Of a stretch of 64,000 bases of DNA, positions 1 to 64,000 are shown piece after piece. The notes under the pieces are model-generated. The model worked only from the letters and a program-made list of their open reading frames with translations. It searched no databases and was not told the DNA's origin. The translations under genes and the position numbers were made by a program. Every line of letters begins with the position of its first letter. Position 1 is the first letter of the stretch. Source of the DNA: Allosphingosinicella indica (GTDB lineage Bacteria; Pseudomonadota; Alphaproteobacteria; Sphingomonadales; Sphingomonadaceae); assembly GCF_900177405.1 (NCBI RefSeq), contig NZ_LT840185.1, forward strand, positions 1,851,501-1,915,500. Direction: 5' to 3'.

Positions 1-432
1 CAAGGCGATCGCGGTGCCGATCACCTCGGCGAGATCGCAGGCGACGATCGCCAGTTCGCACAGGATCCAGAGCATGAAGCCGACCGGGCGGCTGTAATGA
101 TCGCGGCACGCCTGCGCGAGATCGCGCCCGGTGACGATGCCGAGCTTGGCGGCGAGCGCCTGCAGCAGGATCGCCATGATGTTGGAGAGGAGGATGACCG
201 ACAGCAAAGTGTAGCCGAACGCCGATCCACCGGCGATGCTGGTCGCCCAATTGCCCGGATCCATATAGCCGACCGCGACGAGATAGCCGGGCCCGGCGAA
301 GGCGCCGAGCTTGGTCCAGAAGCGCGCGTCCTTGGGGATACTGACCGAGCGATATGATTCGGGAAGGCTCGGCCCCGCGCGGTCGATCCGCCAGCCGTTG
401 CGGCCCAGAACATCGTCGATCGGATCGCTCAT
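1..432 (-). CDS. mntH: Nramp-family Mn2+/H+ symporter MntH, N-terminal part (runs off the left edge)
   Basis: The first 144 codons of a divalent-metal transporter are visible; the rest lies beyond base 1. The start is the ATG at 430-432. Translation gives a soluble N-terminus and then the hallmark Nramp TM1 motif DPGN within [15 protein letters not shown], which ligands the metal. Further hydrophobic helices follow ([16 protein letters not shown] and a helix with [15 protein letters not shown]). Nramp proteins import Mn2+, and sometimes Fe2+, with protons across the inner membrane. The gene diverges from mntR with a palindrome between them, the classic arrangement for Mn-responsive repression. 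The identification is firm; whether Mn or Fe is preferred is inferred from the mntR neighbour. Confidence 0.93.
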
Positions 433-453
433 GCGCGTCTTAAGCCTCGACGC

Positions 454-480
454 AACAAATTAGTCAAAGCTAAATTTGTT
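454..480. promoter_or_regulatory. Candidate MntR operator in the mntH-mntR divergent promoter
   Basis: The 77-bp gap between the divergent mntH and mntR starts holds an AT-rich interrupted palindrome: AACAAATTAG, spacer TCAAAG, then CTAAATTTGTT. It stands out in otherwise GC-rich DNA and resembles the dyads bound by DtxR/MntR regulators. Binding would let MntR control mntH and possibly itself. Operator function is inferred from position and symmetry only. Confidence 0.55.
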
Positions 481-509
481 CCTCACGGTGCGCCGTGTAA
501 GGAGGCGAA

Positions 510-929
510 ATGTCGCTGCCCGATGCCAAGGATCAGGTCCGCCGTTTCGAACGCGTGCGCGAGGCGCATCGCACCGAGATGCAGGAAGATTATGTCGAGC
601 TAATCGGCGATCTCATCGCCGCGACCGGCGAGGCGCGCGCGACTGACCTCGCTGAACGCTTCGGCGTCACCGCCGCCACCGTCACCAACACGCTGGCACG
701 GCTCAAGCGTGCGGGGCTTATCGAGACGCGGCCCTATCGCTCGATCTTCCTGACGAACGCGGGCGCGGAAATGGCGCGGACGGCGCGCGAACGGCACAAG
801 CTGGTGGTCCGCTTCCTCCTCGCGCTCGGCGTGTCGGAAGATACGGCCGAGATCGACGCCGAAGGACTGGAACACCACCTCAGCGAAGAAACGCTCGCAG
901 CGATGGAACGGTTCAGCGCCGGACGCTGA
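510..929 (+). CDS. mntR: Manganese-responsive transcriptional regulator MntR (DtxR family)
   Basis: This 139-aa protein has a winged-helix domain (about residues 25-80, including VTAATVTNTLARLKRAGLI). An all-helical metal-binding/dimerisation region follows, containing the DtxR-like E-G-L-E-H-H-L-S segment that supplies Mn ligands. It has no C-terminal SH3 domain, as is usual for MntR. A strong ribosome site (TAAGGAGG) lies 5 nt before the ATG. In this family the Mn-bound dimer represses Mn importers, which fits the divergent mntH. Confidence 0.9.
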   Translation: MSLPDAKDQVRRFERVREAHRTEMQEDYVELIGDLIAATGEARATDLAERFGVTAATVTNTLARLKRAGLIETRPYRSIFLTNAGAEMARTARERHKLVVRFLLALGVSEDTAEIDAEGLEHHLSEETLAAMERFSAGR

Positions 930-938
930 CCGCCGCTC

Positions 939-2315
939 TCATTTCGACAAATCGACCGCCAGCATGTGGATATGGTCGATCGCTTCGTAGAAGGCCTTCA
1001 CCGGCACGCGCTCGTTGAGGCCGTGCGCGAACATGTCGTCGGACTTCATGAAGATGCCGGACGTCGCGAACGTCGGGATGCCCGCGGCGCGATAGATGCG
1101 GCCGTCGGTGCCGCCCGATTCCAGATAGGGCGCGATCGGCACACCCTTGTGCTGGCTGTGGATCGCCTTGGCGATCGCGGCGTCGATCTGCGGTGTCGTC
1201 TCCGAGACCGGGCTCTCCACCGCCTCGCCCTTCAGCGTGACCTTCACCTTCGGATTGCCGATCACTTCGGAAAGCTTGGCGCGCACCTCCTCGCCGGTGG
1301 TGCCGGGGAAGATGCGGCAGTTGACGTTGGCGCTCGCCTTCTGCGGAAGCGCGTTGGGCGCATGGCCGCCGCTCAGCATCGTCGCGACGCACGTCGTGCC
1401 CAGCGTGCCGACGAAAGAGGGATCGGCCCGCAGCACCTCTGCGGCCGCCGCGTCCTGGGGGTTGGCCGAGAAACGCTTCAGCGCATCGCCCGTCGGCCCC
1501 GGCATCGCCTTGCCGACCGCGCCCAGATAGCGGACGGTCAGCGCATTGGACTGGACGGGGAAGCGGTGCGCGCCGATTTTCTCCAGCGCCGCCGCCAGAT
1601 CGTAGATCGCATTGTCTGACCGTGGACGCGAGCTGTGGCCGCCGGGGTTGGTGACCGTCACGTCATAATCCGCGTAGGTCTTCTCGGCGCCCTGGACGAG
1701 ATAGATGATCGGCTTGCCGTCGGGACCCAAGTCGCCGCCGCCGGCGTCGGTGTTGATCGCGAACTCGGCGTTCTTCACCCACGGATGCGCGGCGATCAGC
1801 TTGGTCGTGTCGAAGCGCGTCTCCTCATCGCCGACGAAGGCGAAGACGAGCGTCCGGCGCGGCTTGAAACCCTCCTTCTTGATCCGCTCCATCGTCGAGG
1901 CGAGCGCGACGACGCCGGCCTTGTTGTCGACCACGCCGCGTCCGAAGAAATAGCCGTTTTCCTCGACCAGCTTGAACGGGTCGCGCTCCCAATCCTCGGG
2001 GTTCGCATCGACGACATCCATGTGGGAGGAGAAGAGGATCGGCCGCGCCTTCGCGTCACTGCCGGGGATTCGCACGACCATGCCGGTCTCGCCGCCCGTC
2101 GGCAGCATCGCGATGTCGCCATCGGGCACGCCCGCCGCCTTGAAGCGTGCGGCGAGATAGTCGGCGACCTTCTGCGTCTCGGAACGGCCGAGCGCGGTGC
2201 GGATCGCGACCGTCTTTTCCAGCATCTCGCGCGCGTCGCGCTGATAGGGCGCCTGTTGCGCCGCCGCCGGAACCGCGAGCGCCGCCAGCGCCGCGCCGAT
2301 AAGCCATTTCCCCAT
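939..2315 (-). CDS. Secreted M20/M28-family metallopeptidase
   Basis: The 458-aa product begins with a Sec signal peptide (MGKWLIGAALAALAVPAAAQ, cleavage after AAAQ). It is therefore probably periplasmic. Zn-site motifs of the M20 clan are visible: SSHMDVVDA (first His/Asp), GRGVVDNKAG (bridging Asp) and GDEET (catalytic Glu). A dimerisation insert (NPGGHSSRP) and the late ESGGTDGR region carrying the final ligand follow. The start at 2315 is preceded by GGGAGG. It probably hydrolyses peptides or acylated amino acids; the substrate cannot be read from the sequence. The gene is convergent with mntR. Confidence 0.88.
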   Translation of the reverse strand: MGKWLIGAALAALAVPAAAQQAPYQRDAREMLEKTVAIRTALGRSETQKVADYLAARFKAAGVPDGDIAMLPTGGETGMVVRIPGSDAKARPILFSSHMDVVDANPEDWERDPFKLVEENGYFFGRGVVDNKAGVVALASTMERIKKEGFKPRRTLVFAFVGDEETRFDTTKLIAAHPWVKNAEFAINTDAGGGDLGPDGKPIIYLVQGAEKTYADYDVTVTNPGGHSSRPRSDNAIYDLAAALEKIGAHRFPVQSNALTVRYLGAVGKAMPGPTGDALKRFSANPQDAAAAEVLRADPSFVGTLGTTCVATMLSGGHAPNALPQKASANVNCRIFPGTTGEEVRAKLSEVIGNPKVKVTLKGEAVESPVSETTPQIDAAIAKAIHSQHKGVPIAPYLESGGTDGRIYRAAGIPTFATSGIFMKSDDMFAHGLNERVPVKAFYEAIDHIHMLAVDLSK

Positions 2316-2341
2316 TCGTGCCTCCCTGTTCGGCGCGGACG

Positions 2342-3298
2342 CTAGCCCTGAACCGGCGCCACCGAAAGCGGAATACGCGACGCGCGCCAGGTATCGATCG
2401 CAAAGGCGATGAGCCCCGTCCAGATGCAGGTGAAGGTGATGAGGTGCGCGTCGGTCAGCGGCTCGCCATAGACCAGTACCGCGAGCAGGAACTGGATGGT
2501 CGGCGCGATGAACTGGAGGAGCCCGATCGTCGCGTAAGGGAGGCGCTTGCCCGCCGCCGCGAACATCAGCAGCGGCGCGGCGGTGACCAGCCCGCTGACG
2601 ATCAGCAGCAAGTCGATATGCCCGGTCTGGCCGAAGCTGCCGGCTCCCGCGGCGCCGATCCAGAGGAGAAAACCGAGCGAGATGGGCGCCAGCAGCGCCG
2701 TTTCGCCGAGCAGGCCGGTGAGCGGATCGACCGGCGCCATCTTGCGCAGCAGCCCATAGGTGGCGAAGCTGAAGGCGAGGACGAGCGCGATCCACGGGAT
2801 CCCGCCCTGCGCGATCGCGAGCACCGCGACACCGACGGCGGCAAGGCCGACCGCGCCCGCCTGCACCCGCCGCAGCCGCTCGCGCAGGATCAGCACGCCC
2901 ATCGCGACATTGACCAGCGGGTTGATGAAATAGCCGAGGCTCGTTTCGAGCACGTGGTCCGAATTCACCGCCCAGATGTAGATCAGCCAGTTGACCGCGA
3001 TCAGCGTCGCGGTGATCGCCAGCACGCCCAGCACCTTCGGCGCCTTCAGCAGCGCGACGACCGGCTGCCACCGGCGCATCGCGGCGACCACGATGGTGAT
3101 GAGCGCCAGCGACCAGAGAATGCGGTGGGCGAGGATTTCCGGCGCGGGGACGGAGCCGAGCGCCTTCATGTAGACCGGCAGGAAACCCCAGGTGAGATAG
3201 GCGCCGACGCCGAGCGTCAGCCCGGTCCGTGCAGCATCGCGTTCGGCCGAGGGCGGCGGCGCGATCGGGGCAGGGGTGATGGCGGAATAAGCGGTCAC
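2342..3298 (-). CDS. rarD: RarD-type EamA/DMT-superfamily permease
   Basis: This 318-aa protein has about ten predicted membrane helices and RarD-family signatures: GVGAYLTWGFLPVYMKAL at the N-terminus, HRILWSL, and NWLIYIWAVN followed by LGYFINPL. RarD proteins belong to the drug/metabolite transporter superfamily and were named for chloramphenicol sensitivity; their substrates are mostly unknown. The GTG at 3298 is preferred because GAGGAG lies just upstream. An ATG at 3373 would add a charged, non-conserved extension. The gene sits 26 bp upstream of the M20 peptidase gene on the same strand. Confidence 0.85.
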   Translation of the reverse strand: MTAYSAITPAPIAPPPSAERDAARTGLTLGVGAYLTWGFLPVYMKALGSVPAPEILAHRILWSLALITIVVAAMRRWQPVVALLKAPKVLGVLAITATLIAVNWLIYIWAVNSDHVLETSLGYFINPLVNVAMGVLILRERLRRVQAGAVGLAAVGVAVLAIAQGGIPWIALVLAFSFATYGLLRKMAPVDPLTGLLGETALLAPISLGFLLWIGAAGAGSFGQTGHIDLLLIVSGLVTAAPLLMFAAAGKRLPYATIGLLQFIAPTIQFLLAVLVYGEPLTDAHLITFTCIWTGLIAFAIDTWRASRIPLSVAPVQG

Positions 3299-3359
3299 GA
3301 TGCGCTCCTCGGATCGGGAGCGAGATTTGGAACCGCGGCGCACGGGGCGCCACTCCCCA

Positions 3360-4256
3360 TTATTCCGGATCATCCGGGGAATTTCGCACCGGTCCTTCGA
3401 TCAGTCGCCGGTCCCGCTCGATGATCTCGACCAACATGTCCATCACGGCGCGCACCGCCGGGGAGCGGCGGACGTCCGACTGGACCACGAGCCAGAAATC
3501 GCGCGCCAGCAGCGGATCGCCCTCGGCGAGGCAGACGAGATCGGGGGCAAGTTCGAGGAGGTGCGCGGAGAGCACGCCGACGCCGACGCCCGCGCGTACC
3601 GCGCCGAGCAGCCCCGCGACGTCGTTGCCGCGCAGCGCGATCGGCCGACCGGCGGCGTAGCGCCGCAGCCATTGTTGGGGGCCGGCGTGGGCGAGGCTTT
3701 CGTCATGGCCGACGAAGCTCCACTCGGCGGGCGCAACGCGGCCGAGATAATCGGGATGGGCGAAAAGCGCATAAGCGAAATCGGGCATCCGCCGCATTAC
3801 CATCGACGCGCCCTCGGGACGGCCGAGCCGTAGGGCGATATCGGCCTCGCGCCGCGTGAGGTTTGCGATGCGTGCTTCGCCGACCACCTCCAGCTCGATC
3901 CCCGGATGCCGCTCGCGCAGCAGCCCCATCCGCGGCATCAGGAACAGCGACGCGAAGCCGGGCGGCGCGCTCAAGCGCACCGTCCCACCGATCGCGTCGC
4001 TCCGCCCGCGCGCGAAGCTGCTGAGGCCGTAGATTTCCTCCTCCAGCGGCCGCACGCGCTCCGCCATCGCGGTGCCGTCGTGGGTGAGCTTCCAGCCGCG
4101 CGGCAGCCGGTCGAACAGCCGAACGCCGAGCGAATGTTCGAGCGAGTCGACGTGGCGGGCGACGGTGGAATGATCGACCTTCATCGCCCGCGCCGCGGCG
4201 GAGAGGCTGCCGGTCCGCGCCAGCTCGGCAAAGAAGCGCAGGTCGTCCCAGTTCAT
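3360..4256 (-). CDS. LysR-family transcriptional regulator
   Basis: This is a 298-aa LysR regulator. Residues 1-60 form the winged helix-turn-helix (NWDDLRFFAELARTGSLSAA, then HSTVARHVDSLE). The rest is the periplasmic-binding-protein-like effector domain beginning at GGTVRLSAPPG. The gene starts 7 bp after the folP stop codon on the same strand, so it may be co-transcribed with folP. Neither the effector nor the target can be deduced. It belongs to the large subgroup whose first helix begins with a W-D-D/L-R motif. Confidence 0.9.
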   Translation of the reverse strand: MNWDDLRFFAELARTGSLSAAARAMKVDHSTVARHVDSLEHSLGVRLFDRLPRGWKLTHDGTAMAERVRPLEEEIYGLSSFARGRSDAIGGTVRLSAPPGFASLFLMPRMGLLRERHPGIELEVVGEARIANLTRREADIALRLGRPEGASMVMRRMPDFAYALFAHPDYLGRVAPAEWSFVGHDESLAHAGPQQWLRRYAAGRPIALRGNDVAGLLGAVRAGVGVGVLSAHLLELAPDLVCLAEGDPLLARDFWLVVQSDVRRSPAVRAVMDMLVEIIERDRRLIEGPVRNSPDDPE

Positions 4257-4263
4257 GTGCGGC

Positions 4264-5328
4264 TCAAGGGCGGCGCGGCGTTAGCGCGGCGTCGCGCAGG
4301 CCACGCCAGATCTTCAGCGCCTGCACCGTCTCGGGCACGTCGTGGACACGGAGGAGCTGCACGCCCTGTTCGACACCCTTCAGTGCCAGCGCCAGGGAGC
4401 CGGGCAGGCGTTCTTGCGGCGGTACTTCGCCAGCCAGCGCGCCGATCGTCCGCTTGCGGCTGGCGCCGAGCAGGATCGGGCAGCCGAGGCCGTGGAGCAG
4501 CGCGAGGCCGTTCATCAGATCGAGATTGTGCTGCACCGTCTTGCCGAAGCCGATGCCGGGATCGACGATGATCTTCGCCCGGTCGATCCCTGCGGCGACC
4601 GCAGCGTCGATCCGTGCTTTCAGCCGGTCGTAGACTTCGATCGCGACCGGCCGGTCGTAATGCGGCGCGTCCTGCATCGTATCGGGCGATCCCTGGTGGT
4701 GCATCAGCACGACCGGGCAGCCGGCGGCGGCGACAACCTGAGCGGCGCGCGGATCGAAGGTGAGCGCCGAGACATCGTTGACGATCGCCGCGCCCTTGGC
4801 CAGCGCCGCCTCCATCACCGCGGCCTTGCGCGTGTCGATCGAGATCGCGGTGCCGGCGGCGGCGAGCGGGGCGATCGCGGGGAGCACGCGCTCGATCTCG
4901 TCGCCCTCCCACATCGCGCGCGCGCCGGGCCGGGTGGATTCGCCCCCGACATCGATGATCGCGGCGCCCGCCGCCGCCATCGCATGTCCCGCCGCGGCCG
5001 GATCGTCGAGATGCACGCCGCCGTCGGAGAAGCTGTCCGGCGTCACGTTCAAGATGCCCATCACCTGTGGCTGATCGAGCCGCACGGTGCGCGCGCCGAG
5101 CGTCAGCGGCGGGCGCGGCGCGGTAATGTTCGCCCAGGCGGCGCGCGCCTCTTCACCCAACCGGTCGAGCATCGCGTCGATCGCCGAGACGGGCACCAGC
5201 TCGGCCCCGCCTTCGCCATCCAGCACCTCGACAGCGGAGAAGAAGCACAGTCCTCCCGCCAGCCGCGCGACCTTGCCGTCATGCCCGAACGGCGCGTCGA
5301 CGAAGGCGGTGGGGCGGAGGTAAGTCAT
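4264..5328 (-). CDS. folP: Dihydropteroate synthase
   Basis: The enzyme condenses p-aminobenzoate with dihydropterin pyrophosphate in cytosolic folate synthesis and is the sulfonamide target. The TIM-barrel motifs are intact: GILNVTPDSFSDGG at residues 91-104, DVGGESTRPGA at 126-136, DPGIGFGKT, and GASRK near 290. At 354 aa it is longer than the common 270-280 aa, because about 85 residues precede the first catalytic motif. Alphaproteobacterial enzymes often carry such an extension. It lies upstream of the lysR gene. Confidence 0.93.
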   Translation of the reverse strand: MTYLRPTAFVDAPFGHDGKVARLAGGLCFFSAVEVLDGEGGAELVPVSAIDAMLDRLGEEARAAWANITAPRPPLTLGARTVRLDQPQVMGILNVTPDSFSDGGVHLDDPAAAGHAMAAAGAAIIDVGGESTRPGARAMWEGDEIERVLPAIAPLAAAGTAISIDTRKAAVMEAALAKGAAIVNDVSALTFDPRAAQVVAAAGCPVVLMHHQGSPDTMQDAPHYDRPVAIEVYDRLKARIDAAVAAGIDRAKIIVDPGIGFGKTVQHNLDLMNGLALLHGLGCPILLGASRKRTIGALAGEVPPQERLPGSLALALKGVEQGVQLLRVHDVPETVQALKIWRGLRDAALTPRRP

Positions 5329-5446
5329 GCCCCGCGCATAGCGTTCCCCTCAATGGAAGTCGCGCGTTTTGGAGGCGGTCCAGGCTTGATAATCCCGGCA
5401 TCACGTTCAACAACGCGGCCGCTAGCAAAACACGAATTGGAATCTT

Positions 5447-6976
5447 ATGCTCGACCGCGCCGCATCGTCCATTGCCGTCAAAGCCGATGATCGCGATGCG
5501 GCCCTGAAGGCTTTAGGAATCTCCGAAGCATGTACCGCGCCGTCGGGGCTGGCTGTCCATTCACCCATCGACGGATCGCTGCTAGCAACCGTCGCGACCG
5601 ACACGCCCGCAAGCATCGATGCCAAGATCGCTCGGTCCGCTGCCGCCTTCGCGGAATGGCGCACGCTGCCCGCGCCGCGTCGCGGCGAATTCGTGCGCTT
5701 GCTCGGTGAGGCACTCCGCTCTGCGAAGGCAGATCTCGCGGCGCTGGTGACCCTGGAGGCGGGAAAGATCACCACTGAGGCGCTCGGCGAAGTCCAGGAG
5801 ATGATCGACATTTGCGATTTCGCGGTCGGCCTCTCGCGCCAGCTCCACGGGCTCACCATTCAATCCGAGCGGCCCGAGCACAAGATGGCAGAGGTCTGGC
5901 ACCCGATGGGGCCGGTCGGCGTCATCTCGGCGTTCAATTTCCCGGTCGCGGTCTGGGCGTGGAATGCGGCGCTGGCGCTGGTCTGCGGCGACAGCGTGAT
6001 CTGGAAGCCGTCGGAGAAGACGCCGCTCGTCGCGTTCGCCTGCGCGCGCCTCTTCGCCCAGGCCGCCGCGGCGTTCGGCGGCGTCCCCGATGGCTTGCTC
6101 GAAGTGCTGATCGGCGATCGGGCCGCGGGCGAGCAACTCGTCGCCGACCCACGCGTCCCCATCATCAGCGCCACCGGTAGCAGCGCGATGGGCCGCATCG
6201 TCGGCGCGCGCGTCGCCGATCGCTTCGGCCGTGCGATCCTAGAGCTCGGCGGCAACAATGCGATGATCGTCGCGCCCTCGGCGGACCTGTCGCTCGCCAT
6301 TCCCGCGATCCTGTTCGGCGCGGTCGGCACCTGCGGCCAGCGCTGCACCTCCACCCGCCGCCTGTTCGTCCACGGCGACATCTATGACGAGGTGATCGAC
6401 CGTCTCCACCGCAGCTACGCCACGCTCGCAATCGGTGATCCGCGGGAGGAGGGCACGCTCGTCGGCCCGCTGATCGATGGCGGTGCCTATCGCATCATGC
6501 AGTCGGTACTTGACGACGCGCGCGGTAAGGCGGTGCGCGTCGTTGGCGGCGAGCGGATGTACGGGGAGGTGGGCGAGGCCTTTTACGTCCGCCCGGCGAT
6601 CGTCGAGTTCGGCGACGACATCAGCAACGTCCAGGAAGAGACGTTCGCGCCGATCCTCTCCGTGTTCCGCTACACCGACCTCGCCGACGCGATCGCGCGC
6701 AACAATGCGGTGCCGCAGGGCCTGTCTTCGTCGATCTTCACCAACGACGTGCGCGAGGCGGAGCTGTTCACCGCGGCAGTGGGCAGCGATTGCGGCATCG
6801 CCAACGTCAATCTCGGCACCAGCGGCGCCGAGATCGGCGGCGCGTTCGGTGGCGAGAAAGCGACGGGCGGCGGCCGAGAATCCGGCTCCGACGCCTGGCG
6901 CGGCTACATGCGCCGCCAGACCCAGACGACCAACTATGGCGCCACGCTCCCGCTGGCGCAGGGCGTGAAGTTCTAA
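5447..6976 (+). CDS. amaB: ALDH7-family L-aminoadipate-semialdehyde dehydrogenase
   Basis: This 509-aa NAD(P)+-dependent aldehyde dehydrogenase has the catalytic Cys in GTCGQRCTSTRR and the general base Glu in LELGGNNAMI. The antiquitin/ALDH7 signature lies near the C-terminus (NLGTSGAEIGGAFGGEK, then GGGRESGSDAWRGYMRRQT). ALDH7 enzymes oxidise alpha-aminoadipic semialdehyde to aminoadipate in lysine catabolism. No lysine aminotransferase gene is visible nearby, so the pathway assignment rests on family membership. The gene stands alone on the plus strand, convergent with the downstream FABP-like gene. Confidence 0.88.
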   Translation: MLDRAASSIAVKADDRDAALKALGISEACTAPSGLAVHSPIDGSLLATVATDTPASIDAKIARSAAAFAEWRTLPAPRRGEFVRLLGEALRSAKADLAALVTLEAGKITTEALGEVQEMIDICDFAVGLSRQLHGLTIQSERPEHKMAEVWHPMGPVGVISAFNFPVAVWAWNAALALVCGDSVIWKPSEKTPLVAFACARLFAQAAAAFGGVPDGLLEVLIGDRAAGEQLVADPRVPIISATGSSAMGRIVGARVADRFGRAILELGGNNAMIVAPSADLSLAIPAILFGAVGTCGQRCTSTRRLFVHGDIYDEVIDRLHRSYATLAIGDPREEGTLVGPLIDGGAYRIMQSVLDDARGKAVRVVGGERMYGEVGEAFYVRPAIVEFGDDISNVQEETFAPILSVFRYTDLADAIARNNAVPQGLSSSIFTNDVREAELFTAAVGSDCGIANVNLGTSGAEIGGAFGGEKATGGGRESGSDAWRGYMRRQTQTTNYGATLPLAQGVKF

Positions 6977-6986
6977 ACGACCGGTC

Positions 6987-7661
6987 TCACGCAGACACGG
7001 CCGGCGACGCATTTTTCGCTTTGGCGTCGAGGATCAGCTTCAACGGATTGGGTTTTGCCGGGGCGATCCGGTGCAGCGTGTTGCAATCGTGATGCTCGAA
7101 GGGCTCGGCCTTCCCGCGCACCATAAGCATGGTCTTGATGTCGTAGGTCCAGCTGCCGTCCGCATTGTAGACGATATCGATGCCGTAGCTGTCGGTACGG
7201 AAGCCATATTCGAGGAACGCGGTGGAGCAGATTCCATATTGGGTCTCGCCGCGGCTGGCCGATACCGATATGCGCTTGTCGCCGGCCTTTCCCTGGCCCG
7301 ACGCCAGCGCGACCTGTCCGCGGGGGATCGCGAGCGTCTGGAGGATCAGTCCCGTCGCCGGCTCCCACAGCCAATAACCGACCTGATCGTGGAAGGTGAT
7401 GGCCTCTTCCGCGGTGGTGATATGGATATGGTAGCGCAGACCATAAAGGAGCTGCGGGCCGTTGGTCTGCGGGTCGATCGCATCGAACCTTATATGCTCG
7501 ATGAAGGTTCGCCGCTCCGGCCCTGCGGCCTTCGGGTTGAGGTCGACGCCCTTCTCCGCCCGCCATGTGCCCGCCAAGGGCGTCAGCGGGCCGAGGTTGG
7601 ACAACGTGTCGGGATCGACGTCGGTCGGCTCGGTGAAGATGTCCTGCGGGAACGGGTTCAT
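6987..7661 (-). CDS. FABP/nitrobindin-like heme-binding beta-barrel protein
   Basis: The 224-aa product matches the bacterial FABP-like heme-binding family (THAP4/nitrobindin-type barrel). It has an N-terminal LGPLTPLAGTWRAEKG strand, where nitrobindins carry GxWxG, and alternating strands rich in Tyr, His and Trp (YGLRYHIHI, DQVGYWLWEP). It probably acts in the cytosol. The ATG at 7661 is chosen because an upstream in-frame ATG at 7778 falls inside the prophage attachment repeat. That longer start exists only because of the insertion. The function in this organism is unknown. Confidence 0.7.
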   Translation of the reverse strand: MNPFPQDIFTEPTDVDPDTLSNLGPLTPLAGTWRAEKGVDLNPKAAGPERRTFIEHIRFDAIDPQTNGPQLLYGLRYHIHITTAEEAITFHDQVGYWLWEPATGLILQTLAIPRGQVALASGQGKAGDKRISVSASRGETQYGICSTAFLEYGFRTDSYGIDIVYNADGSWTYDIKTMLMVRGKAEPFEHHDCNTLHRIAPAKPNPLKLILDAKAKNASPAVSA

Positions 7662-7773
7662 TGGCGCACTCGCGGCAAGATCGGCTGGCAGCGAGGCTAA
7701 TCCCCTTTGCGCGGGCGATGCAATCACGCGGCTGCCGGCAGCGGCAGCAAGGGACCGGGCAGAAAGCCAGCAA

Positions 7774-7820
7774 TTCAAGCTGGTGACCCCTACGGGACTC
7801 GAACCCGTGTTTTCGCCGTG
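7774..7820. repeat. attL: 47-bp prophage attachment repeat with the 3' part of a tRNA-Glu
   Basis: This 47-bp stretch is identical to 48470-48516. It carries the 3' part of a minus-strand tRNA-Glu gene (T arm, acceptor strand, CCA) without the 5' half. Identity ends exactly at 7820. The integrase gene lies next to the other copy. This is the expected structure of a phage inserted into a tRNA 3' end. Confidence 0.92.
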
Positions 7821-8008
7821 GAATAGATTTTTGCTGCGAGATCAACGCCTGTTCCCACATTTGGCGCGCACAACCAGCCATGCAATTCCAATGCGTTAGT
7901 GGCCTCGTGGGAAAAATCTGGTCGTCGGGGCCTTGCAGATGTTCCGCTTTCGTTCGCATAATCAGGCATCCGGACGGCGCGACGCGATTCGCATCCCAGG
8001 AGACCGAT

Positions 8009-8203
8009 ATGCACCACGATCCGACGCTGCGGGCGGCTGCCCGCGCCATTTACGATGCCTGCTATCCCACAGATGATTTTGCGCCGCTCGCGTTCGACGA
8101 TGCCGAGAAGGGCGCGACGATCCATTATCGACAAGCCGTCGATGCCGCTCAGAATGCCAAAGCGATCCTCACGTCGCCGATCCAACCCGAGCTGTTCGTC
8201 TGA
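8009..8203 (+). CDS. Small hypothetical phage protein (64 aa)
   Basis: A short acidic protein starts MHHDPTLRAAARAIYD after a good ribosome site (CAGGAGA). Its stop overlaps the next start in TGATG, suggesting a translationally coupled plus-strand operon at the left prophage end. No known domain was recognised. Confidence 0.55.
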   Translation: MHHDPTLRAAARAIYDACYPTDDFAPLAFDDAEKGATIHYRQAVDAAQNAKAILTSPIQPELFV

Positions 8204-8499
8204 TGCGGCGCAAGGGCGAGAGACTTCGACCGATTCTACTCGACACCTACGGTCCGGAGCATGGGGTGGCGAGGGCGATCCGAGACGGCGATCGCTGGTT
8301 CGGAGCATGGCAGCGACAGAAAGCCACGCCTTATGCAATGCTGGCGAAGCGCACCGGCATACCGTTGGCACGGATCAGCGCTCTCGACGCCGGCGACCGG
8401 ATTTCCAGGGCTGAGCTCGACGCACTTGCCATCGCCTGGAGCGTGAGCACGGGCGATCTGATCGCTTCGATCGGAGAGTCGACGCAGATCGTCGATTGA
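8203..8499 (+). CDS. Hypothetical protein with a HTH-like C-terminal half
   Basis: This 98-aa protein overlaps the preceding gene by TGATG. Residues 45-95 (MLAKRTGIPLARISALDAG, then SRAELDALAIAW) have the spacing of a Cro/XRE-like helix-turn-helix. A DNA-binding role is plausible but not proved. It lies in the accessory region between attL and the SRAP gene. Confidence 0.5.
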   Translation: MRRKGERLRPILLDTYGPEHGVARAIRDGDRWFGAWQRQKATPYAMLAKRTGIPLARISALDAGDRISRAELDALAIAWSVSTGDLIASIGESTQIVD

Positions 8500-8500
8500 C

Positions 8501-8836
8501 GTGTCTGGCGACGACGAACGAGATCACGTTAATCGAAAGCTCACCAGTCTCGAGCATTGTGCGCTTTATCGCCGGACGATCCGAGCCGACTGCCCGCGAT
8601 GCGGTCACGCTCACGGGTATGACGCCGTCCCGCTATGGTGGTTGTTCGAGAAGAAGCGGTGGGATGATCGATTAACGATGGTCGCAAGGCGGCTGTTTTG
8701 CGCGCGCTGTCGAAAGCAGGACGGGAAGAAGATACGGCCGCGGCTGACGATCACCCGCGAGAGGCCCGATCCCGCGCAACCTCCCTATCCCGACAAGACG
8801 ATTTGGCGTCGCCTCGTTTCGCGCTATCGATCCTGA
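8501..8836 (+). CDS. Hypothetical zinc-ribbon protein
   Basis: A 111-aa basic protein starts with GTG one base after the previous stop codon. Two Cys pairs (CPRCGH near residue 31 and CARCRK near 67) suggest one zinc ribbon. Its function is unknown. It belongs to the same short plus-strand operon. Confidence 0.5.
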   Translation: MSGDDERDHVNRKLTSLEHCALYRRTIRADCPRCGHAHGYDAVPLWWLFEKKRWDDRLTMVARRLFCARCRKQDGKKIRPRLTITRERPDPAQPPYPDKTIWRRLVSRYRS

Positions 8837-8851
8837 CGAAGGGAGCGTCTG

Positions 8852-9463
8852 ATGTGCAATCATTATCGGGCACACCCCGAAGACATCGAAGACTGGCGCG
8901 AGTGGGCAGGGTTTAATTTGCCCAGCGTTCAAGAGGATATGGACCTCAGGGCCGACGTGTGGCCGAAACGGCCCGGCCTGGTTGCCCGCATCGCCGACGG
9001 CGAGCGTGTTATCGAGCCGATGATCTGGGGCGTGCCGCTGACCATGCCGGGCAAGCGGCCAGGCACAACCATCACCAAGAATGTCACCAACGTCCGTAAT
9101 CTCTCGAGCCGCTTCTGGATGTCGATGCTCAAAGAGCCGGCGCGGCGGTGCCTGGTGCCGTTCAGCCGCTTCGCCGAGCCGAAGCCGGGCAAGGATCCGG
9201 AGACCGGCCGCCCGGCGGAATATTGGTTCACCGTGCGCGATCGGCCGATGATGGCGTTCGCCGGCATCTGGCGGCCAAGCGACGTCGGCAATGTCTATGC
9301 CTTTCTGACCTGCGAGCCCAACCCGCTCGTCGCGCCTTTGCATCCGAAGGCCATGCCGGTGATCCTGCATCGAGAGGATTACGATCGGTGGCTGTTGGGG
9401 AGCGTCGAAGAAGCCTGCGCGCTCGCCGCGCCATTCCCCTCGCAGATGATGGAATTGCAGTAG
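8852..9463 (+). CDS. SOS response-associated peptidase-type (SRAP/HMCES/YedK) protein
   Basis: This 203-aa SRAP protein has the invariant Cys2 (MCNHYR), which becomes the catalytic N-terminal residue after Met removal. NVRNLSS supplies the Asn/Arg segment, RFAEP the active-site Glu and HPKAMPVIL the His. SRAP proteins form a thiazolidine crosslink with abasic sites in single-stranded DNA, protecting them during replication. A phage-borne copy may protect phage or host DNA; this is inference. In-frame coding resumes after its TAG stop (see 9581-9784). Confidence 0.85.
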   Translation: MCNHYRAHPEDIEDWREWAGFNLPSVQEDMDLRADVWPKRPGLVARIADGERVIEPMIWGVPLTMPGKRPGTTITKNVTNVRNLSSRFWMSMLKEPARRCLVPFSRFAEPKPGKDPETGRPAEYWFTVRDRPMMAFAGIWRPSDVGNVYAFLTCEPNPLVAPLHPKAMPVILHREDYDRWLLGSVEEACALAAPFPSQMMELQ

Positions 9464-9580
9464 CGCAGCTGCCGTTCGGCGCGGCGGCTTGAGACGACGC
9501 CAATTGTAAAGGGTCGGCTCTGGCGGGCGACCAACCCCAATATCCCTGATGACGAGCGTGAGCAGCTAGTCTCTGCGCTC

Positions 9581-9784
9581 ATGGATGCGCGCCGAGCGGT
9601 GAAAACGGCGCTCCACGCGAAAGACGCTGATGCTCTGTCCGAAGCGCGAGAAGCGGTGAATGCAGCGAAGATCGCGCTGGGCGAACGCGGGCCGGTCTGG
9701 TGGGAGGATGATGCGCCCGACATCAATAGAACGATGGTGACGAAGTCGCCCTATGCAGATTGGTACGCCCGTAGGGCGCAGTGA
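9581..9784 (+). pseudogene. Small conserved protein, probably lacking its normal start
   Basis: From the ATG at 9581 a 67-aa product reads MDARRAVKTALHAKDADA and ends PYADWYARRAQ. Protein-like sequence continues upstream in the same frame to about 9503 (GRLWRATNPNIPDDEREQLV), which I recall as the usual N-terminus of this small sphingomonad family. There is no ATG, GTG or TTG there, and the frame is bounded by the TAG stop of the SRAP gene. The gene may have lost its start, may initiate at ATT 9503, or may be made in a short form. Its function is unknown. Confidence 0.5.
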
Positions 9785-9887
9785 TGAAAGCCTTCACCGA
9801 AGAGGATAGGCCGAGGATTGAGGGGCGGCGCAGAACGGTCGAGATAGCAGCAAAACCGGCGCACGCTGTGCTTTCGCCTCTGCGCCA

Positions 9888-10259
9888 TTAGACCCCCTGC
9901 GACGTGACGACCTTTGACTGGCTTTTGATTTGCTGCAATTTTGAGCGCTTTTTGAGGCCGAACACAAGGGCGACCATGATGGCTATTACCGTTGCCACAC
10001 CCAATATCGGTTGCACGACTGTCAACATCTCCTGGGCAATTGGAGGCACAGAGCCGGCTAACTGAGAATCTTTAAAAAGATCGAGCCACAACGCCGCTGT
10101 GAATGAGGCTATGCCGACGCATGTACTTTGAACGGTGTTCAAAGTACCCAGAGATTCAAGATCGCTGTCGAAGAGCGCATAGCAGTTCATCTCGCGCTGA
10201 GTGTGGACAACCGATACTGTGCTGCCCGAAGGGCTCAGGGGAGGCACACGCTCAACCAT
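9888..10259 (-). CDS. Hypothetical membrane protein
   Basis: This 123-aa product has two hydrophobic stretches (around CVGIASFTAALWLDLF and ILGVATVIAIMVALVFGL) and a basic cytoplasmic tail. Its start overlaps the end of the upstream zinc-ribbon gene by 8 bp, so the two form a coupled pair. Base composition is clearly lower in GC than the flanks, which suggests late acquisition. The function is unknown. Confidence 0.5.
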   Translation of the reverse strand: MVERVPPLSPSGSTVSVVHTQREMNCYALFDSDLESLGTLNTVQSTCVGIASFTAALWLDLFKDSQLAGSVPPIAQEMLTVVQPILGVATVIAIMVALVFGLKKRSKLQQIKSQSKVVTSQGV

Positions 10260-10623
10260 GATGGTTGCCCCCGTTTTCAGAGTTGGATTTCAACCCAAAG
10301 AGGCCGCCAAGAGCATTCGGCTGGGCGGGCGGGGAAGGCGGACTGGTTGCAACTTCAAGCCACATCACTCCGACATTCTTAGCGAAGTACTGCTCTAGAT
10401 AACCGCAGTTTTGACACATAGTTACCACGGCAGGCATTCTACGATGGTCGGAAACTGGGCTAAGCGTATCGGATCGATTGCTGACCAAATGTGGCATGAC
10501 AAAGTAATGTCGATTGCCGCATGAGGGGCAAATGTAGCCGCCCCGATGTGTCCAATACCTTTGCAGGTGCTCGTTAACGGTGGCGATCTCCGCGTCGGAT
10601 AACATACCGGTTGCTGACGGCAT
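10252..10623 (-). CDS. Hypothetical protein with two CxxC zinc-ribbon motifs
   Basis: In this 123-aa protein CPSCGNRHYF (about residue 32) and CQNCGYLEQYF (about 70) form a likely zinc ribbon. The C-terminus is rich in Gly, Pro and Asn. It is coupled to the downstream membrane-protein gene (9888-10259). Low GC and the absence of phage homology suggest an accessory cassette near the left end of the prophage. Confidence 0.5.
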   Translation of the reverse strand: MPSATGMLSDAEIATVNEHLQRYWTHRGGYICPSCGNRHYFVMPHLVSNRSDTLSPVSDHRRMPAVVTMCQNCGYLEQYFAKNVGVMWLEVATSPPSPPAQPNALGGLFGLKSNSENGGNHHG

Positions 10624-10680
10624 ACTCCCTCCTGCCTTGCCATTTAACGCGCCAATCGGGCGCTCGCCATACCGACTGCA

Positions 10681-10732
10681 AAAAAAAGAAACCCAGTTAC
10701 GATTTCGCTTGGCGGCGAACCGTAACTGGGTT
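10681..10732 (-). terminator. Probable intrinsic terminator of the leftward late operon
   Basis: Perfect 12-bp inverted arms lie at 10690-10701 (AACCCAGTTACG) and 10721-10732, with a 19-nt loop. Read on the minus strand, the hairpin is followed by a T-rich run (TTTCTTTTTTT), as in a rho-independent terminator. It lies beyond the last late gene (11313) in the direction of late transcription. The 303-bp gap 10624-10926 holds nothing else that I can support. Confidence 0.5.
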
Positions 10733-10926
10733 ATTGTTTCTTTGTCGCCGGGGAATAGGCCCCGGAGACAATCGGAGAAGAGAGATGATTGCTCTCATCC
10801 TCCGGTTCATCTGGAAACGGATCGTGATCATCGAGATCGAAATCCGCTTCTAAAGTGACCGGGCCTCGGAACCGCCAAGAGAAGCGGGACGGGGTCCGGC
10901 CCACAAGATACGCGAAAGGCGCAAAA

Positions 10927-11316
10927 ATGCAAGGTGACGAACTCCGCCAGCTCCGCAAGGCGGCCGGTCTCACCCAAGGAGAACTGGCGAAGCGGCTCGG
11001 GCTGACCGAAACGTTCATCGGCATGATGGAGCGTGGTGCGAAGCCGATCGAGCTGCGCACCCAGCTCGCAGCGCGCCAGATCGTGCAGGACGTGTTCTTT
11101 GTCACCGGCCGGACGATTGATGGTCGCTACGCCGTCGCGCGCCGCACGATCGAGCGGGAGACGTCCCAGCGCACCAACATGGCGACGATGATGTATGGCA
11201 TCTTCCGCCGCCGCGATCATGCCTTTCGCTGGGCTGCTGCGCTCGGCGCTTGCAACGTGCTTCCCCGCCCGACGCGGTACGTCGCAGGCGCGCGGGCGGG
11301 TAAGTGCCCGATTTAG
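10927..11316 (+). CDS. XRE-family helix-turn-helix protein
   Basis: This 129-aa protein has a clear N-terminal HTH (LRQLRKAAGLTQGELAKRLG, then TETFIGMMERG). The ATG at 10927 is chosen over an upstream start at 10855, which would add a non-conserved extension. It faces the late operon; its 3' end overlaps the Rz1 gene stop by 4 bp. It may regulate a phage promoter, but no target site was found. Confidence 0.7.
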   Translation: MQGDELRQLRKAAGLTQGELAKRLGLTETFIGMMERGAKPIELRTQLAARQIVQDVFFVTGRTIDGRYAVARRTIERETSQRTNMATMMYGIFRRRDHAFRWAAALGACNVLPRPTRYVAGARAGKCPI

Positions 11317-11639
11317 CCGAACGGCCACCATCCGCGCCGCTGCGCCGCCACCGCCGCAGCGTCGCGCTTCTCGCAGCGCTCGATGATGCCGATCGTGTCG
11401 GCTGTCCGGCCGTTGGCCTTGTCTAGCTGGCCGGTCTGCGCGTCGGCGAAGGCGATCCAGTCGCCGACCTGATTGCCTTCCGGCAGCGGCGCGCCGGGGA
11501 CGCCGACGGCCCATTCAGCGGGGATCAGGCTCGCGCATCCGGCACCGCTCGCTGTCACGATAGGCGGCGCGCCGGCACAGGCCGTCAAGGCCAGCATCGC
11601 GCACGGCAGGATCGACCGCCACGTCCGCACCTTTGGCAT
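11313..11639 (-). CDS. Rz1-like outer-membrane lysis lipoprotein (o-spanin)
   Basis: The 108-aa product has a lipoprotein signal ending in the lipobox LTAC (MLALTAC), then a short Pro/Gly/Ala-rich mature region. Its 5' 127 bp overlap the Rz-like gene in another frame. This overlapping pair is the standard architecture of Rz/Rz1 spanins, which fuse inner and outer membranes in the last step of lysis. The extra C-terminal region (TADTIGIIERCEKRDAAAV) is longer than in lambda Rz1. Confidence 0.7.
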   Translation of the reverse strand: MPKVRTWRSILPCAMLALTACAGAPPIVTASGAGCASLIPAEWAVGVPGAPLPEGNQVGDWIAFADAQTGQLDKANGRTADTIGIIERCEKRDAAAVAAQRRGWWPFG

Positions 11640-11877
11640 CGCGTATCTCCTTTTCGTTCGATCGGGTGAGCGCATCGGACGCGGCCTCGCGCTGCGCGGC
11701 TCCGGCGACGCTGTTGACCGCATCGCCCGCGCTCGCCTGTGCGGCCGCGGCCCGGTCGCTGCCCAACTTTGCAGCCGCGGCTTCCTCGCGCGCCCTGCCG
11801 CGATAGTGCAGCACCGCGGCGAGCAGAATGATTCCGGCTGCGGCGGCAAGGATCAGCCGCCAGGCGTTCCGGGCCAT
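11515..11877 (-). CDS. Rz-like inner-membrane spanin (i-spanin)
   Basis: This 120-aa protein starts MARNAWRLILAAAAG and has one N-terminal membrane anchor followed by a charged helical periplasmic domain (EEAAAAKLGSDRAAAA onward). It ends with the typical LCRRAAYRDSERC tail. With the overlapping Rz1-like lipoprotein it would span the periplasm and disrupt the outer membrane at lysis. It follows the tail fibre genes and endolysin on the minus strand. Confidence 0.7.
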   Translation of the reverse strand: MARNAWRLILAAAAGIILLAAVLHYRGRAREEAAAAKLGSDRAAAAQASAGDAVNSVAGAAQREAASDALTRSNEKEIRDAKGADVAVDPAVRDAGLDGLCRRAAYRDSERCRMREPDPR

Positions 11878-11879
11878 GA

Positions 11880-12518
11880 TCAAAGCTCCCTGTGGCGAAG
11901 GATCGAGCCTGCGATCAGCGTCACCGCCGAGCCCGCAACCTCGCTGTTGAACACCAGGCGGATGCCGCCCGATCCGATCGCGGCGGGCGCCTTGTAGATG
12001 CAGTCGATCCGGCCGAAAAACGGCGCTGAATTGCCGACCGCGTTGATGGCGCCCACCTTCACGGTGGTGTTCGACAAGCTGGAGGCGTTGTGGACAAGCG
12101 TGTCGGCCGCGCCGCCCGATCCGATTTGAACGCGGCAGGCGCCCGTTGCACCCGACGCTGTCGGAAAAGTCAGCCCCATCTGAACACCCGTCGCGTTGGC
12201 CGCGCTGGTGAACATCAGCTTCGCCTCGATCTCGTAGGTCTTGTTCGGCGAGGGGTTGAAGACGAGATCGCCACTTTCGATCGTGGTGACGGCGCTGTTC
12301 GAGAGGTCCGAGCCTTGCTTCAGCGTCGTCCACGGATCGGACCCGCCACCTCCGGCTTCGCTCTGCTTGGCATAGGCGACATAGGCGCCCATGCCCGTCG
12401 CCACGGCGATCCGCCCCTCGTCGGTGATGAGATAAATCTGGCCGGTCTTGAGACCATTGGCGGCGGCGAGCGCGTCGAGCGCGGCGCGCGTGCCGCGCTT
12501 GTGCTGAACGTCGGGCAT
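11880..12518 (-). CDS. Tail fibre-like protein with a repeated N-terminal motif
   Basis: The 212-aa product begins with a fibre-type motif (VQHKRGTRAALDALAAANG, then IYLITDEGRIAVAT) also seen in the next gene upstream (IQLKRG, then FTTDRGSLHIAT). The rest is Ser/Thr/Gly-rich beta-type sequence. N-termini of this kind are common on accessory fibres and tropism-determinant-like proteins. It ends 3 bp before the Rz start. It probably belongs to the virion's receptor apparatus. Confidence 0.5.
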   Translation of the reverse strand: MPDVQHKRGTRAALDALAAANGLKTGQIYLITDEGRIAVATGMGAYVAYAKQSEAGGGGSDPWTTLKQGSDLSNSAVTTIESGDLVFNPSPNKTYEIEAKLMFTSAANATGVQMGLTFPTASGATGACRVQIGSGGAADTLVHNASSLSNTTVKVGAINAVGNSAPFFGRIDCIYKAPAAIGSGGIRLVFNSEVAGSAVTLIAGSILRHREL

Positions 12519-12527
12519 GGGCGCGGC

Positions 12528-12980
12528 TTAGAAGGTGCCGCAGTCGACGACGCCGACGGCCAGCGTGACGAAGCCGTTGCCGGCATCCTTGGTCCAGCTC
12601 ATCGACGCGTTCATGCGGACCACGCCGTCGGTGCCGTCGGTGCCCCAGAGGTAGCCCGACGTGCCGCCCGCAACGACCGCCGCCTTCTCGTCGGCCGATC
12701 CGGCGGGGATGTTGAGCGCGGTCTTGAAGGCGTCGAAGGTGATCTTCTTCTCCTTCTGCCCGGTCGCCGAAGCGTCGTGCAGGATCAGTAGATCGGCGGA
12801 GCCGTCCACCGCGCCCATCGACCCGAGATCGTCGATCGCAGGGACAATGGGCAGCTTCGTCGTCGCATCGGTCGCAATGTGCAGCGAGCCGCGATCGGTC
12901 GTGAAATGCGCCTCGCCCGCGAGCATCCCGGATGTGGGGAGGTTCGCCTTCAGGCCGCGCTTGAGCTGGATACGGGGCAT
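12528..12980 (-). CDS. Tail fibre-like protein, paralogue of the downstream gene's N-terminus
   Basis: In this 150-aa protein the first 40 residues (MPRIQLKRGLKANLPTSGML, then TTDRGSLHIATDA) resemble the start of 11880-12518. The remainder looks beta-rich (GYLWGTDGTDGVVRMNASM). The two genes probably arose by duplication of a fibre N-terminal module. Its role in the tail or receptor contact is inferred from position. Confidence 0.5.
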   Translation of the reverse strand: MPRIQLKRGLKANLPTSGMLAGEAHFTTDRGSLHIATDATTKLPIVPAIDDLGSMGAVDGSADLLILHDASATGQKEKKITFDAFKTALNIPAGSADEKAAVVAGGTSGYLWGTDGTDGVVRMNASMSWTKDAGNGFVTLAVGVVDCGTF

Positions 12981-12993
12981 GTCCGTCCTTTCG

Positions 12994-13176
12994 TCAGTTG
13001 AATGTTCCGCCGTCGATGTTGCCGATCTGATCGGCGTCGCGGCCGGGCGGCCCGATCCGCATCGCGATTGGCTGCGGCCAGTTCGGGGAGGGCAGCGGCG
13101 CGATCGCGTCCACCGGCACCGCCCAGCGCAGCACGATCGTCGGCGGCAGCCGCCGCCAGCGCAGTGTCAGGCTCAC
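12994..13176 (-). CDS. Small hypothetical phage protein (60 aa)
   Basis: A short basic, proline-rich protein (MSLTLRWRRLPPTIVLRWAV) whose start overlaps the upstream stop in ATGA. The tight coupling supports it as a real gene. The function is unknown; a minor fibre-associated role is possible from position. Confidence 0.5.
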   Translation of the reverse strand: MSLTLRWRRLPPTIVLRWAVPVDAIAPLPSPNWPQPIAMRIGPPGRDADQIGNIDGGTFN

Positions 13177-13520
13177 GGCCGCGTCACCGGCTCGGCGATG
13201 CGCAGCGTCACCGGGTCCGTGACGATCACCCCGCCCGCCACCGTTACGCGCGCATCGGCGATGTAGAGGCCGGGCGACAGGTCCGCGCTGAACGCGGCCG
13301 TGATGACAAGGTTGAACCCACCCGGATCGTCGCCCTCGGCCGCGCGATCGCTAATCGTGAAGCTCGCCGCGATCGGCGCGTCCTCTGTCGCTTCCACCCG
13401 CCCGTTGCTGAGCGGGCGCAGATCCGCGGCGATGGCGGAGACGCTGCCTGCGTCCCCCTCGATCGCGTCGAGCGCCAGGCTGATCGTCTCGCCGCGCTGG
13501 AAGACATAGGGCTTCGTCAT
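13173..13520 (-). CDS. Hypothetical phage structural protein
   Basis: This 115-aa acidic protein looks beta-sandwich-like (FQRGETISLALDAIEGD, then PGLYIADARVTVAGG). Such proteins are common near fibre genes of sphingomonad prophages. Overlaps of 4 bp with both neighbours show operon coupling. The start at 13520 is chosen over a longer frame that merges with upstream sequence. No specific function is recognised. Confidence 0.5.
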   Translation of the reverse strand: MTKPYVFQRGETISLALDAIEGDAGSVSAIAADLRPLSNGRVEATEDAPIAASFTISDRAAEGDDPGGFNLVITAAFSADLSPGLYIADARVTVAGGVIVTDPVTLRIAEPVTRP

Positions 13521-13792
13521 GCCACGCCTTTCGTTTTCTCGACCGTGCGGATGCCGTAGAGCGCGGCGACGAAGCCGAGCGCGATGATGCGCGCCGCATC
13601 GTCCATCGGCCGCCCGAGCCAGTCCCCGACGAACAGCGCCCAGGCCGCCGCCGCGACGCCGATCCAGTCGAGCGCCGGGCGCGGCAGGCGCACGAAGAGC
13701 TGATAGGCCCAGTGCAGCCGGATCGCGCTGTCCGGCATCGGGATCGACGCCGGCACCGGCCGCGCCGCCTTCACGGTCGTGCTGCGCGCCAT
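13517..13792 (-). CDS. Small membrane protein, possible holin or lysis accessory
   Basis: The 91-aa product has one or two hydrophobic segments (ALDWIGVAAAAWALFVG, then AARIIALGFVAALYGI) and a charged C-terminus. It starts in a TGATG overlap with the endolysin stop codon. Position and topology suggest a holin-like or lysis-regulating role, but holins are too diverse for certainty. Confidence 0.45.
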   Translation of the reverse strand: MARSTTVKAARPVPASIPMPDSAIRLHWAYQLFVRLPRPALDWIGVAAAAWALFVGDWLGRPMDDAARIIALGFVAALYGIRTVEKTKGVA

Positions 13793-14295
13793 CACGCGAT
13801 CTCGAAGTGCGGGCCGTCGATGAAGGCCGTCTTGCCCGCGCCGCGGCGGCGCGCGACATAGGCGTTCACGGCCTGCTCCATCCCTGCGGCATCGGCGGGC
13901 AACGCGGCGAAGTCGCGGTCCCACACACCGCCCCAGATCAGCTTGAGCGGGTCGAGGTTACGCGTCTTCCGCTCGGCATTCACGATGTCGAGCGCCTTGC
14001 GCACCGCGGCGGCGATGTGGAAGATCGGTTTCCATTCCCAGCGCAGCTTGCCGTTGATGAAGGGCACCAGGTCCACCGCGTGGCCGAAGCCGTCGGCCTG
14101 CGGCAGATGCTTGCTGTTCATCGTCTTGCTCGCGCCGCTCTTCATCAGCGCGCGCTGCTCCGCTTCGGTGCGCAGCCCGTCATGCACAGAGAAGTCCTGC
14201 GCGGTGATCTTGATCGCCTCGTGCACGACCGAGCCAAGGTCGTAGCGCACGCCAGCGAACTCGGCGCGCGACCGCGCGCCAAGGGTGTAACCCAT
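13792..14295 (-). CDS. M15-family endolysin (L-Ala-D-Glu/D,D-peptidase type)
   Basis: This 167-aa protein has the VanY/M15 fold pattern. SVHDGLRTEAEQ and SKHLPQADGFGHAVDLVPF carry the Zn-ligand His/Asp, and FIDGPHFEIA carries the final His near the C-terminus. These enzymes cleave peptide crosslinks in peptidoglycan and serve as lysins in T5-like and many alphaproteobacterial phages. No signal peptide is visible, so export would need a holin. Flanking small membrane proteins fit that need. Confidence 0.85.
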   Translation of the reverse strand: MGYTLGARSRAEFAGVRYDLGSVVHEAIKITAQDFSVHDGLRTEAEQRALMKSGASKTMNSKHLPQADGFGHAVDLVPFINGKLRWEWKPIFHIAAAVRKALDIVNAERKTRNLDPLKLIWGGVWDRDFAALPADAAGMEQAVNAYVARRRGAGKTAFIDGPHFEIA

Positions 14296-14314
14296 GTCGT
14301 CTCTCCTGCTTAAG

Positions 14315-14722
14315 TCAGTCGATCGCGCCGAGCGCTGCGCGCATCTCGGCGGGCACCTGTGGGACGAGGGGGAAGGCCGATCGCAGCAGCTCTTCCGCCT
14401 GCGCCAGTTTCGGATTGCCGGGGTCGATCGCGCGAAGCGGCACCGCCACGAGTTCGAAGGCCAGCCGCAGCGCCTGGTTTTCGCCCTCCAGCTTCTTCAG
14501 GCGCGATTCGAGCCGGTCCTGATAGGCCTTCTGTTCGGCATCGAGCCGCTCTTCGCGCCGCTCCAGCTCGGCATGCCATGCGTCCAGCTTCGCCGATCGC
14601 GACGACACGCGCGCATCGTTCCAGTTGAGTAGCCACTGCGCGCCTTTGCCCAGCAGGGCCAGAAGGGCGACGACACCGGCAAAGATGCCGCCCGCCTCAC
14701 CGGCGGACAAAGGATCGTTCAC
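14315..14722 (-). CDS. Membrane-anchored coiled-coil phage protein, holin candidate
   Basis: In this 135-aa protein an N-terminal hydrophobic helix (GGIFAGVVALLALLGKGAQW) is followed by a long charged coiled coil (LDAWHAELERREERLDAEQ onward). It lies between the receptor-binding protein and endolysin genes. Bitopic lysis proteins and holin partners often look like this. The assignment is by position and topology. Confidence 0.5.
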   Translation of the reverse strand: MNDPLSAGEAGGIFAGVVALLALLGKGAQWLLNWNDARVSSRSAKLDAWHAELERREERLDAEQKAYQDRLESRLKKLEGENQALRLAFELVAVPLRAIDPGNPKLAQAEELLRSAFPLVPQVPAEMRAALGAID

Positions 14723-14735
14723 GATCGAATTCCCT

Positions 14736-16925
14736 TCAGACCAGCAGGTCGCGCGGATCGTCGCTTTCGACGAGCACGGCGCGGCTGAGCTGGACGGTGC
14801 CCGCGCCCGTCAGCCCGGCAAGCAGTGTAATGGTCAGCGTCGTCGCCGCGGCGGGCACGCGGAAGAGATAGACGAAGGCGCGTTCGGCGCCCCACGTCCG
14901 GTAAGGCGCATCGACCCAGCGGCCGTCGCCCACCGCGCCAACGTCCGTCGCGAAGCGCACGCCGCCGGCCGAGATGTTCGAGTCCGGCTCGATCCGCTGC
15001 GTCACCGTCAGCGCGATCGTCTTGCCTTGCAGCGGCACGGCATTGATCGTCTGCGCCAGCCCGCCGTTGCTCGCCGTTACCTCCGCCAGCGTGCCGACCT
15101 TCGTAGCCGTGGCGTCCCCGGTCAGCGTCCAACCCGTGGGCACGCCGCCCGACCATGCGTCGAAACTGCCATTGCCGAGCAGGTTTTCAGCCGGGGCGAC
15201 GCGGCGGTGCGAAAGCAGCGCCGGCGTGACGTAATGGTCAGCCGGCAGCGCGTCATAGGCCGTCATCAGCCCCTGGATCACCGCATACATCTGCGACACG
15301 CCCAGCGGCACCGAGGGGTGGACCAGATCATTGAGATACCAGCTCGCCGGTCGGCCCGCCGCCTCGAAGGGCGCATAATAGCTGGCCGTCAGCATGTCGG
15401 GATATTTGGCGGCGACGAACTCGATGGCCTTCTTGACCGGCTCGATCCGCGCATCCCCGGCCGCGCCATAGGGGTAGGGGGTGACGATCGCGTGCCGTGC
15501 GCGCGGAAACTGCGCCCGCATCTGGTCCATCGTGTCGATGAACTGCCCGGCCTTCAGCAGCCCACGGTTCGGATCGGCCTGAATGGTCGCATCGCCCACC
15601 GGCAGATTGTGCCCGTGGTGCCAGATCACCAGGTCGATCTTCGGCAGCCAGCCGATCGCGCGCGCGAACCGCTCGCCGAAGAAATAGCCAGGCTGCGATC
15701 CGGCCGACGAGCAGTTGATGAGGAAGGTTCGCTTCGTGCGGTTCCCGTCAGAGAAGCGCTGCGGCCCCTGGAACGTGTCGCCGACGCGCGACCAGTCGCG
15801 CAGCAGCACGCAATTGGACGGGCGGCGCGCAACAAGATCTTCCGCCGCCAGCCGGTAGAACACTTCCTGGATGCTCGCCGGGCCATCGGACGAGATGTTG
15901 TCGCCGGTGCTGTCGCCGATCACGACGATCACCTCGTCATTCTCGGTCACCGGCGGGCGGGTGCGGCTCTGCAGCCATTGCACGATCGCGTCGCGATTGC
16001 CCGGCTCGCGGCCGAGCACCACCCCGCCGTGGAAATCGAGGCTCGCGTCAGTGTTGATGACGCCGATGCCGAGCGATTGCCCGCCGCCGTTCAGCACCAG
16101 CGACATGCCCGTCACCTGGTCGGCCTCCACCCAGGGCGTCGCCACCTGCGCCGGACCCGCGCCGCTCAGCACGCGCGTGTCCTCCGCGAAGCTGTCGAGC
16201 AGGCCGCCCGCACCCAGTTGCGCATGATAGACGCCGACTGGCCCCGCCGGGGCGAGAAAGTCGGGGCAATAGGCATTGGCGAGCGCGCGCACCAGATCGG
16301 GCGAGCTTCCGCGCAGCGACGCATTGGTCCGGCCCAGGGTCGCCGAATTGAGCTGGAACAGGCTGCCCGTATTCTTGGCGAAACCCATCAGCGTGCGGCC
16401 GACGGTCCCGCCGAAGCGCCCGCCCAGCGCCATGAAGGAGGGATCGCGGAAGGTGACGTTCGCGCGACTGTAATAGCCTTGGCCCGCGTTCATCCGCACG
16501 AAGCCGCGGCCATAGCTTTCGAAATAGGTGCCGCGCTTGGCGTTGTCCGCCATGATGAAATCGTAATTGCTCGATCCCGCCACCGCCTTGATGCAGCCCA
16601 CCGGCTGCCCGGTCGACGCCACCGGCACGGTCCCCGCCGCATCCTGAAACAGGTTCCACTTCTCGGTCTCCCACATCGCGCCGAACGACGTGAGATTGAC
16701 CTCGGCGATGATCTTCGCCCGCTCCGGGTCGGCGTAGCGGTTGAGCGCCTGCGCCGCGACGACGGCCTGGTTCGCGATCACCTGCAGGCCATTCTCGGCA
16801 TAAGCGAGATAGTCGTTGAGCGATCCAGTGTTCCCGGCCGCGAGCCACAGCTCGTAGTTCGACGGGCCGGGTGCGCCGCGCAACTGCACCTGCACGATCT
16901 TCTCGTCTACGCGAACCTGCGTCAT
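14736..16925 (-). CDS. Receptor-binding protein/tailspike with SGNH-hydrolase domain
   Basis: This 729-aa fibre protein has a short attachment N-terminus (LRGAPGPSNYELWLAAGNTG). A LamG-like beta region follows at about residues 80-310, then an SGNH/GDSL esterase domain. The latter has GDS at 337-339, a GHN block at 438-440 and a DLVHP block with Asp533 and His536. The last 170 residues resemble a jelly-roll carbohydrate-binding module (NLLGNGSFDAWSGG onward). SGNH fibres usually remove O-acetyl groups from capsule or O-antigen during adsorption. The substrate here is unknown. It is the largest receptor-side protein in the prophage. Confidence 0.75.
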   Translation of the reverse strand: MTQVRVDEKIVQVQLRGAPGPSNYELWLAAGNTGSLNDYLAYAENGLQVIANQAVVAAQALNRYADPERAKIIAEVNLTSFGAMWETEKWNLFQDAAGTVPVASTGQPVGCIKAVAGSSNYDFIMADNAKRGTYFESYGRGFVRMNAGQGYYSRANVTFRDPSFMALGGRFGGTVGRTLMGFAKNTGSLFQLNSATLGRTNASLRGSSPDLVRALANAYCPDFLAPAGPVGVYHAQLGAGGLLDSFAEDTRVLSGAGPAQVATPWVEADQVTGMSLVLNGGGQSLGIGVINTDASLDFHGGVVLGREPGNRDAIVQWLQSRTRPPVTENDEVIVVIGDSTGDNISSDGPASIQEVFYRLAAEDLVARRPSNCVLLRDWSRVGDTFQGPQRFSDGNRTKRTFLINCSSAGSQPGYFFGERFARAIGWLPKIDLVIWHHGHNLPVGDATIQADPNRGLLKAGQFIDTMDQMRAQFPRARHAIVTPYPYGAAGDARIEPVKKAIEFVAAKYPDMLTASYYAPFEAAGRPASWYLNDLVHPSVPLGVSQMYAVIQGLMTAYDALPADHYVTPALLSHRRVAPAENLLGNGSFDAWSGGVPTGWTLTGDATATKVGTLAEVTASNGGLAQTINAVPLQGKTIALTVTQRIEPDSNISAGGVRFATDVGAVGDGRWVDAPYRTWGAERAFVYLFRVPAAATTLTITLLAGLTGAGTVQLSRAVLVESDDPRDLLV

Positions 16926-17380
16926 CAGTGCGTCACTCCCGCCAGCACGTTGAACGGACCTTCAAGCCAGCGGCGCTTGGCGCCGCCCTGCGTGATCTGC
17001 ATGTCCCAAAAGAGGGTGAGGTCGGCGCCGATCTCCTTCGCCGGCGGCAGCGCCTCCATCGTCGCTTCGTTGATCCGCATGCCCACCAGCGACAGCGCCG
17101 TCGTGTCGCCGGCGCCCATCCCGTCGGGCACGCCGCTGAGGCGTCCCGCCGCGATATGATCCGCCACCGTCGCGCTGCCCGCGTAGATCAGCCGCAGGCC
17201 CTCCGTGTTCGGGTTTGTCACGGTGGTGAGGTCCACCAGCGCGGCGCCGGGATTGTCCTTCTTCTGGCGGACCTGCGCCTGCAATGTCGCGCCGGTGAAG
17301 GCCACGCCCAGGAATTCGATGATCGTCGTGAACGGCTCCCATCGGTTCGCGTCGATCGTCATCGTCCCGGCACGCATCAT
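16925..17380 (-). CDS. Hypothetical tail protein
   Basis: This 151-aa protein lies between the tail-tip protein and the receptor-binding protein genes. It looks beta-rich (TTIIEFLGVAFTGATLQAQV) and may adapt the fibre to the tip. Its stop overlaps the fibre gene start by one base. No family name is assigned. Confidence 0.55.
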   Translation of the reverse strand: MMRAGTMTIDANRWEPFTTIIEFLGVAFTGATLQAQVRQKKDNPGAALVDLTTVTNPNTEGLRLIYAGSATVADHIAAGRLSGVPDGMGAGDTTALSLVGMRINEATMEALPPAKEIGADLTLFWDMQITQGGAKRRWLEGPFNVLAGVTH

Positions 17381-17402
17381 GGCCGCTGTCCTCTCGCTTG
17401 GG

Positions 17403-19328
17403 TTAGGGGTTCGATCCGCCGCCGTAGCCGCCGCCCGATCCGGTGCCCCCGGTCGGCGGCGATCCGCTGCCCGGCACCACCACGGACTGGCCCAAGAACA
17501 CCCGCCGCGGCGCGGCGGCGCTGTTGAACGCGCTCGGATAGTTCGTCGTCGCGCCGATCACCGGCGCGGCATCGCCCAGCGCGTCGGCATCGGCGTAGAG
17601 ATAATAGGTGCCCGCGCCGCTGACGTTCAGCACCGTCGGCCCCGCCACGCTCACCACCCCGAAGCCGGTATAGTCGATCTGGAAGCCGCTCAGCTCGATC
17701 TGCGCCGGCGGGCCGTTGCGCCCCTCCACCGTCAGGTTGCGCGCCGTGCTGGTGCGCAGCGCCGCCTGCAGCGCGATCAGCGCAGCCTGTTCCGCCGCCG
17801 CGTCGAGCTGCTCGGCGCTCAGCAGGCTCGGCGTCGGCGGCGCGATTCCGGTCTGGCCCAGTGCGAAGGCATGTTTCGCCGCCGTCTCGCTTTCCAGCGT
17901 CAGCTCGATCATCCCCGCCACCGGGTCGATCCGCCGCCCGACGATCACGCAAGGCTGCCCGTCCAGCCCTTCGTCGGGCAGGTCCACCGTCAGCGCGTCG
18001 CCGATCCGATATTCGATCAGCCGCAGCTTGCAGGGCAGGATGATCGGCCCGATCTCGCGGCCGTTCACCAGCTCATAGGCGGCAAGCCGTGCGGCCTGGT
18101 CCTTGTCCTGCACTAGATCGAACGGCCGCTCGATCACCTTCTCCTCGCCGTCCTCGGCGATATAGGCGCTCGATTTCACCGCCGCGGCCTGCACCATGTC
18201 CCAGCGGTGCGCCTCGCTGCGATAGCGCGGCACCACCGCATTCACGCGGTCGCGCCAGCCCTTCATCGCTTGCACCTGCACCTCGCCGTCGGCCAGGTCG
18301 TCGCGCGTGATCGTGTCGAGCGCGATGCGCGGCTCGTTGAACTTCACGCTGAGCTTGCCCCCGGCGAACACCGGCTCGCCGCCGCCCGCCGCGCAGATCC
18401 GCTTCAGATTGTCCCACTTGCTTCCGGGCTCGAAGATCGTGCCCCCGATCTTCCACCCGTTCATGTCGCACAGGTTCATGAACCGCACCCAGGCGGGCCA
18501 GTCGATCGCTTCGGGCGCGAAGCCGCAGCCGAATACCATCTTGCCGGCCGGTCCCTGGTGGCGGCCCATCGCATAGGTCACGCCGTGGCAGCCGGGGTTT
18601 TCCCCCGCCGCCATCGCCAGCGGCGGCCCGTCCCACACATAGGTCGCTTCCTGCCGCGGCCGGCACGCGCCGCTGCCGCCGGGATAGGTGCCGTCCTGCC
18701 GCGGATCGTAGACCAGCACGCCGTTCACGATCGCGCCAAGCTGCGGCAGCCCGCTCGCGAAGCGCTTGCCCTTCTTGTCGAAGGTCGCGGTCACCAGCCC
18801 TGCGGCATAGCCGCTCAGCTTCTGGCCCGCGCCCCACGCCGGTATCGCGCCGAACGGTCCCGCCAGCGCCGCCGCCTCGGGCGTCGCGCCGAGCTGGGTC
18901 GAGAGGCGCAGGAAATCCCGATAATAGCCCGTCGCATTCCCCGCCGGCTTGCCAGCCGTACCGCCGTCGAAGGCCACCGTCGCAAAGTCGGACTGGAACG
19001 CCTCTATCCCCTTGATCGGCCCGGCGCCGCTCCACACGAACACCATCGATCGATACGGGTTGTCGGTCCCGCCATAGCCGACGTCATAGATCAGCGAGGC
19101 CGATGCATAGGTCCGCCCCATCGCATAGGGCATCGGCAGGTTCGCGCCGATCAAAATGGTCGACGTCGATCCGCGCATCGGCGGCTTCTTCTGCGCGATC
19201 TGCGCGGCGGTCGAAGATAGCGCAGCGACGGCCGTGGCCGCACCTGCCAAACCCGGATTGCCGGTGGCATACCCGACGATGGCCACGACGCCGGCGATTG
19301 CACCGACGACCCGAGATATCTTACTCAT
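17403..19328 (-). CDS. Tail tip/host-specificity protein (phage J / GTA gp15-like)
   Basis: A 641-aa central tail hub protein. The N-terminus has a hydrophobic Gly/Ala-rich helix (VVGAIAGVVAIVGYATG). The middle contains tail-tip hallmarks: an IPMPYG-like segment (ANLPMPYAMGRTYASASLIY), WVRFMNLCDMNGW and FEPGSKWDNLKRICAAGGGE. The C-terminus is Gly/Ser-rich. Start 19328 is preferred because CAGGA precedes it. It would close the tail and trigger DNA release. It follows the NlpC/P60-type peptidase, as in gene transfer agents. Confidence 0.85.
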   Translation of the reverse strand: MSKISRVVGAIAGVVAIVGYATGNPGLAGAATAVAALSSTAAQIAQKKPPMRGSTSTILIGANLPMPYAMGRTYASASLIYDVGYGGTDNPYRSMVFVWSGAGPIKGIEAFQSDFATVAFDGGTAGKPAGNATGYYRDFLRLSTQLGATPEAAALAGPFGAIPAWGAGQKLSGYAAGLVTATFDKKGKRFASGLPQLGAIVNGVLVYDPRQDGTYPGGSGACRPRQEATYVWDGPPLAMAAGENPGCHGVTYAMGRHQGPAGKMVFGCGFAPEAIDWPAWVRFMNLCDMNGWKIGGTIFEPGSKWDNLKRICAAGGGEPVFAGGKLSVKFNEPRIALDTITRDDLADGEVQVQAMKGWRDRVNAVVPRYRSEAHRWDMVQAAAVKSSAYIAEDGEEKVIERPFDLVQDKDQAARLAAYELVNGREIGPIILPCKLRLIEYRIGDALTVDLPDEGLDGQPCVIVGRRIDPVAGMIELTLESETAAKHAFALGQTGIAPPTPSLLSAEQLDAAAEQAALIALQAALRTSTARNLTVEGRNGPPAQIELSGFQIDYTGFGVVSVAGPTVLNVSGAGTYYLYADADALGDAAPVIGATTNYPSAFNSAAAPRRVFLGQSVVVPGSGSPPTGGTGSGGGYGGGSNP

Positions 19329-19352
19329 GCCAAAATCCTGATGGAGAGGGCG

Positions 19353-19670
19353 ATGCGTTACTTGGCGATGACGGTTCTGTTGGCCGGCTGTTCGACGGCG
19401 CAATTGAGCGAGAACCAGGCGACCGCGACGTATCCCAGCGCAAAATCTCGCGCCGAAATCGGAGAATGTCTGCTCAATCGAATGAGTGGATCGATGAGCA
19501 GGGTACGGATCGAGCGGGCCGAAAGGTCTGATAGCGTCGTTGTCGATGGTCCTTTGGGCAATCCAGTTATGGTCTTCCTCATCAAAGACGCCGAGACGGG
19601 CTCGATCACCGAACTACGCCGCATGTCCTCTCTGACGTCGGGCAAAGGCAACGCAGAGACGTGCTTCTAG
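19353..19670 (+). CDS. Small lipoprotein on the opposite strand (moron)
   Basis: This 105-aa protein has a lipoprotein signal (MRYLAMTVLLAGC, lipobox LLAGC). The mature part includes a pair of Cys (CLLNRM and the C-terminal CF). The ATG at 19353 has GGAGAGGG upstream. It is transcribed against the tail operon, inserted between two tail-tip genes, and its stop overlaps the peptidase stop by 4 bp. Such isolated lipoproteins in prophages often give superinfection exclusion or surface conversion. That function is inference. Confidence 0.65.
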   Translation: MRYLAMTVLLAGCSTAQLSENQATATYPSAKSRAEIGECLLNRMSGSMSRVRIERAERSDSVVVDGPLGNPVMVFLIKDAETGSITELRRMSSLTSGKGNAETCF

Positions 19671-20077
19671 GCGCGCCAAACCGCGCTTAAGCTGTCCACT
19701 CGTACGATGACCGGGCATGCCGCATCCTCATGCCAGCCCATCACCTTGTCGTTGATGCAGACAGCGACGGCGCCGAAAGCATCATCACCCTCCATAAGCG
19801 CGATATCTCCCGGCCACATCTGCGCTGCCTCGATGCGCGGCAGCAGGCTGTCGAACAGCGCTTCCAGATCCGCATACCCTGCCGCCGCCAGCGCGCGCCG
19901 CGCCGTCAGCGCGCTGCGATAGCGCGGCAGCGTCGGCACCTTGTGTCCCATCGCCTTCAGATGCGCCCGCGCCATCACCACGCAATCGGCCCGGCCCCAG
20001 GCGAACGGCTTGCCCGCGAACCGCGCCTGCGTCGCCGCCAGCGCCGCCGCGCGCCTAGAAGCGGTCGGCGATGCCAT
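19667..20077 (-). CDS. NlpC/P60-like tail-tip peptidase (DUF6950 type)
   Basis: In this 136-aa protein, FAWGRADCVVMARAHL carries the likely catalytic Cys and GWHEDA a late His. It sits where GTAs and lambda-like phages encode the tail peptidase (gp14/K), between the gp13-like and tip proteins. It probably opens peptidoglycan locally during DNA entry. The ATG at 20077 is selected; upstream sequence belongs to the previous gene. Confidence 0.7.
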   Translation of the reverse strand: MASPTASRRAAALAATQARFAGKPFAWGRADCVVMARAHLKAMGHKVPTLPRYRSALTARRALAAAGYADLEALFDSLLPRIEAAQMWPGDIALMEGDDAFGAVAVCINDKVMGWHEDAACPVIVRVDSLSAVWRA

Positions 20078-20678
20078 TGCCAAATCCTCCGCCACCGCGC
20101 GATCCGCTGCCGCCCGCCACTGTCCCCCGCGGGGGCGAGGGCGCACCCCACGCCACCGTGAAGCTCGATCCGGCATGGTCGAACCCGCCTTCGCCCGCCC
20201 ACACGCTCTTGTGATGCGTCGCCGAAAGTACGTTGCCCTGGTTGATCAGGAACAGTCGCTCCGCCACCGCCATCAGCCCGATTTCCAGCCGCCGGTATCC
20301 GCGTCCGCCCTTCAGCGCCGTCGTGTCGATCATCAGGTCCGCCGTCATTTCGGCGCTTGCTTCGTCCGCGATGCCCGTCGCTTCGTCGATCCGCACCAGC
20401 CAGCTTCTTACGCCCACGCCCTGCCGCTCCGGGCGGCTCAGGTCCGCCGCCGCCGTCGCGCTCGGCGGTGCGATGACGATCGATCCGCCCGGCGCTTCGT
20501 CGCCCGCACGTTCCTCCGCGGCATCCGCGCCCGCCACCGCGCCATATTCGGCATCGGCCGAGACGTACTTTTCGCCGCCGAACCACACGAACCCGCCGTC
20601 GCACAGCGTCAACGCACGGCCCGGCAGGTCGAAGCGGATGAGCTGCGCCAGCATCAGCTTCGGCGCGTCGAAGCTCAC
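20055..20678 (-). CDS. Tail protein (gp13-like position, unknown family)
   Basis: The 207-aa product begins MSFDAPKLMLAQLIRFDLPG and ends in a Gly/Ser-rich tail. It overlaps the upstream gene by 4 bp and the downstream peptidase by 23 bp. Its position between tape measure and tip matches the distal-tail/hub genes of GTA-like modules. A virion role is inferred from context. Confidence 0.6.
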   Translation of the reverse strand: MSFDAPKLMLAQLIRFDLPGRALTLCDGGFVWFGGEKYVSADAEYGAVAGADAAEERAGDEAPGGSIVIAPPSATAAADLSRPERQGVGVRSWLVRIDEATGIADEASAEMTADLMIDTTALKGGRGYRRLEIGLMAVAERLFLINQGNVLSATHHKSVWAGEGGFDHAGSSFTVAWGAPSPPRGTVAGGSGSRGGGGFGNGIADRF

Positions 20679-21268
20679 GCCAGTTCCTCGATCTCGAAGC
20701 TCAGCCCGATGTTATTGCCCAGCTGCATCTGCCAGCGCCATTCTTCGCCCAGCACGCGGCCCTCGATCATCGGCTTGCCGAACTCCATCGCCTCGCCGTC
20801 CGCCGGTTCCTCGCGCAGCATCGGGCTGATCGGCACCTCCGCCTTGCCCGCGCCGTCGGCGATCGTCTCGGCGTCCACCTTGTAGAGCAACAGGCCCGCC
20901 GCCGAGGCGTGGTGAAAGAACTGCCCCTCGCGCATCACATAGTGCGGCGTGAAGCCGCGCACCGCCAGCACGCGCCCCGCCTGTCCGTCGCCGTCCGCCA
21001 CCGGCGCACCCGGCGCGCCGGGGTCGAAGCCCAGCAGCGGGAATTCCATCCTGACGCCCTCGGTCATCCCCGTGATCAGGCGGCTCACCCAGATGCGGCC
21101 CAGCGCGGCAGACGGCATCGGCGGCATCTGCACCGCCAGCTTGAAGCGGTTGCCCGGCCGGTCGATCCGCTGCACCCGCGCGCCCAGCGGCGATCCCTGC
21201 CACCCGCCGAAATCGACATAGCCGGGCTGCGCATCCGCCGGCCCCGGCCAGTCCGGCAGTGCGATCAT
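20675..21268 (-). CDS. Distal tail-type protein
   Basis: This 197-aa protein lies directly after the tape measure gene (4-bp overlap). It has segments such as LPDWPGPADAQPGYVDFGG and RGFTPHYVMREGQFF. The position corresponds to the distal tail protein of siphophages or gp12 of gene transfer agents. The family assignment is by context. Confidence 0.6.
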   Translation of the reverse strand: MIALPDWPGPADAQPGYVDFGGWQGSPLGARVQRIDRPGNRFKLAVQMPPMPSAALGRIWVSRLITGMTEGVRMEFPLLGFDPGAPGAPVADGDGQAGRVLAVRGFTPHYVMREGQFFHHASAAGLLLYKVDAETIADGAGKAEVPISPMLREEPADGEAMEFGKPMIEGRVLGEEWRWQMQLGNNIGLSFEIEELA

Positions 21269-23376
21269 CCTGCTCCTCCGGGGATCATCTGCCGGTTGCG
21301 GCGATAGAAATTGGCCTGGGTCACCGCGCTCCCCGCCACCGCATGCCCGGCGCTGATCGGCTCGGCCACCTTCGCGGCGCGGCTATCCACCACCGCGTCG
21401 AAATAGGGCGAGGGGACGATCTGCACCCGCGTCGGCGCGGCGTCGCGCCCCGGCGATACAAAGCCGCGCGATCCCGCTGTCAGGAACTCCGGCCCATTCT
21501 CGCCCACCACATAGGTCTTGCCCGGCACCACCGGCCCGCCGTTCGCGCGGAAGCCGCCGAAGTCGAAGCCGCGGTTGAACACCGGCGCTGCCCCGCCACG
21601 CCCGCCGCCGAAGGCCGATGCCACCTGGCCGATCACGTCCAGCAGGCCCATCAGCCCGCCCAGGATATCGCCCTTCTTGAAGCTGGAGACCATGCCGCGC
21701 AGCGATCCCAGCACGTCGCGCGCCATGTTGGCGAAGCTCTCCACCACCTGCGCGGTGCTGTTCGCCACCGGGTCTTCCAGGTCGCGCTTCAGCAGCACGC
21801 CCACGTCCTCGTCCAGCACCACCACCGGCGGCGTGTCTAGGATCTGCGGCCTCTCGCGCTCGCCGATCGCCGCATCGGCATATTCGGCCTTCAGCGCCTT
21901 TATCGCCGCTTCCAGCTGCGCGACTTCCCAGCCGGCCGCCTTCGCATAATCCTGCAGCAGCTTCAGCTCTTCCAGGAACTGGTTGTGCCGCGCCGCCTGC
22001 GGGAACAGCCGCTCGAGCAATCCGCTCACCTGCTGCTGCATCGCGCGGAACGCTTCCGTCGCCTTGCTCGTCGCCTCGCGTGCCGGCGCCACCAGCTCGC
22101 CTTCCAGCCGCCGCATATGCTGGCCGATCTCGCTCACCATGTCGGGCACGTAACTGTTGCCGACGACGGCGACGTACATATCGCGGAACCAGCCGGTCAC
22201 CGCGTCTATCTTGCCCTTCACCCAGCCCCAGACGGCATTGAGCTTGTCGATCAGCCACGTCTTCACCGCGGCATAGAGCCGCCGCAGGATCGGCTCGATC
22301 GTGTCCCAATTCTTGATCGCCAAATAAACGCCGCCCGCCGCCAGCGCGATCGCGCCGAGCGGCACCAGGAACGGCGCCAGTGCGGGCAATGCCGCCAGCG
22401 CCGCGACGCGCATCGCGGCGATCGCCGTCGTGATGATCGTCCATGCCGGGCCGATCTTCATCAGCAGCGGCAGCATCGTGCCGAGCGCCGAGACGATCCC
22501 TGCGACGCCCAATAGAGTCGGGCCGAGCACCGCTCCGGCGCCGGCCACGATCATGATCCACTTCTGCGTCTCGGGGCTGAGCTTGCCAAACCAGCCGAGC
22601 AGGTCGCGCACCGCATTCGCCAGCGGCGGGATCAGCGGCAACAGCTTCTCGCCGATCGCATCGCCGGCCTGGTCCATTGCCACCTGCGCCTGCCGCCACG
22701 GCTGCGTGTCCGCCGCGGCCGCCGCCGCGCCCCCATATTGCTTTTCCACCTCGGCCAGTATCAGCGCCTGCGCCTTGGCCGTCTCCCCGGCCTTGGCCAT
22801 GTCGACGATCTGCTTCTTCTGCGCTTCGCTGAAGCTCACGCCCACGCGCGTCAGCGCGGTGATGCCCTTCACCGGGTCGTTCAGCGCCTTGCCCAGCATG
22901 ATCGCAGCCGCCTGCGGTTCCCCGCCCAGACGTGCCGCCATGTCGATCGCCGCCTGTTGCGCGCGGTCGAACTGCTGGCCCGCGACATTGCCGAAGGTCA
23001 GCAGTTGCGCGGTCACCTGTTTCAGGATGACGTCGCCGTCGAACAGCGATTTCATCTCCATTGCGTCCGATGCCGCCAGCAGCTCCTCGCGCGTCTTGCC
23101 CGCGCGGTTCCCCATACTCGCCAACGCCGCGTCCACCTGCGCCATCGCCTGCGCCTGATCCTGCGCACCTTTCATTGAGGCCGCCACGATCGCCGTCACC
23201 GGTGCCGTTATGCCGACGCTCAGCGCACCGCCGATGTTTGCGATCTTTCGTGCGCTCTGCTCGAATTTCTTCTGCACGAGCTTCAGCTTTTTCTCGGCGT
23301 CGTCGATGCCCGAGAGGAACGACACGCTATCGAACCCTAGGACGTAGCGCAGAAATCCCAGCGTGACGCCAGCCAT
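21265..23376 (-). CDS. Tail tape measure protein
   Basis: This 703-aa protein has an N-terminal coiled coil (DDAEKKLKLVQKKFEQSARK) and a TMP core rich in Ala/Gly helices. Hydrophobic segments follow (WIMIVAGAGAVLGPTLLGVA, then LAALPALAPFLVPLGAIALA), and the typical C-terminal GGPVVPGKTYVVGENGPE motif is present. It sets tail length and is expelled during infection. At about 1.5 angstrom per residue the tail would be roughly 105 nm, an estimate from the usual TMP rule. It follows the tail chaperone and SNase genes. Confidence 0.93.
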   Translation of the reverse strand: MAGVTLGFLRYVLGFDSVSFLSGIDDAEKKLKLVQKKFEQSARKIANIGGALSVGITAPVTAIVAASMKGAQDQAQAMAQVDAALASMGNRAGKTREELLAASDAMEMKSLFDGDVILKQVTAQLLTFGNVAGQQFDRAQQAAIDMAARLGGEPQAAAIMLGKALNDPVKGITALTRVGVSFSEAQKKQIVDMAKAGETAKAQALILAEVEKQYGGAAAAAADTQPWRQAQVAMDQAGDAIGEKLLPLIPPLANAVRDLLGWFGKLSPETQKWIMIVAGAGAVLGPTLLGVAGIVSALGTMLPLLMKIGPAWTIITTAIAAMRVAALAALPALAPFLVPLGAIALAAGGVYLAIKNWDTIEPILRRLYAAVKTWLIDKLNAVWGWVKGKIDAVTGWFRDMYVAVVGNSYVPDMVSEIGQHMRRLEGELVAPAREATSKATEAFRAMQQQVSGLLERLFPQAARHNQFLEELKLLQDYAKAAGWEVAQLEAAIKALKAEYADAAIGERERPQILDTPPVVVLDEDVGVLLKRDLEDPVANSTAQVVESFANMARDVLGSLRGMVSSFKKGDILGGLMGLLDVIGQVASAFGGGRGGAAPVFNRGFDFGGFRANGGPVVPGKTYVVGENGPEFLTAGSRGFVSPGRDAAPTRVQIVPSPYFDAVVDSRAAKVAEPISAGHAVAGSAVTQANFYRRNRQMIPGGAG

Positions 23377-23428
23377 GCTTGTGTCTCCGACTGTTGAGAA
23401 TTATCCCCTTCGCTGAGGGGGAAAATTG

Positions 23429-23782
23429 ATGGGTATCACCGCACTAAATTTCGTCGATATCGCGGATGTCGAACGTGATGCCGCGCAACATCTGATGCCC
23501 AGCGAGAAGGTCGCATTCGCTCTCAAGGCTGTGCGTGATCTCAACCTATTCACCGACAGGCGGTTGGTGATGATCGATCAGAAAGGTGTCACTGGCCGCA
23601 CGACGGAAGTTACGACGGTGCCTTACAGCCGGATTACGCGTTTTTCTGTTGAAACCATTGCGCTCGTGCCAGAAGTGAAAATCTGGACGGCGAGCGCTTC
23701 GGAAGCAATCAAGATGGTGGTTAGCGCAGATGGCAGGCTGCGGGATCTTAACCTGTTCCTAGCGGACAAAACCTGCGGCTAG
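23429..23782 (+). CDS. Bacterial PH-domain protein (YvbH/PF08000-like), moron
   Basis: The 117-aa protein matches the bacterial PH domain: FTDRRLVMIDQKGVTGRTTE, then VPYSRITRFSVET and a closing helix RLRDLNLFLA. Start ATG 23429 has GAGGGGG upstream. It is on the strand opposite the tail genes, between tape measure and SNase, and has lower GC. Such PH proteins are widespread, but their role is unclear; membrane or stress association is typical. It is probably expressed in the lysogen. Confidence 0.75.
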   Translation: MGITALNFVDIADVERDAAQHLMPSEKVAFALKAVRDLNLFTDRRLVMIDQKGVTGRTTEVTTVPYSRITRFSVETIALVPEVKIWTASASEAIKMVVSADGRLRDLNLFLADKTCG

Positions 23783-24187
23783 GCATCGGTCGCCTCCGTA
23801 ACGCTTCCAGGCCAACGCTGCCCCGCTATGCACCATCGCGCAGTTCACAAGTACTTTTGCGCTCCAGCACCAAGCCGCCGTGCGACTACCCCTTCCGTTG
23901 CCCACGCTTTCGCATCGCATCGTCGGTCCGCGGACGAGGATGTGTCCCGTCGGCGCTGTGCCTGTCCGTTTGCCAATCAGACTCACCAGCTGATCTCGGG
24001 CTGCGACACCCGATGTGGCAGGGCAGGGATGGTTCGGCTTGCAACTCTCGTCGATCTCGCGCGCCGCGATGCCGGATAGCCGGATCTTCGGCCCCTCCGC
24101 GCACCAGATCGGCCCGTCGCCGTCCCAGACATGCGTGGGCGTGCAGGCAAAGGCGATTCCGGCGGCGATCACGGGTGTTGCGAACAT
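23759..24187 (-). CDS. Secreted thermonuclease (SNase-like)
   Basis: This 142-aa protein has a short signal-like N-terminus (MFATPVIAAGIAFACTPTHV) and the SNase core. HVWDGDGPIWC comes first, KIRLSGIAAREIDES supplies the catalytic Arg and Glu, and GRGSRTAAWC the second Arg. It would be exported and degrade DNA or RNA. It lies in the tail operon, 9 bp after the tail chaperone stop. The end overlaps the PH-domain gene tail-to-tail by 24 bp. Confidence 0.75.
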   Translation of the reverse strand: MFATPVIAAGIAFACTPTHVWDGDGPIWCAEGPKIRLSGIAAREIDESCKPNHPCPATSGVAARDQLVSLIGKRTGTAPTGHILVRGPTMRCESVGNGRGSRTAAWCWSAKVLVNCAMVHSGAALAWKRYGGDRCLAAGFVR

Positions 24188-24196
24188 GGTCCCAGC

Positions 24197-24526
24197 CTAC
24201 CGCTTGATCTCGCGCATTGTCACCATGCCCTTCGCGGCGGCTTGCTCGAACATCGCCAGCACCGCGCCTTCTTGCCCCCGCCGCGTGCCGCGGCCGAGAT
24301 AGGCGCTCAACGGCTTCAGCCGTTGTTGCCGCGCGAACACCTCGCCCTGGTGGGCAGCGATGATTATCCGTTCCCGGTTACCCTTCGCCGCACCCTTAAG
24401 CGCGGCATGATAGGTCCGCGGCGTCTGCCGCCAGAAGAGGTCCGGGCTCAGCCCTTCTTCGCACCACGCAGCGAGGAGCGCGTCCCAATCCCAGCTTTCG
24501 GCGCCCCAGTCTTCTGCGTCTTCGCC
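24197..24526 (-). CDS. Second reading frame of the tail assembly chaperone, reached by frameshift
   Basis: An open -1 frame (109 codons to the TAG at 24197-24199) has no ATG, GTG or TTG near its beginning. It encodes chaperone-like sequence: DWDALLAAWCEEGLSPDLFW, then RQTPRTYHAALKGAAK. It overlaps the 3' end of the 24448-24870 gene. Siphophages make a long tail chaperone by programmed frameshift (lambda G/GT), so this is most likely the T-like extension. The start given is simply where protein-like sequence becomes clear. The exact slip site could not be fixed. Confidence 0.65.
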   Translation of the reverse strand, partial: GEDAEDWGAESWDWDALLAAWCEEGLSPDLFWRQTPRTYHAALKGAAKGNRERIIIAAHQGEVFARQQRLKPLSAYLGRGTRRGQEGAVLAMFEQAAAKGMVTMREIKR

Positions 24527-24870
24527 GTCCGAGGGCGCGCGCTGCCCTTCCGGCCGCCTCCCGCATCCTGCACGGCCGAGGCTTCGGCGACACGCTCCAT
24601 CGCGGCGCCGATTGCCGCGCCGTCGCTGATGAGAAGGTCACCGGCCTCGTCCAGGCTGATCTCGGAATGATGCCGCTGCAGCGCGCCGAAGAACAATGCG
24701 CGCGTGAACCGCATCACCGGCCCGCCCTTGGCGATCGACGCGCCGATCGCCTGCATGTTCGATCCGCATGCTTCTTCTGCCACCGCCAGCGCGTTGAAGT
24801 CGCGCACCAGGTGCAGCACCCGCCCGTCGGCCAGCGTGACCTTTGCCTCGCCTCGAATCGCGTTCATCAT
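24448..24870 (-). CDS. Tail assembly chaperone, short form (G-like)
   Basis: This 140-aa protein has an N-terminal domain (MNAIRGEAKVTLADGRVLHL, then ALFFGALQRHHSEISLDEAG) of the type found between tail tube and tape measure. The C-terminal 30 residues are Lys/Arg/Ala-rich and low complexity, as expected for a frame that is usually read past only part of the time. A -1 open frame continues to 24197. It helps the tape measure fold before tube assembly. Confidence 0.75.
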   Translation of the reverse strand: MMNAIRGEAKVTLADGRVLHLVRDFNALAVAEEACGSNMQAIGASIAKGGPVMRFTRALFFGALQRHHSEISLDEAGDLLISDGAAIGAAMERVAEASAVQDAGGGRKGSARPRTAKTQKTGAPKAGIGTRSSLRGAKKG

Positions 24871-24893
24871 CGTTCCTTGCTCTTCACCCCTCT

Positions 24894-24929
24894 CCCCATG
24901 CGGGAAAGGGGCCGGGGGAGAGGGGAGGG
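24894..24929. repeat. REP-like GC-rich dispersed element
   Basis: CACCCCTCTCCCC and GGGGGAGAGGGGAGGG arms surround GCGGGAAAGGGG. The same type of element recurs at 44207-44252. These palindromic 'CCCTCTCCC...GGGAGAGGG' units are dispersed in many proteobacterial chromosomes. Here one lies between the tail tube and chaperone genes and could form an RNA hairpin. Confidence 0.55.
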
Positions 24930-24930
24930 C

Positions 24931-25362
24931 TTACGCCGCCGCGGCTTCAGTGGTGGCACCGGTCAGCCGAAGCGTGATCGTGCCTTCCATCTTCTCACCG
25001 CCGGCGATTTCGCCGCGGTCGAAGCCGGTGACGATGACGAAGCCTTCGACTTCCCAGTCCGTCGTCGAGCGCGGAAGCACGGCCTTGAAGGCGCGCGTGT
25101 CGCCGGCCGTCTGTGCCGCGCGGATCAGCGCATCGGTCGCCGAGCCAGGGACGTAGTTGATCACCACCTCCAGCTCGCCGTCCTCGATCATGCCGGGGAT
25201 ATATTCGCGGCGGCGGCCCGGCGACTTCAGATGCGTCGCTTCCACCGTCTCGGTCTGTGCATTGGGTAGGGTGAAGCTCACCACCTCCACCAGCTCGACC
25301 AGTTCGTCATCCTCGTCGCCGAGCCAGAACTCGCCGCCATAGCCAGTGCGCGCTTCGGTCAT
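24931..25362 (-). CDS. Major tail tube protein
   Basis: This 143-aa protein has a typical siphophage/GTA tail-tube pattern: MTEARTGYGGEFWLGD, VEATHLKSPGRRREYIPGM, then strands ending KMEGTITLRLTGA. It polymerises as hexameric rings around the tape measure. Its position after the DUF3168 terminator protein and before the chaperone is canonical. Confidence 0.87.
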   Translation of the reverse strand: MTEARTGYGGEFWLGDEDDELVELVEVVSFTLPNAQTETVEATHLKSPGRRREYIPGMIEDGELEVVINYVPGSATDALIRAAQTAGDTRAFKAVLPRSTTDWEVEGFVIVTGFDRGEIAGGEKMEGTITLRLTGATTEAAAA

Positions 25363-25380
25363 CTTTCTGCTCCCTTCGTC

Positions 25381-25770
25381 CTATTCCGCCGCCCAGCGGA
25401 CGATCAGGTCGATCGACCGTCGATGCAGCACACCATCGCTCACCACCTCAGGCAGATCGCGATCGCCCGAGACGCTCGCATTGCCGAAGCGGATGCCACC
25501 CTGCGTTGCGGGCACGGCGATCGCCGCGATCACCGCCTCGCCCAGCGCATCCGCTTCGGCATATGTCTGCGCCCAGCAGTCCGCCTGCACGGTCTGCGCG
25601 GCCAGGTCCGGCGCGCCGCCCAGCAGCCTGTCCCGCCCGCCGGCCACCATCGTCAGCGTCACCGCCGGCAGCTTCGCCCATTGCGGGCGCAGCCCCCAGT
25701 CGACGCGCATCCCCGCGATCGCCGCGACGCCGCTGTCCGCCCGCAGCCGTGCGCGCAGCGCCATTTTCAT
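25381..25770 (-). CDS. Tail terminator/completion protein (DUF3168)
   Basis: This 129-aa protein has the DUF3168 pattern (LRARLRADSGVAAIAGMRV, LPAVTLTMVAGGRD, then a C-terminal RRSIDLIVRWAAE strand). In GTAs this is gp8, which caps the tail at the head-proximal end. It overlaps the upstream gp10-like gene by 4 bp. Confidence 0.83.
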   Translation of the reverse strand: MKMALRARLRADSGVAAIAGMRVDWGLRPQWAKLPAVTLTMVAGGRDRLLGGAPDLAAQTVQADCWAQTYAEADALGEAVIAAIAVPATQGGIRFGNASVSGDRDLPEVVSDGVLHRRSIDLIVRWAAE

Positions 25771-26180
25771 TTCTTCGCTCCACGCTTCGCCGCGCGCTCC
25801 ACCGCGGCGTCTATCTCGGGCTTCAGCGCCGCCGCGAAGGCGCGCCCCGCCATGTCCCGCGCCGCCTCCACGGCGGGGCGGAAGAACGGCCGCGCCGTCA
25901 TCTTGCTGGTGCCGAATTCGATCGGCACCGCCGCGACGTCGTCGGCCAGCACAGCGGCGCGCGGGCGGCCCTTTTCCATCTTGGACGGCACGGCCTTCAC
26001 CGAAGACTTGAGCGTGCCCGTCTTCACCGGCGTCTTCGCCGCCACCGCGCCCGCCAGCACGCGCGCCGGCGCCATCAGCGCCCGCTTGCCCACATTCTTC
26101 TGCGTCGCCTTGCTCAGCGTCTCCAGCGCCAGCCGGGCTTCGCGAAACCCGGTGACGTGCGTCCGCTTCGCTTTCGGCAT
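25767..26180 (-). CDS. HK97 gp10-like head-tail joining protein
   Basis: A 137-aa basic protein of the HK97-gp10 family (ARLALETLSKATQKNVGKRA, TPVKTGTLKSSVK, YxEFGTSKMTARPFFRPA-type ending). It links the head completion proteins to the tail. The start at 26180 shares a base with the upstream gene's end, so longer in-frame extensions are rejected. Confidence 0.82.
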   Translation of the reverse strand: MPKAKRTHVTGFREARLALETLSKATQKNVGKRALMAPARVLAGAVAAKTPVKTGTLKSSVKAVPSKMEKGRPRAAVLADDVAAVPIEFGTSKMTARPFFRPAVEAARDMAGRAFAAALKPEIDAAVERAAKRGAKK

Positions 26181-26536
26181 CAGCCCGCTCGCACTGCCGT
26201 GACGTCGATCCCGTCCGCCTCTGCCGGCACCGCGCTTGTGATCTCCCACACCGGCGCCGCGTCGAGCGTGCTGACCCGCGAAGGATCGAAGCGCAGCCGG
26301 TCCGCCGGCGTGATCGATGCCGTCATCCGGCACCGCCGCACGCGGAACGTCGCGGTCATGCTGGCGCGCACCTGCGCCGCCTCGCGCCGCTCGCTGCCCT
26401 TCCCGTAATTCACCTCGGTCCACCGGTCGCCGATCGGCGCGAAGGTACCGGGCTTCTCGGTATAGCCGTCGTCCACCGGCGGCCCCATCCGCTCGATGCG
26501 GATACGGTCGCGCAGTTTCCCCGCCTTGATACCCAT
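26180..26536 (-). CDS. Head closure protein (phage head-tail adaptor)
   Basis: This 118-aa protein has the classic adaptor pattern: IKAGKLRDRIRIERMGPPVDD, WTEVNYGKGSERREAAQ and RLRFDPSRVS. It seals the connector after DNA packaging. The gene lies between connector and gp10-like genes, as in HK97 and SPP1-type phages. Confidence 0.82.
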   Translation of the reverse strand: MGIKAGKLRDRIRIERMGPPVDDGYTEKPGTFAPIGDRWTEVNYGKGSERREAAQVRASMTATFRVRRCRMTASITPADRLRFDPSRVSTLDAAPVWEITSAVPAEADGIDVTAVRAG

Positions 26537-26537
26537 C

Positions 26538-27110
26538 TCAAAGCCCCAGGCTGAACCGGCGGAACGGGCGGCACAGATCCTTGACCTGCTCGGGCACCGC
26601 GCCGGAGCCTTCCCGGTTCGCGAAGAAATGGCCGGCCAGCATCAGCACCGCCGTCACCAGTCCACGCGGCGCGAGCCCTTCGTCATAGCCGGCCGACACG
26701 CGCAGCCGCACGCTGCCCGCCTCCGCCGCGGCCGACGGCCAGGGCGATCCGAACGCTGGCCGCACCAGCTCTGGCGCGTCCTCGCTCCACCGCCAGTTGC
26801 CGGGCAGCAGGTCGATCTCCTCGCCCTCCGCCGTGGTGAACGAAATTGCGGTCACCCCCGTCACCGGCGCGCGCGCCAGCACGATCATCTCGGGCAGTTG
26901 AGGGAAGCCCGCAGCCGAAAAGAGCAGCGTCCGCGGCGTCAGCACTTGGCTGGTGAACATCTCCACCCATTCCTGCGCCGCGGCCAGCTGCCCTTCCAAC
27001 AGCGCGTCCTCATCGTCATGGTCGATGCGCAGCTGCTGCTTCGCCTCCGCCACGCCGATCACCAGCGGCGCCGGGGTGACGGCTCGGATCACATAACCCA
27101 TCCTCGTCAC
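26538..27110 (-). CDS. Head-tail connector protein (gp6-like)
   Basis: A 190-aa adaptor of the phage gp6/Phage_connect_1 type. It starts with VIGVAEAKQQLRIDHDDEDA and contains helical packing segments (LLEGQLAAAQEWVEMFTSQ). It binds beneath the portal as a ring. The stop is 1 bp from the head closure start. Confidence 0.83.
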   Translation of the reverse strand: MTRMGYVIRAVTPAPLVIGVAEAKQQLRIDHDDEDALLEGQLAAAQEWVEMFTSQVLTPRTLLFSAAGFPQLPEMIVLARAPVTGVTAISFTTAEGEEIDLLPGNWRWSEDAPELVRPAFGSPWPSAAAEAGSVRLRVSAGYDEGLAPRGLVTAVLMLAGHFFANREGSGAVPEQVKDLCRPFRRFSLGL

Positions 27111-27122
27111 CCCGGTTGCGGC

Positions 27123-27347
27123 TCAGGCGCCCTTGTTGGCGGGCGCGGCTGCCTTCTTGTTGCTCGGCTTGGCTGCCTGTTTGGAGCCGCCCGCCCTCTT
27201 GCCATCGGCCTTCGGCTTCGCGGGCGGTGCAGCGCGCACCGCGCCGCGTTCCTTCAGCCGCTCGAAATCGTCGCGGTCGAATTGCATCACGCTGCCGATC
27301 TCGTTGCCATCGAGCGGGCGCAGCAGGATCGCCTTCACCTTCGTCAT
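27123..27347 (-). CDS. Small Lys/Ala-rich phage head-region protein
   Basis: In this 74-aa protein the first 35 residues are ordered-looking (MTKVKAILLRPLDGNEIGSV). The tail is a Lys/Ala/Pro-rich low-complexity stretch. The ATG at 27347 has GGAGGAGAG upstream; a longer frame is rejected. It lies between capsid and connector genes, where head decoration or minor proteins are common. The function is unknown. Confidence 0.6.
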   Translation of the reverse strand: MTKVKAILLRPLDGNEIGSVMQFDRDDFERLKERGAVRAAPPAKPKADGKRAGGSKQAAKPSNKKAAAPANKGA

Positions 27348-27429
27348 GATGTCTCTCCTCCGTCTTTCAGAACGTCGCTCGCGCGGCGCTCGGAAAGACG
27401 GAGGCCGTGTCCGGCCTCCGTCCCCGCCA

Positions 27430-28719
27430 TCAGGTGACGCGGCCGAGGTCGCCATAGACCAGGGACTGGGTGCGATAGATGGCGAGCGCGAGCCGCTCCT
27501 CCGCCATGATCGTCACCTTGTTCTTGATGAAATTATCCTGGTCCTCGGTCGAGAGCATGATCGACGCATCCTCGCGGTCGAAAATCTGCGCCGCCAAGTC
27601 GAAGGCACCGACAAGAAACTTGTCCTCGGTCATCGCCGTGGTGGCGATGACGGGGAGGCCCCAGAGCGTCGGGGTGATCGTGCCCTGCGGGTTGCCGATC
27701 AGGTAGCGGCCCAGATCGTCCTTGAGCAGTTCGATCACCGCCCAGTCGATCGGGTTCAGCACGATGCCGTTCGCCGGATATTCGGCGAGCGCGACCTGCA
27801 GGATGGCCAGCCGGATCGTGTCGACCAGCGTGTCGGGCGAAAGCCCGCTCGGCGCGCTGTAGGCCGTGGCATTGGTCACCAGGCCGCTGATGTTCTGGCC
27901 GGAGCCCGAACCGTTCAGCAGCTGCACTTCCTCGCGGAAGGCAAGGCCGTAGCGCAGGCGGTTGTCCACCACCGATCGCAGAGCCGGCGCATCGGCGAGG
28001 ATCTCGGCCGACATGCGGAACCAGTGCGCGATCTTGCGCACCGGGGCCGATGCCTCCTCGAACTGCAGTTCGGACTGCGGCTTCGCGGCGCCCTCGGCCA
28101 CCATCGCGGCGTTGTTGGTGAACATCTTCTCGCGATCGAACTCGACGAGATTGCTCGCCGTACGGCCCTGCGCGAGAAGCGAACGGATCGTCATACGGCG
28201 CTGCGGCAGCATGATCGGCGCCGCGACGCGCGTCGGCTGCACCAGCGTGCCGACCGAGCCGGCGGCATCGGTCGTCAGCGACGAAATGTCCTTGACGTCG
28301 ATCACCACCTTTCCGGGGCCGGAGCGGTTTTCGGCGAAGCTCTTGAACGCGTCCGATTCGATCACGCGATGGCCCGCGCTGCGCGGACCCTGCGGCTCGC
28401 CGCCGCCGCGCGCCGCTTTCTGCTCCATCGCGTCGAAGCGCTTCTTCAGCTCCTCGATCGTGTTGAGCTTCGTCAGCGCTTCGTCGATCTCCTTCTTCGA
28501 GGCTGCCGACAGCTCCTCGCCCTTGCGCAGCGCCTCGGCCGCCTTGACGCCGAAGTCCTGAACCTGGCCAAGGGCGGACTTCACCTCCTCGGTCAGCTTC
28601 GCGAGGTCTCGACCGTCGAGCTCGACGACATCGTTGCCGGCCGCGTCCTTGCGCCCATATTCCGGACGCAGGTCGGCTGCCGCGAGCGCCAGCGCGCTCG
28701 CACCCACCATATGCTTCAT
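27430..28719 (-). CDS. HK97-fold major capsid protein
   Basis: This 429-aa capsid protein has an N-terminal coiled-coil delta (scaffold) domain at about residues 40-105 (DLAKLTEEVKSALGQVQDFG). The likely cleavage zone is the Gly-rich ARGGGEPQGPRSAG. The HK97 core follows (SSLTTDAAGSVGTLVQPTR, NPIDWAVIELLKDDLGRYL, ending QSLVYGDLGRVT). The upstream protease would remove the delta domain during maturation. Confidence 0.93.
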   Translation of the reverse strand: MKHMVGASALALAAADLRPEYGRKDAAGNDVVELDGRDLAKLTEEVKSALGQVQDFGVKAAEALRKGEELSAASKKEIDEALTKLNTIEELKKRFDAMEQKAARGGGEPQGPRSAGHRVIESDAFKSFAENRSGPGKVVIDVKDISSLTTDAAGSVGTLVQPTRVAAPIMLPQRRMTIRSLLAQGRTASNLVEFDREKMFTNNAAMVAEGAAKPQSELQFEEASAPVRKIAHWFRMSAEILADAPALRSVVDNRLRYGLAFREEVQLLNGSGSGQNISGLVTNATAYSAPSGLSPDTLVDTIRLAILQVALAEYPANGIVLNPIDWAVIELLKDDLGRYLIGNPQGTITPTLWGLPVIATTAMTEDKFLVGAFDLAAQIFDREDASIMLSTEDQDNFIKNKVTIMAEERLALAIYRTQSLVYGDLGRVT

Positions 28720-28733
28720 CTCATGTCTCCTGG

Positions 28734-29435
28734 TTACAGCACCGGCATCGAGAAGCCGGTCACTGCGGCGCGAAGGTTATCGGCCGCTGATTTCATCGCC
28801 GCCTCGCCCTCGGACTCGCTCCGGAGCAGATGCTTGAGCCCACGGTTGGCGATCACCGCGGACTGGCTCTTCGAAAAGCCTGCCTCGCGCAGGAGCTTCT
28901 CGAATTCGGGAAGGCTGGGCATTTCGCCATGCGCCAGCTTGAACTTGACCGCCTCGACGCGCGCGTCATCGCAGGCCGGGAAGGTGACGAGGCTGACCTC
29001 GACAAGGTCGAGCTTCTCCAGCGTCCGCACCTTCGTCTTCTCGTCGAAGCTGCTTTCGCGCACCCAATAGCCGATCGAGAGGCCGGAGACGGCGCCCGCC
29101 TTGAGCAGCGCATGCGCCTCGCTGGCCTGGCCGACGCGGTCGATCAGTAACCGGCCGCGCACTTTCAGCCCGCGGCTGTCCTCCTCGATCGCGTCATAGA
29201 CGCCGATCGGCTGATCGCTGCGATGCTGCCAAAGCACCGGGACCGAACGGCCCTTGCCCTCCAGCTCGGCCAGGCTTTCCGCGAAGGCGCCGGCAGCGAC
29301 GATCTCGCCATAGCTGTCCTCGACGCCAAACACCGAGCCATAGCCTTCGAACGTCCCATCGTCGGCGACGCCATCGGCCTTGATGCTCAACGCGAAGTCG
29401 CGGACCTTTAGTGATCGCTTCACTTCGAATGGCAT
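28734..29435 (-). CDS. HK97-family prohead protease
   Basis: This 233-aa serine protease of the U35/S78 type has FEGYGSVFGVEDSYGEIVA, PVLWQHRSDQPIGV (His) and SGLSIGYWV (Ser). VSLVTFPACDDARVEAVK follows. The start at 29435 is chosen because GGAGGT lies just ahead of it. It processes the capsid N-terminus in the prohead. The gene is divergent from an inserted membrane-protein pair. Confidence 0.9.
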   Translation of the reverse strand: MPFEVKRSLKVRDFALSIKADGVADDGTFEGYGSVFGVEDSYGEIVAAGAFAESLAELEGKGRSVPVLWQHRSDQPIGVYDAIEEDSRGLKVRGRLLIDRVGQASEAHALLKAGAVSGLSIGYWVRESSFDEKTKVRTLEKLDLVEVSLVTFPACDDARVEAVKFKLAHGEMPSLPEFEKLLREAGFSKSQSAVIANRGLKHLLRSESEGEAAMKSAADNLRAAVTGFSMPVL

Positions 29436-29479
29436 CTCAACCTCCATGGGTATATATCGCGCTGCTGCACGGGGGACGT

Positions 29480-29893
29480 ATGACAACGATAGGGGAGCTG
29501 AACTCGAACGAGGAGTTCCTGAAAGCTAAGCGAAATCTTTTGTGGTTCTGCTCGTTCGGTTTTCTTCTCTGCCTTATCGAGCCAGCCGGCGATGGGCTGG
29601 CGATACCGTTGATCGGAGCCGGCGGTCTGATATCGAAGCCGTGGCTTCAATCGGTTTCTCTTATCGCGATCGTGTACGCGTTTGTAGGTTACTATTTTAG
29701 GCTGCTCGAGGTGGAGCGTCTGCACACACCGGGGATTTATGGCCAGTCCGGGAAAGGTATTCAGCAAAAACTTGAGCAAGTGGGCGTGCGGTTCAAAGAG
29801 ACCCAGACGCTCCTTGAAGCCAAGAAAGCAATCCTTGATGACATAGAAGTTGTTGGATCGCGGTCTGTGAGCAGGCCGATACTTGAGAGCTAA
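29480..29893 (+). CDS. Small two-TM membrane protein with coiled coil, first gene of a moron pair
   Basis: This 137-aa protein has two predicted helices (LLWFCSFGFLLCLIEPAG and WLQSVSLIAIVYAFVGYYF) followed by a charged coiled coil (QQKLEQVGVRFKETQTLLEA). Start ATG 29480 has a GGGGGA site. The pair 29480-30318 is clearly AT-richer than the phage and runs against the head operon, between protease and portal. A membrane exclusion or toxin-like role is possible; no family was recognised. Confidence 0.6.
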   Translation: MTTIGELNSNEEFLKAKRNLLWFCSFGFLLCLIEPAGDGLAIPLIGAGGLISKPWLQSVSLIAIVYAFVGYYFRLLEVERLHTPGIYGQSGKGIQQKLEQVGVRFKETQTLLEAKKAILDDIEVVGSRSVSRPILES

Positions 29894-29910
29894 GGAACAT
29901 ACCGAGCGAC

Positions 29911-30318
29911 TTGGAACAATTGCTAGATGAAACTGAACTTCTGACACAAAACCTAGATTTAGTTTCCTATGGACCTGTTGATGTCGCGTCTGTGTTGGAG
30001 AAAATACACATTCTGCGACGATCTAGCCAGTATCTCGGTCCAAACGTTCAGCAACTTTCCGTCATGCTAAATCACTGGGAGAATATGGTTGGTGCTGTTG
30101 AATTTCGAAACACTCGATTCATCGCAGTTATGGACGAAATTTCGAAAGCCGCAAAAGACATATCAATTCTGGAATCCCAATTTCGCGGTCTCAGCAAAGC
30201 AATACATAGTGACCAACGGATTATGCTACAGTATTACGACACTCTTGTTCCTATGTCATTTTTTGCTGCTTCTGTCGCGGTGACGATTGCCCAGCTCTTC
30301 ACTGCCCTCCGGCATTGA
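29911..30318 (+). CDS. Small coiled-coil protein with C-terminal TM, second gene of the moron pair
   Basis: This 135-aa protein is mostly helical (LLTQNLDLVSYGPVDVASVL, then FIAVMDEISKAAKDISIL). One C-terminal membrane helix (MSFFAASVAVTIAQLF) makes it tail-anchored. The start codon is TTG at 29911, with AAGGA upstream at long spacing; an in-frame ATA at 29899 also exists. Its stop lies 20 bp inside the portal gene end. Low GC suggests recent acquisition. Confidence 0.55.
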   Translation: MEQLLDETELLTQNLDLVSYGPVDVASVLEKIHILRRSSQYLGPNVQQLSVMLNHWENMVGAVEFRNTRFIAVMDEISKAAKDISILESQFRGLSKAIHSDQRIMLQYYDTLVPMSFFAASVAVTIAQLFTALRH

Positions 30319-31558
30319 GCTTCCGGCCCTCGGTGATCGGCACGTTCTGCAATTGCATTCGCGGCACGTCGCCGCCGGGCACCGGCGGGAGATTTTCCAG
30401 CGCTCGCACTTCGTTGATCGTCCGCCAGCCGTTCTGCAGGCCGGACGCGTAGAAATCGGCGCGCGTCTTGCTGTCGCCGCGCAGCAGCCCTTCCAGGCTG
30501 AACTCTATGCGGACGCCGTTCGCCCTGTCGGCTGCGGTCAGCAGCTGCTTCTCCAGCGCCTGCTCGATCCGCTTGAGCCGTCGCCGCAGCGTGAACTGCA
30601 CGAAGCCGATCGTCTGCTGCTCGATGCCGGTCCCCCAGCTCGTTGCCTTTTCGGTATGGCCGACCATGAAGGGCGGCACGCCGAAGAGGCGGCATATTTC
30701 CTCCACGCTGAATGCGCGGCTCTGCAGCATCTGCGCATCCTCGGGGTTGATTGTGATCGCCTTGAACGTCACTCCGCGGTCGAGCAGCATCGGCACGCCG
30801 GCGTTCAACGTCCCGCGATATTTATCTTGCAGCAGCTCTTCTGCTTCCTCCCGCTGTTCGGCCGTGAAGCTGTCCTTGGCTTCAAGGATACCGGATGGGC
30901 GAATGCCGTTGCGGAAAGTCGCCGCCGCGGCGATATCGATCGCCTGCGCCCCGGAAAAGACGCTCGCGCCGAAACTCAGCGTCGAGAGCCCGCCGAGCGG
31001 CGAGCCGCCGAAGCCGCGAACGTGGAGCACCTCTTCCTGTGGCAGAACTTCTTCGCGGCCACCGACCGTCCAGCGATACTCAAGCGATCCGTCGCGAAGG
31101 CGCTTCACCGCCACGATCTGGGGCGGCACCGGCACGTCCAGTGCGATGATCCGCCCGTCCGCACCGCGCTTGATCTGGGCGAAGCCATTGCCCCGAAGCT
31201 CGATGCACGCGCACATAAACTCCCAGAAATCCACCGCGGTCTGGTCGTAGTTCGGGCCGTCGTGCAGCAAATCGTAGAGCGGATGATCGCTCGCCACCGT
31301 TCGGCGCCCGTCCCGATCGGTGCGATAGACCATCAACGGCAGGCTCGCGATCGTGCCCGCCAGCAGGTTCACGCACGCCCACGCGGCCGAGAGCCCGAGC
31401 ACGCCTTGCTCCCCCATCGCCCGATGCCCGATATCCTCGGTCGTCGTGACCCGCCCTCGTGTGAAATTGTCGCGATCCTCGGTGCTTGCCAGGCCGAACG
31501 CATTGCCCAGCAGGATCACCGATTTACGCAGCCATCCGGCTTTGACTGTCTGCTCCAC
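30299..31558 (-). CDS. Portal protein (HK97 family)
   Basis: A 419-aa portal protein: ACVNLLAGTIASLPLMVYR, GNGFAQIKRGADGRIIAL, EEVLHVRGFGGSPLGGLS and VEEICRLFGVPPFMVGHTE are family landmarks. It forms the dodecameric DNA channel and docks the terminase. It follows TerL by 1 bp. Confidence 0.92.
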   Translation of the reverse strand: MEQTVKAGWLRKSVILLGNAFGLASTEDRDNFTRGRVTTTEDIGHRAMGEQGVLGLSAAWACVNLLAGTIASLPLMVYRTDRDGRRTVASDHPLYDLLHDGPNYDQTAVDFWEFMCACIELRGNGFAQIKRGADGRIIALDVPVPPQIVAVKRLRDGSLEYRWTVGGREEVLPQEEVLHVRGFGGSPLGGLSTLSFGASVFSGAQAIDIAAAATFRNGIRPSGILEAKDSFTAEQREEAEELLQDKYRGTLNAGVPMLLDRGVTFKAITINPEDAQMLQSRAFSVEEICRLFGVPPFMVGHTEKATSWGTGIEQQTIGFVQFTLRRRLKRIEQALEKQLLTAADRANGVRIEFSLEGLLRGDSKTRADFYASGLQNGWRTINEVRALENLPPVPGGDVPRMQLQNVPITEGRKLNAGGQ

Positions 31559-31559
31559 G

Positions 31560-33272
31560 TCAGCGCCTCAGACTTTCGAGCCAGTCCGCGACGCCCGTCC
31601 CGCCGCCTTCCGGGTTTCGGCTCATCAGCATCACCGCGTTGAACACCGCCACCAGCGGGTCGATCTTCGCCTTTCCGGCGGCCTGCTTGGTGATGACGAC
31701 ATTGTTGCCGCGCTGCTCGGCCTTCGCATTGCCGACGCACCAGGCCATTAGCCGCTGAGCCGCGTGGCGCAGTGTGCCGTCCTTCAGCTTGCGCTCGGTG
31801 CCGAGCACGGCCGAATTGAGCCGCCAGCCTTGTGCGATGCCCATCATCTGCTCGTCCTCGATTCCTTGCGCGGCCGCTTCGTCGATCAGCGCCGCCACCC
31901 CATAAGGGTCGAGGCCGATCGCATCCTTCTCCGGCAGCAATCCGGCGCCCTTCAGCTTCACCAGAAGCGAGACGACGCCCTCGATATCCTCGGTCGGCCC
32001 GGCGCAGATCGTCAGCTCGCCGTCGTCCGCGAAATCGCGGAGCCGCGCGGCGATTTCCTTGCGCCGCTCCAGCACGTCCGGCTGCGCCCAGGCGTGGCAC
32101 CACAACAGCCATTTGCGCGTCACCCGGTCGCGGCCGATCACCGCGACGCCCAGCAGATCGTCCAGACCGCCGCCGTCGATGCCGACGACGGCGACGTCCG
32201 ATCGCTCCATGAGCGCGTCGAGCGTCAGCCCGTCCTCGCTCGCATCCTCCCAATAGTCCGCGCCGATCCAGCGGTCGCTGTGTAGCGCCAGCCCGATCTC
32301 GACGTTGAGATGCTGCGACGCCCAGCGCCGCAACTCGTCCTCGCCCTTCGCTTCGGCCTGTGCGAACTCGGCCTCGAGCCGCTCCATGTTGATCGACAGG
32401 CCGAGGTTCGGCACCACCATCGGCCAGTTCGCCGGGTCTGCCCACGGCCGCTCCGGGTCGATCTGCATCGCCTCCGGGAATTCGTAGAGCACCGGCAGCA
32501 CGCGCGCCGCCTTGCCGGTCACCCGTCCATCGCGCACCGCCCGCGCCAGTTGCAGCTCTGATCGGAACACGCCTGCCGGCGGCTCGTCGCTCTGCGTCGT
32601 GATCATCGCCAGGAAGCTGTCCGTGCGCGTGATCATGCCGCCGCGGATCTGCCCGATCACGCGCGCCGCGAAGCTGTAGCTCGACATGATATGCACTTCG
32701 TCGAGCAGCACGCCCTTGGGGATCGTGCCCGTCGCAACCTTCATGTCGAAGGTCTTCACCTTCAGCTGGCTGTTGGTCACCAGGTCCACGATCGTCTTGA
32801 CGTGGTCCTTCACGTGATAACGCTGCTGCAGATACCCTTCGGGATCGGCGCGGATCATGCCGACCGCCTGGTAGAAGGCCAGCTCGGCGATCGGCTGCGT
32901 CGGGCCGTAGAGGTGATATTCCTGGTTGAAGTCCTCTTCCAGGATCAGCGCCGTCAGCATGATCGCCGCGCCGCCAGTCGTCTTCGAATTCTTCTTGCCG
33001 ACGAGCGCGAACAGCTCGGCGACGTGGCGGACGTGATCCGCATCGACCGATCCGAACAGCGCCGCGACGATATCGCGGAACCAGTCGCCGGCCGCTTCCG
33101 CCAGCGGCGGCTGTCCTTTGACATCGGGCAACCGCAGCCGGTTGAACACCGCCACCGCTTTGGCCGCCTGCTTTTCGTCCAGCGGAAGCTCCGGCACCAG
33201 CGATGATCCGCTGCGCAGCCGTGCCTCCCAGCCTGGGCACGCGAAGTCCCAGCCGTCCTTCGCCGCCGCCAT
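31560..33272 (-). CDS. Terminase large subunit (HK97/P22-like TerL)
   Basis: This 570-aa motor/nuclease has the Walker A-like LVGKKNSKTTGGA and Walker B GVLLDEVHIM. A C-terminal RNase H-fold nuclease contains GIDGGGLDDLLGVAVIG and ends with IDPLVAVFNAVMLM. It packages DNA into the prohead and cuts concatemers. The preceding HNH gene may assist cos cleavage. Confidence 0.92.
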   Translation of the reverse strand: MAAAKDGWDFACPGWEARLRSGSSLVPELPLDEKQAAKAVAVFNRLRLPDVKGQPPLAEAAGDWFRDIVAALFGSVDADHVRHVAELFALVGKKNSKTTGGAAIMLTALILEEDFNQEYHLYGPTQPIAELAFYQAVGMIRADPEGYLQQRYHVKDHVKTIVDLVTNSQLKVKTFDMKVATGTIPKGVLLDEVHIMSSYSFAARVIGQIRGGMITRTDSFLAMITTQSDEPPAGVFRSELQLARAVRDGRVTGKAARVLPVLYEFPEAMQIDPERPWADPANWPMVVPNLGLSINMERLEAEFAQAEAKGEDELRRWASQHLNVEIGLALHSDRWIGADYWEDASEDGLTLDALMERSDVAVVGIDGGGLDDLLGVAVIGRDRVTRKWLLWCHAWAQPDVLERRKEIAARLRDFADDGELTICAGPTEDIEGVVSLLVKLKGAGLLPEKDAIGLDPYGVAALIDEAAAQGIEDEQMMGIAQGWRLNSAVLGTERKLKDGTLRHAAQRLMAWCVGNAKAEQRGNNVVITKQAAGKAKIDPLVAVFNAVMLMSRNPEGGGTGVADWLESLRR

Positions 33273-33282
33273 CGGCTATCCG

Positions 33283-33759
33283 TCAGTGCGGCCGCGCGCC
33301 CGGCTTGCCGACCAGATCGTCCCAGCCGCTGCCGCGGTGCGCCTCGGCGGCCGCAGCGTGGCGCTCTTCCTTCTTGCCGAGCTTCGGCGCCTTGGGCGTC
33401 TTCGTCATCGCGCGGCCTGCCTCGCGCATGTGCATCTTCTCGAGCTGCTTCAGCAGCTCCTTCTCCGCGGCGACGTTGCCGGCCTCGGCCTGCGCGTTGA
33501 GCCGGGCGAGCTGCGTCATCTCCATCCTGAGGCGCGCCTCCCGGCGCTTGGCCACCTCGGCAAAATAATGTTTGCGCAGTGTCGGGACCGAGACTCCGAT
33601 CGCCGTTGCCGCGTCCTTCGGCCCCAGCCCGCGCGCGAACGCGAGCAGCACCTTGTTTGAATTTTCGCGGGTCCACGCATGCTCGGGCCGCCCACGGCCT
33701 TCCTGCGGCATATGGATCGGGTCGCCGAACAGGTCGGTCCCCAAATTCTCATCCACCAC
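33283..33759 (-). CDS. Terminase small subunit
   Basis: This 158-aa protein has a helix-turn-helix segment (KDAATAIGVSVPTLRKHYFA) and a coiled coil rich in Glu/Lys (NAQAEAGNVAAEKELLKQLE). GTG 33759 is chosen because TTTGGAGA precedes it and the conserved DLFGDPIHMPQEGRG lies just after; a later ATG would delete this segment. It recognises viral DNA and positions TerL. Confidence 0.78.
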   Translation of the reverse strand: MVDENLGTDLFGDPIHMPQEGRGRPEHAWTRENSNKVLLAFARGLGPKDAATAIGVSVPTLRKHYFAEVAKRREARLRMEMTQLARLNAQAEAGNVAAEKELLKQLEKMHMREAGRAMTKTPKAPKLGKKEERHAAAAEAHRGSGWDDLVGKPGARPH

Positions 33760-33829
33760 GAAAAAAATCTCCAAATGGGAGGGGCGGCGGTGTGGCCGGT
33801 TCAGGGGTTCTGAACTTTCGATACCCCCC

Positions 33830-34186
33830 CTACCGACAGGCCTCCGCCCGCCGCTCCTCGCGCTGCTTCGCCCCGTCGTGACACGGCTTGCACAATGTCC
33901 AGAGGTTCGCCGCGTCGAAGAACGCCGCCTCGTCGCCGCCGTGCCGACGCTTGTGATCCGCAACCAGCTTCGACGTTTCCGGCTCGACCCGCCCGCACAT
34001 CTGGCAGGTGAAGGCATCGCGCAGCAGCGTCTTCCACCGCAGCGCCTTCCACCGCGCGGTCGAGTACCACCGCCGCCACGCCTGCCGGTTGCGCACCCGG
34101 TCCACCTCGACCCGCCCGCCGCCGACGGCAGCGCGCGTCGGCCGCAGCACCGCGCGCTCCGGCTTCAGCATCCGCAGCCGGCCCAT
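33830..34186 (-). CDS. HNH endonuclease next to the terminase genes
   Basis: In this 118-aa protein the ZnF-HNH core has CQMCGR...CKPCHD, with VADHKRRHGGDE between (catalytic His plus Asp). HNH proteins adjacent to terminases are required for cos cleavage in HK97-type phages, so a cos site may lie nearby. It precedes the small terminase on the same strand. Confidence 0.85.
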   Translation of the reverse strand: MGRLRMLKPERAVLRPTRAAVGGGRVEVDRVRNRQAWRRWYSTARWKALRWKTLLRDAFTCQMCGRVEPETSKLVADHKRRHGGDEAAFFDAANLWTLCKPCHDGAKQREERRAEACR

Positions 34187-34343
34187 CGCCTGATCCCAAA
34201 ATGAAAGCGGCGGCGCCGCGCCATCGCAGCTCCGCCGATCTTGTCGAAGATTTACGCCCCAGGAGGCGGATGCGGAACACCCTTTATTTTCAGGGCCATG
34301 TCGCGTCCGCCTTGACACCCCTTCCGCCTTGCCGATCAACCAC

Positions 34344-34853
34344 TTAACCCAAGTGGCCTGCACGGGAATGACCGTTCAGCACCTTCGCCACCCCCGAAAT
34401 CGCCCGCCGGTAGCGCATGCCGAGCCCGCGCGTGGAGATGCCGTCGCCGAGCTTCGGCTTGAGCGCGGACCAGCGGATGCGCCGCCGCCCCGCCGCGAGC
34501 TCCGCCAGCGCCAGCGTCACCAGCCGCCGGTCGCGCTCGTCGACGTGGCGGCCGAGCCATTCGCCCACGGCCTCCATCTCTGCCACCTGGTCGCGGGTGA
34601 GCGGGAGCGGGCGGGGCCGCGCGTCGGGATCGGCGTGGTTCACCTCACCGTCGCCGTCGCCGAAGAAGCCGTGCCGCATGATCTCCGGCCACATCGCTTT
34701 GACATGGTGCCAGCCACGCTCCCGATCCGGCGCGCGCCGCCACAGACGCATCGCCTCCACCATCCGCTCCTCGACCAGATCGAACGTCCAGAAGCTTCCG
34801 CCGCTGGAAGCTTCACCAGCAATCCTTCCGGCATTCGTGTCAGCGTAATTCAT
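34344..34853 (-). CDS. Phage protein of DUF6362 type
   Basis: This 169-aa protein (MNYADTNAGRIAGEASSGGS) has WHHVKAMWPEIMRHG and a C-terminal helix-turn-helix-like segment (GISTRGLGMRYRRAISGVAK). It lies before HNH/terminase genes, where small regulators of packaging or late genes occur. The ATG at 34853 has AGGTG upstream; a TTG at 34874 is possible. A regulatory role is speculation. Confidence 0.55.
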   Translation of the reverse strand: MNYADTNAGRIAGEASSGGSFWTFDLVEERMVEAMRLWRRAPDRERGWHHVKAMWPEIMRHGFFGDGDGEVNHADPDARPRPLPLTRDQVAEMEAVGEWLGRHVDERDRRLVTLALAELAAGRRRIRWSALKPKLGDGISTRGLGMRYRRAISGVAKVLNGHSRAGHLG

Positions 34854-34890
34854 TGAGGCACCTATCTTTTTCAATAAACTCGGAAGTCAT

Positions 34891-35041
34891 GGAAGGGTTG
34901 GAAGGGTTCGTGTCTAAAATCTTTCGTGCGCGCCCGCCTGCCTGCGCACATACCGGGCAACATCGCCGAACCCTTCCAACCCTTCCGAACCCGCAGAAAT
35001 CCGCGCTTTGTCCCTTCCGGCAAACCTTCCGCCACCCTTCC
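34891..35041. repeat. Iteron-like AACCCTTCC array with a 20-bp inverted repeat; candidate origin
   Basis: Two GGAAGGGTT units in tandem (34891-34908) and two AACCCTTCC units (34969-34986) form a perfect 20-bp inverted repeat (arms 34891-34910 and 34967-34986). Three more CCTTCC-type copies follow up to 35041. The array occupies the 198-bp gap just after the primase-helicase gene. It may be the phage replication origin or a regulatory site. This is inferred from repeats and position. Confidence 0.5.
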
Positions 35042-35051
35042 GAACGGAAGC

Positions 35052-38000
35052 TTAGATATCGCGCCACCCGTCGCGGGGGAGCGGGGGTTGCTCGGGCGGG
35101 CCTGTCTCGTTCGGCGGCTCGCGATCCATGTCGTCGGGCAGCACGACGACCTTGCCCTCATGGTCGATGAAGTCCGTCGCTTGGCGGATCAGCTTGAGGC
35201 CAAGCCACTGCATCCCGTCGCTGGCCTTCTTGGTGTAGCCCTTCTCCTCCATCGCCTTGCTGAAGCCCTTGTTGCTCCACTCGCGTTCGCCCGCCGCCTT
35301 GCACCACGCCACGAACACCTCGTGGAGATGCGAGGACTGGACGCGGCTGTCGGCATCCGGCGCGGTGCAGAGGCGCAGGAAGCGGGAGAGCGGGTCGCTC
35401 GCATCGCGATAGGCCTGCGTCGCCCTGGTCACGTCGGCCGGTTCGACCAGTCCGTGGGCGAGATAGTCCATCAGCCCGTCGACGAGCCGCTTGAGCACGC
35501 CCGCCAGCTCGGCCGCCTTGATCTTGTTGAGGAGCTGCGGGTCCTTCTTCGGCGTCCCGTCCTCGTTGAACTCCAGATCGATATTCTTCGCCCAGCCGAT
35601 CAGCTTGAGGCGGGACCAGATGCCGTCGTCGGTATCGGGGATTTCCGGCTTGGAATTGCCCGACATGATGAGCTTGAACTGCGGCAGCAGGTCGAAGAAG
35701 CCGCGGTGCAGCGCGCGCACCGCCATCGGCTCGCCGCCCGTCGCCGCCTTGATCAGCGCGGCGTTGAGCTTGGCGCCGCGTTCGGGCTCCGATGCGCGCA
35801 GCATGCGCACGCCGCCGAGCCGCGCCAGATCGGGCGATGCCGCCTCGCCACGCTTCTTGATGCCCTGGTCGAGGAACGTCTCGATGCCGATCGTGCCGGA
35901 ATAGTCGCCGAGCGCCGAGCACCAGCTATCGATCGTCGTCGACTTGCCGTTGCGGCCGCGCCCATAGTTGAACCACAGCTTGTGCTCGCCGGTGATGCCG
36001 GTGCTCGACAGGCCGCCGACCTGGTGGAGATAGCGCCGCATCGCCGCGTCCGGCTGCGCCCATTCCAGCATCGCGTCATAGAGCGGCGCCTGCGCCTCGG
36101 GATCATAGGCAACCGGCGCAAGGCGGGTGATCAGATCCTCGCGGCTATGCGCGCCCAGCTCCATCACCGCCTCGATCGCCCCGTCGCCGCGCGTCTCGCG
36201 CCGGCAGCGCAGCGTTCCGTTCATCACGTTCAGCGCGAGCGGATCGACATCGAATTGCTCGATCGGCACCGTCAGCCATTGCCGCGCCAGATTGGCGATT
36301 GCGTTCGGCTTGCCCGCCGTCTCCGAAGATCGGCCGAAGGCGCGGACGATCGTCGAATAGAGCTGGAAATCGCGTCCCTTCGGCACCCATCGGTCGAGGC
36401 CGTGGGGCGTCGGCTCGTCGAGGTCCAGCTCGCGATCGGCATCCTCGTCGGCCGCCTTGCGCTTCTTCTTCACAGGCCGTGCGAAGCTAACCCCGGTGTC
36501 GGCGATGAATCGCGCTTCGTCCTGTATCGCCCGCACCGTCGCGAACACCGCCGCGATCACTTCGGAGGGCGGAACGTCCTTCTCCTGGTCGAGCACCTTC
36601 CACCGCCGCTCGTCCCAGCCCAGCCAGCCCTTCGCGGTCGTGAAGCGGTAAGTGTCGCCATGCTGGTCGCGGAAGCGCTCGGCGATGCCGAAGTCGGTGA
36701 GCGGATATCCGGCGCGCTTCTCGATCGCGCGCAAGGCCTCGACGTCGAAACCGCGGTTGAACCCGTCGTCGATCGCGCGGTCGATATCGCTGTGGAGCAG
36801 CCCGGCGACGTCCTCGCAATGCGGCCAGATCGCCTCCTTTGCCTCATATTCGTCGAGCAGCCCGGCCGCGACGCGCCGGCCGATCCCCCACGCGATGGCG
36901 GTGAGCGCTTTCTTTGTGCCGTCGGCATGCTCCAGCCGCCGTTCGAGCCAATGCTCGGCGATGCGGGCATAGCGCGCTTTCTCGGCCACGCTGAGCGCCG
37001 CGCCGCCCGTGCCCTCACCCCCCGGTGATTGGCCTTCCAGCCTTCCGTTTTGGAAGGATTGGGGATCATCGCCGCCGCGCGCGGGCGGAGCGGGCGCGGA
37101 AGGGCGGAAGGAGCGATTGGCATCGCGCAGGCGCGCCCCGGCCGAGGGCCGCGCGGATCGGCCGCCGCCGCGGCGGGCGGCTCGCTCGCGGGCGACGGCG
37201 CGGATGTCGGTCAGGTCGCGCGGGTTGGCGAGGCCGAAGCTCCACCCGCTGTCGATCGTCGCGGCGAGCTGGGCGGCATCGTCGCGGCCGGGATTGTCGC
37301 GCGCGGCCGCCTCGATGCACTGGCGCGCGAGCGTCGAGTCGAGCGCCCCGGCCGCGACGAGCGAGGCGACCTTGACGGCGCTGGCGTTGAGCTGCGCGTT
37401 GCGCTGCCCGCTGGGCGCGCGCCGGATCTCGGCGCACTCGCCGTCGAGCGCCGTCAGCGCATATTTGCGGACGTCGTCTTCCGGTTCGGAAGGATCACCC
37501 GATCGTCTGGCCGAGGCGCGCGGGGGAGGGGATGCGGACGCGGCCTGGTCGGCCGCGGCGTCGTTCTGGGGTGCGCCCTTCCGTTCGCGCAGCACCTTGA
37601 CCAGCGCGGCCGGGGCATCGGCGATTTCGGCATTCCAGTCGCCGCGCAGCCAGCGGTAGCGGCGCCCGTCGGCCATCACGCTCGGCGGCGCGATGACATA
37701 TCCGCCGACGCCGCGCACGTCGACGTGCTCGGGCAGGTTGCCGCGATTGTTGATCGGATCGCCGCCGGAAGGCTGGCGGAGGTAGAGGTGGACGCCGCCG
37801 CTGGGCGTCATCGCCGCCAGCGTCACCGGCAGCGCGCAGCCGATCTGCGCCTCGGTGTCGGCCTTGAGCTGCTCCAGCGTCCATTCGCGCGTCGTCACCT
37901 CGCCGGTCGTTTGATCGACGATCTCTTCGGTGCGAGGATCGAAATCGAGCGCCAGGCACCCGTTGCGCCCCATCGCCACGCCGATCATCGCGTCGGGCCA

Positions 38001-38231
38001 GCGCTTCCACCAGGCGGTGATCTGGTCCTCGTCCGTCGTCGCCTTGGTGACGCCGCCGCTCTTGGGGATCGGCTTGCCGCTGACCGGGTCCTTGTCGCGC
38101 GGAAGCAGCGGCCGCTTGGTCTCCGGGCTGCACGGGAACACCGGCCAGCCGCGCCGCGCATAGCCAAGCGCCGCGACCAGCATCGGCGACGGCAAGCCGA
38201 CGCCGCCCGATGATCCACCCCCGGCAGGCAC
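35052..38231 (-). CDS. Bifunctional prim-pol and P4/D5-type primase-helicase
   Basis: This 1059-aa protein has an N-terminal prim-pol domain (ALGYARRGWPVFPCSPETKR, CLALDFDPRTEEI and GGVHLYLRQ carry its catalytic Asp/His residues). A Ser/Gly/Arg-rich linker follows, then a D5/P4-type ATPase with GRGRNGKSTTIDSW (Walker A, about residue 760). The C-terminal part includes DTDDGIWSRLKLIGW and a winged-helix-like end. It would prime and unwind at the phage origin. GTG 38231 overlaps the preceding gene's stop (TAGTG). It is the only replication protein in the element. Confidence 0.85.
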   Translation of the reverse strand: MPAGGGSSGGVGLPSPMLVAALGYARRGWPVFPCSPETKRPLLPRDKDPVSGKPIPKSGGVTKATTDEDQITAWWKRWPDAMIGVAMGRNGCLALDFDPRTEEIVDQTTGEVTTREWTLEQLKADTEAQIGCALPVTLAAMTPSGGVHLYLRQPSGGDPINNRGNLPEHVDVRGVGGYVIAPPSVMADGRRYRWLRGDWNAEIADAPAALVKVLRERKGAPQNDAAADQAASASPPPRASARRSGDPSEPEDDVRKYALTALDGECAEIRRAPSGQRNAQLNASAVKVASLVAAGALDSTLARQCIEAAARDNPGRDDAAQLAATIDSGWSFGLANPRDLTDIRAVARERAARRGGGRSARPSAGARLRDANRSFRPSAPAPPARGGDDPQSFQNGRLEGQSPGGEGTGGAALSVAEKARYARIAEHWLERRLEHADGTKKALTAIAWGIGRRVAAGLLDEYEAKEAIWPHCEDVAGLLHSDIDRAIDDGFNRGFDVEALRAIEKRAGYPLTDFGIAERFRDQHGDTYRFTTAKGWLGWDERRWKVLDQEKDVPPSEVIAAVFATVRAIQDEARFIADTGVSFARPVKKKRKAADEDADRELDLDEPTPHGLDRWVPKGRDFQLYSTIVRAFGRSSETAGKPNAIANLARQWLTVPIEQFDVDPLALNVMNGTLRCRRETRGDGAIEAVMELGAHSREDLITRLAPVAYDPEAQAPLYDAMLEWAQPDAAMRRYLHQVGGLSSTGITGEHKLWFNYGRGRNGKSTTIDSWCSALGDYSGTIGIETFLDQGIKKRGEAASPDLARLGGVRMLRASEPERGAKLNAALIKAATGGEPMAVRALHRGFFDLLPQFKLIMSGNSKPEIPDTDDGIWSRLKLIGWAKNIDLEFNEDGTPKKDPQLLNKIKAAELAGVLKRLVDGLMDYLAHGLVEPADVTRATQAYRDASDPLSRFLRLCTAPDADSRVQSSHLHEVFVAWCKAAGEREWSNKGFSKAMEEKGYTKKASDGMQWLGLKLIRQATDFIDHEGKVVVLPDDMDREPPNETGPPEQPPLPRDGWRDI

Positions 38232-38536
38232 TATTTTGCTCCCCGCTCATCCTGAGGAGACGCGCCAGCGTCGTCTCGAAGGAGCAGCGCGAGCAGCGGC
38301 GGCGTCGGTTCGGGGGTCGGGATGCGCTCCCAGACGATCACCTTCTGGTAGCCCAGCCCCGCCGCCACGCGCGCCGATATCCGGCGCTTACCGTTGACGA
38401 TCTGGCACAGAACGGACGGGCTGGTGCCCAGCTCGTGGGCGACGCGCTTCATGCGCCCGCGCGTGCTGAGCCGCCGCCGTATCTTGGCGCGGAGGACGCC
38501 TTCGTTCTTCGCCGCACCGGGGATGGGCTTGATCAT
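38231..38536 (-). CDS. Cro/XRE-like helix-turn-helix protein
   Basis: In this 101-aa basic protein RMKRVAHELGTSPSVLCQIV followed by NGKRRISARVAAGLGY is a clear HTH. It ends in TAGTG shared with the primase start. It may regulate early or replication genes. Confidence 0.65.
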   Translation of the reverse strand: MIKPIPGAAKNEGVLRAKIRRRLSTRGRMKRVAHELGTSPSVLCQIVNGKRRISARVAAGLGYQKVIVWERIPTPEPTPPLLALLLRDDAGASPQDERGAK

Positions 38537-38775
38537 GCCGCCGCAGCCTCGTCGGGCGCCGCGGCGGGCAATGTCAGCAACAGCCGCGCGTGGATCGCGT
38601 CGGCCAGTTCATAGACCTCGTCGCGGTAGAAGGCAGGGGCCTCGTCCATCGTGAAGCGCCGCGCCGGCCGGACGCCGCGCTCCATCACGCCCGTCGGCTC
38701 GTAGAGCACGAACGGCCGCGCGTCGTAGACGCCGAGCGCAATCGTATCGCGGATCGAGGCGGGCGCGTCGCTCAT
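38533..38775 (-). CDS. Small hypothetical phage protein
   Basis: An 80-aa protein (MSDAPASIRDTIALGVYDAR) coupled by ATGA overlaps to both neighbours. Acidic N-terminus, Ala-rich C-terminus. No domain recognised. It sits in the early leftward cluster. Confidence 0.5.
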   Translation of the reverse strand: MSDAPASIRDTIALGVYDARPFVLYEPTGVMERGVRPARRFTMDEAPAFYRDEVYELADAIHARLLLTLPAAAPDEAAAA

Positions 38776-39299
38776 ACGGCGGAGGGCACCAGGGCTTGAG
38801 ACGATAGGGCGGCACGAAGCGACTTCATCAAAGCGTTGCGAGCGACACCGTAGATGTCGTGCGCCGTCGCCCATGCTGAAACGATGTAGTCGAGCTGATC
38901 TGCCAGCCTCTCCACTTCCGGGTCAGGATTGCGGTTGAGTGCGAGGATATTGGGCGTTTCATAAACGATCGGGCAGTGATCGAGCTGAAACCGGCGCAAG
39001 ATGCCCCAATGGAGAGCAAGCTCGCTGTCCATCGTCGAGAAACGACCATATGCGAAGCCACGCATAAAGGCGTCCGCCTCAGCGTCCGGCTCCGGCGAGA
39101 CGAGGATCAACTCCTCATACTTTTCCACCGTTGACGCGCTATCGCTGGACGGGGCTGCTTCGATCCGGCGCAGCAACGCATCCACCGTGTCGCAGGACAA
39201 CCAGACCGTTTCGCTGCCGAGCGCGCGGCGGGCGGCGAGGTTGTCGCGCGCGCTCTGAACGTGGTCGATCGGCGCGCTATCCCTGTGTTGTTCGGTCAT
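38772..39299 (-). CDS. Hypothetical early phage protein
   Basis: This 175-aa acidic protein (SARDNLAARRALGSETVWLS, then VEKYEELILVSPEPDAEADA) has helical segments and no recognised fold. ATGA overlaps with neighbours support the start at 39299. Its GC content is slightly lower than that of the flanks. Confidence 0.5.
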   Translation of the reverse strand: MTEQHRDSAPIDHVQSARDNLAARRALGSETVWLSCDTVDALLRRIEAAPSSDSASTVEKYEELILVSPEPDAEADAFMRGFAYGRFSTMDSELALHWGILRRFQLDHCPIVYETPNILALNRNPDPEVERLADQLDYIVSAWATAHDIYGVARNALMKSLRAALSSQALVPSAV

Positions 39300-39562
39300 T
39301 TCAGTATCCTCGCGATGTGTCCCGAGTAGACCGCGACCGCCTTCCAATATGCAGCCATCGGTGCCTTGTGCTTCCGCCAGCACTGTTCCGCCCTGGTCAG
39401 CGCGTCGGCGCGAATATCGATGACGACGCCGCGCAGTTCGGCACGCGCCAGCGGGCTAAGCATCGCAAGCCGCCGCCCGCTCGGCAGCGCCAGAACGGGA
39501 TTGCGGACTTCGGCCCGATTGGACCGCTCCGCCACTTGCTCGGGTGTGTGGGAGCTAGTCAT
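39296..39562 (-). CDS. Hypothetical early phage protein
   Basis: This 88-aa basic protein has a segment of alternating hydrophobics (LALPSGRRLAMLSPLARAEL) and a Trp-containing C-terminus (CWRKHKAPMAAYWKAVAVY). It overlaps the downstream gene by 4 bp and the upstream gene by 8 bp. The function is unknown. Confidence 0.5.
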   Translation of the reverse strand: MTSSHTPEQVAERSNRAEVRNPVLALPSGRRLAMLSPLARAELRGVVIDIRADALTRAEQCWRKHKAPMAAYWKAVAVYSGHIARILK

Positions 39563-39818
39563 GGCGGGACTGCCAGAAGCGGAGCGCGGTCAGGATCGTT
39601 TCGAGGTTATCCGCCAACTCGCTGGCGAGGCGCGGGCAAATCCTTTGCACGTCGCGGTGGTAGTAGCCCGCTAGTGCGCTGAAGCGGATATGCGCTTCGT
39701 TATACCGGATGACGGCCTTCGTGCCGAACACAGGAATATGATCATTGTCGCCGGGCAGAGGCTCGCCATCGCGCAGCAACTCTAAGCGACCGATTAGCGT
39801 CGCAACGTCGGCCATCAT
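39555..39818 (-). CDS. Hypothetical early phage protein
   Basis: An 87-aa protein (MMADVATLIGRLELLRDGEP) resembling small phage proteins of unknown role; the C-terminus has two helices (LASELADNLETILTALRFWQ). It is coupled to its neighbours by overlaps of 4 to 8 bp. Confidence 0.5.
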   Translation of the reverse strand: MMADVATLIGRLELLRDGEPLPGDNDHIPVFGTKAVIRYNEAHIRFSALAGYYHRDVQRICPRLASELADNLETILTALRFWQSRHD

Positions 39819-40054
39819 GCCTCTCCCTGCCGCCGCGCGGCTTCGGCCTGCGGCGAATGCGCGTTGAGCCAGTCCGCGGCGCGGATCGCGAGGCGGCTAA
39901 CGATGTGGAAGGCGCGCTCCTGACGTGCGGCGACGATCGCGGCGCGCTGGTCGGCGGGCAGCAGCCGCCAGCACCGGCCGCACAGATGCTGCCACGCCTC
40001 GACGGCGGTGCCGCACCCGCGCACGGCGCAGAGCTGGTGCCGCCGCCTAGCCAT
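39815..40054 (-). CDS. Small zinc-ribbon phage protein
   Basis: This 79-aa basic protein has Cys spacing C-x5-C...C-x2-C (CAVRGCGTAVEAWQHLCGRC), suggesting one zinc site. The start at 40054 overlaps the upstream TAG. It may bind nucleic acid. Confidence 0.5.
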   Translation of the reverse strand: MARRRHQLCAVRGCGTAVEAWQHLCGRCWRLLPADQRAAIVAARQERAFHIVSRLAIRAADWLNAHSPQAEAARRQGEA

Positions 40055-40301
40055 CGACGTGCAGGCCTTGCGCAATGCCGCGCGCGAACTCGCGCAGCCG
40101 CCGCTTGAGCGTCGATCCTTCCTCGGCGCTCATCCGTTGTTTGCCGATCAGCCCCTCGATCTCGCCGCACTGCCGCTCGATATGCGCCGCCATCGCCGCC
40201 CGCTCGGCCGAGACGGCATCAGCGGCGGCCTCGGCCGCGACCTGGGCGAATGTGCGTCGTCGCGAAGTATTACTTCGCGCCGGGGGAGGCGCGGCCGTCA
40301 T
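40047..40301 (-). CDS. Hypothetical helical phage protein
   Basis: An 84-aa helical protein with an Ala/Glu-rich centre (FAQVAAEAAADAVSAERAAM) and an HIERQCGEIEGL segment. The ATG at 40301 is preferred to a longer frame of low-complexity sequence. The function is unknown. Confidence 0.5.
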   Translation of the reverse strand: MTAAPPPARSNTSRRRTFAQVAAEAAADAVSAERAAMAAHIERQCGEIEGLIGKQRMSAEEGSTLKRRLREFARGIAQGLHVDG

Positions 40302-40573
40302 TCGACGGGCCTCAGGTGCGGGCGGCCTTCCAAAGCGGCTTCGATGGCGTTCGCGATTGCCGGGTGGCGCGCGTCCGATTTGGACCCGACTGCCCCCCCC
40401 TCCGGGACTATAGCCGCCAGATCCTCCATCGGCTCGCGCGACAGCCACTCGTAGACGCGATCGTGCGGCGCCTTCTCGTCCACGAACAGCACGCGCACCG
40501 GCCCATCGCCGAACACGCGATAGGTCGTGTCGCCGTCAGCGAGGAAGTGGATCACCACCACTGGCGCGGTCAT
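40298..40573 (-). CDS. Hypothetical small phage protein, first of the leftward mid-early run
   Basis: A 91-aa protein (MTAPVVVIHFLADGDTTYRV) with a VFGDGPVRVLFVDE core and an acidic C-terminus. It is the most upstream of eight tightly overlapping genes (40573 to 38231) leading into the primase. The 233-bp gap to 40807 separates it from the divergent membrane cassette and presumably holds promoters; no clear sites were found there. Confidence 0.5.
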   Translation of the reverse strand: MTAPVVVIHFLADGDTTYRVFGDGPVRVLFVDEKAPHDRVYEWLSREPMEDLAAIVPEGGAVGSKSDARHPAIANAIEAALEGRPHLRPVE

Positions 40574-40806
40574 GCCCGCGCTCCGCGGACAAAAGGTTCT
40601 AGCGACAGCGGCCACCGGGCCGACGTAGATTCGCTTACCATTTCGGGGCGCTGACGGCGGTAAAGCCGACCTGCATCTCGATCTATTTTGCGGGGGAGGC
40701 GGGTTTTCAGGCCGGTAGCATGACAAACGAATTTTCGGCCCGTTACACCCCGTCCGCCAGCGGACGCCCCGCACAGCGGCGCTCGACGTGCGACGAGGTT
40801 TAGGTG

Positions 40807-41205
40807 ATGCAAATCGAAGTAGAGATCGGGTCGATAATCCTCGCAGCGGTGGCTTTGGCGGGCTGGATAGTCCGCTCTTCGCATGCCCGCCTTGCCAAGC
40901 CGCCAATAGTGACCCATTCTTCGCCGATGATCACCAAGTACGGCCCGCCTATTCACGCCGATGGATCGGTGCGTTTCACGTTTCGCGAAGGTCCGCGAAC
41001 TTTCCGCGTCGCGGTCAGCGAAGAAGGGATCGACGACTACCGCGCGTCGGAGATGACGCGCGAAGAACAAGTCTGCTTCGTCGATCGATACTTTGGCCGC
41101 ATTGCCACTGAAATCGTCAACCGTGCCGATGGTCGCGCCGTCGAAGGCGAAATCGTGGTCGGATCGGATTTCCTTCGCGCCGCGCTCGGGCCACCGAGAG
41201 GCTAG
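40807..41205 (+). CDS. Membrane-anchored DUF1488-like protein (cassette gene 1)
   Basis: This 132-aa protein has one N-terminal membrane helix (GSIILAAVALAGWIV). The soluble part (VRFTFREGPRTFRVAVSEEG, then IDDYRASEMTREEQVCFVDR) resembles DUF1488-type folds. The start is ATG 40807, preceded by an in-frame GTG. It is the first of four back-to-back plus-strand genes interrupting the minus-strand early region. Confidence 0.5.
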   Translation: MQIEVEIGSIILAAVALAGWIVRSSHARLAKPPIVTHSSPMITKYGPPIHADGSVRFTFREGPRTFRVAVSEEGIDDYRASEMTREEQVCFVDRYFGRIATEIVNRADGRAVEGEIVVGSDFLRAALGPPRG

Positions 41206-41790
41206 ATGCCGACCTGGGGGGACAAATGGACTGTCACGCTCGGCCTTCGGACAGGGCTGCTGATCGGCGGCATTATCGGCGGTGCGTTCATCGTTGGCGC
41301 AGGCTTTTCGACCGCTGTCGCTGATGACTGGTTTGCGCTTGCGGGCGCGATGCTCGGCGCTGGCATAACGGTAGTGGGCAGCTTCGCCGTGGCAGATGCC
41401 GTCGTTGATCGAAAGCGACGAGAAACGAAGCAAATCGCCGTCGATGCTGTTGACGAGGCTCTTCGGATCGTTCGAGCACTGTTTGAAGGAAGCAGGATCG
41501 AAGGGGAGGTCATCACCCCGGATGACTTCGATCGCGTCATCCTTTGGGTGATGGAACTCCCCGTGGCAGCCCCGCCCATCGATGCGGCGATGCGCCACGC
41601 CTATTACGAGATCGGACGGATACCCGAGGGTTTGGTCACCAGCGCGCGCACTTTCGTTGCGACGAGGCAGCTTTACCCCGACGATATCGGCAATCGGGAT
41701 GCGATGAGCGGACTGGGCCAGCTTTTGACCATCATCGCTAGAATCCTGTCGCCGACCCGCAACATACCGGCATGGCCAAGGGACGACTGA
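41206..41790 (+). CDS. Two-TM membrane protein (cassette gene 2)
   Basis: In this 194-aa protein two Gly-rich membrane helices (GLLIGGIIGGAFIVGAGF, then FALAGAMLGAGITVVGSF) precede a soluble helical domain (DAVDEALRIVRALFEGSRIE). It starts immediately after the previous stop and is followed immediately by gene 3. The function is unknown; exclusion or signalling at the membrane is possible. Confidence 0.5.
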   Translation: MPTWGDKWTVTLGLRTGLLIGGIIGGAFIVGAGFSTAVADDWFALAGAMLGAGITVVGSFAVADAVVDRKRRETKQIAVDAVDEALRIVRALFEGSRIEGEVITPDDFDRVILWVMELPVAAPPIDAAMRHAYYEIGRIPEGLVTSARTFVATRQLYPDDIGNRDAMSGLGQLLTIIARILSPTRNIPAWPRDD

Positions 41791-42057
41791 ATGCCCGCCT
41801 TGCCCGACACCGAGCCGACCATCGTCGCCGCCGATGACAATGAGGACGTGCTGGTCATCTGGCGCGGCGGCCCGCGTTTGTACGTCGCCGCGTCCGCTAT
41901 CGCCGATCGGATGGGCTTCACCCTGGACGAGCTGCCGCAGCGCATGACGCGGCGCCTCCGCGAAGGCTTCGTGCGCAACCACTTGCCCGCGATCCGCGCC
42001 GCCGCCGAAGCGGCCCGCGCGCGCGATCCGCGCTTCACCACGCTGACGGACTTCTAG
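41791..42057 (+). CDS. Hypothetical soluble protein (cassette gene 3)
   Basis: An 88-aa protein (VLVIWRGGPRLYVAASAIAD) with no membrane segment and a helical C-terminus. It is translationally adjacent to genes 2 and 4. The function is unknown. Confidence 0.45.
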   Translation: MPALPDTEPTIVAADDNEDVLVIWRGGPRLYVAASAIADRMGFTLDELPQRMTRRLREGFVRNHLPAIRAAAEAARARDPRFTTLTDF

Positions 42058-42060
42058 GCG

Positions 42061-42573
42061 ATGGCGGCTGTAGAGCCGACCTTGCTGGGCATCCCGGCGG
42101 GTGATTGGCTCGCCGCCGCTGGCGGAATAATCGGCGTAATACTCACGGTGATCGCAACACTGTGGATCGAACGCCGAAAAGGCGCGCAGATTAAAAAGCC
42201 GTTCAGACGGGCCGTAGTGGAACTGAGCGTTGCCCTGAAGCGCGTAATCGAGCCACGCATTTGGGCCGACTGTGGAAGTGAAGCGGTGAACGAGGTTATC
42301 ATCAACCAGCAGGTCTTGATGCAGATATTGCAGCGTTATGATTTCGCCAGATCTCTCTACAAGACCTACGATCTGGACGTATGGGACGCGGTCCGAGCCT
42401 TGGACATGCAGATCGATGCCAGCAAGCCGCTGCTCGAGAAAGAGCTTCACATCATGTCGACAGTCTCGAACCACCAGAGTGTGTTCGATATCAACCAAGA
42501 GAACGTTTCGTCGGCGGCTTACCTGATGGCATTTGAGTGCGATCGGGTCATGCGCGAGATGAAGCTGATTTAG
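42061..42573 (+). CDS. Membrane protein (cassette gene 4)
   Basis: This 170-aa protein has one N-terminal membrane helix (AAAGGIIGVILTVIATLWIE) followed by a long soluble helical region (QQVLMQILQRYDFARSLY onward). It is AT-richer than the flanks. The stop lies 2 bp from the end of the next minus-strand gene. The cassette organisation suggests a horizontally acquired lysogenic-conversion set. Confidence 0.5.
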   Translation: MAAVEPTLLGIPAGDWLAAAGGIIGVILTVIATLWIERRKGAQIKKPFRRAVVELSVALKRVIEPRIWADCGSEAVNEVIINQQVLMQILQRYDFARSLYKTYDLDVWDAVRALDMQIDASKPLLEKELHIMSTVSNHQSVFDINQENVSSAAYLMAFECDRVMREMKLI

Positions 42574-42574
42574 C

Positions 42575-42925
42575 TCAGCCATGCGCCGCCTCCGCCTCGA
42601 ACCCATAATGCTGCGCGACCGCGATCAGATCGTCATTGCCGAGCGGCCCGCCGATCCCCGGCACGCGCCACTTGGGCAGATCGCCCTGCGCGTCGATCGC
42701 GGTCTGCTGCCCCTTGGCCGCGGCATCCTCGCGCCACGGCTTGAGGCCGATCCGCGTCAGATGCGCCTTCGCCGCCTGCACGCGCGCCTGATAGCGCTCG
42801 ACCCAGCCGGGTGCGGCATCCCTGCATCCCGCCGCCGCCAGAGAGGAAGCGGCGGCGGGATGGTCGCACGGCGGGCGCGGGGTGGGGGGTGCAGCCGCCG
42901 TGCGATGCTGTGGGGTGAAACTCAT
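42575..42925 (-). CDS. Hypothetical early phage protein
   Basis: This 116-aa protein has a Pro/Ala-rich N-terminus and an ordered C-terminal part (RYQARVQAAKAHLTRIGLKP, then GGPLGNDDLIAVAQHYGFE). It is coupled by ATGA to the upstream gene. The function is unknown. Confidence 0.5.
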   Translation of the reverse strand: MSFTPQHRTAAAPPTPRPPCDHPAAASSLAAAGCRDAAPGWVERYQARVQAAKAHLTRIGLKPWREDAAAKGQQTAIDAQGDLPKWRVPGIGGPLGNDDLIAVAQHYGFEAEAAHG

Positions 42926-43470
42926 GATCCGCTCATCCCGAGCGTGTCGAGGGACGCGGCATAGTCGCGCGCGCTCGGCGGGCGCTTGGTCTGCTTGCCG
43001 GATCGGACGATGGTCACCGTCCGCCAGCCCGCTTCCGGCCCGTCCTTGATCGTCGCCACGCGGATCAGCCCGCGCTCTTCCAGCCGCGCGATCCGCCACG
43101 CCGCCTGCTGCGCGGTGGCAAGCCCCGCCGCGCGCGCCAGCTCGGTGTTCGTCGGGCAGCGTCGCTGGAAGTTCGCCGCCCGGCGCAGCGCGGAAAGCAC
43201 CGCATCCTCGCCCGGCAGCACGTCCTCGCGCATGTCGCCCGCCGGCGCAGTGGCCAGCGCGCGCTTCACGATCTGATAGTCGAAGCCCCGGCCGTCCGCG
43301 CGGCGCGGCTGCAGCAGGTCGACCCGCCCACGCTCGTAGAGCAGCCGCGCATGTTCCGCCGCCGGCCCGCGGATCAACGCGGGTGCCGAGCAATAGACGA
43401 ACCGCTCGCCCGGCCGCGCTCCGGCCAGCCAGGCGTCCATCTCGGGCGGGCTGGAGACGGAGGCCGTCAT
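42922..43470 (-). CDS. Early phage protein with winged-helix C-terminus
   Basis: In this 182-aa protein the C-terminal half (CPTNTELARAAGLATAQQAA, then RIARLEERGLIRVATIKDG) is a winged helix-turn-helix. The N-terminal half resembles small phage replication or recombination accessory proteins (YCSAPALIRGPAAEHARLLY). It could regulate early genes or load replication proteins. The start at 43470 is fixed by ATGA coupling. Confidence 0.55.
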   Translation of the reverse strand: MTASVSSPPEMDAWLAGARPGERFVYCSAPALIRGPAAEHARLLYERGRVDLLQPRRADGRGFDYQIVKRALATAPAGDMREDVLPGEDAVLSALRRAANFQRRCPTNTELARAAGLATAQQAAWRIARLEERGLIRVATIKDGPEAGWRTVTIVRSGKQTKRPPSARDYAASLDTLGMSGS

Positions 43471-43688
43471 GCCGCGGCCCTTTGCGGATGGAGAGTGGCC
43501 AGCCGTTCGGCGCATTCGGCGGCGCCGATGTTCGGTAGCCCGTGCCGCGTGCCATAGCGCAGCAGCGCACCCAGCAGGTCGCGGGTCGAAAGGCGGATCG
43601 CATCCATCTCGGACTGGCGGATGCCGATCGGCGGCCCGTCCGCGCGGATGATTTCGCTCGGCGCCTTGCGCCGCTCCCCCCGGCGCAT
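43467..43688 (-). CDS. Small hypothetical early protein
   Basis: A 73-aa basic protein (IRQSEMDAIRLSTRDLLGAL) overlapping both neighbours. No domain recognised. Confidence 0.5.
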   Translation of the reverse strand: MRRGERRKAPSEIIRADGPPIGIRQSEMDAIRLSTRDLLGALLRYGTRHGLPNIGAAECAERLATLHPQRAAA

Positions 43689-44197
43689 CAGTCGGTCCCC
43701 CGCGCCCGCGCCTTGAGCGCGCTCTGGATCTCGACGGCGATCGCCACCAGCTCGTCGGCTTCGTTCAGCAGCGCCGCCGCTTCCTTGCCGCAGACGTCAT
43801 TGTCATTCTCCAGCGCGGCGCCGATGCCGGAGATAATGTCGCCGCCCTCGCGCAGCAGCTTCGCCGCGCGCTGGCTCCACGCCGTCTCGGGCTGGCCCGC
43901 ACCGGGCAGCCGAACCAGCGCATATCCGGCCTCGCTCGCCAGCCAGCGCGTCACCAGCGGATGCCCGGCCGTGCCGTGCGTCACCGCTTCCAGCGAGCGG
44001 ACGTCGGCGATGGAAAGGAAGTCGGCGGTGTTCGGCACGCCGCAGCTAGACATCCGCGCCTGGCTCTTGCCCGTCACCTCGGCCGCGGCTTCCTGCCCGC
44101 CCGCGGCGCGGATCAGCGACTTCGATCGTGCCTTCCCGGCCTGCAGCTCGGGCGGCAGCTGCACCATGCGCCGGTCCTGCGCGGTGCGCCCGGTCAT
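43688..44197 (-). CDS. Phage regulatory CII-like protein
   Basis: This 169-aa protein has a segment (LIRAAGGQEAAAEVTGKSQA, then FLSIADVRSLEAVTHGTAGH, then PLVTRWLA) that matches the CII/CP76 family of phage activators. CII proteins promote lysogeny by activating repressor and integrase promoters. The gene directly follows the Cro-like gene in the leftward early transcript, as expected. The family match is by pattern, not computed. Confidence 0.6.
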   Translation of the reverse strand: MTGRTAQDRRMVQLPPELQAGKARSKSLIRAAGGQEAAAEVTGKSQARMSSCGVPNTADFLSIADVRSLEAVTHGTAGHPLVTRWLASEAGYALVRLPGAGQPETAWSQRAAKLLREGGDIISGIGAALENDNDVCGKEAAALLNEADELVAIAVEIQSALKARARGTD

Positions 44198-44520
44198 GCC
44201 GCCACCTCCCCCCTCTCCCGCGCGCGGGAGAGGGCCGGGGTGAGGGTGATATTTTCGGCGGCGATAGTTGCAGCGGCATCCGCCACTGCGGCGCTATCCC
44301 TCTCGTCATGATCCGCCGCCGCCAGCTCCGCATCCTTTTCCGCCATGAAGGCGGCAAGGCGCTGCAGAACCTTGAGGGAGGGCGAACGCCCTTCGCGGAT
44401 GCTCTTGATCAGCTGCGGCTCGCCCGTCGCATCACGCCCAAAGCGGGTCGGCGGCATCGCGTGACGATCGAGGAACGCCTCGATCTTCGCCAGCAACTCG
44501 TCATCGCTCGGAATGTCCAT
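44194..44520 (-). CDS. Cro-like small regulator
   Basis: A 108-aa protein: the first 65 residues (LLAKIEAFLDRHAMPPTRFG, then LIKSIREGRSPSLKVLQRLA) form a HTH-like domain. The C-terminal residues encode a translated REP-like sequence (ITLTPALSRARERGEV). It diverges from the CI-like repressor across a shared operator region and is the first gene of the lytic leftward program. Its predicted promoter is TTGCCT-N17-TTATTT. Confidence 0.65.
   Translation of the reverse strand: MDIPSDDELLAKIEAFLDRHAMPPTRFGRDATGEPQLIKSIREGRSPSLKVLQRLAAFMAEKDAELAAADHDERDSAAVADAAATIAAENITLTPALSRARERGEVAA
44207..44252. repeat. REP-like element inside the Cro-like reading frame
   Basis: CCCTCTCCCGC and GCGGGAGAGGG arms form a near-perfect palindrome, with GCCGGGGTGAGGG beyond. 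It matches in type the element at 24894-24929. It lies within the last 20 codons of the Cro-like gene, so the repeat is translated. Confidence 0.6.
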
Positions 44521-44528
44521 GCGCGCTG

Positions 44529-44583
44529 AAATAAGTCAGCGAACGCTGAATAGGCAAGAGGAAATGTCAGCGGACGCTAAAAT
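44529..44583. promoter_or_regulatory. Divergent cro/cI promoter region with two 14-bp operators
   Basis: Operator 1 at 44536-44549 reads TCAGCGAACGCTGA and lies in the spacer of the leftward promoter (-35 at 44552-44557, -10 at 44529-44534, 17-bp spacing). Operator 2 at 44567-44580 reads TCAGCGGACGCTAA and overlaps a good rightward -10 (TAAAAT, 44578-44583) for the repressor. Two related sites occur at 46151-46194. The consensus TCAGCG-N2-CGCTGA is a perfect dyad, expected for a dimeric CI protein. Confidence 0.75.
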
Positions 44584-44620
44584 AGACGCGCCCGAGGGCG
44601 TGTGCAATATCGCTGACACG

Positions 44621-45325
44621 ATGGCAGAGCCGCAGAACTCCGCGCTTTACGATGCGCTCATGGCCGTCAAGCCGCCAGAGTTGACGCGCAATGCCTGGGC
44701 GATGAAGGCGGGCGTCAATCGATCGGTGTTCGCCGATATCAAGTCGCGCGGCAACGCGAAGCACGACACGCTGGACAAGCTGCTCGACGCGATCGGCGTC
44801 AGCTTCGCGCAGTTCGATGCGGGCCGCGCCACGGTGCGCACCGAGGTTGCCGGCACCGGCATTCAGGATGTGCGCCGCGAGTTTCTGGGGGAGGGGCCGA
44901 GCGCGCCGCTGCCGCTGCTCGGCTCGGCGATGGGCAGCGAGTTCGGAGATATCGATGCACATATCGAGATGACCGAGCTTCACGTTGGCGAAGTACTGGA
45001 CTATCTCGCGCGGCCGGCCACGCTGCGCGAGGATCAGAACGCCTATGCGCTGACCATCATCGGCGATTCGATGTTTCCGCGCTTCAAGCCCGGCGAGCGC
45101 GCCGCGGTCAGCCCGCGCCAGGCCGTCCACATCGGAGACGACGTGATCGTCCAGCTACGCGCAGCAGATGGCGAGGACGAGCGCGTGAAGATGGTGCTGG
45201 TCAAGGAACTGGTGCGACGTTCCGCCGCGTTCATCGAGCTGCGTCAGTATAATCCCGACGTTACCTTCCGCATCGAAGCGAACCGCGTGAAGCACATGCA
45301 TCGCGTCAGCGGGCGATTGTTTTAG
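44621..45325 (+). CDS. CI-like repressor with S24 autoprotease domain
   Basis: The 234-aa product has an N-terminal HTH (LTRNAWAMKAGVNRSVFADI). A C-terminal LexA/CI peptidase follows: ALTIIGDSMFPRFKPGERA carries the nucleophilic Ser, and MVLVKELVRR the Lys. It maintains lysogeny and would be inactivated by RecA* after DNA damage. ATG 44621 is preferred because an upstream ATG at 44564 lies before the predicted -10 box at 44578; GTG 44600 is also possible. The repressor diverges from the Cro-like gene. Confidence 0.85.
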   Translation: MAEPQNSALYDALMAVKPPELTRNAWAMKAGVNRSVFADIKSRGNAKHDTLDKLLDAIGVSFAQFDAGRATVRTEVAGTGIQDVRREFLGEGPSAPLPLLGSAMGSEFGDIDAHIEMTELHVGEVLDYLARPATLREDQNAYALTIIGDSMFPRFKPGERAAVSPRQAVHIGDDVIVQLRAADGEDERVKMVLVKELVRRSAAFIELRQYNPDVTFRIEANRVKHMHRVSGRLF

Positions 45326-46089
45326 CCGCGGATGATCCGCAGGCATTCATCGACGGCATTGCCCCAATGGAGTTCGGCGTCATGGAGATGCCCATCGGCG
45401 TGCACGACGTCACCGCATGCCCGTCCGCATATGTCCGCGACCATCTTCCGTCGTTCAGGCGGAGACCGCAGGACCATCTTCAGCGCTAAGGCGAAGTCGG
45501 TGCCGTCGGGCGCAAGGCGGTGCGACGTGGCAAGCGCCAACTCTACGTCTTCGGTCTCGCCGTCGCAGCGCAGAGCATAGCTAGTAAGGGCTCGGTCGAT
45601 AGACTCGTATTCCAGGGGATGCGCGTGGCCATCGCACCGTGTCATGAATACAAGTATCTTAGCCAAGGCCTCCATGCCGCGATCGGTGAAGGGCAGACCA
45701 CTTCGTTTCAGACCCTCCGTGGTGGCAATCGGGTCCAAGCATTCGCCAGTTTGGCAATCGACCATCTCACGCATTCGATCGGGGCGAAACTCGCGATACG
45801 CTCCGGCCTCGTGGCAGAAGGCACCGATGACCAAGTTGCCGCCAACCTGTCGCCAGATCTTCGTTGCGGTGATCCGGCGGCAGCTCTCTTGTCCCGTGCG
45901 GTCAGTATATTGAATGAATGCCGACCAGCTCGAGGCCTTGCTTCGCGAAAGGTCCTTCAGCGCTGCTTCGTCGCTTCTCGGTCTCGTCGATCGGCGTGAG
46001 GGTGGCACCGGCGGAACAACTCTCTTGTCGGCCCATGCTTGGTCGACAATTTCCTTGAGCGACCGCCACGACTCCACGGCATTAGGCAT
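45322..46089 (-). CDS. WYL-like/TerB-like two-domain protein in the immunity region
   Basis: This 255-aa protein has a WYL-like core at about residues 55-115 (FIQYTDRTGQESCRRITATK, then AFCHEAGAYREFRPDRM). A TerB-like helical domain carrying FMTRCDGHAHPLEYESID follows. WYL domains sense ligands in many phage-defence and regulatory proteins; TerB-like domains often occur with defence systems. It is convergent with the repressor gene and has a good ribosome site (GGGGAG). It could be a lysogen-expressed regulator or defence gene. The domain calls are by eye. Confidence 0.55.
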   Translation of the reverse strand: MPNAVESWRSLKEIVDQAWADKRVVPPVPPSRRSTRPRSDEAALKDLSRSKASSWSAFIQYTDRTGQESCRRITATKIWRQVGGNLVIGAFCHEAGAYREFRPDRMREMVDCQTGECLDPIATTEGLKRSGLPFTDRGMEALAKILVFMTRCDGHAHPLEYESIDRALTSYALRCDGETEDVELALATSHRLAPDGTDFALALKMVLRSPPERRKMVADICGRACGDVVHADGHLHDAELHWGNAVDECLRIIRG

Positions 46090-46150
46090 ATTTTCTCCCC
46101 CCGGACATTATGAGGAGAGCGAAGGCACGCGTCACTATCAGCTTGCTATG

Positions 46151-46201
46151 TAAGCGCACGCTGAAATAGGGCTTGACGTGTCAGCATCCGCTGACAGATA
46201 A
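46151..46201 (+). promoter_or_regulatory. Operator-controlled rightward early promoter (xis/int operon)
   Basis: Two CI-type operators are present: TAAGCGCACGCTGA at 46151-46164 and TCAGCATCCGCTGA at 46181-46194. Between them lies a -35 (TTGACG, 46173-46178). Seventeen bp later an AGATAA (46196-46201) may be the -10, so the second operator fills the spacer. The pattern implies that the CI-like repressor also silences the rightward genes, as lambda OL/OR do. Confidence 0.65.
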
Positions 46202-46228
46202 GCGCCCCGGTTCAAACCGGAGGCGACC

Positions 46229-46585
46229 ATGCTCAATTCCCCTGCGAGTTTCCCCCACGCTGGCAGCTATGCGCTGCGCGAGAAGGCCGATGGCTGGGAT
46301 GCCGTCCGCATCCTCAACGCGCCCGACGCCAAGGGTGAGGTCACCGTCGCGATCGTCGGCACCGCCGGATCGTCCGGCAACACCCGCGTCGCGCTGTCCA
46401 CGCTGATCGACGGCACCCCGCTCACCGATGCCGAGCGCGCCGAGATGAACGCGCTGATGGGGCGGGGCTGCAACAGCGCCGACGGCGCACGGCGCGAAGA
46501 ACTGATGGATCGCGATCACCGCGCCTGCCGCCTCGCCGCCATGCTCAACGCCGCCGATCCGGCGCAGGCGGGGGAGGCGGCATGA
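46229..46585 (+). CDS. Hypothetical early rightward protein
   Basis: A 118-aa protein with a beta-type N-terminus (SYALREKADGWDAVRILNAP) and a helical C-terminus (RAEMNALMGRGCNSADGARR). Start ATG follows CCGGAGGCG. It is the first gene under the operator-controlled rightward promoter. The function is unknown. Confidence 0.55.
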   Translation: MLNSPASFPHAGSYALREKADGWDAVRILNAPDAKGEVTVAIVGTAGSSGNTRVALSTLIDGTPLTDAERAEMNALMGRGCNSADGARREELMDRDHRACRLAAMLNAADPAQAGEAA

Positions 46586-46749
46586 GCGCGATCCTCCAGG
46601 CGCTCCGCGGTCAGGCGCCGTGCGCGTGCGACGCATGCCGCGCCGCCGCCGACACCCTGTCCCGCAACGCCGCGATCGGCGCCGCCCTGTTCGGCCTCGC
46701 CGCAATCGTCCTCCCGGAATGCATCGCCATAGTCGCGGCGGGAAGGTGA
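46582..46749 (+). CDS. Small Cys-rich membrane mini-protein (55 aa)
   Basis: The ATG overlaps the previous stop (ATGA). The product begins MSAILQALRGQAPCACDACR and has one membrane helix (AAIGAALFGLAAIVLPECI). It is very short, but gene coupling supports it. The function is unknown. Confidence 0.45.
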   Translation: MSAILQALRGQAPCACDACRAAADTLSRNAAIGAALFGLAAIVLPECIAIVAAGR

Positions 46750-46756
46750 GGGCCGC

Positions 46757-47155
46757 ATGCGCGTGATGCCGCATCTCGTCGACATGGCAGGCCGCGAGCG
46801 TGAGGTGCGCGAGCGCGTCGGCGCACAGCTGGTCGCGGCCGGGACGATGAGCCGGGAAGAACTGGAGGCCGATTGGCGCGCATGGCGCGCGATCGAGCGC
46901 TGGCTCGCCGGGAAATCGCTCGGCCAGGATATCGGCTTCGCCGAGCTGGAGCTTGCCACCGCGCGTGCCCTGCAGCGCAATTCCGCTAAGGCCGATGCCG
47001 ATCCCGGCAATGCCGCCGTCGTAGAGCGTAGCGATGCCATATCCGCCATTCACAGCCGCGTGGCGCACGAGCGCGCCTGGCGTGACGATCTGAACCGCCA
47101 GCTCCGCGCCGAAGCCGATGCGCGCCGGCAGCAGGGGAGGGTGGTCGCCGCATGA
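46757..47155 (+). CDS. Hypothetical charged early protein
   Basis: A 132-aa protein rich in Arg/Glu/Ala helices (DMAGREREVRERVGAQLVAA, then SREELEADWRAWRAIERWLA). Coupled to the next gene by ATGA. A helical partner of recombination proteins is possible but not shown. Confidence 0.5.
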   Translation: MRVMPHLVDMAGREREVRERVGAQLVAAGTMSREELEADWRAWRAIERWLAGKSLGQDIGFAELELATARALQRNSAKADADPGNAAVVERSDAISAIHSRVAHERAWRDDLNRQLRAEADARRQQGRVVAA

Positions 47156-47382
47156 ACCGGGCCGAATTGCCCTTGCCCGTGCCGCGGCTGCTCAACGAGG
47201 AGACGGCCGCCGGCTATCTCGGCATCGGCAAGACCCATTTCCGCAAGCGGTGGCAGGCCAAGAGCCTGCCCCAGCCGCACAAGGACGGCAGTCGCCTCCT
47301 GTGGGATCGGCGGTTGCTCGATCGTTATGTTGACGAGCTCTCTGGGATCGGCCCATCCTCCAGCTCATGGGACGATGTGTGA
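47152..47382 (+). CDS. Excisionase/AlpA-like HTH protein
   Basis: In this 76-aa protein LLNEETAAGYLGIGKTHFRK followed by PQPHKDGSRLLWDRRLLDRY is the MerR-like winged HTH of the excisionase family. It overlaps the integrase gene start and probably serves as the recombination directionality factor. It belongs to the rightward operon. Confidence 0.7.
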   Translation: MNRAELPLPVPRLLNEETAAGYLGIGKTHFRKRWQAKSLPQPHKDGSRLLWDRRLLDRYVDELSGIGPSSSSWDDV

Positions 47383-48425
47383 GCGACATTCCCGGCGTCT
47401 GCCAGAAGAAGGGCATCACCTATCGGCGCTTCCGCGTGAAGCTGCCCGATGGCCGCTGGGGCGATCACTACGTCCGCTTGCCCGATCCGTCTGACCCGCG
47501 ATTCGCCGAGGCTCTCGCGCGGGTCAACGCGACGCGTGAGCCGCGCCAGGCGGCGCTGCCGGGAACGATGGGTGCTTTGGTCGTCGAGGCGCGGCCGATC
47601 ATCGCCGCGCGCAAGATGGCCGACAGCACTCGGCGGGACTGGCATTACTATCTCGGCCTGTTCGAAGCGGAGCATGGCAGCCGCTTGGTCGCGGATCTGC
47701 GCAAGTCGCACATCTTCCGGCTGCGCGATCGCATGGCGGAGACACCGGGCAAGGCCAACGCTTATGTTTCTAAGTTGCGCGCGCTGCTCGATATCGCGGT
47801 CGAGCGGGATTGGATCGCCGTCAATCCGGCCGACGGCATCCCGCGTCTCGCGCTCGGCGAATATGAACCCTGGCCGGCCGACGTGCTGGAGGCTGCGCTC
47901 GATGCGGCATCGCCCATGCTCCGCCTCGCCATCGTCACCGGCCTCTGTTCCGGCCAGCGCCTGAGCGACGTCATCAGGATGCAGCACGGCTGGCACGACG
48001 GTGCGATCATGGAGCTGCGCCACCGCAAGACCGCGGCCTATGCGGCGGTGCCGATGCATCCGCTGTGGCTGGCCGAAATCGCGAAGCTCCCCAAAAAGTC
48101 GGTCACCTTGCTCTATGACAGGAGCGGCAAGCCCTTCGCCGATACCGATCGCCTGCAGGCGAGCATCCGGCGGCTGATGCACGGCCTCGGCTATGTCGAT
48201 GATGCCGGCCAGTTGCTCTACACCTTCCACGGCCTCGGCAAGAACGCCTGCTGCTATCTGACGGAGCTCGGTCTGTCCGACGGCCAGATCAGCGCGATCA
48301 CCGGCAAGACGCCCGAAACCGTCCGCCACTACGCCAAACGCGCTCGCGTCCTGATGGTCGCGAAGAGCGCCGCCCGCCGCGTCGTCACCGGCCGCATCGG
48401 CGGCCTCGTGGGAAAAAATCCCTGA
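47367..48425 (+). CDS. int: Tyrosine recombinase (integrase)
   Basis: This 352-aa integrase has a core-binding domain (SRLVADLRKSHIFRLRDRM) and a catalytic domain. Arg I is in TGLCSGQRLSD, Lys/His in ELRHRKT, and the nucleophilic Tyr in ETVRHYAKRA. The HxxR box reads HGLGK, so Arg II is not at its usual place (see finding). GTG 47379 is an alternative start. It lies next to attR at 48470-48516. Confidence 0.9.
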   Translation: MGRCVSDIPGVCQKKGITYRRFRVKLPDGRWGDHYVRLPDPSDPRFAEALARVNATREPRQAALPGTMGALVVEARPIIAARKMADSTRRDWHYYLGLFEAEHGSRLVADLRKSHIFRLRDRMAETPGKANAYVSKLRALLDIAVERDWIAVNPADGIPRLALGEYEPWPADVLEAALDAASPMLRLAIVTGLCSGQRLSDVIRMQHGWHDGAIMELRHRKTAAYAAVPMHPLWLAEIAKLPKKSVTLLYDRSGKPFADTDRLQASIRRLMHGLGYVDDAGQLLYTFHGLGKNACCYLTELGLSDGQISAITGKTPETVRHYAKRARVLMVAKSAARRVVTGRIGGLVGKNP

Positions 48426-48469
48426 TCTATGGGGAACTGCGAGCAACGCCGCAGAAAAAGCCGAGCAAT

Positions 48470-48516
48470 TTCAAGCTGGTGACCCCTACGGGACTCGAAC
48501 CCGTGTTTTCGCCGTG
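48470..48516. repeat. attR: 47-bp prophage attachment repeat inside tRNA-Glu
   Basis: Identical to 7774-7820. This copy overlaps the 3' part of the intact tRNA-Glu gene, from the 3' side of the anticodon to 7 bp beyond the CCA. The integrase gene ends 44 bp away, as is typical. Confidence 0.92.
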
Positions 48517-48552
48517 AGAGGGCGACGTCCTAGACCGCTAGACGAAGGGGCC
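48477..48552 (-). tRNA. tRNA-Glu (anticodon CTC), prophage target
   Basis: The 76-nt sequence begins GGCCCCTTCGTCTAGC and ends with an encoded CCA. It has a 7-bp acceptor stem, anticodon loop CTCTCAC with anticodon CTC, and T-arm GGGTTCGAGTCCC. Insertion kept it intact because the phage supplied the 3' end. Confidence 0.93.
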
Positions 48553-48753
48553 GTTGCCGGCTGAGGGCGCGCATATGGGGCGCGTGGCCTGCCTGTCAAG
48601 CGAGGTGCGGCGTCCGGCGGCCGGCGCGGGTCGCTGCGCCATTGTCCATCGCGCCGGCTTCGTGCAAGGTGGCGGTGTGATCTGAAAAACGCCTCCGGGG
48701 GGACGTGGCATGGCGGATACGGCAGGGATGAGCGCTTCGGGCGGCGGTGGCGC

Positions 48754-49515
48754 ATGATGCAATCGACATTGAGGATCGAGAGCGACGCGAAGACCCATGA
48801 GGGCCGCGTCCGCCCGATGAACGAGGACAGCTTCATCGCCCTGGAAGGCAACGGCTTCTGGGCCGTCGCCGACGGGATGGGTGGGCATGAGAAGGGCGAG
48901 TGGGCGAGCGCCTGCGTCGTTGCCGAGTTCGAGAAGATCGAATTTCCGGAATCGTTCGAGGAAGCGGCCGACCGCATCGTCGCGGCGGTGGTGACCGCCA
49001 ACCGCTGCGTCTATGCCGAGGCGACCCAGCGCAAGCTGCAGATGGGATCGACCATCGTCGCACTCTACATGCGAGATCGCCATTATGCGGTCTTCTGGGT
49101 GGGGGACAGCCGCGCCTACCGGCTGCGTGGCGGCAAGCTCGAGCAATTGAGCCGCGATCATAGCCAGGTGCAGGAAATGGTCGACCGCGGGCTGATGGAG
49201 GCCAAGGATGCCGTCGGCCACCCGATGGGCCACGTGCTGACCCGCGCGGTCGGCGTCCGGCCCGAGATTGAGGTCGATCGCGCGATCGGCGAGGTCGAGC
49301 CCGGCGATACCTATCTGCTCTGCAGCGATGGCCTCCACGGCTATGTCGACGAGGCGGAGATCTTGCGGCTATTGGGGCGCGGCTCGCCCGGCGAGGCGTC
49401 CGAGCAGCTGGTGGTGCGCACGCTGGAGCGCGGCGCCCCAGATAATGTGACTGTCGTGACCGTATCGGTTTCCGAGCCGACCCTCCTATCGCTACCTCCC
49501 GGAGGCGACGCATGA
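48754..49515 (+). CDS. PP2C-family Ser/Thr phosphatase
   Basis: This 253-aa PPM phosphatase carries the full motif set: RPMNEDSFIA, WAVADGMGGHEKGE, MGSTIVALYM, FWVGDSRAYRLR, HVLTRAVG and LCSDGLHGYVD. Two metal ions bind the Asp residues. Overlap of 4 bp with the downstream kinase indicates they act on the same phosphoproteins. The trio kinase/phosphatase/FHA resembles T6SS post-translational control modules (PpkA/PppA/Fha). Confidence 0.92.
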   Translation: MMQSTLRIESDAKTHEGRVRPMNEDSFIALEGNGFWAVADGMGGHEKGEWASACVVAEFEKIEFPESFEEAADRIVAAVVTANRCVYAEATQRKLQMGSTIVALYMRDRHYAVFWVGDSRAYRLRGGKLEQLSRDHSQVQEMVDRGLMEAKDAVGHPMGHVLTRAVGVRPEIEVDRAIGEVEPGDTYLLCSDGLHGYVDEAEILRLLGRGSPGEASEQLVVRTLERGAPDNVTVVTVSVSEPTLLSLPPGGDA

Positions 49516-51470
49516 GTGACAAGAACGATAAGAAGCCCGACGCGGAGGAAGCCAAGACGGTCTTCATGCCGTCCGAGAATCTGCCGCCCGCGCCGCCGCC
49601 CAAGCCGAAGAAGGCCAAGGCCGAAAAGCCCAAGGCGGATGCGCCTGCGGCGGGCGAGACGCCCGCCGTCGCCGCCGAGCCGACGCCCGAGCAGAAGGAA
49701 GTCGGCACCGCCTTCGAGGCGCGTACCGACACGCGCGGCATCAAGGTGGGCGACGTCCTCAACCACATCTTCGAAGTGAAGCGCTTTCTCGCCCGCGGCG
49801 GGATGGGCGAGGTGTTCGAGGGCTGCAACGTCAATTCGGACGAGAAGGTCGCGATCAAGGTGATGCTGCCGCAGCTCGCTGCGGACGAGAAGGTGGTGGG
49901 ACTCTTCCGGCGCGAAGCGCGCACGCTGACCCGCCTGCACCACGAGGCGCTGGTCCAGTATCGCGTGCTGGCGCAGGAGCCGAACCTCGGCGTCCTCTAT
50001 ATCGTCACCGAGTTCATCGAGGGCGTGAACCTCGCCGACGCGCTCGGCAAGATCACGCCGACGCCGGAGGAGCAGGCGCAACTGCTGCGCCGCCTTGCCT
50101 CGGGCCTGCGCGCCGCGCATTCGCTGGGCGCCGTCCACCGCGATCTCTCGCCCGACAACGTGCTGCTGCCCGACGGCAAGCTGTCGCGCGCCAAGATCAT
50201 CGATTTCGGCATCGCCAAGGACATGGAGGCGGGATCGGCGACGATCGTCGGCGACGGCTTCGCCGGCAAGCTCAACTATGTCGCGCCCGAGCAACTCGGC
50301 GATTACGGGCGCGAGATCGGCCCGTGGACCGACATCTACAGCCTCGGCCTCGTCATGCTCGCCGTCGCCAACGGCAAGAATGTCGATATGAGCGGATCGC
50401 TCGTCGATGCGATCGACAAGCGCCGCAAGGGCCCGGACATGGCGAAGGTCGCGCCGCTGATGCTGCCGGTGCTGGAAGCGATGCTGAAGCCCGATCCGGC
50501 GCAGCGCCTGCGCTCGATGGACGAAGTGCTTGCCGCGCTCGACCAGACCGGCGTCAAGCCGCAGCCGGGCGAGGAAACGGGCGCGATCGGCGGCCTTTCA
50601 GCGACGCCCTCGGGCGGCGTCCCCAAGCCGCTGCTGATCGGCGGCGGCATCGCGGCCGCAGCGGCGATTGCGGCCGCGGCCTGGTTCACGCTCGGCCGCG
50701 GCGACACGCCGGCCGGCCCCGGCATCCAGCCCGCCTCGCGCGCGCCGGCCGATGTCGCCCGCGCCGCGATCGATGCGACCATCCCCTCGGTGAGCTGCAC
50801 CTGGCTCGAAGTCGGCGCCGTCGAGGAGAAAGCGGGCGCGGTGCGCGTCGCGATGCGCGGGGTCGCCGGCAACGGCGCCGCGGCGCAGACCGAGCTCGGC
50901 CAGGCGCTGACCGCCGCGGGCGTCGCCAACGCGACGATCGATATGGGCGATGTCGCGCCGATCACGGCAGCGGGCTGCGCTGCGCTCGATACCTTCCGCC
51001 AGGTTCGCGCGACCGAGAATGACAGCCTGTCGATCGCCGCGCCGCGGTTCGAGATGACGCGCCAGGCAGCAGGTCCGTTCGCCGGCAAGGAAGCGGTAAC
51101 GGCGCCGATCGAGATCACCCCGGCAACGGACGCAGATTTCGCGATTGCCGGGATCGAGCCTTCGGGCGCAATTACCGTCCTCATCCCCGATCGCGCCGCG
51201 TTCAACCGCGAACTGGCCAATTCGCAGAATGGCCGCCCGATCCAGGACGAAGGGCAGGGCAAGTACAAGCTCAACATCGATCTCGACCACACCGGCTGGT
51301 CGGGGATCATGCTGGTGACCGGCAAGGGGCCGTTCGACACAAATCTCGTCCAGCCGCCGATCGGCGCGCGCGGGCCGAGCTGGCAATCGAGCTTCCTGGC
51401 CGCCGCCGCGCAACGCGGCTGGAAGGCGGAGATGGTCTGGTTCGAGACGGTGAACGACAAGCCGGACTGA
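49512..51470 (+). CDS. Transmembrane Ser/Thr protein kinase
   Basis: This 652-aa protein has a cytoplasmic kinase domain at about residues 80-345, with VAIKVM (Lys), HRDLSPDNVLL and IDFGIAKD. The catalytic loop has Ser in place of the common Lys (HRDLSPDN), as in PpkA-like kinases. One TM helix (LLIGGGIAAAAAIAAAAWF) lies near residue 385. The extracytoplasmic domain (TIPSVSCTWLEVGAVE onward) is unassigned. It forms an operon with the PP2C gene and faces the FHA/TagH gene. Confidence 0.92.
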   Translation: MSDKNDKKPDAEEAKTVFMPSENLPPAPPPKPKKAKAEKPKADAPAAGETPAVAAEPTPEQKEVGTAFEARTDTRGIKVGDVLNHIFEVKRFLARGGMGEVFEGCNVNSDEKVAIKVMLPQLAADEKVVGLFRREARTLTRLHHEALVQYRVLAQEPNLGVLYIVTEFIEGVNLADALGKITPTPEEQAQLLRRLASGLRAAHSLGAVHRDLSPDNVLLPDGKLSRAKIIDFGIAKDMEAGSATIVGDGFAGKLNYVAPEQLGDYGREIGPWTDIYSLGLVMLAVANGKNVDMSGSLVDAIDKRRKGPDMAKVAPLMLPVLEAMLKPDPAQRLRSMDEVLAALDQTGVKPQPGEETGAIGGLSATPSGGVPKPLLIGGGIAAAAAIAAAAWFTLGRGDTPAGPGIQPASRAPADVARAAIDATIPSVSCTWLEVGAVEEKAGAVRVAMRGVAGNGAAAQTELGQALTAAGVANATIDMGDVAPITAAGCAALDTFRQVRATENDSLSIAAPRFEMTRQAAGPFAGKEAVTAPIEITPATDADFAIAGIEPSGAITVLIPDRAAFNRELANSQNGRPIQDEGQGKYKLNIDLDHTGWSGIMLVTGKGPFDTNLVQPPIGARGPSWQSSFLAAAAQRGWKAEMVWFETVNDKPD

Positions 51471-51478
51471 TCGCCGAC

Positions 51479-51493
51479 CGCGGCGGGGCCGCG
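51479..51493. terminator. Possible hairpin between convergent kinase and FHA genes
   Basis: CGCGGC and GCCGCG form a 6-bp stem around GGG in the 25-bp gap of the convergent pair. There is no T tract, so termination is uncertain. Confidence 0.3.
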
Positions 51494-51495
51494 CC

Positions 51496-52695
51496 TTAGG
51501 GTCGGCCCTTGACTATCTGCTTGGCATAGGCCTTGCGGAATTCCTTGGCGAACACCTCCATGAACGCCTCGTCCGACTGGCTGGCGACGGTGTTGAATTC
51601 CTTCTCGTAATTGTTCCACAGCGCCGCATCGCGCGCGGCGGGCAGGATGCGGGCGAGCAGGCCGATATTGTCGGCGCGGCGCTTGATCGATCCGGGCGAG
51701 AAGCGCTCCAGCGTCTGGCGAAGCGCTCCCGGGATCGCGGCCATCGTCGCCACCTGGTGCGACTGGATATCGACGAACGCATCCTCGATGGCCTTCTCGG
51801 CGTCGAGGAAGCCCTGCTGAGTAGGATTGACGAGCTGCGCGAGCGCCGCCTCGGGCGTGCGCGCGAACTTGATCGGGTTGTTGCCGTCGAGCTGAAGCTG
51901 CGTCGCCTCGGCGCCCATCTGCGATTTCGCGCGGGCACGCGATTCCACCATGATCACGAGGCCCGCGACGAGCCGCCGGAGCAGCGAGCCGCCCTTGACG
52001 ATCGCTTCTGACGCCTCGGCCGTGATCTTGCTGCGTTCGATGCCGGCTGCCGTGAGATAGGCATTGGCTAGTTCGTCCGCCGTCGCCGCGACCATCGCCT
52101 GCGTCGCCGCGGCGCGATCGTCGGCGCCGAAGCCGCCGCGGTCCCAATCGATGCTGTTGGCGCCGGCGACCTTCTCCCACAGCGCTTCCTGCTCGGGCGC
52201 GAGGGCGACTTCTTCCTCGCCGGCTGCGCCACCGGCATCCGGGCCCGGCGCGAACACGGTGTGCTGCGGGTCGGCGGCAGGTGCGGGTGCCGGCGCGGCA
52301 TCCGCGGCCGGAGCGAACACGGTGCGCTCGGGCTCCGCGGGTGCGGCCGGAACCGGCTCGGGCGGCGGGGGAGGGGCCACTACGTCCGCAGCGACCTTCG
52401 CGGTCACCGCATAGGGGCCGATCTTGAAGCTATCGCCGTCGGCGATGCGGCGCTCCTCGGTCATCCGCTCGGCGGCGCCGTTGAGGAAGGTGCCGTTGGT
52501 GCTGATGTCCTTGAATATGTAGCCGTCGCCGTCGCGCCGCAGCTCGGCATGGCGCGAGGAAATGTAGTTCTTGGCGTCGGGGAGGGTCCAATCGCAGTTG
52601 GCGGAGCGACCGATGATCGCGCTCTCGCCCTCAAGCGTGAAATCGGCCGGTGCCCCCTCCGGCTTGGGGTCTGCAACGCTCAAGGTCAAAGCCAT
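51496..52695 (-). CDS. tagH: FHA-domain protein of the T6SS TagH/Fha type
   Basis: This 399-aa protein has an N-terminal FHA domain with canonical phosphothreonine residues (IIGRSANCDWTLPD, SSRHAEL, DISTNGTFLNG). An Ala/Pro-rich linker follows. The C-terminal region (FLDAEKAIEDAFVDIQSHQV onward) matches the T6SS TagH C-terminal domain. It is the expected target of the adjacent kinase/phosphatase pair. No T6SS structural genes are visible in the window. The start is ATG 52695. Confidence 0.82.
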   Translation of the reverse strand: MALTLSVADPKPEGAPADFTLEGESAIIGRSANCDWTLPDAKNYISSRHAELRRDGDGYIFKDISTNGTFLNGAAERMTEERRIADGDSFKIGPYAVTAKVAADVVAPPPPPEPVPAAPAEPERTVFAPAADAAPAPAPAADPQHTVFAPGPDAGGAAGEEEVALAPEQEALWEKVAGANSIDWDRGGFGADDRAAATQAMVAATADELANAYLTAAGIERSKITAEASEAIVKGGSLLRRLVAGLVIMVESRARAKSQMGAEATQLQLDGNNPIKFARTPEAALAQLVNPTQQGFLDAEKAIEDAFVDIQSHQVATMAAIPGALRQTLERFSPGSIKRRADNIGLLARILPAARDAALWNNYEKEFNTVASQSDEAFMEVFAKEFRKAYAKQIVKGRP

Positions 52696-52905
52696 CGGTC
52701 TCGTGACACTCCTTCCCACCCGCGTCGCCGGACGCACCTCTTAGCAACGGCCTCTCGGGCCGACAACCGGGCGGCTTGCTCGCAGGATTTGCGGGCTTCG
52801 TCGCAGGATAGCCACCGCTCACCTTGTCGTTTCCCCGCCCGGAAGCTATGATCTGCGGGCATTATTGGCGGCTATTGCCGTCTTTGAAGGTGGGGAATTT
52901 TCAAA

Positions 52906-53571
52906 ATGCGCAAGATTGCAATCACTATGATGGTTGGCGCCGCATTTACGCTTCCGACGGCGCTCGGCGCGCAGCAGGCGAGTCGCACGACGGACGATTA
53001 TGTTTGCGCCTTCGCAGGCCAGTGCAACGACCAGGCGGACGAGGAAGAAGCGGCTCCGGCGAATGCGCGCGGCACGCCGCGCACGTCCTCGACCCGCGGC
53101 TTCGCGCTTTCGCGTCCGGGCGAGGCCAAGCCGGCGGCGACCAATGCGCCGCGCAAGGCCGGCACCGCGCTCAAGTCCAAGGGCACGTCGGTGGCCGCGG
53201 TGAAGCGCAACCCTAAGCCAGTTGCCGCGCAGGGCCAGCGCGCCGATCTCCGCCTCAGCTTCGAGCTGGCGTCGGCGACGCTGACGCCGGTGGCGCGCGC
53301 CGAAGCGAAGGTGTTCGCGGAATCGCTGATGCGGCCCGAGCTCAAGAACATGCGCTTCGCGATCGAGGGTCATACCGACGCGCAGGGCGGCCGCGAATAT
53401 AACCTCGATCTCTCGCGCCGCCGCGCGGAGGCGGTCGCCGATTATCTCGGTTCGATCGGCGTCGATCGCGCGCGGCTCGAAATCCGCGGCTTTGGCTTCG
53501 ACAAACCGCTCGGCGGTCACCGACCCGCGGATGCGGCCAATCGCCGTGTCGAGGCCGTCCGCCTCTCGTAA
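52906..53571 (+). CDS. OmpA-family peptidoglycan-binding protein
   Basis: This 221-aa protein has a signal peptide (MRKIAITMMVGAAFTLPTAL), a variable Ala/Pro-rich linker and a C-terminal OmpA domain (RFAIEGHTDAQGGREYN, SRRRAEAVADYLGSIGV). The missing beta-barrel suggests a periplasmic or lipoprotein-like anchor between outer membrane and peptidoglycan. It is divergent from the FHA gene. Confidence 0.88.
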   Translation: MRKIAITMMVGAAFTLPTALGAQQASRTTDDYVCAFAGQCNDQADEEEAAPANARGTPRTSSTRGFALSRPGEAKPAATNAPRKAGTALKSKGTSVAAVKRNPKPVAAQGQRADLRLSFELASATLTPVARAEAKVFAESLMRPELKNMRFAIEGHTDAQGGREYNLDLSRRRAEAVADYLGSIGVDRARLEIRGFGFDKPLGGHRPADAANRRVEAVRLS

Positions 53572-53641
53572 CGGCGGCGCTTAAGCCGGTTTTTACCCGG
53601 TTGTCGTAATGGCCGGGCTGTCCTTGGCGGAGAGCCCGGCC

Positions 53642-53959
53642 ATGTATGCGTTTGCGGGATCGGCGCGGATCGTGCCCGTACTGGCGGATCGCCGTGCGCG
53701 GCGGGTCGCGCTCAGCACGCCGGTCGGCTTCCTCGATCGTTTCCTGCGCGGCGGCAGCATCCGCCTGCTCAACCTTTCATCCGGCGGTTTCTGCGGCGAA
53801 GGCGCGGGCGATCTGGCGCGCGACGATATCGTCTGGATCGAGCTGCCCGGCCTCGGCCTCGTGCGCAGCCAGGTCCGCTGGCGGATCGAGAATAATTTCG
53901 GCGCCGCCTTTCTGGCGGACGACCTGCGGCTACGCTTCCTGAACGGTCTGTCGCGCTAG
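53642..53959 (+). CDS. PilZ-domain-like protein
   Basis: A 105-aa protein with the small beta-barrel pattern of PilZ (RRARRVALSTPVGFLDR, then SIRLLNLSSGGFCGEG). PilZ domains bind c-di-GMP through an RxxxR and (D/N)xSxxG motif; LSSGG fits the second. The start at 53642 has GGAGAG upstream. It overlaps the end of the convergent DAHP synthase gene by 30 bp. Confidence 0.65.
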   Translation: MYAFAGSARIVPVLADRRARRVALSTPVGFLDRFLRGGSIRLLNLSSGGFCGEGAGDLARDDIVWIELPGLGLVRSQVRWRIENNFGAAFLADDLRLRFLNGLSR

Positions 53960-55183
53960 CCCGCCGACGAGCGCCGCCAGCTCGAGCGCCTGTCCGGCAT
54001 TGAGCCGCGGGTCGCAATGCGTGTGATAGCGATCGCCCAGATTCTCTTCCATCACCGGCACCAGCCCGCCGGTGCATTCGGTGACGTCCTGGCCGGTCAT
54101 TTCGAGATGCATCCCGCCGGGGATCGCGCCCTCGGCGGTGCAGATTTCGAAGAAGCGGCGCGTCTCCGCCATGATCCGCTCCAGCGCGCGTGTCTTGTAG
54201 CCGCTCGCCGATTTGATCGTGTTGCCGTGCATGGGGTCGCACGACCAGAGCACCGGCCGTCCCAGTGCGCGCACCGCACGGATCAGCGGCGGCAGCCGAT
54301 GGTCGATCAGGTCTGCCCCCATGCGGATGATGAGCGTGACACGGCCCGGTTCGCGTTCCGGATCGAGCGCCTCGAGCATCGCGATCAACGCCTCAGGTTC
54401 CAGCGACGGACCGCATTTGATGCCGACCGGATTGGCGAGCCCGCGCGCAAATTCGACATGCGCGGAGCCAGGAAAGCGCGTGCGATCCCCGATCCACAGG
54501 AAGTGCGCGGCCGAGGAGAAGGCGCGGCCATTCTCGATTCGAACGAGCGCGGCCTCGTAATCAAGGAGCAGCGCCTCATGGCTGGTATATATCGGTTTCC
54601 CACTCGCGCGCGACAGGCTGCGCAAATGGCTGAGCGTCGCGGTCGCCTGGCCATAGGCGCGGAACATACGCTCGGGATCGGGGGTGCGCGCCGCGCGATC
54701 GAACGCGATGCCGTTTACGATATCGCCGCGATAGGCGGGGAGGCGCGCATCGCCGCGCACTTCCGGATCGGTCGATCGCGGCTTGGCGAACTGACCCGCC
54801 AGCCGCGCGAGCCGGATCACCGGCACGCCCGTCGCCCGCGCGAGTAGCGACGCCATCGCATCCATCAGCGTATGGCCGGCGCGGATCGTCTCGGGCGAGA
54901 ATTCGGCAAAGCTCTCCGCGCAATCGCCGCCTTGCAACAGGAACGCCCGCCTCATCTGCGCCTCGCCGAGCGCCTGGTGCAGCGCATCCATTTCGGAGAG
55001 GCTCACCAGGCCGGGGTAGGCAGCCAGCTCCCGCGTCGCCGCAGCCAGTGCGTCCGGGTCGGGATAGGCCGGCTGCTGCCGCACGTCGCGGTCTCGCCAG
55101 CTTAAGGGTGTCCATCCATGCGCCACCCGCCGCCCATCGCGGATCGGGGATCGGCGTGCAAGCGTCAGGCTCGTTCCAGCCAT
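53930..55183 (-). CDS. aroG: Class II (plant-type) 3-deoxy-D-arabino-heptulosonate-7-phosphate synthase
   Basis: At 417 aa this is a little short for class II DAHP synthase, because the N-terminus is trimmed. FLLQGGDCAESF carries the metal-site Cys, while LWSCDPMHGNTIKS, then GGMHLEMTGQDVTEC and THCDPRLNAGQ supply the remaining ligands. It condenses PEP and erythrose-4-phosphate to start aromatic amino acid synthesis. ATG 55183 overlaps the wecB stop by 19 bp. Confidence 0.92.
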   Translation of the reverse strand: MAGTSLTLARRSPIRDGRRVAHGWTPLSWRDRDVRQQPAYPDPDALAAATRELAAYPGLVSLSEMDALHQALGEAQMRRAFLLQGGDCAESFAEFSPETIRAGHTLMDAMASLLARATGVPVIRLARLAGQFAKPRSTDPEVRGDARLPAYRGDIVNGIAFDRAARTPDPERMFRAYGQATATLSHLRSLSRASGKPIYTSHEALLLDYEAALVRIENGRAFSSAAHFLWIGDRTRFPGSAHVEFARGLANPVGIKCGPSLEPEALIAMLEALDPEREPGRVTLIIRMGADLIDHRLPPLIRAVRALGRPVLWSCDPMHGNTIKSASGYKTRALERIMAETRRFFEICTAEGAIPGGMHLEMTGQDVTECTGGLVPVMEENLGDRYHTHCDPRLNAGQALELAALVGGLARQTVQEA

Positions 55184-56271
55184 CGGGCGATCGCCTCGGC
55201 GATCCGCGGTCCCGCCGCACCGTCGCCGAACGGAAAGGCGGGCGTGGCCATGGTTTCGTAAAGGTGCGGCTGGTCCACCAGGGCGCGGACCTCGCGATAG
55301 ATGCGCGCCGGGTCGGCACCGACGAGCTTGAGGCAGGGACACGGCTCCGTCCGTTCGGTTGCGTCGCGCAGCACCAGCACCGGCGTGCCGAACGCGGGCG
55401 CCTCCTCCTGCAGTCCGCCGCTGTCGGTCAGCACCAGCCAGCATTGCCGGAGCAACCGGACGGTCGCTTCATAATCGAGTGGCGGGACAAGTTCGATATG
55501 CTTCGATCCCCCCAACAGGTCGCGGATCGGCCCCGCAACATGCGGGTTGGCGTGGAGCGGCAGCAGCACGCGCACCGGCAGTTCGTCGACCAGACGGCGG
55601 AGCGCCGCCGCGATGCCCGTCAGCCGATCGCCGCGATTTTCGCGCCGATGGCAGGTAACGAGGATCAGGCGCCGCGCGCCGCTGTCACGCTCCACCGTGC
55701 CCATCGCATCCGTGGTGGCGAGCAGTGCATCGATGCCGCTGTTGCCGGTTACGATCGCTTGGCCGCGGACGCGCTCCGACCGGAGGTTGCGCAGCGCCGT
55801 CTCGCTCGGCGCGAACAGCAGCGTCGCGATCCGGTCGATCACTATACGATGGATCTCTTCGGGCCACGGATCGGTGGGGTGGTGCGAGCGTAGCCCCGCT
55901 TCGACGTGACCGATGGGAAGCCGGCTGTCGTGCGCGGCGAGCGCTCCTGCCAGGGCGCTGGACGTATCGCCCTGCACGAGCACGATTGCGGGTGATGCAG
56001 CCAGCATCGCCGGGCGAAGGCGATCGCGAAGGTGCTCCCGTATCTCGCCCGCGGAAAGATGGGCGGGATCGAATCCGATTTCGGCAGTGTCGGCCTGCAG
56101 CGCGGGTGGGATGTGCGGACGCAGTCCGCCATGTTGGCCGGTCAGGACGATATGCTGTGCAAAGCCCCGCGCCGCAAGCGCGCGGAGGACCGGCGCCATC
56201 TTGATGGCTTCAGGTCTGGTTCCGATGATCGATAGGACGGGGGAGGTCGTCGTGCGGCGGCTAACCGCCAC
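55165..56271 (-). CDS. wecB: Non-hydrolysing UDP-N-acetylglucosamine 2-epimerase
   Basis: This 368-aa protein has the WecB/MnaA pattern: IIGTRPEAIKMAPVL, GHVEAGLRS, VTCHRRENRGDRL and TDSGGLQEEAPAFG. It converts UDP-GlcNAc to UDP-ManNAc for surface polysaccharides. Overlaps with both neighbours (11 bp and 19 bp) make a three-gene operon with the CcmI-like and aroG genes. No other surface-sugar genes are nearby. Confidence 0.92.
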   Translation of the reverse strand: MAVSRRTTTSPVLSIIGTRPEAIKMAPVLRALAARGFAQHIVLTGQHGGLRPHIPPALQADTAEIGFDPAHLSAGEIREHLRDRLRPAMLAASPAIVLVQGDTSSALAGALAAHDSRLPIGHVEAGLRSHHPTDPWPEEIHRIVIDRIATLLFAPSETALRNLRSERVRGQAIVTGNSGIDALLATTDAMGTVERDSGARRLILVTCHRRENRGDRLTGIAAALRRLVDELPVRVLLPLHANPHVAGPIRDLLGGSKHIELVPPLDYEATVRLLRQCWLVLTDSGGLQEEAPAFGTPVLVLRDATERTEPCPCLKLVGADPARIYREVRALVDQPHLYETMATPAFPFGDGAAGPRIAEAIARWLERA

Positions 56272-57208
56272 CGCCCGGCACGCTCAGCTCCTGCGCAGCC
56301 TGGCGGAGCCGGCCTTGCGTCGCGCTGTCGCCCTGGAAGGCGGCGAGGCCGGAGGCGAGGGCGGCGCGCGCCGCCGTCGGATCGTTGAGCACCATGCGCG
56401 ATCGCATCAGGCGGATCCAGCCGTCGGCGTCCTTGGGGTTGGCCTTCAGCCGCGCCTCGAGCCGCGAGACCATGCCCTTCACCATCTCGTCCTGCTCGCC
56501 CGGCGGGATCGAGGAGGCGGAGGCGAGTTGCTCGGCGGTCGGGCCGGGGATCGCCGCGGTGGCGACCGATCCCGCCGACGGCGCGGGCATCCGTCCGGCA
56601 ACGTCGATGCCTTCCTTCTCGGCGACCTGATTGATCGTCCGGCGCACGTCCGCCTCATAGACCGCGCCCGCCGGCGCATCGCGCAGCATCGCGATCCAAT
56701 CGTCGATCGCGCCCTTGTGGTCGCCGTTCAGATCCTTCTGCACCGCGGTGAAGTAGCGCGCGCGGGGATCCTTGGGATCGATCTTCAGCGCCCGCCCGAA
56801 GGCGGAGGCCGCTTCGGGCTCCACCTTGGTGCTGTTGCGCTGGATCGCCTCGCCGAGCGACGACCAGTTCTCCGCATTGTTGGGCTCGACCTCGGCGGCG
56901 CGACGGTAGGCGCCGGCCGCGGCGCCGAGATCGCCGGTCTCGAAATAGGACCAGCCGAGCATCCGCCAGTCGGCCGCATTGTCGGGATCGCGCTTCAGCC
57001 TCTCGGCGACCTTGGCGATCGAATCCTCCAGCGTGCCGACCGGCTGATCCGACTTCACCGCGCCGTGCGGACTCGCGACCGTATTGTCGGCATCGTCCGA
57101 TCGCAGCAGCGCGACTCCGGCGGACGCGGCCAGGACCACGCCTGCGGCGATCAGCGCCATGGTGGATGCGGACGGCAGGCGCCGCGCGGAAGTATTGCCC
57201 TCGCTCAT
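56261..57208 (-). CDS. CcmI/CycH-like TPR protein (cytochrome c maturation)
   Basis: This 315-aa protein has one N-terminal TM (STMALIAAGVVLAASAGVAL) and TPR repeats (NAADWRMLGWSYFETGDLGA, then ENWSSLGEAIQRNSTKVEPE). CcmI proteins present apocytochrome c to heme ligation. The gene is divergent from the multiheme cluster, so a role in its maturation is attractive, though a generic TPR function remains possible. ATG 57208 is chosen over an upstream start that reads through the promoter region. Confidence 0.65.
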   Translation of the reverse strand: MSEGNTSARRLPSASTMALIAAGVVLAASAGVALLRSDDADNTVASPHGAVKSDQPVGTLEDSIAKVAERLKRDPDNAADWRMLGWSYFETGDLGAAAGAYRRAAEVEPNNAENWSSLGEAIQRNSTKVEPEAASAFGRALKIDPKDPRARYFTAVQKDLNGDHKGAIDDWIAMLRDAPAGAVYEADVRRTINQVAEKEGIDVAGRMPAPSAGSVATAAIPGPTAEQLASASSIPPGEQDEMVKGMVSRLEARLKANPKDADGWIRLMRSRMVLNDPTAARAALASGLAAFQGDSATQGRLRQAAQELSVPGGGG

Positions 57209-57365
57209 GACTGCGATCTTTCCTGCAAAATAATGAACGTCAAGTCTGGCGCAGCGCGGACAACGTGATAGAGTGAGGATGGCGACAGGCCCTGCTAGCC
57301 TGGCTTGTTGCCCATTATCGCGTCGGCCGTAAGTCGGTTTCGCGTTGAATGGGGGTGGGAAAAAG

Positions 57366-59801
57366 GTGGCGGAATCGTTCCGGATCGCGATCGTGGGATC
57401 GGGGCCCGCGGGGCTCAGCGCCGCTGGGCGTGCCGCGCAGCTCGGCATCAGCCACGTGCTGCTCGAAAAGACCGACCATCTGTCGGACACGATCTACAAA
57501 TATCAGAAGGGCAAGCACGTCATGGCGACGCCGAGCCAGCTCGTGCTGCGCTCGGACCTCGATTTCGAGGCGGGCAAGCGCGAGGGGATTCTCGGCGTCT
57601 GGGATCGGCAGGCGGAAGAGCGCAAGATCAACGTCCGCAAGAATTCCGACGTCAAGGCGATCAGCGGCGCCAAGGGCGATTTTACCCTGACGATGACGAG
57701 CGGCGATACCGTCAAGGCCGAATATGTCGTGCTTGCGATCGGGACGCAGGGCAACCCGAACAAGATGCGCTGCGAGGGCGGCGATCTGCCGCACATCCAA
57801 TATCAGCTCGACGATCCGGGTGAATATATCGACGAGCATATCACGATCGTCGGGTCGGGCGATGCGGGCATCGAGAATGCGCTCGGCCTCGCCGCCGATC
57901 TCGAGCAGAACAACACCGTCAGCATCCTCAACCGCAGCGCCGATTTCGCGCGCGCGAAAGGTGCCAACGTCAAGCTGCTGATGGAGGCGCGCGATAACGG
58001 CCGCGTCAGCGTCTATACCGAGACTTCGCCCGCGAAGGTGGAGAAGGGCTGGCTGACGCTGGAGACGCGCGATGGCGAGCAGCGTATCCGCTGCGACCGG
58101 ATCATCGCCCGCCTCGGCTCCGCGCCGCCGCGCCAGTTCGTCGAGGCCTGCGGCGTCCAGTTCAGCAGTCCGGAGCGCGAATCCTATCCGCAGCTTTCGC
58201 CGCAGTTCGAGACGACGGTGCCCGGCATCTACGTCATCGGCGCGCTGGCGGGCTATCCGCTCATCAAGCATTGCATGAACCAGGGCTATGACGTCGTCGA
58301 GTTCATCAACGGCAATGCCGATCTCAAGCCCGCCGACGAGCCGATCCTGGAGCAGAAGTTCAAGGCGCTTCCCGGCACCCGCAGCGTCGAGGAGTGGCTC
58401 GCCTTCTTCCGCCGCCGCGTGACGATCCTCAACGATCTGTCGATGTTGCAGATGCGCGAGTTCATGCTCGATTCGGAGCCTGCCATGTATCGCGCGGGCG
58501 ACGTGCTGGTGGAGCGCAACGAGCCCGGCTCCTCGCTCTTCGCGATCGCCGACGGATCGGTGATGGTCGAGATCGATCCCACCAACCCTGACGTCACCGT
58601 GCCGATCGAGCAGGGCTCGATCTTCGGCGAGGTCGGCCTGATTTCGGGCCGCCGCCGCGGCGCGACGGTGCGCACCGCCACCGGCGCGATCGTGATCGAG
58701 ATTCCGCGCATGTCGGCGCTGAAGCTGATGGCGACGGTGCCGGCGGCGAAGCGCGCGATCACCCGCATCTCGACCGAGCGCCAGCTTCTCCAGATGTTCG
58801 GATCGGCGCTGTCGCCGGAGGATCTGCACGAGGTGCTCGAAACCTCCGAGATCAAGAGCGTGCGTGCCGGCGAGTCGATCATCAACGAGGGCGAGGAAGG
58901 CTATGACATCTTCGTCATCCGCTCGGGCTCGATGGTCGTCGAGAAGGCGATCGGCGGCAAGTCGGTATTCCTCTCCTATCTGCCCGCCGGCTCCTACGTC
59001 GGCGAGATGGCGCTAATCGACGGCGGCCGCCGCACCGCGACCGTCCGCGCGGCGATCAAGTCGGAGGTCATCCGCCTCGACGGCACGGCGATGCGCAAGT
59101 TGCTGGAAAGCAAGCCGGAGCTGATGAACCGCTTCAAGAGCGAGATGTCGTCGCGCCAGTCGCTCACCAGCTTCGTCGAGGCGAAGAAGGATGGGTTCGG
59201 CGGCGTCGTCGACATGTATTCCTCCGTCGCGACCTTCCTGCTCGAAAACGGCATCGGCGAAGCGACCGACGTGCTGCTGATCGACGAGAAGCTCTGCGTC
59301 GGCTGCGACAATTGCGAGAAAGCGTGTGCTGACAGCCACGAGGGCCTGTCGCGGCTCAATCGCGAGGCAGGTAAGACCTTCGCGCATCTCCATGTGCCGA
59401 CCTCGTGCCGGCATTGCGAGCACCCACATTGCATGTCCGATTGCCCGCCGAACGCGATCCATCGCGGCCCGGACGGCGAAGTCTTCATTGACGAGACCTG
59501 CATCGGCTGCGGCAACTGCCAGCGCAACTGCCCCTACGGGGTGATCCGGATGGACAAGGTGCCGCCGAAGAAGCCGGGGCTGCTGCAATGGCTGTTCTTC
59601 GGCGCGGGGCCGGGGCCGGGCGAACCGTCCAAGGCCTGGTCGTACAAACGCAGCGATCCGGAAAAGCCGAAGAAGGCGATCAAGTGCGACATGTGCGCCG
59701 GCATCGACGGCGGCCCGGCCTGCGTGCGTGCCTGCCCGACGGGCGCGGCGATCCGCGTCGCGCCGGAGGAATTCTTGACGGTGGCCCGCCTTGGCGAATG
59801 A
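57366..59801 (+). CDS. FAD oxidoreductase, two cNMP-binding domains and four [4Fe-4S] sites in one protein
   Basis: This 811-aa fusion has four parts. Residues 1-330 are a pyridine-nucleotide-disulfide-type FAD/NAD(P) domain (IAIVGSGPAGLSAAGRAA and IVGSGDAGIENA, without a CxxC active site). Residues 370-480 and 500-600 are cyclic-nucleotide-binding domains (FGEVGLISGRRRGATVRT, then GEMALIDGGRRTATV). From about 640 a DmsB/HybA-type ferredoxin follows with 16 Cys in four clusters (CVGCDNCEKAC, CRHCEHPHCMSDC, CIGCGNCQRNC, CDMCAG...CVRAC). No signal peptide is present, so it is cytoplasmic or peripheral. GTG 57366 is preferred (GGGGGTGGG upstream) over ATG 57345. Confidence 0.9.
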   Translation: MAESFRIAIVGSGPAGLSAAGRAAQLGISHVLLEKTDHLSDTIYKYQKGKHVMATPSQLVLRSDLDFEAGKREGILGVWDRQAEERKINVRKNSDVKAISGAKGDFTLTMTSGDTVKAEYVVLAIGTQGNPNKMRCEGGDLPHIQYQLDDPGEYIDEHITIVGSGDAGIENALGLAADLEQNNTVSILNRSADFARAKGANVKLLMEARDNGRVSVYTETSPAKVEKGWLTLETRDGEQRIRCDRIIARLGSAPPRQFVEACGVQFSSPERESYPQLSPQFETTVPGIYVIGALAGYPLIKHCMNQGYDVVEFINGNADLKPADEPILEQKFKALPGTRSVEEWLAFFRRRVTILNDLSMLQMREFMLDSEPAMYRAGDVLVERNEPGSSLFAIADGSVMVEIDPTNPDVTVPIEQGSIFGEVGLISGRRRGATVRTATGAIVIEIPRMSALKLMATVPAAKRAITRISTERQLLQMFGSALSPEDLHEVLETSEIKSVRAGESIINEGEEGYDIFVIRSGSMVVEKAIGGKSVFLSYLPAGSYVGEMALIDGGRRTATVRAAIKSEVIRLDGTAMRKLLESKPELMNRFKSEMSSRQSLTSFVEAKKDGFGGVVDMYSSVATFLLENGIGEATDVLLIDEKLCVGCDNCEKACADSHEGLSRLNREAGKTFAHLHVPTSCRHCEHPHCMSDCPPNAIHRGPDGEVFIDETCIGCGNCQRNCPYGVIRMDKVPPKKPGLLQWLFFGAGPGPGEPSKAWSYKRSDPEKPKKAIKCDMCAGIDGGPACVRACPTGAAIRVAPEEFLTVARLGE

Positions 59802-59888
59802 AGCCGGCGGGATCGCACCGATGCGTAAGGGGAGCCCGGCCGGTATCCGGGGCATGGGAACGGCTTGGGGTGCGGGGGCGCTGACCTG

Positions 59889-60767
59889 ATGGCGAGCAGG
59901 GGGTTAGGACAGATCGGCGCGGGGTCGGCCGCAGTGAGCCATGAGAGCTTCCTGCGCCACAAGAGCTACCGCTGGCTGAAGATCGCGACCTTGCTGTGCT
60001 TGGTGTCGCTCGTCGCCTATATATTCGCGGACGTGCAGCCGCGGCCGAATGGCGGAAGCTGGCTCGGCTATACGCTCGGCACCATCGGCGCGCTGCTGAT
60101 CCTCTGGCTGACCTTGCTCGGCGTCCGCAAGCGCGCGATGACGCCGGGGCGCTGGTCACTCAAGGCGTGGACCTCGGCGCACGTCTATCTCGGCCTTTCG
60201 CTCATCATCGTCGCGACGCTGCACACCGGCTTCCAGTTCGGCTGGAACGTCCACACGCTCGCTTATGCGCTGATGATGCTGGTCATCATCTCGGGCATCT
60301 ACGGAATCAGCGTCTATGCGCTGCTGCCCGGCGAGCTTTCCGACAATCGCGTCGAGATGACCAAGCCGCAGATGATCGAGGCGGTGCGCAAGGTCGATCA
60401 GCAGCTCCAGATTTCCGCGCAGCCGCTGGCGATCGAGGATTCGGAGCTGGTGCTCGCCTCGGTCGATACCGATCCGTTCAAGGCGGGGCTCTTCCGGCGC
60501 CTTTCCGGCCATTATCCCAATTGCGGCAACCGCCGCGCGCTGCGCGAGATGCGCCGCCGCCTCACCACCGCGACCGGCGAGGAAGCCGACAATCTGGAAA
60601 CGATCGTCGGCCTGCTGGAGCGCAAGGAACTCGCGCTGTCGCGCATCCGCCGGCATTTGCGCATCCGCGCGATGCTGGAGGTGTGGCTCTACGTCCATGT
60701 GCCCGTCACCTTCGCGCTGATCGCGGCGTTGCTGGCGCACATCATCTCCGTCTTCTTCTACTGGTAA
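59889..60767 (+). CDS. Cytochrome b-like membrane protein
   Basis: This 292-aa protein has five predicted helices. Helix 3 (AHVYLGLSLIIVATLHTGFQ) and the last helix (YVHVPVTFALIAALLAHIIS) each carry paired His residues that could ligate b hemes; NVHTLAY adds another. A soluble loop of about 110 residues lies between helices 4 and 5. It is located between the Fe-S fusion and the decaheme gene, fitting a quinol/electron transfer unit across the membrane. Heme binding is inferred. Confidence 0.7.
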   Translation: MASRGLGQIGAGSAAVSHESFLRHKSYRWLKIATLLCLVSLVAYIFADVQPRPNGGSWLGYTLGTIGALLILWLTLLGVRKRAMTPGRWSLKAWTSAHVYLGLSLIIVATLHTGFQFGWNVHTLAYALMMLVIISGIYGISVYALLPGELSDNRVEMTKPQMIEAVRKVDQQLQISAQPLAIEDSELVLASVDTDPFKAGLFRRLSGHYPNCGNRRALREMRRRLTTATGEEADNLETIVGLLERKELALSRIRRHLRIRAMLEVWLYVHVPVTFALIAALLAHIISVFFYW

Positions 60768-60780
60768 GGGGAGCGAAACG

Positions 60781-62634
60781 ATGGCTTTCCTGACCCGCCA
60801 AATCTCGCACAGCGCCGAAGGGCGCGAGATCGTTCGCAGCGCGCGGATCGACGATGATCTGATCCGCATCGGCCGCGATCCCTCGTGCGACATCAAGCTC
60901 ACTGATCTCGCGGTCGCGCTGCAGCACGCCGTCATCGAGCGTATCTCGGGCGGCCAGCTCGGCGTTTCCGCCAGCACCGGCCTTCGCGTCGAGCTCAACG
61001 GATCGAGCGTGCCGTTCGGCCGCATCGATCTTGCGCAGGGCGGTGAGATCCGCATCGCCAGCCACCTCATCCGCGTCATGCCAACGCCCGCCGGCGCCGA
61101 CGATGTCGAGCTGGTGCTGGAGCGCGTCGCGGAGGGCGAGGGCAAGCTGGACGCCGCCGACGATGCGCGCTTCTCGCTCGTCTCGGTCATGCCCACCAAG
61201 CGCATCGCCGCCTGGGCGGTGGTGGTGGCGGTGCTGCTCGCCTTCCTGGCGTGGCCGATCAAGAGCGCGTTCGACCAGCGTCAGGCGCAGGCCGCGCAGG
61301 CGGCGAGCCCGCCGGCGGCGATCCCCGCCGCGGCGCAGAAATTCCACGCCGATTCGATGTGGAGCAGCGGCAAGCTCTCGCAGGCGCACGCCTCGCTCGA
61401 GAACAATTGCGTCGCGTGCCACGCCACGCCGTTCGTCGCCGTGCGCGACGAATCCTGCCGCGATTGCCACGTCTCGATCCACGATCACGCCGATCCGTTC
61501 CGCATGGCGCGCGCGCAGCCAGACCTTTCGACCTGGGGCCGTGTCCAGCTTGCGGTGAAGGAGACGTTCAACCTGCCGCCGGGCCGCTGCGTCGATTGCC
61601 ACAAGGAGCATGAGGGCAATCAGGTGATGCCGGTGACCGAGCAGCGTTTCTGCAGCGATTGCCACGGGGGGCTCGACAAGAAGCTGCCCGACACCAAGCT
61701 CGGCAATGCCGATGATTTCGGAAAGACCCATCCCGAGTTCCAGCCCGCGGTCATCACCCGCTGGAACGGCGATCAGCCAGTGCTGCAGCGCATGTCGCTG
61801 GCCGCCAAGCCGAAAGAAATGAGCAACCTCAAATTCCCGCACGATCTCCACCTCTCCAAGACCAACGGGGTGGCGCAGATGGCGCGGCGGCTGGGCTCGC
61901 GCTTCGGCTTCGGCCAGGCGATGGAGTGCAAGGATTGCCACGTCGCGACGCCGGACGGGGTGCGCTTCCAGCCGGTCGACATGGAGACCGATTGCCAGAT
62001 GTGCCACAGCCTAGCCTTCGATCGGCAGGGCAGCACGCTGCGGACGCTGCGTCATGGCGATCCGGCGCAGGTGGTTGCGGACATGCGCGACTTCTACCGC
62101 GCCCGCGTCCCCAATCCGCCGGCGACGCTGGGCGGCATGTCGCGCCGCCTGCCGGGCGAGAATATCGATGTCCGCAACCAGCGGCAGTTCCAGATCGCCA
62201 ATGCGGCGCCGGGCCGGGCCGAGCGCGCCATCCGCGCGGTCTTCTCGCCGGGCGGGGCCTGCTACGATTGCCACGTCGTCCAGCCGCCGCCGCCGGGCTC
62301 CCTCAATTACGAAATCCGTCCGGTCGCCTTCCCGATCCGCTTCATGAACCATGGCTGGTTCGACCATAAGGCGCATGCCAACGAAACCTGCACGAGCTGC
62401 CACAAGGCGGAAAGCTCGGCGAGCGCGACCGATCTGATGCTGCCCGATCTGGCGAGCTGCCGGACGTGCCACGGCGGCGAAAACTCGAAGGCGGACGTGC
62501 CGTCCTCCTGCGCGATGTGTCACGATTATCATATGGACACCGGCGTGCCCTCGATGCTGATCCGCCAGCAGGTGCGCGGCAAGCGCCAGGACACGACGGC
62601 TAAGGTGGAGCCGGCCAAGGCGGCATCGCGATAG
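60781..62634 (+). CDS. FHA-domain / TM / decaheme cytochrome c fusion
   Basis: This 617-aa protein has an N-terminal FHA-like domain (LIRIGRDPSCDIKLTD, LNGSSV). The usual Ser before the conserved His is absent (VALQHA). One TM helix follows (AAWAVVVAVLLAFLAWPI, about residue 140), then a periplasmic domain with ten CxxCH sites (CVACH, CRDCH, CVDCH, CSDCH, CKDCH, CQMCH, CYDCH, CTSCH, CRTCH, CAMCH). The topology places hemes outside and FHA inside. It follows the cytochrome b-like gene by 13 bp. Confidence 0.9.
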   Translation: MAFLTRQISHSAEGREIVRSARIDDDLIRIGRDPSCDIKLTDLAVALQHAVIERISGGQLGVSASTGLRVELNGSSVPFGRIDLAQGGEIRIASHLIRVMPTPAGADDVELVLERVAEGEGKLDAADDARFSLVSVMPTKRIAAWAVVVAVLLAFLAWPIKSAFDQRQAQAAQAASPPAAIPAAAQKFHADSMWSSGKLSQAHASLENNCVACHATPFVAVRDESCRDCHVSIHDHADPFRMARAQPDLSTWGRVQLAVKETFNLPPGRCVDCHKEHEGNQVMPVTEQRFCSDCHGGLDKKLPDTKLGNADDFGKTHPEFQPAVITRWNGDQPVLQRMSLAAKPKEMSNLKFPHDLHLSKTNGVAQMARRLGSRFGFGQAMECKDCHVATPDGVRFQPVDMETDCQMCHSLAFDRQGSTLRTLRHGDPAQVVADMRDFYRARVPNPPATLGGMSRRLPGENIDVRNQRQFQIANAAPGRAERAIRAVFSPGGACYDCHVVQPPPPGSLNYEIRPVAFPIRFMNHGWFDHKAHANETCTSCHKAESSASATDLMLPDLASCRTCHGGENSKADVPSSCAMCHDYHMDTGVPSMLIRQQVRGKRQDTTAKVEPAKAASR

Positions 62635-62649
62635 GATCATGAAAACGCG

Positions 62650-63504
62650 ATGCTGATCGCGCAGATTACCGACATCCACCTGGGCTTCGAGCCCAACAAT
62701 CCTGCCGAGTTCAATCGCAAGCGGCTGGACAAGGTGCTCGCGCGCCTGGTCGCGACCAACCCGCGACCCGACATGCTGATCGTCAGCGGCGACATGGCCG
62801 ACACCGGCGACGACAGCGCGTCCTACAAAAGGCTGCGCTCGGCGCTGTCGCAATTCCCGGTGCCGACCTATTTCTGCATGGGCAATCACGACAGCCGCGG
62901 CGCCTTCACCCGCTACTTCCCGCACATCCCGACCGCCGACGGCTTCGTCCAATATGCGGTCGATGATTGGCCGCTCCGCATCCTCGTCCTCGATACGCTG
63001 GAGGAGGGGCGGCACAGCGGCAATTTCTGCGAAACGCGCGCCGCCTGGCTGCGCGCGCGGCTGGCGGAGGCGCCGGACAAGCCGACGCTCATCGTCCTCC
63101 ACCACCCGCCGATCGACAGCGGGCTGAGCTGGATGACCGAGAATCCGGAAGCCGAGTGGGTGCTCCGGCTGCGCACGATCCTAGAGGCGCAGGACAATAT
63201 CGTCGCGATGGTCGCCGGCCATCTGCATCGGCCGGTGATGACGCAATGGGCGGGGACGCGGCTGATGGTCTGCCCGTCGACCGCGCCGCAGGTGGCGCTC
63301 GATCTCGCCGCGATCGATCCGGACAAGCCCGACGGTCGCGCCATGATCGTCGCCGATGCGCCGGGCTATGCGCTCCATCTCTGGAACGGTGCCTCGCTCG
63401 TCTCGCATTTCGACAGCGCGGAGGAACATACCGTGCTCGCGCGCTACGAGCCGGCGCTGCAGCCGCTCGTTCAGATGCTCGCCGCCGAACGCGCGATCGA
63501 CTGA
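62650..63504 (+). CDS. CpdA-like metallophosphoesterase (class III cyclic nucleotide phosphodiesterase type)
   Basis: This 284-aa enzyme has the binuclear metal motifs: DIHLG, VSGDMADTG, MGNHDSRG, VLHHPPIDSG and AGHLHRPVM. The family hydrolyses cAMP or other phosphodiesters. It is the last gene of the plus-strand cluster, 15 bp after the decaheme gene. Two cyclic-nucleotide-binding domains in the first gene make cAMP a plausible substrate. Confidence 0.85.
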   Translation: MLIAQITDIHLGFEPNNPAEFNRKRLDKVLARLVATNPRPDMLIVSGDMADTGDDSASYKRLRSALSQFPVPTYFCMGNHDSRGAFTRYFPHIPTADGFVQYAVDDWPLRILVLDTLEEGRHSGNFCETRAAWLRARLAEAPDKPTLIVLHHPPIDSGLSWMTENPEAEWVLRLRTILEAQDNIVAMVAGHLHRPVMTQWAGTRLMVCPSTAPQVALDLAAIDPDKPDGRAMIVADAPGYALHLWNGASLVSHFDSAEEHTVLARYEPALQPLVQMLAAERAID

Positions 63505-63525
63505 GCGCGCGTCGCTCCGGCTACC

Positions 63526-63612
63526 GTCATCCCGGCAAAAGCCGGGATCTCACCTCTTCTTCACAAGCTGAACGTCGAGCAGGTTCAAGATTCCGGCGTT
63601 CGCCGGAATGAC
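63526..63612. repeat. REP/BIME-like hairpin doublet
   Basis: Hairpin 1 at 63529-63548 is ATCCCGGC-AAAA-GCCGGGAT. Hairpin 2 at 63590-63609 is ATTCCGGCG-TT-CGCCGGAAT. GTCAT at 63526 and ATGAC at 63608 are opposed. Such elements follow genes in many alphaproteobacteria and may end transcription of both convergent genes. Confidence 0.6.
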
Positions 63613-63629
63613 GACCTGTGATGTGGAGC

Positions 63630-64000
63630 TCAGTTGCCGCCGCGCGCCGTGTTGCCGCTCGGCCCGACCCAATCGGCGAAGGTGCCGATGTCGCGCACCT
63701 TGTAGGGGAAGCCCTTGCGGTTGAGGAACAGCCGCTCCTGCTCGGTGCGGGTGAACGGCCGCGACCCGAGGCGCCCGAAGATCGCGATCTGGCCGCCGGT
63801 CTCGTCGACGCCGCGATCGCGGTCGAGGCCCTTGGAGAGCGACAGCGCCGGGCGCGGCGTCTTCGCCCAGGCGATCAGCTCGGGCTTGGGCGCGGGCGAG
63901 AAGCCGTAGACGTTGGGGGTGCTGGCGAAGGAGGTGAGCTGCACCACCTTCATCCCGTTCCGCCCGTCGGCGACATAGGCGAAGAGCGAGGCGTTGGTGG
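63630..64000 (-). CDS. LVIVD-repeat beta-propeller protein, C-terminal part (runs off the right edge)
   Basis: The reading frame continues to base 64000 without a start, so only the C-terminal 123 codons are seen. Visible are YVADGRNGMKVVQLTSFAST (LVIVD repeat) and RPFTRTEQERLFLNRKGFPY. LVIVD repeats form beta-propellers, often secreted. The gene is convergent with the phosphodiesterase. An internal ATG at 63953 is not a likely start because homologous sequence precedes it. Confidence 0.7.
   Translation of the reverse strand, partial: TNASLFAYVADGRNGMKVVQLTSFASTPNVYGFSPAPKPELIAWAKTPRPALSLSKGLDRDRGVDETGGQIAIFGRLGSRPFTRTEQERLFLNRKGFPYKVRDIGTFADWVGPSGNTARGGN

Follow-up and report, generated by a model that had tools for sequence, protein, structure and literature searches.

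A PCC4-like locus of Allosphingosinicella indica as a candidate cyclic-nucleotide-controlled electron line from NAD(P)H across the cell envelope

A stretch of 64,000 nucleotides from Allosphingosinicella indica (hereafter the window) contains a PCC4-like locus whose outer-membrane half differs from that of PCC4. We read it, with moderate confidence, as a trans-envelope electron line that would be controlled by cyclic nucleotides and run outward from NAD(P)H. The four genes recognised first, A to D, are one half of a larger system, whose outer-membrane half, E-F-G-H, lies past the end of the window.

Results

The first four genes follow each other on the plus strand, with gaps of 87, 13 and 15 bp, just as the first-pass annotation had described them. 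Gene A (57366..59801) encodes an 811 aa fusion of a FAD/NAD(P) oxidoreductase with two cyclic-nucleotide-binding (cNMP) domains and four [4Fe-4S] clusters, and B (59889..60767) an inner-membrane di-heme cytochrome b of 292 aa, recognised by its conserved heme-type histidines. They are followed by C (60781..62634), with an FHA-fold domain, one transmembrane helix and a decaheme cytochrome c in 617 aa, and by D (62650..63504), a class III cyclic-nucleotide phosphodiesterase-like metallophosphoesterase of 284 aa. The window ends within the second multiheme gene of the system, E, which had been overlooked. E encodes, on the minus strand, a decaheme cytochrome c with LVIVD repeats of 1389 aa; its 3' part (63630..64000) lies in the window and the gene runs to about 67799. 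Outside the window and on the same strand follow F, a predicted outer-membrane barrel (67799-69892), G, an HbpS-like lipoprotein (69899-71869), and H, a tetraheme cytochrome (71872-73257), with all coordinates past 64000 extrapolated from the same genome (G000 contig C1).

The divergent neighbor of A on the minus strand, T (56261..57259), is a TPR protein of the CcmH/CycH-NrfG type (PF23914, 73.5 bits, Pfam cut-off 42) and probably an apocytochrome c maturation factor. Its start codon is uncertain, the frame being open to 57490. Strong matches to T (E<1e-30) were found in 30 of the 118 relatives, including all 28 with a strong B; two relatives (G059 and G063) carry T without B or E.

The order A-B-C is kept in all 28 short loci with a strong B, the one in the window included, and in 26 of 26 longer sphingomonad loci. 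Within other alphaproteobacterial families, B-C was found in 20/20 loci, with A directly upstream in 18, and outside the Alphaproteobacteria A-B-C was present in 5/5 loci. One locus (L257) has B-C without A nearby, and a 4.8-kb contig (L258) has B, with neither A nearby nor C seen. In two genomes of one genus, A and B form a single frame, of 1118 aa and 1123 aa. The earlier proposal of a transmembrane redox unit is well supported for A-B-C by this order, by the fusion and by the conserved heme and Fe-S ligands; the expectation of conserved neighbors held for these three genes across the Alphaproteobacteria and beyond, but not for D. Chance clustering of unrelated genes was rejected on the A-B-C order conserved across loci.

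E is inherited together with B. A strong E occurs in 28/28 relatives with a strong B versus 2/90 others, both incomplete assemblies (p 4e-25), all 29 strong-E genomes in a class sample of 385 Alphaproteobacteria hold a strong B (p 1e-36), and the genus of the window has 13 B and 14 E among 26 genomes (p 1e-6), all by Fisher tests that ignore shared ancestry. The class sample also contains eight of 37 strong-B genomes without E, as well as two genomes (G139 and G229) in which a weak E match is not accompanied by B. Counted from gene-order strings, many of them on short contigs, E adjoins A-B-C in 69 of 106 loci (26 plus 80 kept of 267 found, some on the same contigs). It adjoins A-B-C in only 17 of the 26 longer sphingomonad loci, yet is present in all 28 strong-B relatives.

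Residue conservation was also followed in an alignment of near and distant loci, in which near sequences were thinned, far sequences under a length limit were dropped, and a column counted as conserved at >=93%; of the 20 far loci, 18 contributed A, 20 B, 20 C, nine E and six H. Pfam recognises in A Pyr_redox_3/2, two cNMP_binding stretches, and Fer4_11 (PF13247, 47.3 bits, cut-off 26.2) besides other 4Fe-4S models. The 16 Cys ligands for four clusters are kept in 64/64 near and distant sequences. The phosphate-binding cassette of a cyclic-nucleotide-binding domain is marked by a Glu and an Arg. Sphingomonad A proteins have these residues in both cassettes, as E422 (91/91), R431 (91/91), E547 (90/91) and R556 (91/91), and all four are present in 64/64 sequences once distant loci are added. 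These residues support the earlier prediction that A may bind cyclic nucleotides. A class III cyclase is encoded in the host genome.

B carries W94-x3-H98-x13-H112, S135-G-x2-G139 and W266-x3-H270-x13-H284, with four conserved heme-type histidines; among its homologues, 126/127 have two WX3HX13H and 124/127 have SGxxG. The structural model of B has five long helices (28-46, 58-82, 92-112, 121-156 and 231-291). The start codon is uncertain and conservation starts near residue 16-18. The best Pfam model, Ni_hydr_CYTB of the b561 type, remains under its cut-off (23.9 vs 30.1 bits). No match was obtained to PF01794 at E<=0.1 (Pfam), in a PDB sequence search at E<=1, or in a fold search at E<=0.001 with the model (pLDDT 74, built from 46 close homologues). 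An in-frame stop interrupts six of the 37 strong B matches of the class sample, possibly through sequencing error.

C matches FHA (25.2 bits, cut-off 20.7) and Cytochrome_C7/c3 in Pfam, and has a single hydrophobic helix at about 142-160; a match of the MtrC/MtrF type is below threshold (24.6 vs 30 bits). Ten CXXCH motifs are present in 97/97 sphingomonad and 20/20 distant alphaproteobacterial sequences, and ten further histidines are conserved besides them. The C proteins of the two fusion genomes (L251 and L252) have nine CXXCH, not ten. FHA domains that bind phosphothreonine are marked by the Arg of a GR motif and the Ser of SxxH. The first-pass annotation had counted FHA among the signalling domains, and phospho-signalling is weakened here: although the Arg (R32) is kept in 97/97 sphingomonad sequences, the phosphate-contacting Ser is found in just one of these 97 and in one of 20 distant sequences. 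The YscD cytoplasmic domain outscores FHA in all four distant homologues scanned. A Ser/Thr-kinase partner was rejected, with a kinase in only four of 25 other longer sphingomonad loci (L032, L033, L035 and L058), a count bounded by locus length. Within the window, genes for a kinase, a PP2C and a T6SS-type FHA protein are located 4.6-8.6 kb upstream of the locus.

D belongs to Metallophos (PF00149, Pfam) and is an accessory, lineage-specific neighbor of A-B-C, found with the sphingomonads and in 0/20 loci outside the family. It scores 98.5 bits of 225 against the NCBIfam model CpdA and 134.2 of 400 against SpdA, both under the curated cut-offs. Its place in the unit, which had been assumed, is weakened by these scores and by its distribution. 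Local cAMP turnover, suggested earlier, is weak on the same grounds, SpdA rather than CpdA being the nearer of the two models. A plain CpdA-cAMP module was rejected on the same 0/20.

In the outer-membrane half, the model of an F homologue (L100) shows 18 long strands, and its best PDB match is AlgE (E 7e-16). Pfam gave no match for F at E<=0.01, and MtrAB homology was rejected on this result, with MtrB/PioB judged via Pfam. E found no match in a PDB sequence search. The E genes of G001 and G002 contain one in-frame stop each, for which sequencing error is possible.

Discussion

The nearest published relatives of the locus are the putative porin-cytochrome conduits PCC4 and PCC3. According to the main text of He et al. 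2017 (PMC5566968), PCC4 comprises 10-heme, 5-heme and 4-heme cytochromes, a porin and an inner-membrane protein (IMP) that spans the membrane with five TM helices, has SGxxG on TM4 and WX3HX13H on TM3 and TM5, and is likened to the ferric reductase domain (FRD). In Subgroup II the IMP gene is preceded by an Fe-S gene of the PF13247 type, and in one case the Fe-S and IMP genes were annotated as a single gene; Erythrobacter sp. is named among the PCC3 bearers. B, with five helices, SGxxG and two WX3HX13H, shows the same IMP motif, A carries the PF13247 Fe-S domain and lies upstream of B, and the A-B fusion compares with the single-gene annotation. By motif and gene content, the ten-heme C, four-heme H and porin-type F can also be set beside the PCC4 of that paper. 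Moreover, H is 33-41% identical (E<=6e-74) to four 4-heme proteins of PCC4-type loci, and besides A-B-C the PCC4-type loci L205, L213 and L216 encode 4-heme and 5-heme proteins as well as a different porin-like protein.

The difference is in the outer half: in place of the 5-heme protein with its porin, the locus has E, with ten hemes and LVIVD, together with F and G. A 5-heme cytochrome is absent among A-H. In blastp, the best E is 0.016 for E against the PCC4-type 5-heme proteins and 0.44 for F against the porin-like protein of PCC4-type loci, neither of which is significant. The model in the main text of PMC5566968 links the IMP to quinone, whereas here an NAD(P)-type flavoprotein lies beside B. 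That no characterised complex is known with this exact composition, as the first-pass annotation stated, holds in part. The main text of PMC5566968 contains no FAD, cyclic nucleotide, FHA, LVIVD or 'sphing-' word, while its supplementary domain figure may show cNMP or flavin domains; PCC3 and PCC4 are published relatives, and the composition is therefore not wholly unprecedented.

Other systems resemble single parts of the locus. Loci that we call PCC3-like by composition only (L049, L050, L059 and L060) have a B-like IMP, 24-27% identical to B, a flavin protein 28-32% identical to the flavin domain of A, and 19-33-heme cytochromes. The flavin similarity spans residues 3-268 of A only, with the cNMP domains outside, and these four loci have no FHA-decaheme C and no match to E, F or G. 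MtrCAB, MtoAB and PioAB likewise join multiheme cytochromes to an outer-membrane barrel; none of them is known to have an NAD(P)H flavoprotein. NADPH oxidases and the ferric reductase domain (PF01794) share the two HX13H motifs and the logic of moving electrons from NAD(P)H to the outside. They differ in that B has no PF01794 or fold match and the flavin and Fe-S domains are on a separate protein.

In the mechanism that we favor, NAD(P)H would reduce the FAD of A, and electrons would pass over its four [4Fe-4S] clusters to two b hemes of B, ligated by H98/H270 on the cytoplasmic and H112/H284 on the periplasmic side. From B they would move into the periplasm, over the ten bis-His hemes of C, and then to an outer-membrane module in which E and H, both multiheme cytochromes, join barrel F. 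A and B would be one physical unit, to which the FHA-fold domain could dock C from the cytoplasm. The two cyclic-nucleotide domains, of the protein-kinase-A/CRP-like type and placed between the flavin and Fe-S halves of A, may switch electron transfer. What the sequences show directly is gene content and order, co-inheritance, ligand conservation and the A-B fusion; redox direction, cyclic-nucleotide gating, docking, outer-membrane contact and terminal substrate we infer. The direction is most likely outward, given the low potential of NAD(P)H as a donor. Each electron carried out of the cell lowers the membrane potential, so that a line without a gate would waste energy, and this would account for a built-in one. 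More tentatively, a cyclic nucleotide bound to the tandem domains of an NAD(P)H dehydrogenase could directly open or close electron flow through both membranes, as an allosteric and not a transcriptional control, in sphingomonads and other Alphaproteobacteria.

The same parts could serve other ends. A-B-C might feed E, perhaps with H, as an outer-envelope enzyme that reduces a soluble compound, an extracellular solid not being involved. E is the best conserved protein outside the family, its best pieces reaching 52-60% identity where those of A reach 44-54% and those of C 28-34%; within the sphingomonads, conservation of A and E is about equal. E also has many invariant non-heme residues and is weakly similar to ExtM of a selenite/tellurite operon. 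The ExtM score, however, is far under its cut-off (69.5 bits of 800), heme motifs inflate such matches, and F is predicted to form a barrel such as known conduits contain; we regard this explanation as somewhat unlikely. Less probable again is electron uptake, in which an outside or periplasmic donor such as Fe(II) or Mn(II) would reduce E, H or C, and B would pass electrons to the quinone pool, or A would make NAD(P)H with energy input. This direction agrees with the PCC4 model in the main text of He et al. 2017 (PMC5566968), extended to PCC3, where an outside donor feeds the quinone pool via the IMP, and B shares the IMP motif and a distant similarity to PCC3-like IMPs. A pure quinone link, though, would not need an NAD(P)-type flavoprotein, complete with its Fe-S set, next to B or fused to it, and inward flow to NAD(P)+ would presumably be uphill against the membrane potential.

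Among solved structures, the flavin domain of A has its best relative in a YpdA-family bacillithiol disulfide reductase, so A could chiefly sense redox or thiol state and pass the signal to cyclic-nucleotide signalling, with the cytochromes merely its electrode. YpdA has a catalytic Cys at the position where A has Ala in its GSGPAG motif. This Ala (A15) is found in 91/91 sphingomonad sequences, but the motif is GSGPCG in L218, a distant homologue. Pfam reveals no output domain in A, all 16 Fe-S ligands are kept, and A is fused to B in two genomes, all of which makes a sensor highly improbable.

Conclusions

For predicted conduits whose IMP has so far been linked to quinone by proposal, an outward, gated line would offer NAD(P)H via A as a candidate point of electron entry and cyclic nucleotides as a control element. 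The system is placed in named, culturable sphingomonads, for example Sphingobium herbicidovorans, whose strain MH carries the complete locus on plasmid pMSHV, and both the feeder of PCC-type conduits and the regulation of current at the protein level become directly testable questions. If the reading is true, a signalling molecule may turn a trans-envelope current on and off in these bacteria.

Gene content of the locus

The four closely spaced genes described by the first-pass annotation are borne out in their coordinates, their shared plus strand and their gaps of 87, 13 and 15 bp. They encode A (57366-59801, +), in which Pfam recognizes a pyridine-nucleotide oxidoreductase, two cyclic nucleotide-binding (cNMP) domains and 4Fe-4S domains; B (59889-60767, +), an inner-membrane di-heme cytochrome b; C (60781-62634, +), with an FHA domain, class III/c7 cytochrome domains and ten CXXCH motifs; and D (62650-63504, +), a metallophosphoesterase. 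Pfam agrees with the domain calls for A, C and D, and the label "cytochrome b-like" for B has behind it only a sub-threshold b561 match, together with conserved heme histidines.

On the side away from E the locus is flanked by T, which Pfam identifies as a TPR protein of the type involved in maturing c-type cytochromes. At the other side, the window end cuts a minus-strand frame, the rest of which was found in the same genome (one 2.8 Mb contig). This is E, a cytochrome of 1389 aa with ten CXXCH motifs and LVIVD repeats, followed beyond the window by F (697 aa, a predicted outer-membrane barrel), the HbpS-like lipoprotein G (lipobox LASC) and the c554-like cytochrome H (four CXXCH and one CX4CH).

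Upstream of A-B-C-D lie genes for a PP2C phosphatase (48754-49515, +), a Ser/Thr kinase (49512-51470, +; also present in 4 of 25 other longer sphingomonad loci) and a T6SS-type FHA protein (51496-52737, -). The window also carries prophage-like genes for a tail tape measure protein (21265-23376, -), a terminase large subunit (31560-33272, -) and an S24 peptidase-like, repressor-type protein (44513-45325, +).

Conservation and co-inheritance

B had 32 matches in the genomes of 118 relatives (the window's own counted), 28 of them strong, and A, B and C kept a single order in 28/28 short loci. The co-occurrence that the first-pass annotation proposed to check in sphingomonads was found: 26 of 26 longer loci contain A, B and C, 23 contain D and 17 contain E. 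When these were combined with 80 further, partly overlapping loci, A and B were present in all 106 and C in 104, with B-C gaps of 2-85 bp.

E was found in 30 of the 118 relatives, including all 28 with a strong B; the two genomes with E but without a strong B are 86% and 67% complete. Because E is far from B or on a separate contig in several relatives (e.g. G009, G026, G056, G067), their co-occurrence reflects more than linkage. Among 385 Alphaproteobacteria, the 29 genomes with strong E all fall within the 37 with strong B, and two (G139, G229) have weak E matches without B. The association, uncorrected for ancestry, gave Fisher p values of 4e-25 (118 relatives), 1e-36 (385 Alphaproteobacteria) and 1e-6 (within the genus). 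Strong T matches occur in 30/118 relatives, including 28/28 with strong B. Two relatives have T without B or E (G059:C70:14950-15906, G063:C1:2224422-2225330), either as a relic or because T has another use.

For the predicted outer-membrane half, a model of an F homologue from Sphingomonas cavernae has 18 strands of at least 10 residues, with a mean pLDDT of 57.7 overall and block means of about 65-86 within strands. Among PDB entries it matches AlgE, an alginate exporter, best (E 7e-16).

The Sphingobium herbicidovorans plasmid pMSHV has T, A-B-C-D, two other genes and E-F-G-H in this order, with proteins 48-71% identical to their counterparts in the window. They are annotated as tetratricopeptide repeat (T), cyclic nucleotide-binding domain-containing (A), hypothetical (B, F), cytochrome c3 family (C), metallophosphoesterase (D), multiheme c-type cytochrome (E), heme-binding (G) and cytochrome c family protein (H). 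This 959-kb plasmid, carrying the whole system, is typed as conjugative; B occurs in 12 plasmid records, every one from Sphingobium.

Outside the family, 20 longer loci were picked from 34 genomes of the class with strong B. All have B-C, with ten CXXCH in C; 16 have G-F and 15 have E. A directly precedes B in 18; in another it stands downstream of E, and the remaining locus ends too early to show it. D was found in none of the 20. G-F-E is missing from four, three of which (L205, L213, L216) have 4- and 5-heme cytochromes and a different porin-like protein. In a phylum sample, 15/398 genomes have B; five are outside the class, all with A-B-C. Two of these five genomes, both of a single genus, encode A and B as a natural fusion, in which one frame spans the FAD domain, both cNMP domains, the Fe-S region and B (L251:3052-6423, 1123 aa; L252:6850-10206, 1118 aa); their C has 9 CXXCH.

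Conserved residues and predicted functions

In A, Glu and Arg are kept in both cNMP cassettes (91 sequences, and a second set of 64, 18 of them distant), and all 16 Fe-S cysteines are present in 64/64. In protein kinase G, R-T/S-A after the Arg favours cGMP. Since most sequences have R-T/S-A at this position in the second cNMP domain, the ligand of A could be cAMP or cGMP. A search limited to class III cyclases found one match in the window's genome. D, initially called a CpdA-like phosphodiesterase, remains a metallophosphoesterase, yet is nearer to SpdA than to CpdA and falls below the cut-off of both models.

B keeps H98, H112, H270, H284 and H122. Five Lys/Arg in the TM2-TM3 loop and 20 in the TM4-TM5 segment, with 0-1 in the opposite loops, would put one pair of predicted heme ligands, H98/H270, close to the cytoplasm and the other pair, H112/H284, close to the periplasm. 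C keeps its ten CXXCH and ten further histidines (203, 236, 277, 317, 354, 357, 425, 529, 532, 584), each in 69/69 sequences except H236 (68/69). As these match the need of ten bis-His hemes, C probably works as an electron wire and not as a catalyst. The signalling role first proposed for its FHA domain is weakened: GR is kept, but the SxxH Ser is present in 1/97 sequences only. The usual Asn is Asp in 80/97, and the YscD cytoplasmic domain outscores FHA in 4/4 distant homologues scanned. We read it as a putative docking domain.

Relation to porin-cytochrome clusters

PCC4, as described by He et al. 2017 (PMC5566968), comprises a porin, 4-, 5- and 10-heme cytochromes and an inner-membrane protein (IMP) with SGxxG and two WX3HX13H motifs. 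In Subgroup II the IMP is preceded by a PF13247 Fe-S gene, and in one case the two were annotated as a single gene; Subgroup I has no Fe-S gene. A, B, C and H match parts described there. The window's locus has no 5-heme protein, and its F does not resemble the porin-like protein that PCC4-type loci encode. We class the locus as PCC4-like, a variant and not PCC4 proper. The paper's main text makes no mention of FAD, cyclic nucleotides or FHA, and its model runs electrons from an outside donor to quinone. Two loci (L257, L258) with a shorter 4-heme protein upstream of B and no A nearby resemble Subgroup I as described.

Four PCC3-like loci (L049, L050, L059, L060), from other families of the order, encode cytochromes with 19-33 CXXCH; as read from their sequences, L049 and L050 also have an ankyrin/Sel1-like protein, a B-like IMP and a barrel-like protein. 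All four encode a protein similar to the flavin domain of A (28-32% identity), which raises the possibility that an NAD(P)-type partner is a general feature.

For the window's system, electrons would pass from NAD(P)H through FAD and the four [4Fe-4S] clusters of A to the two b hemes of B, and onward through the ten c hemes of C to E, F and H. The potentials suggest this outward direction, and the position of the cNMP domains in A suggests that a cyclic nucleotide would gate the flow.
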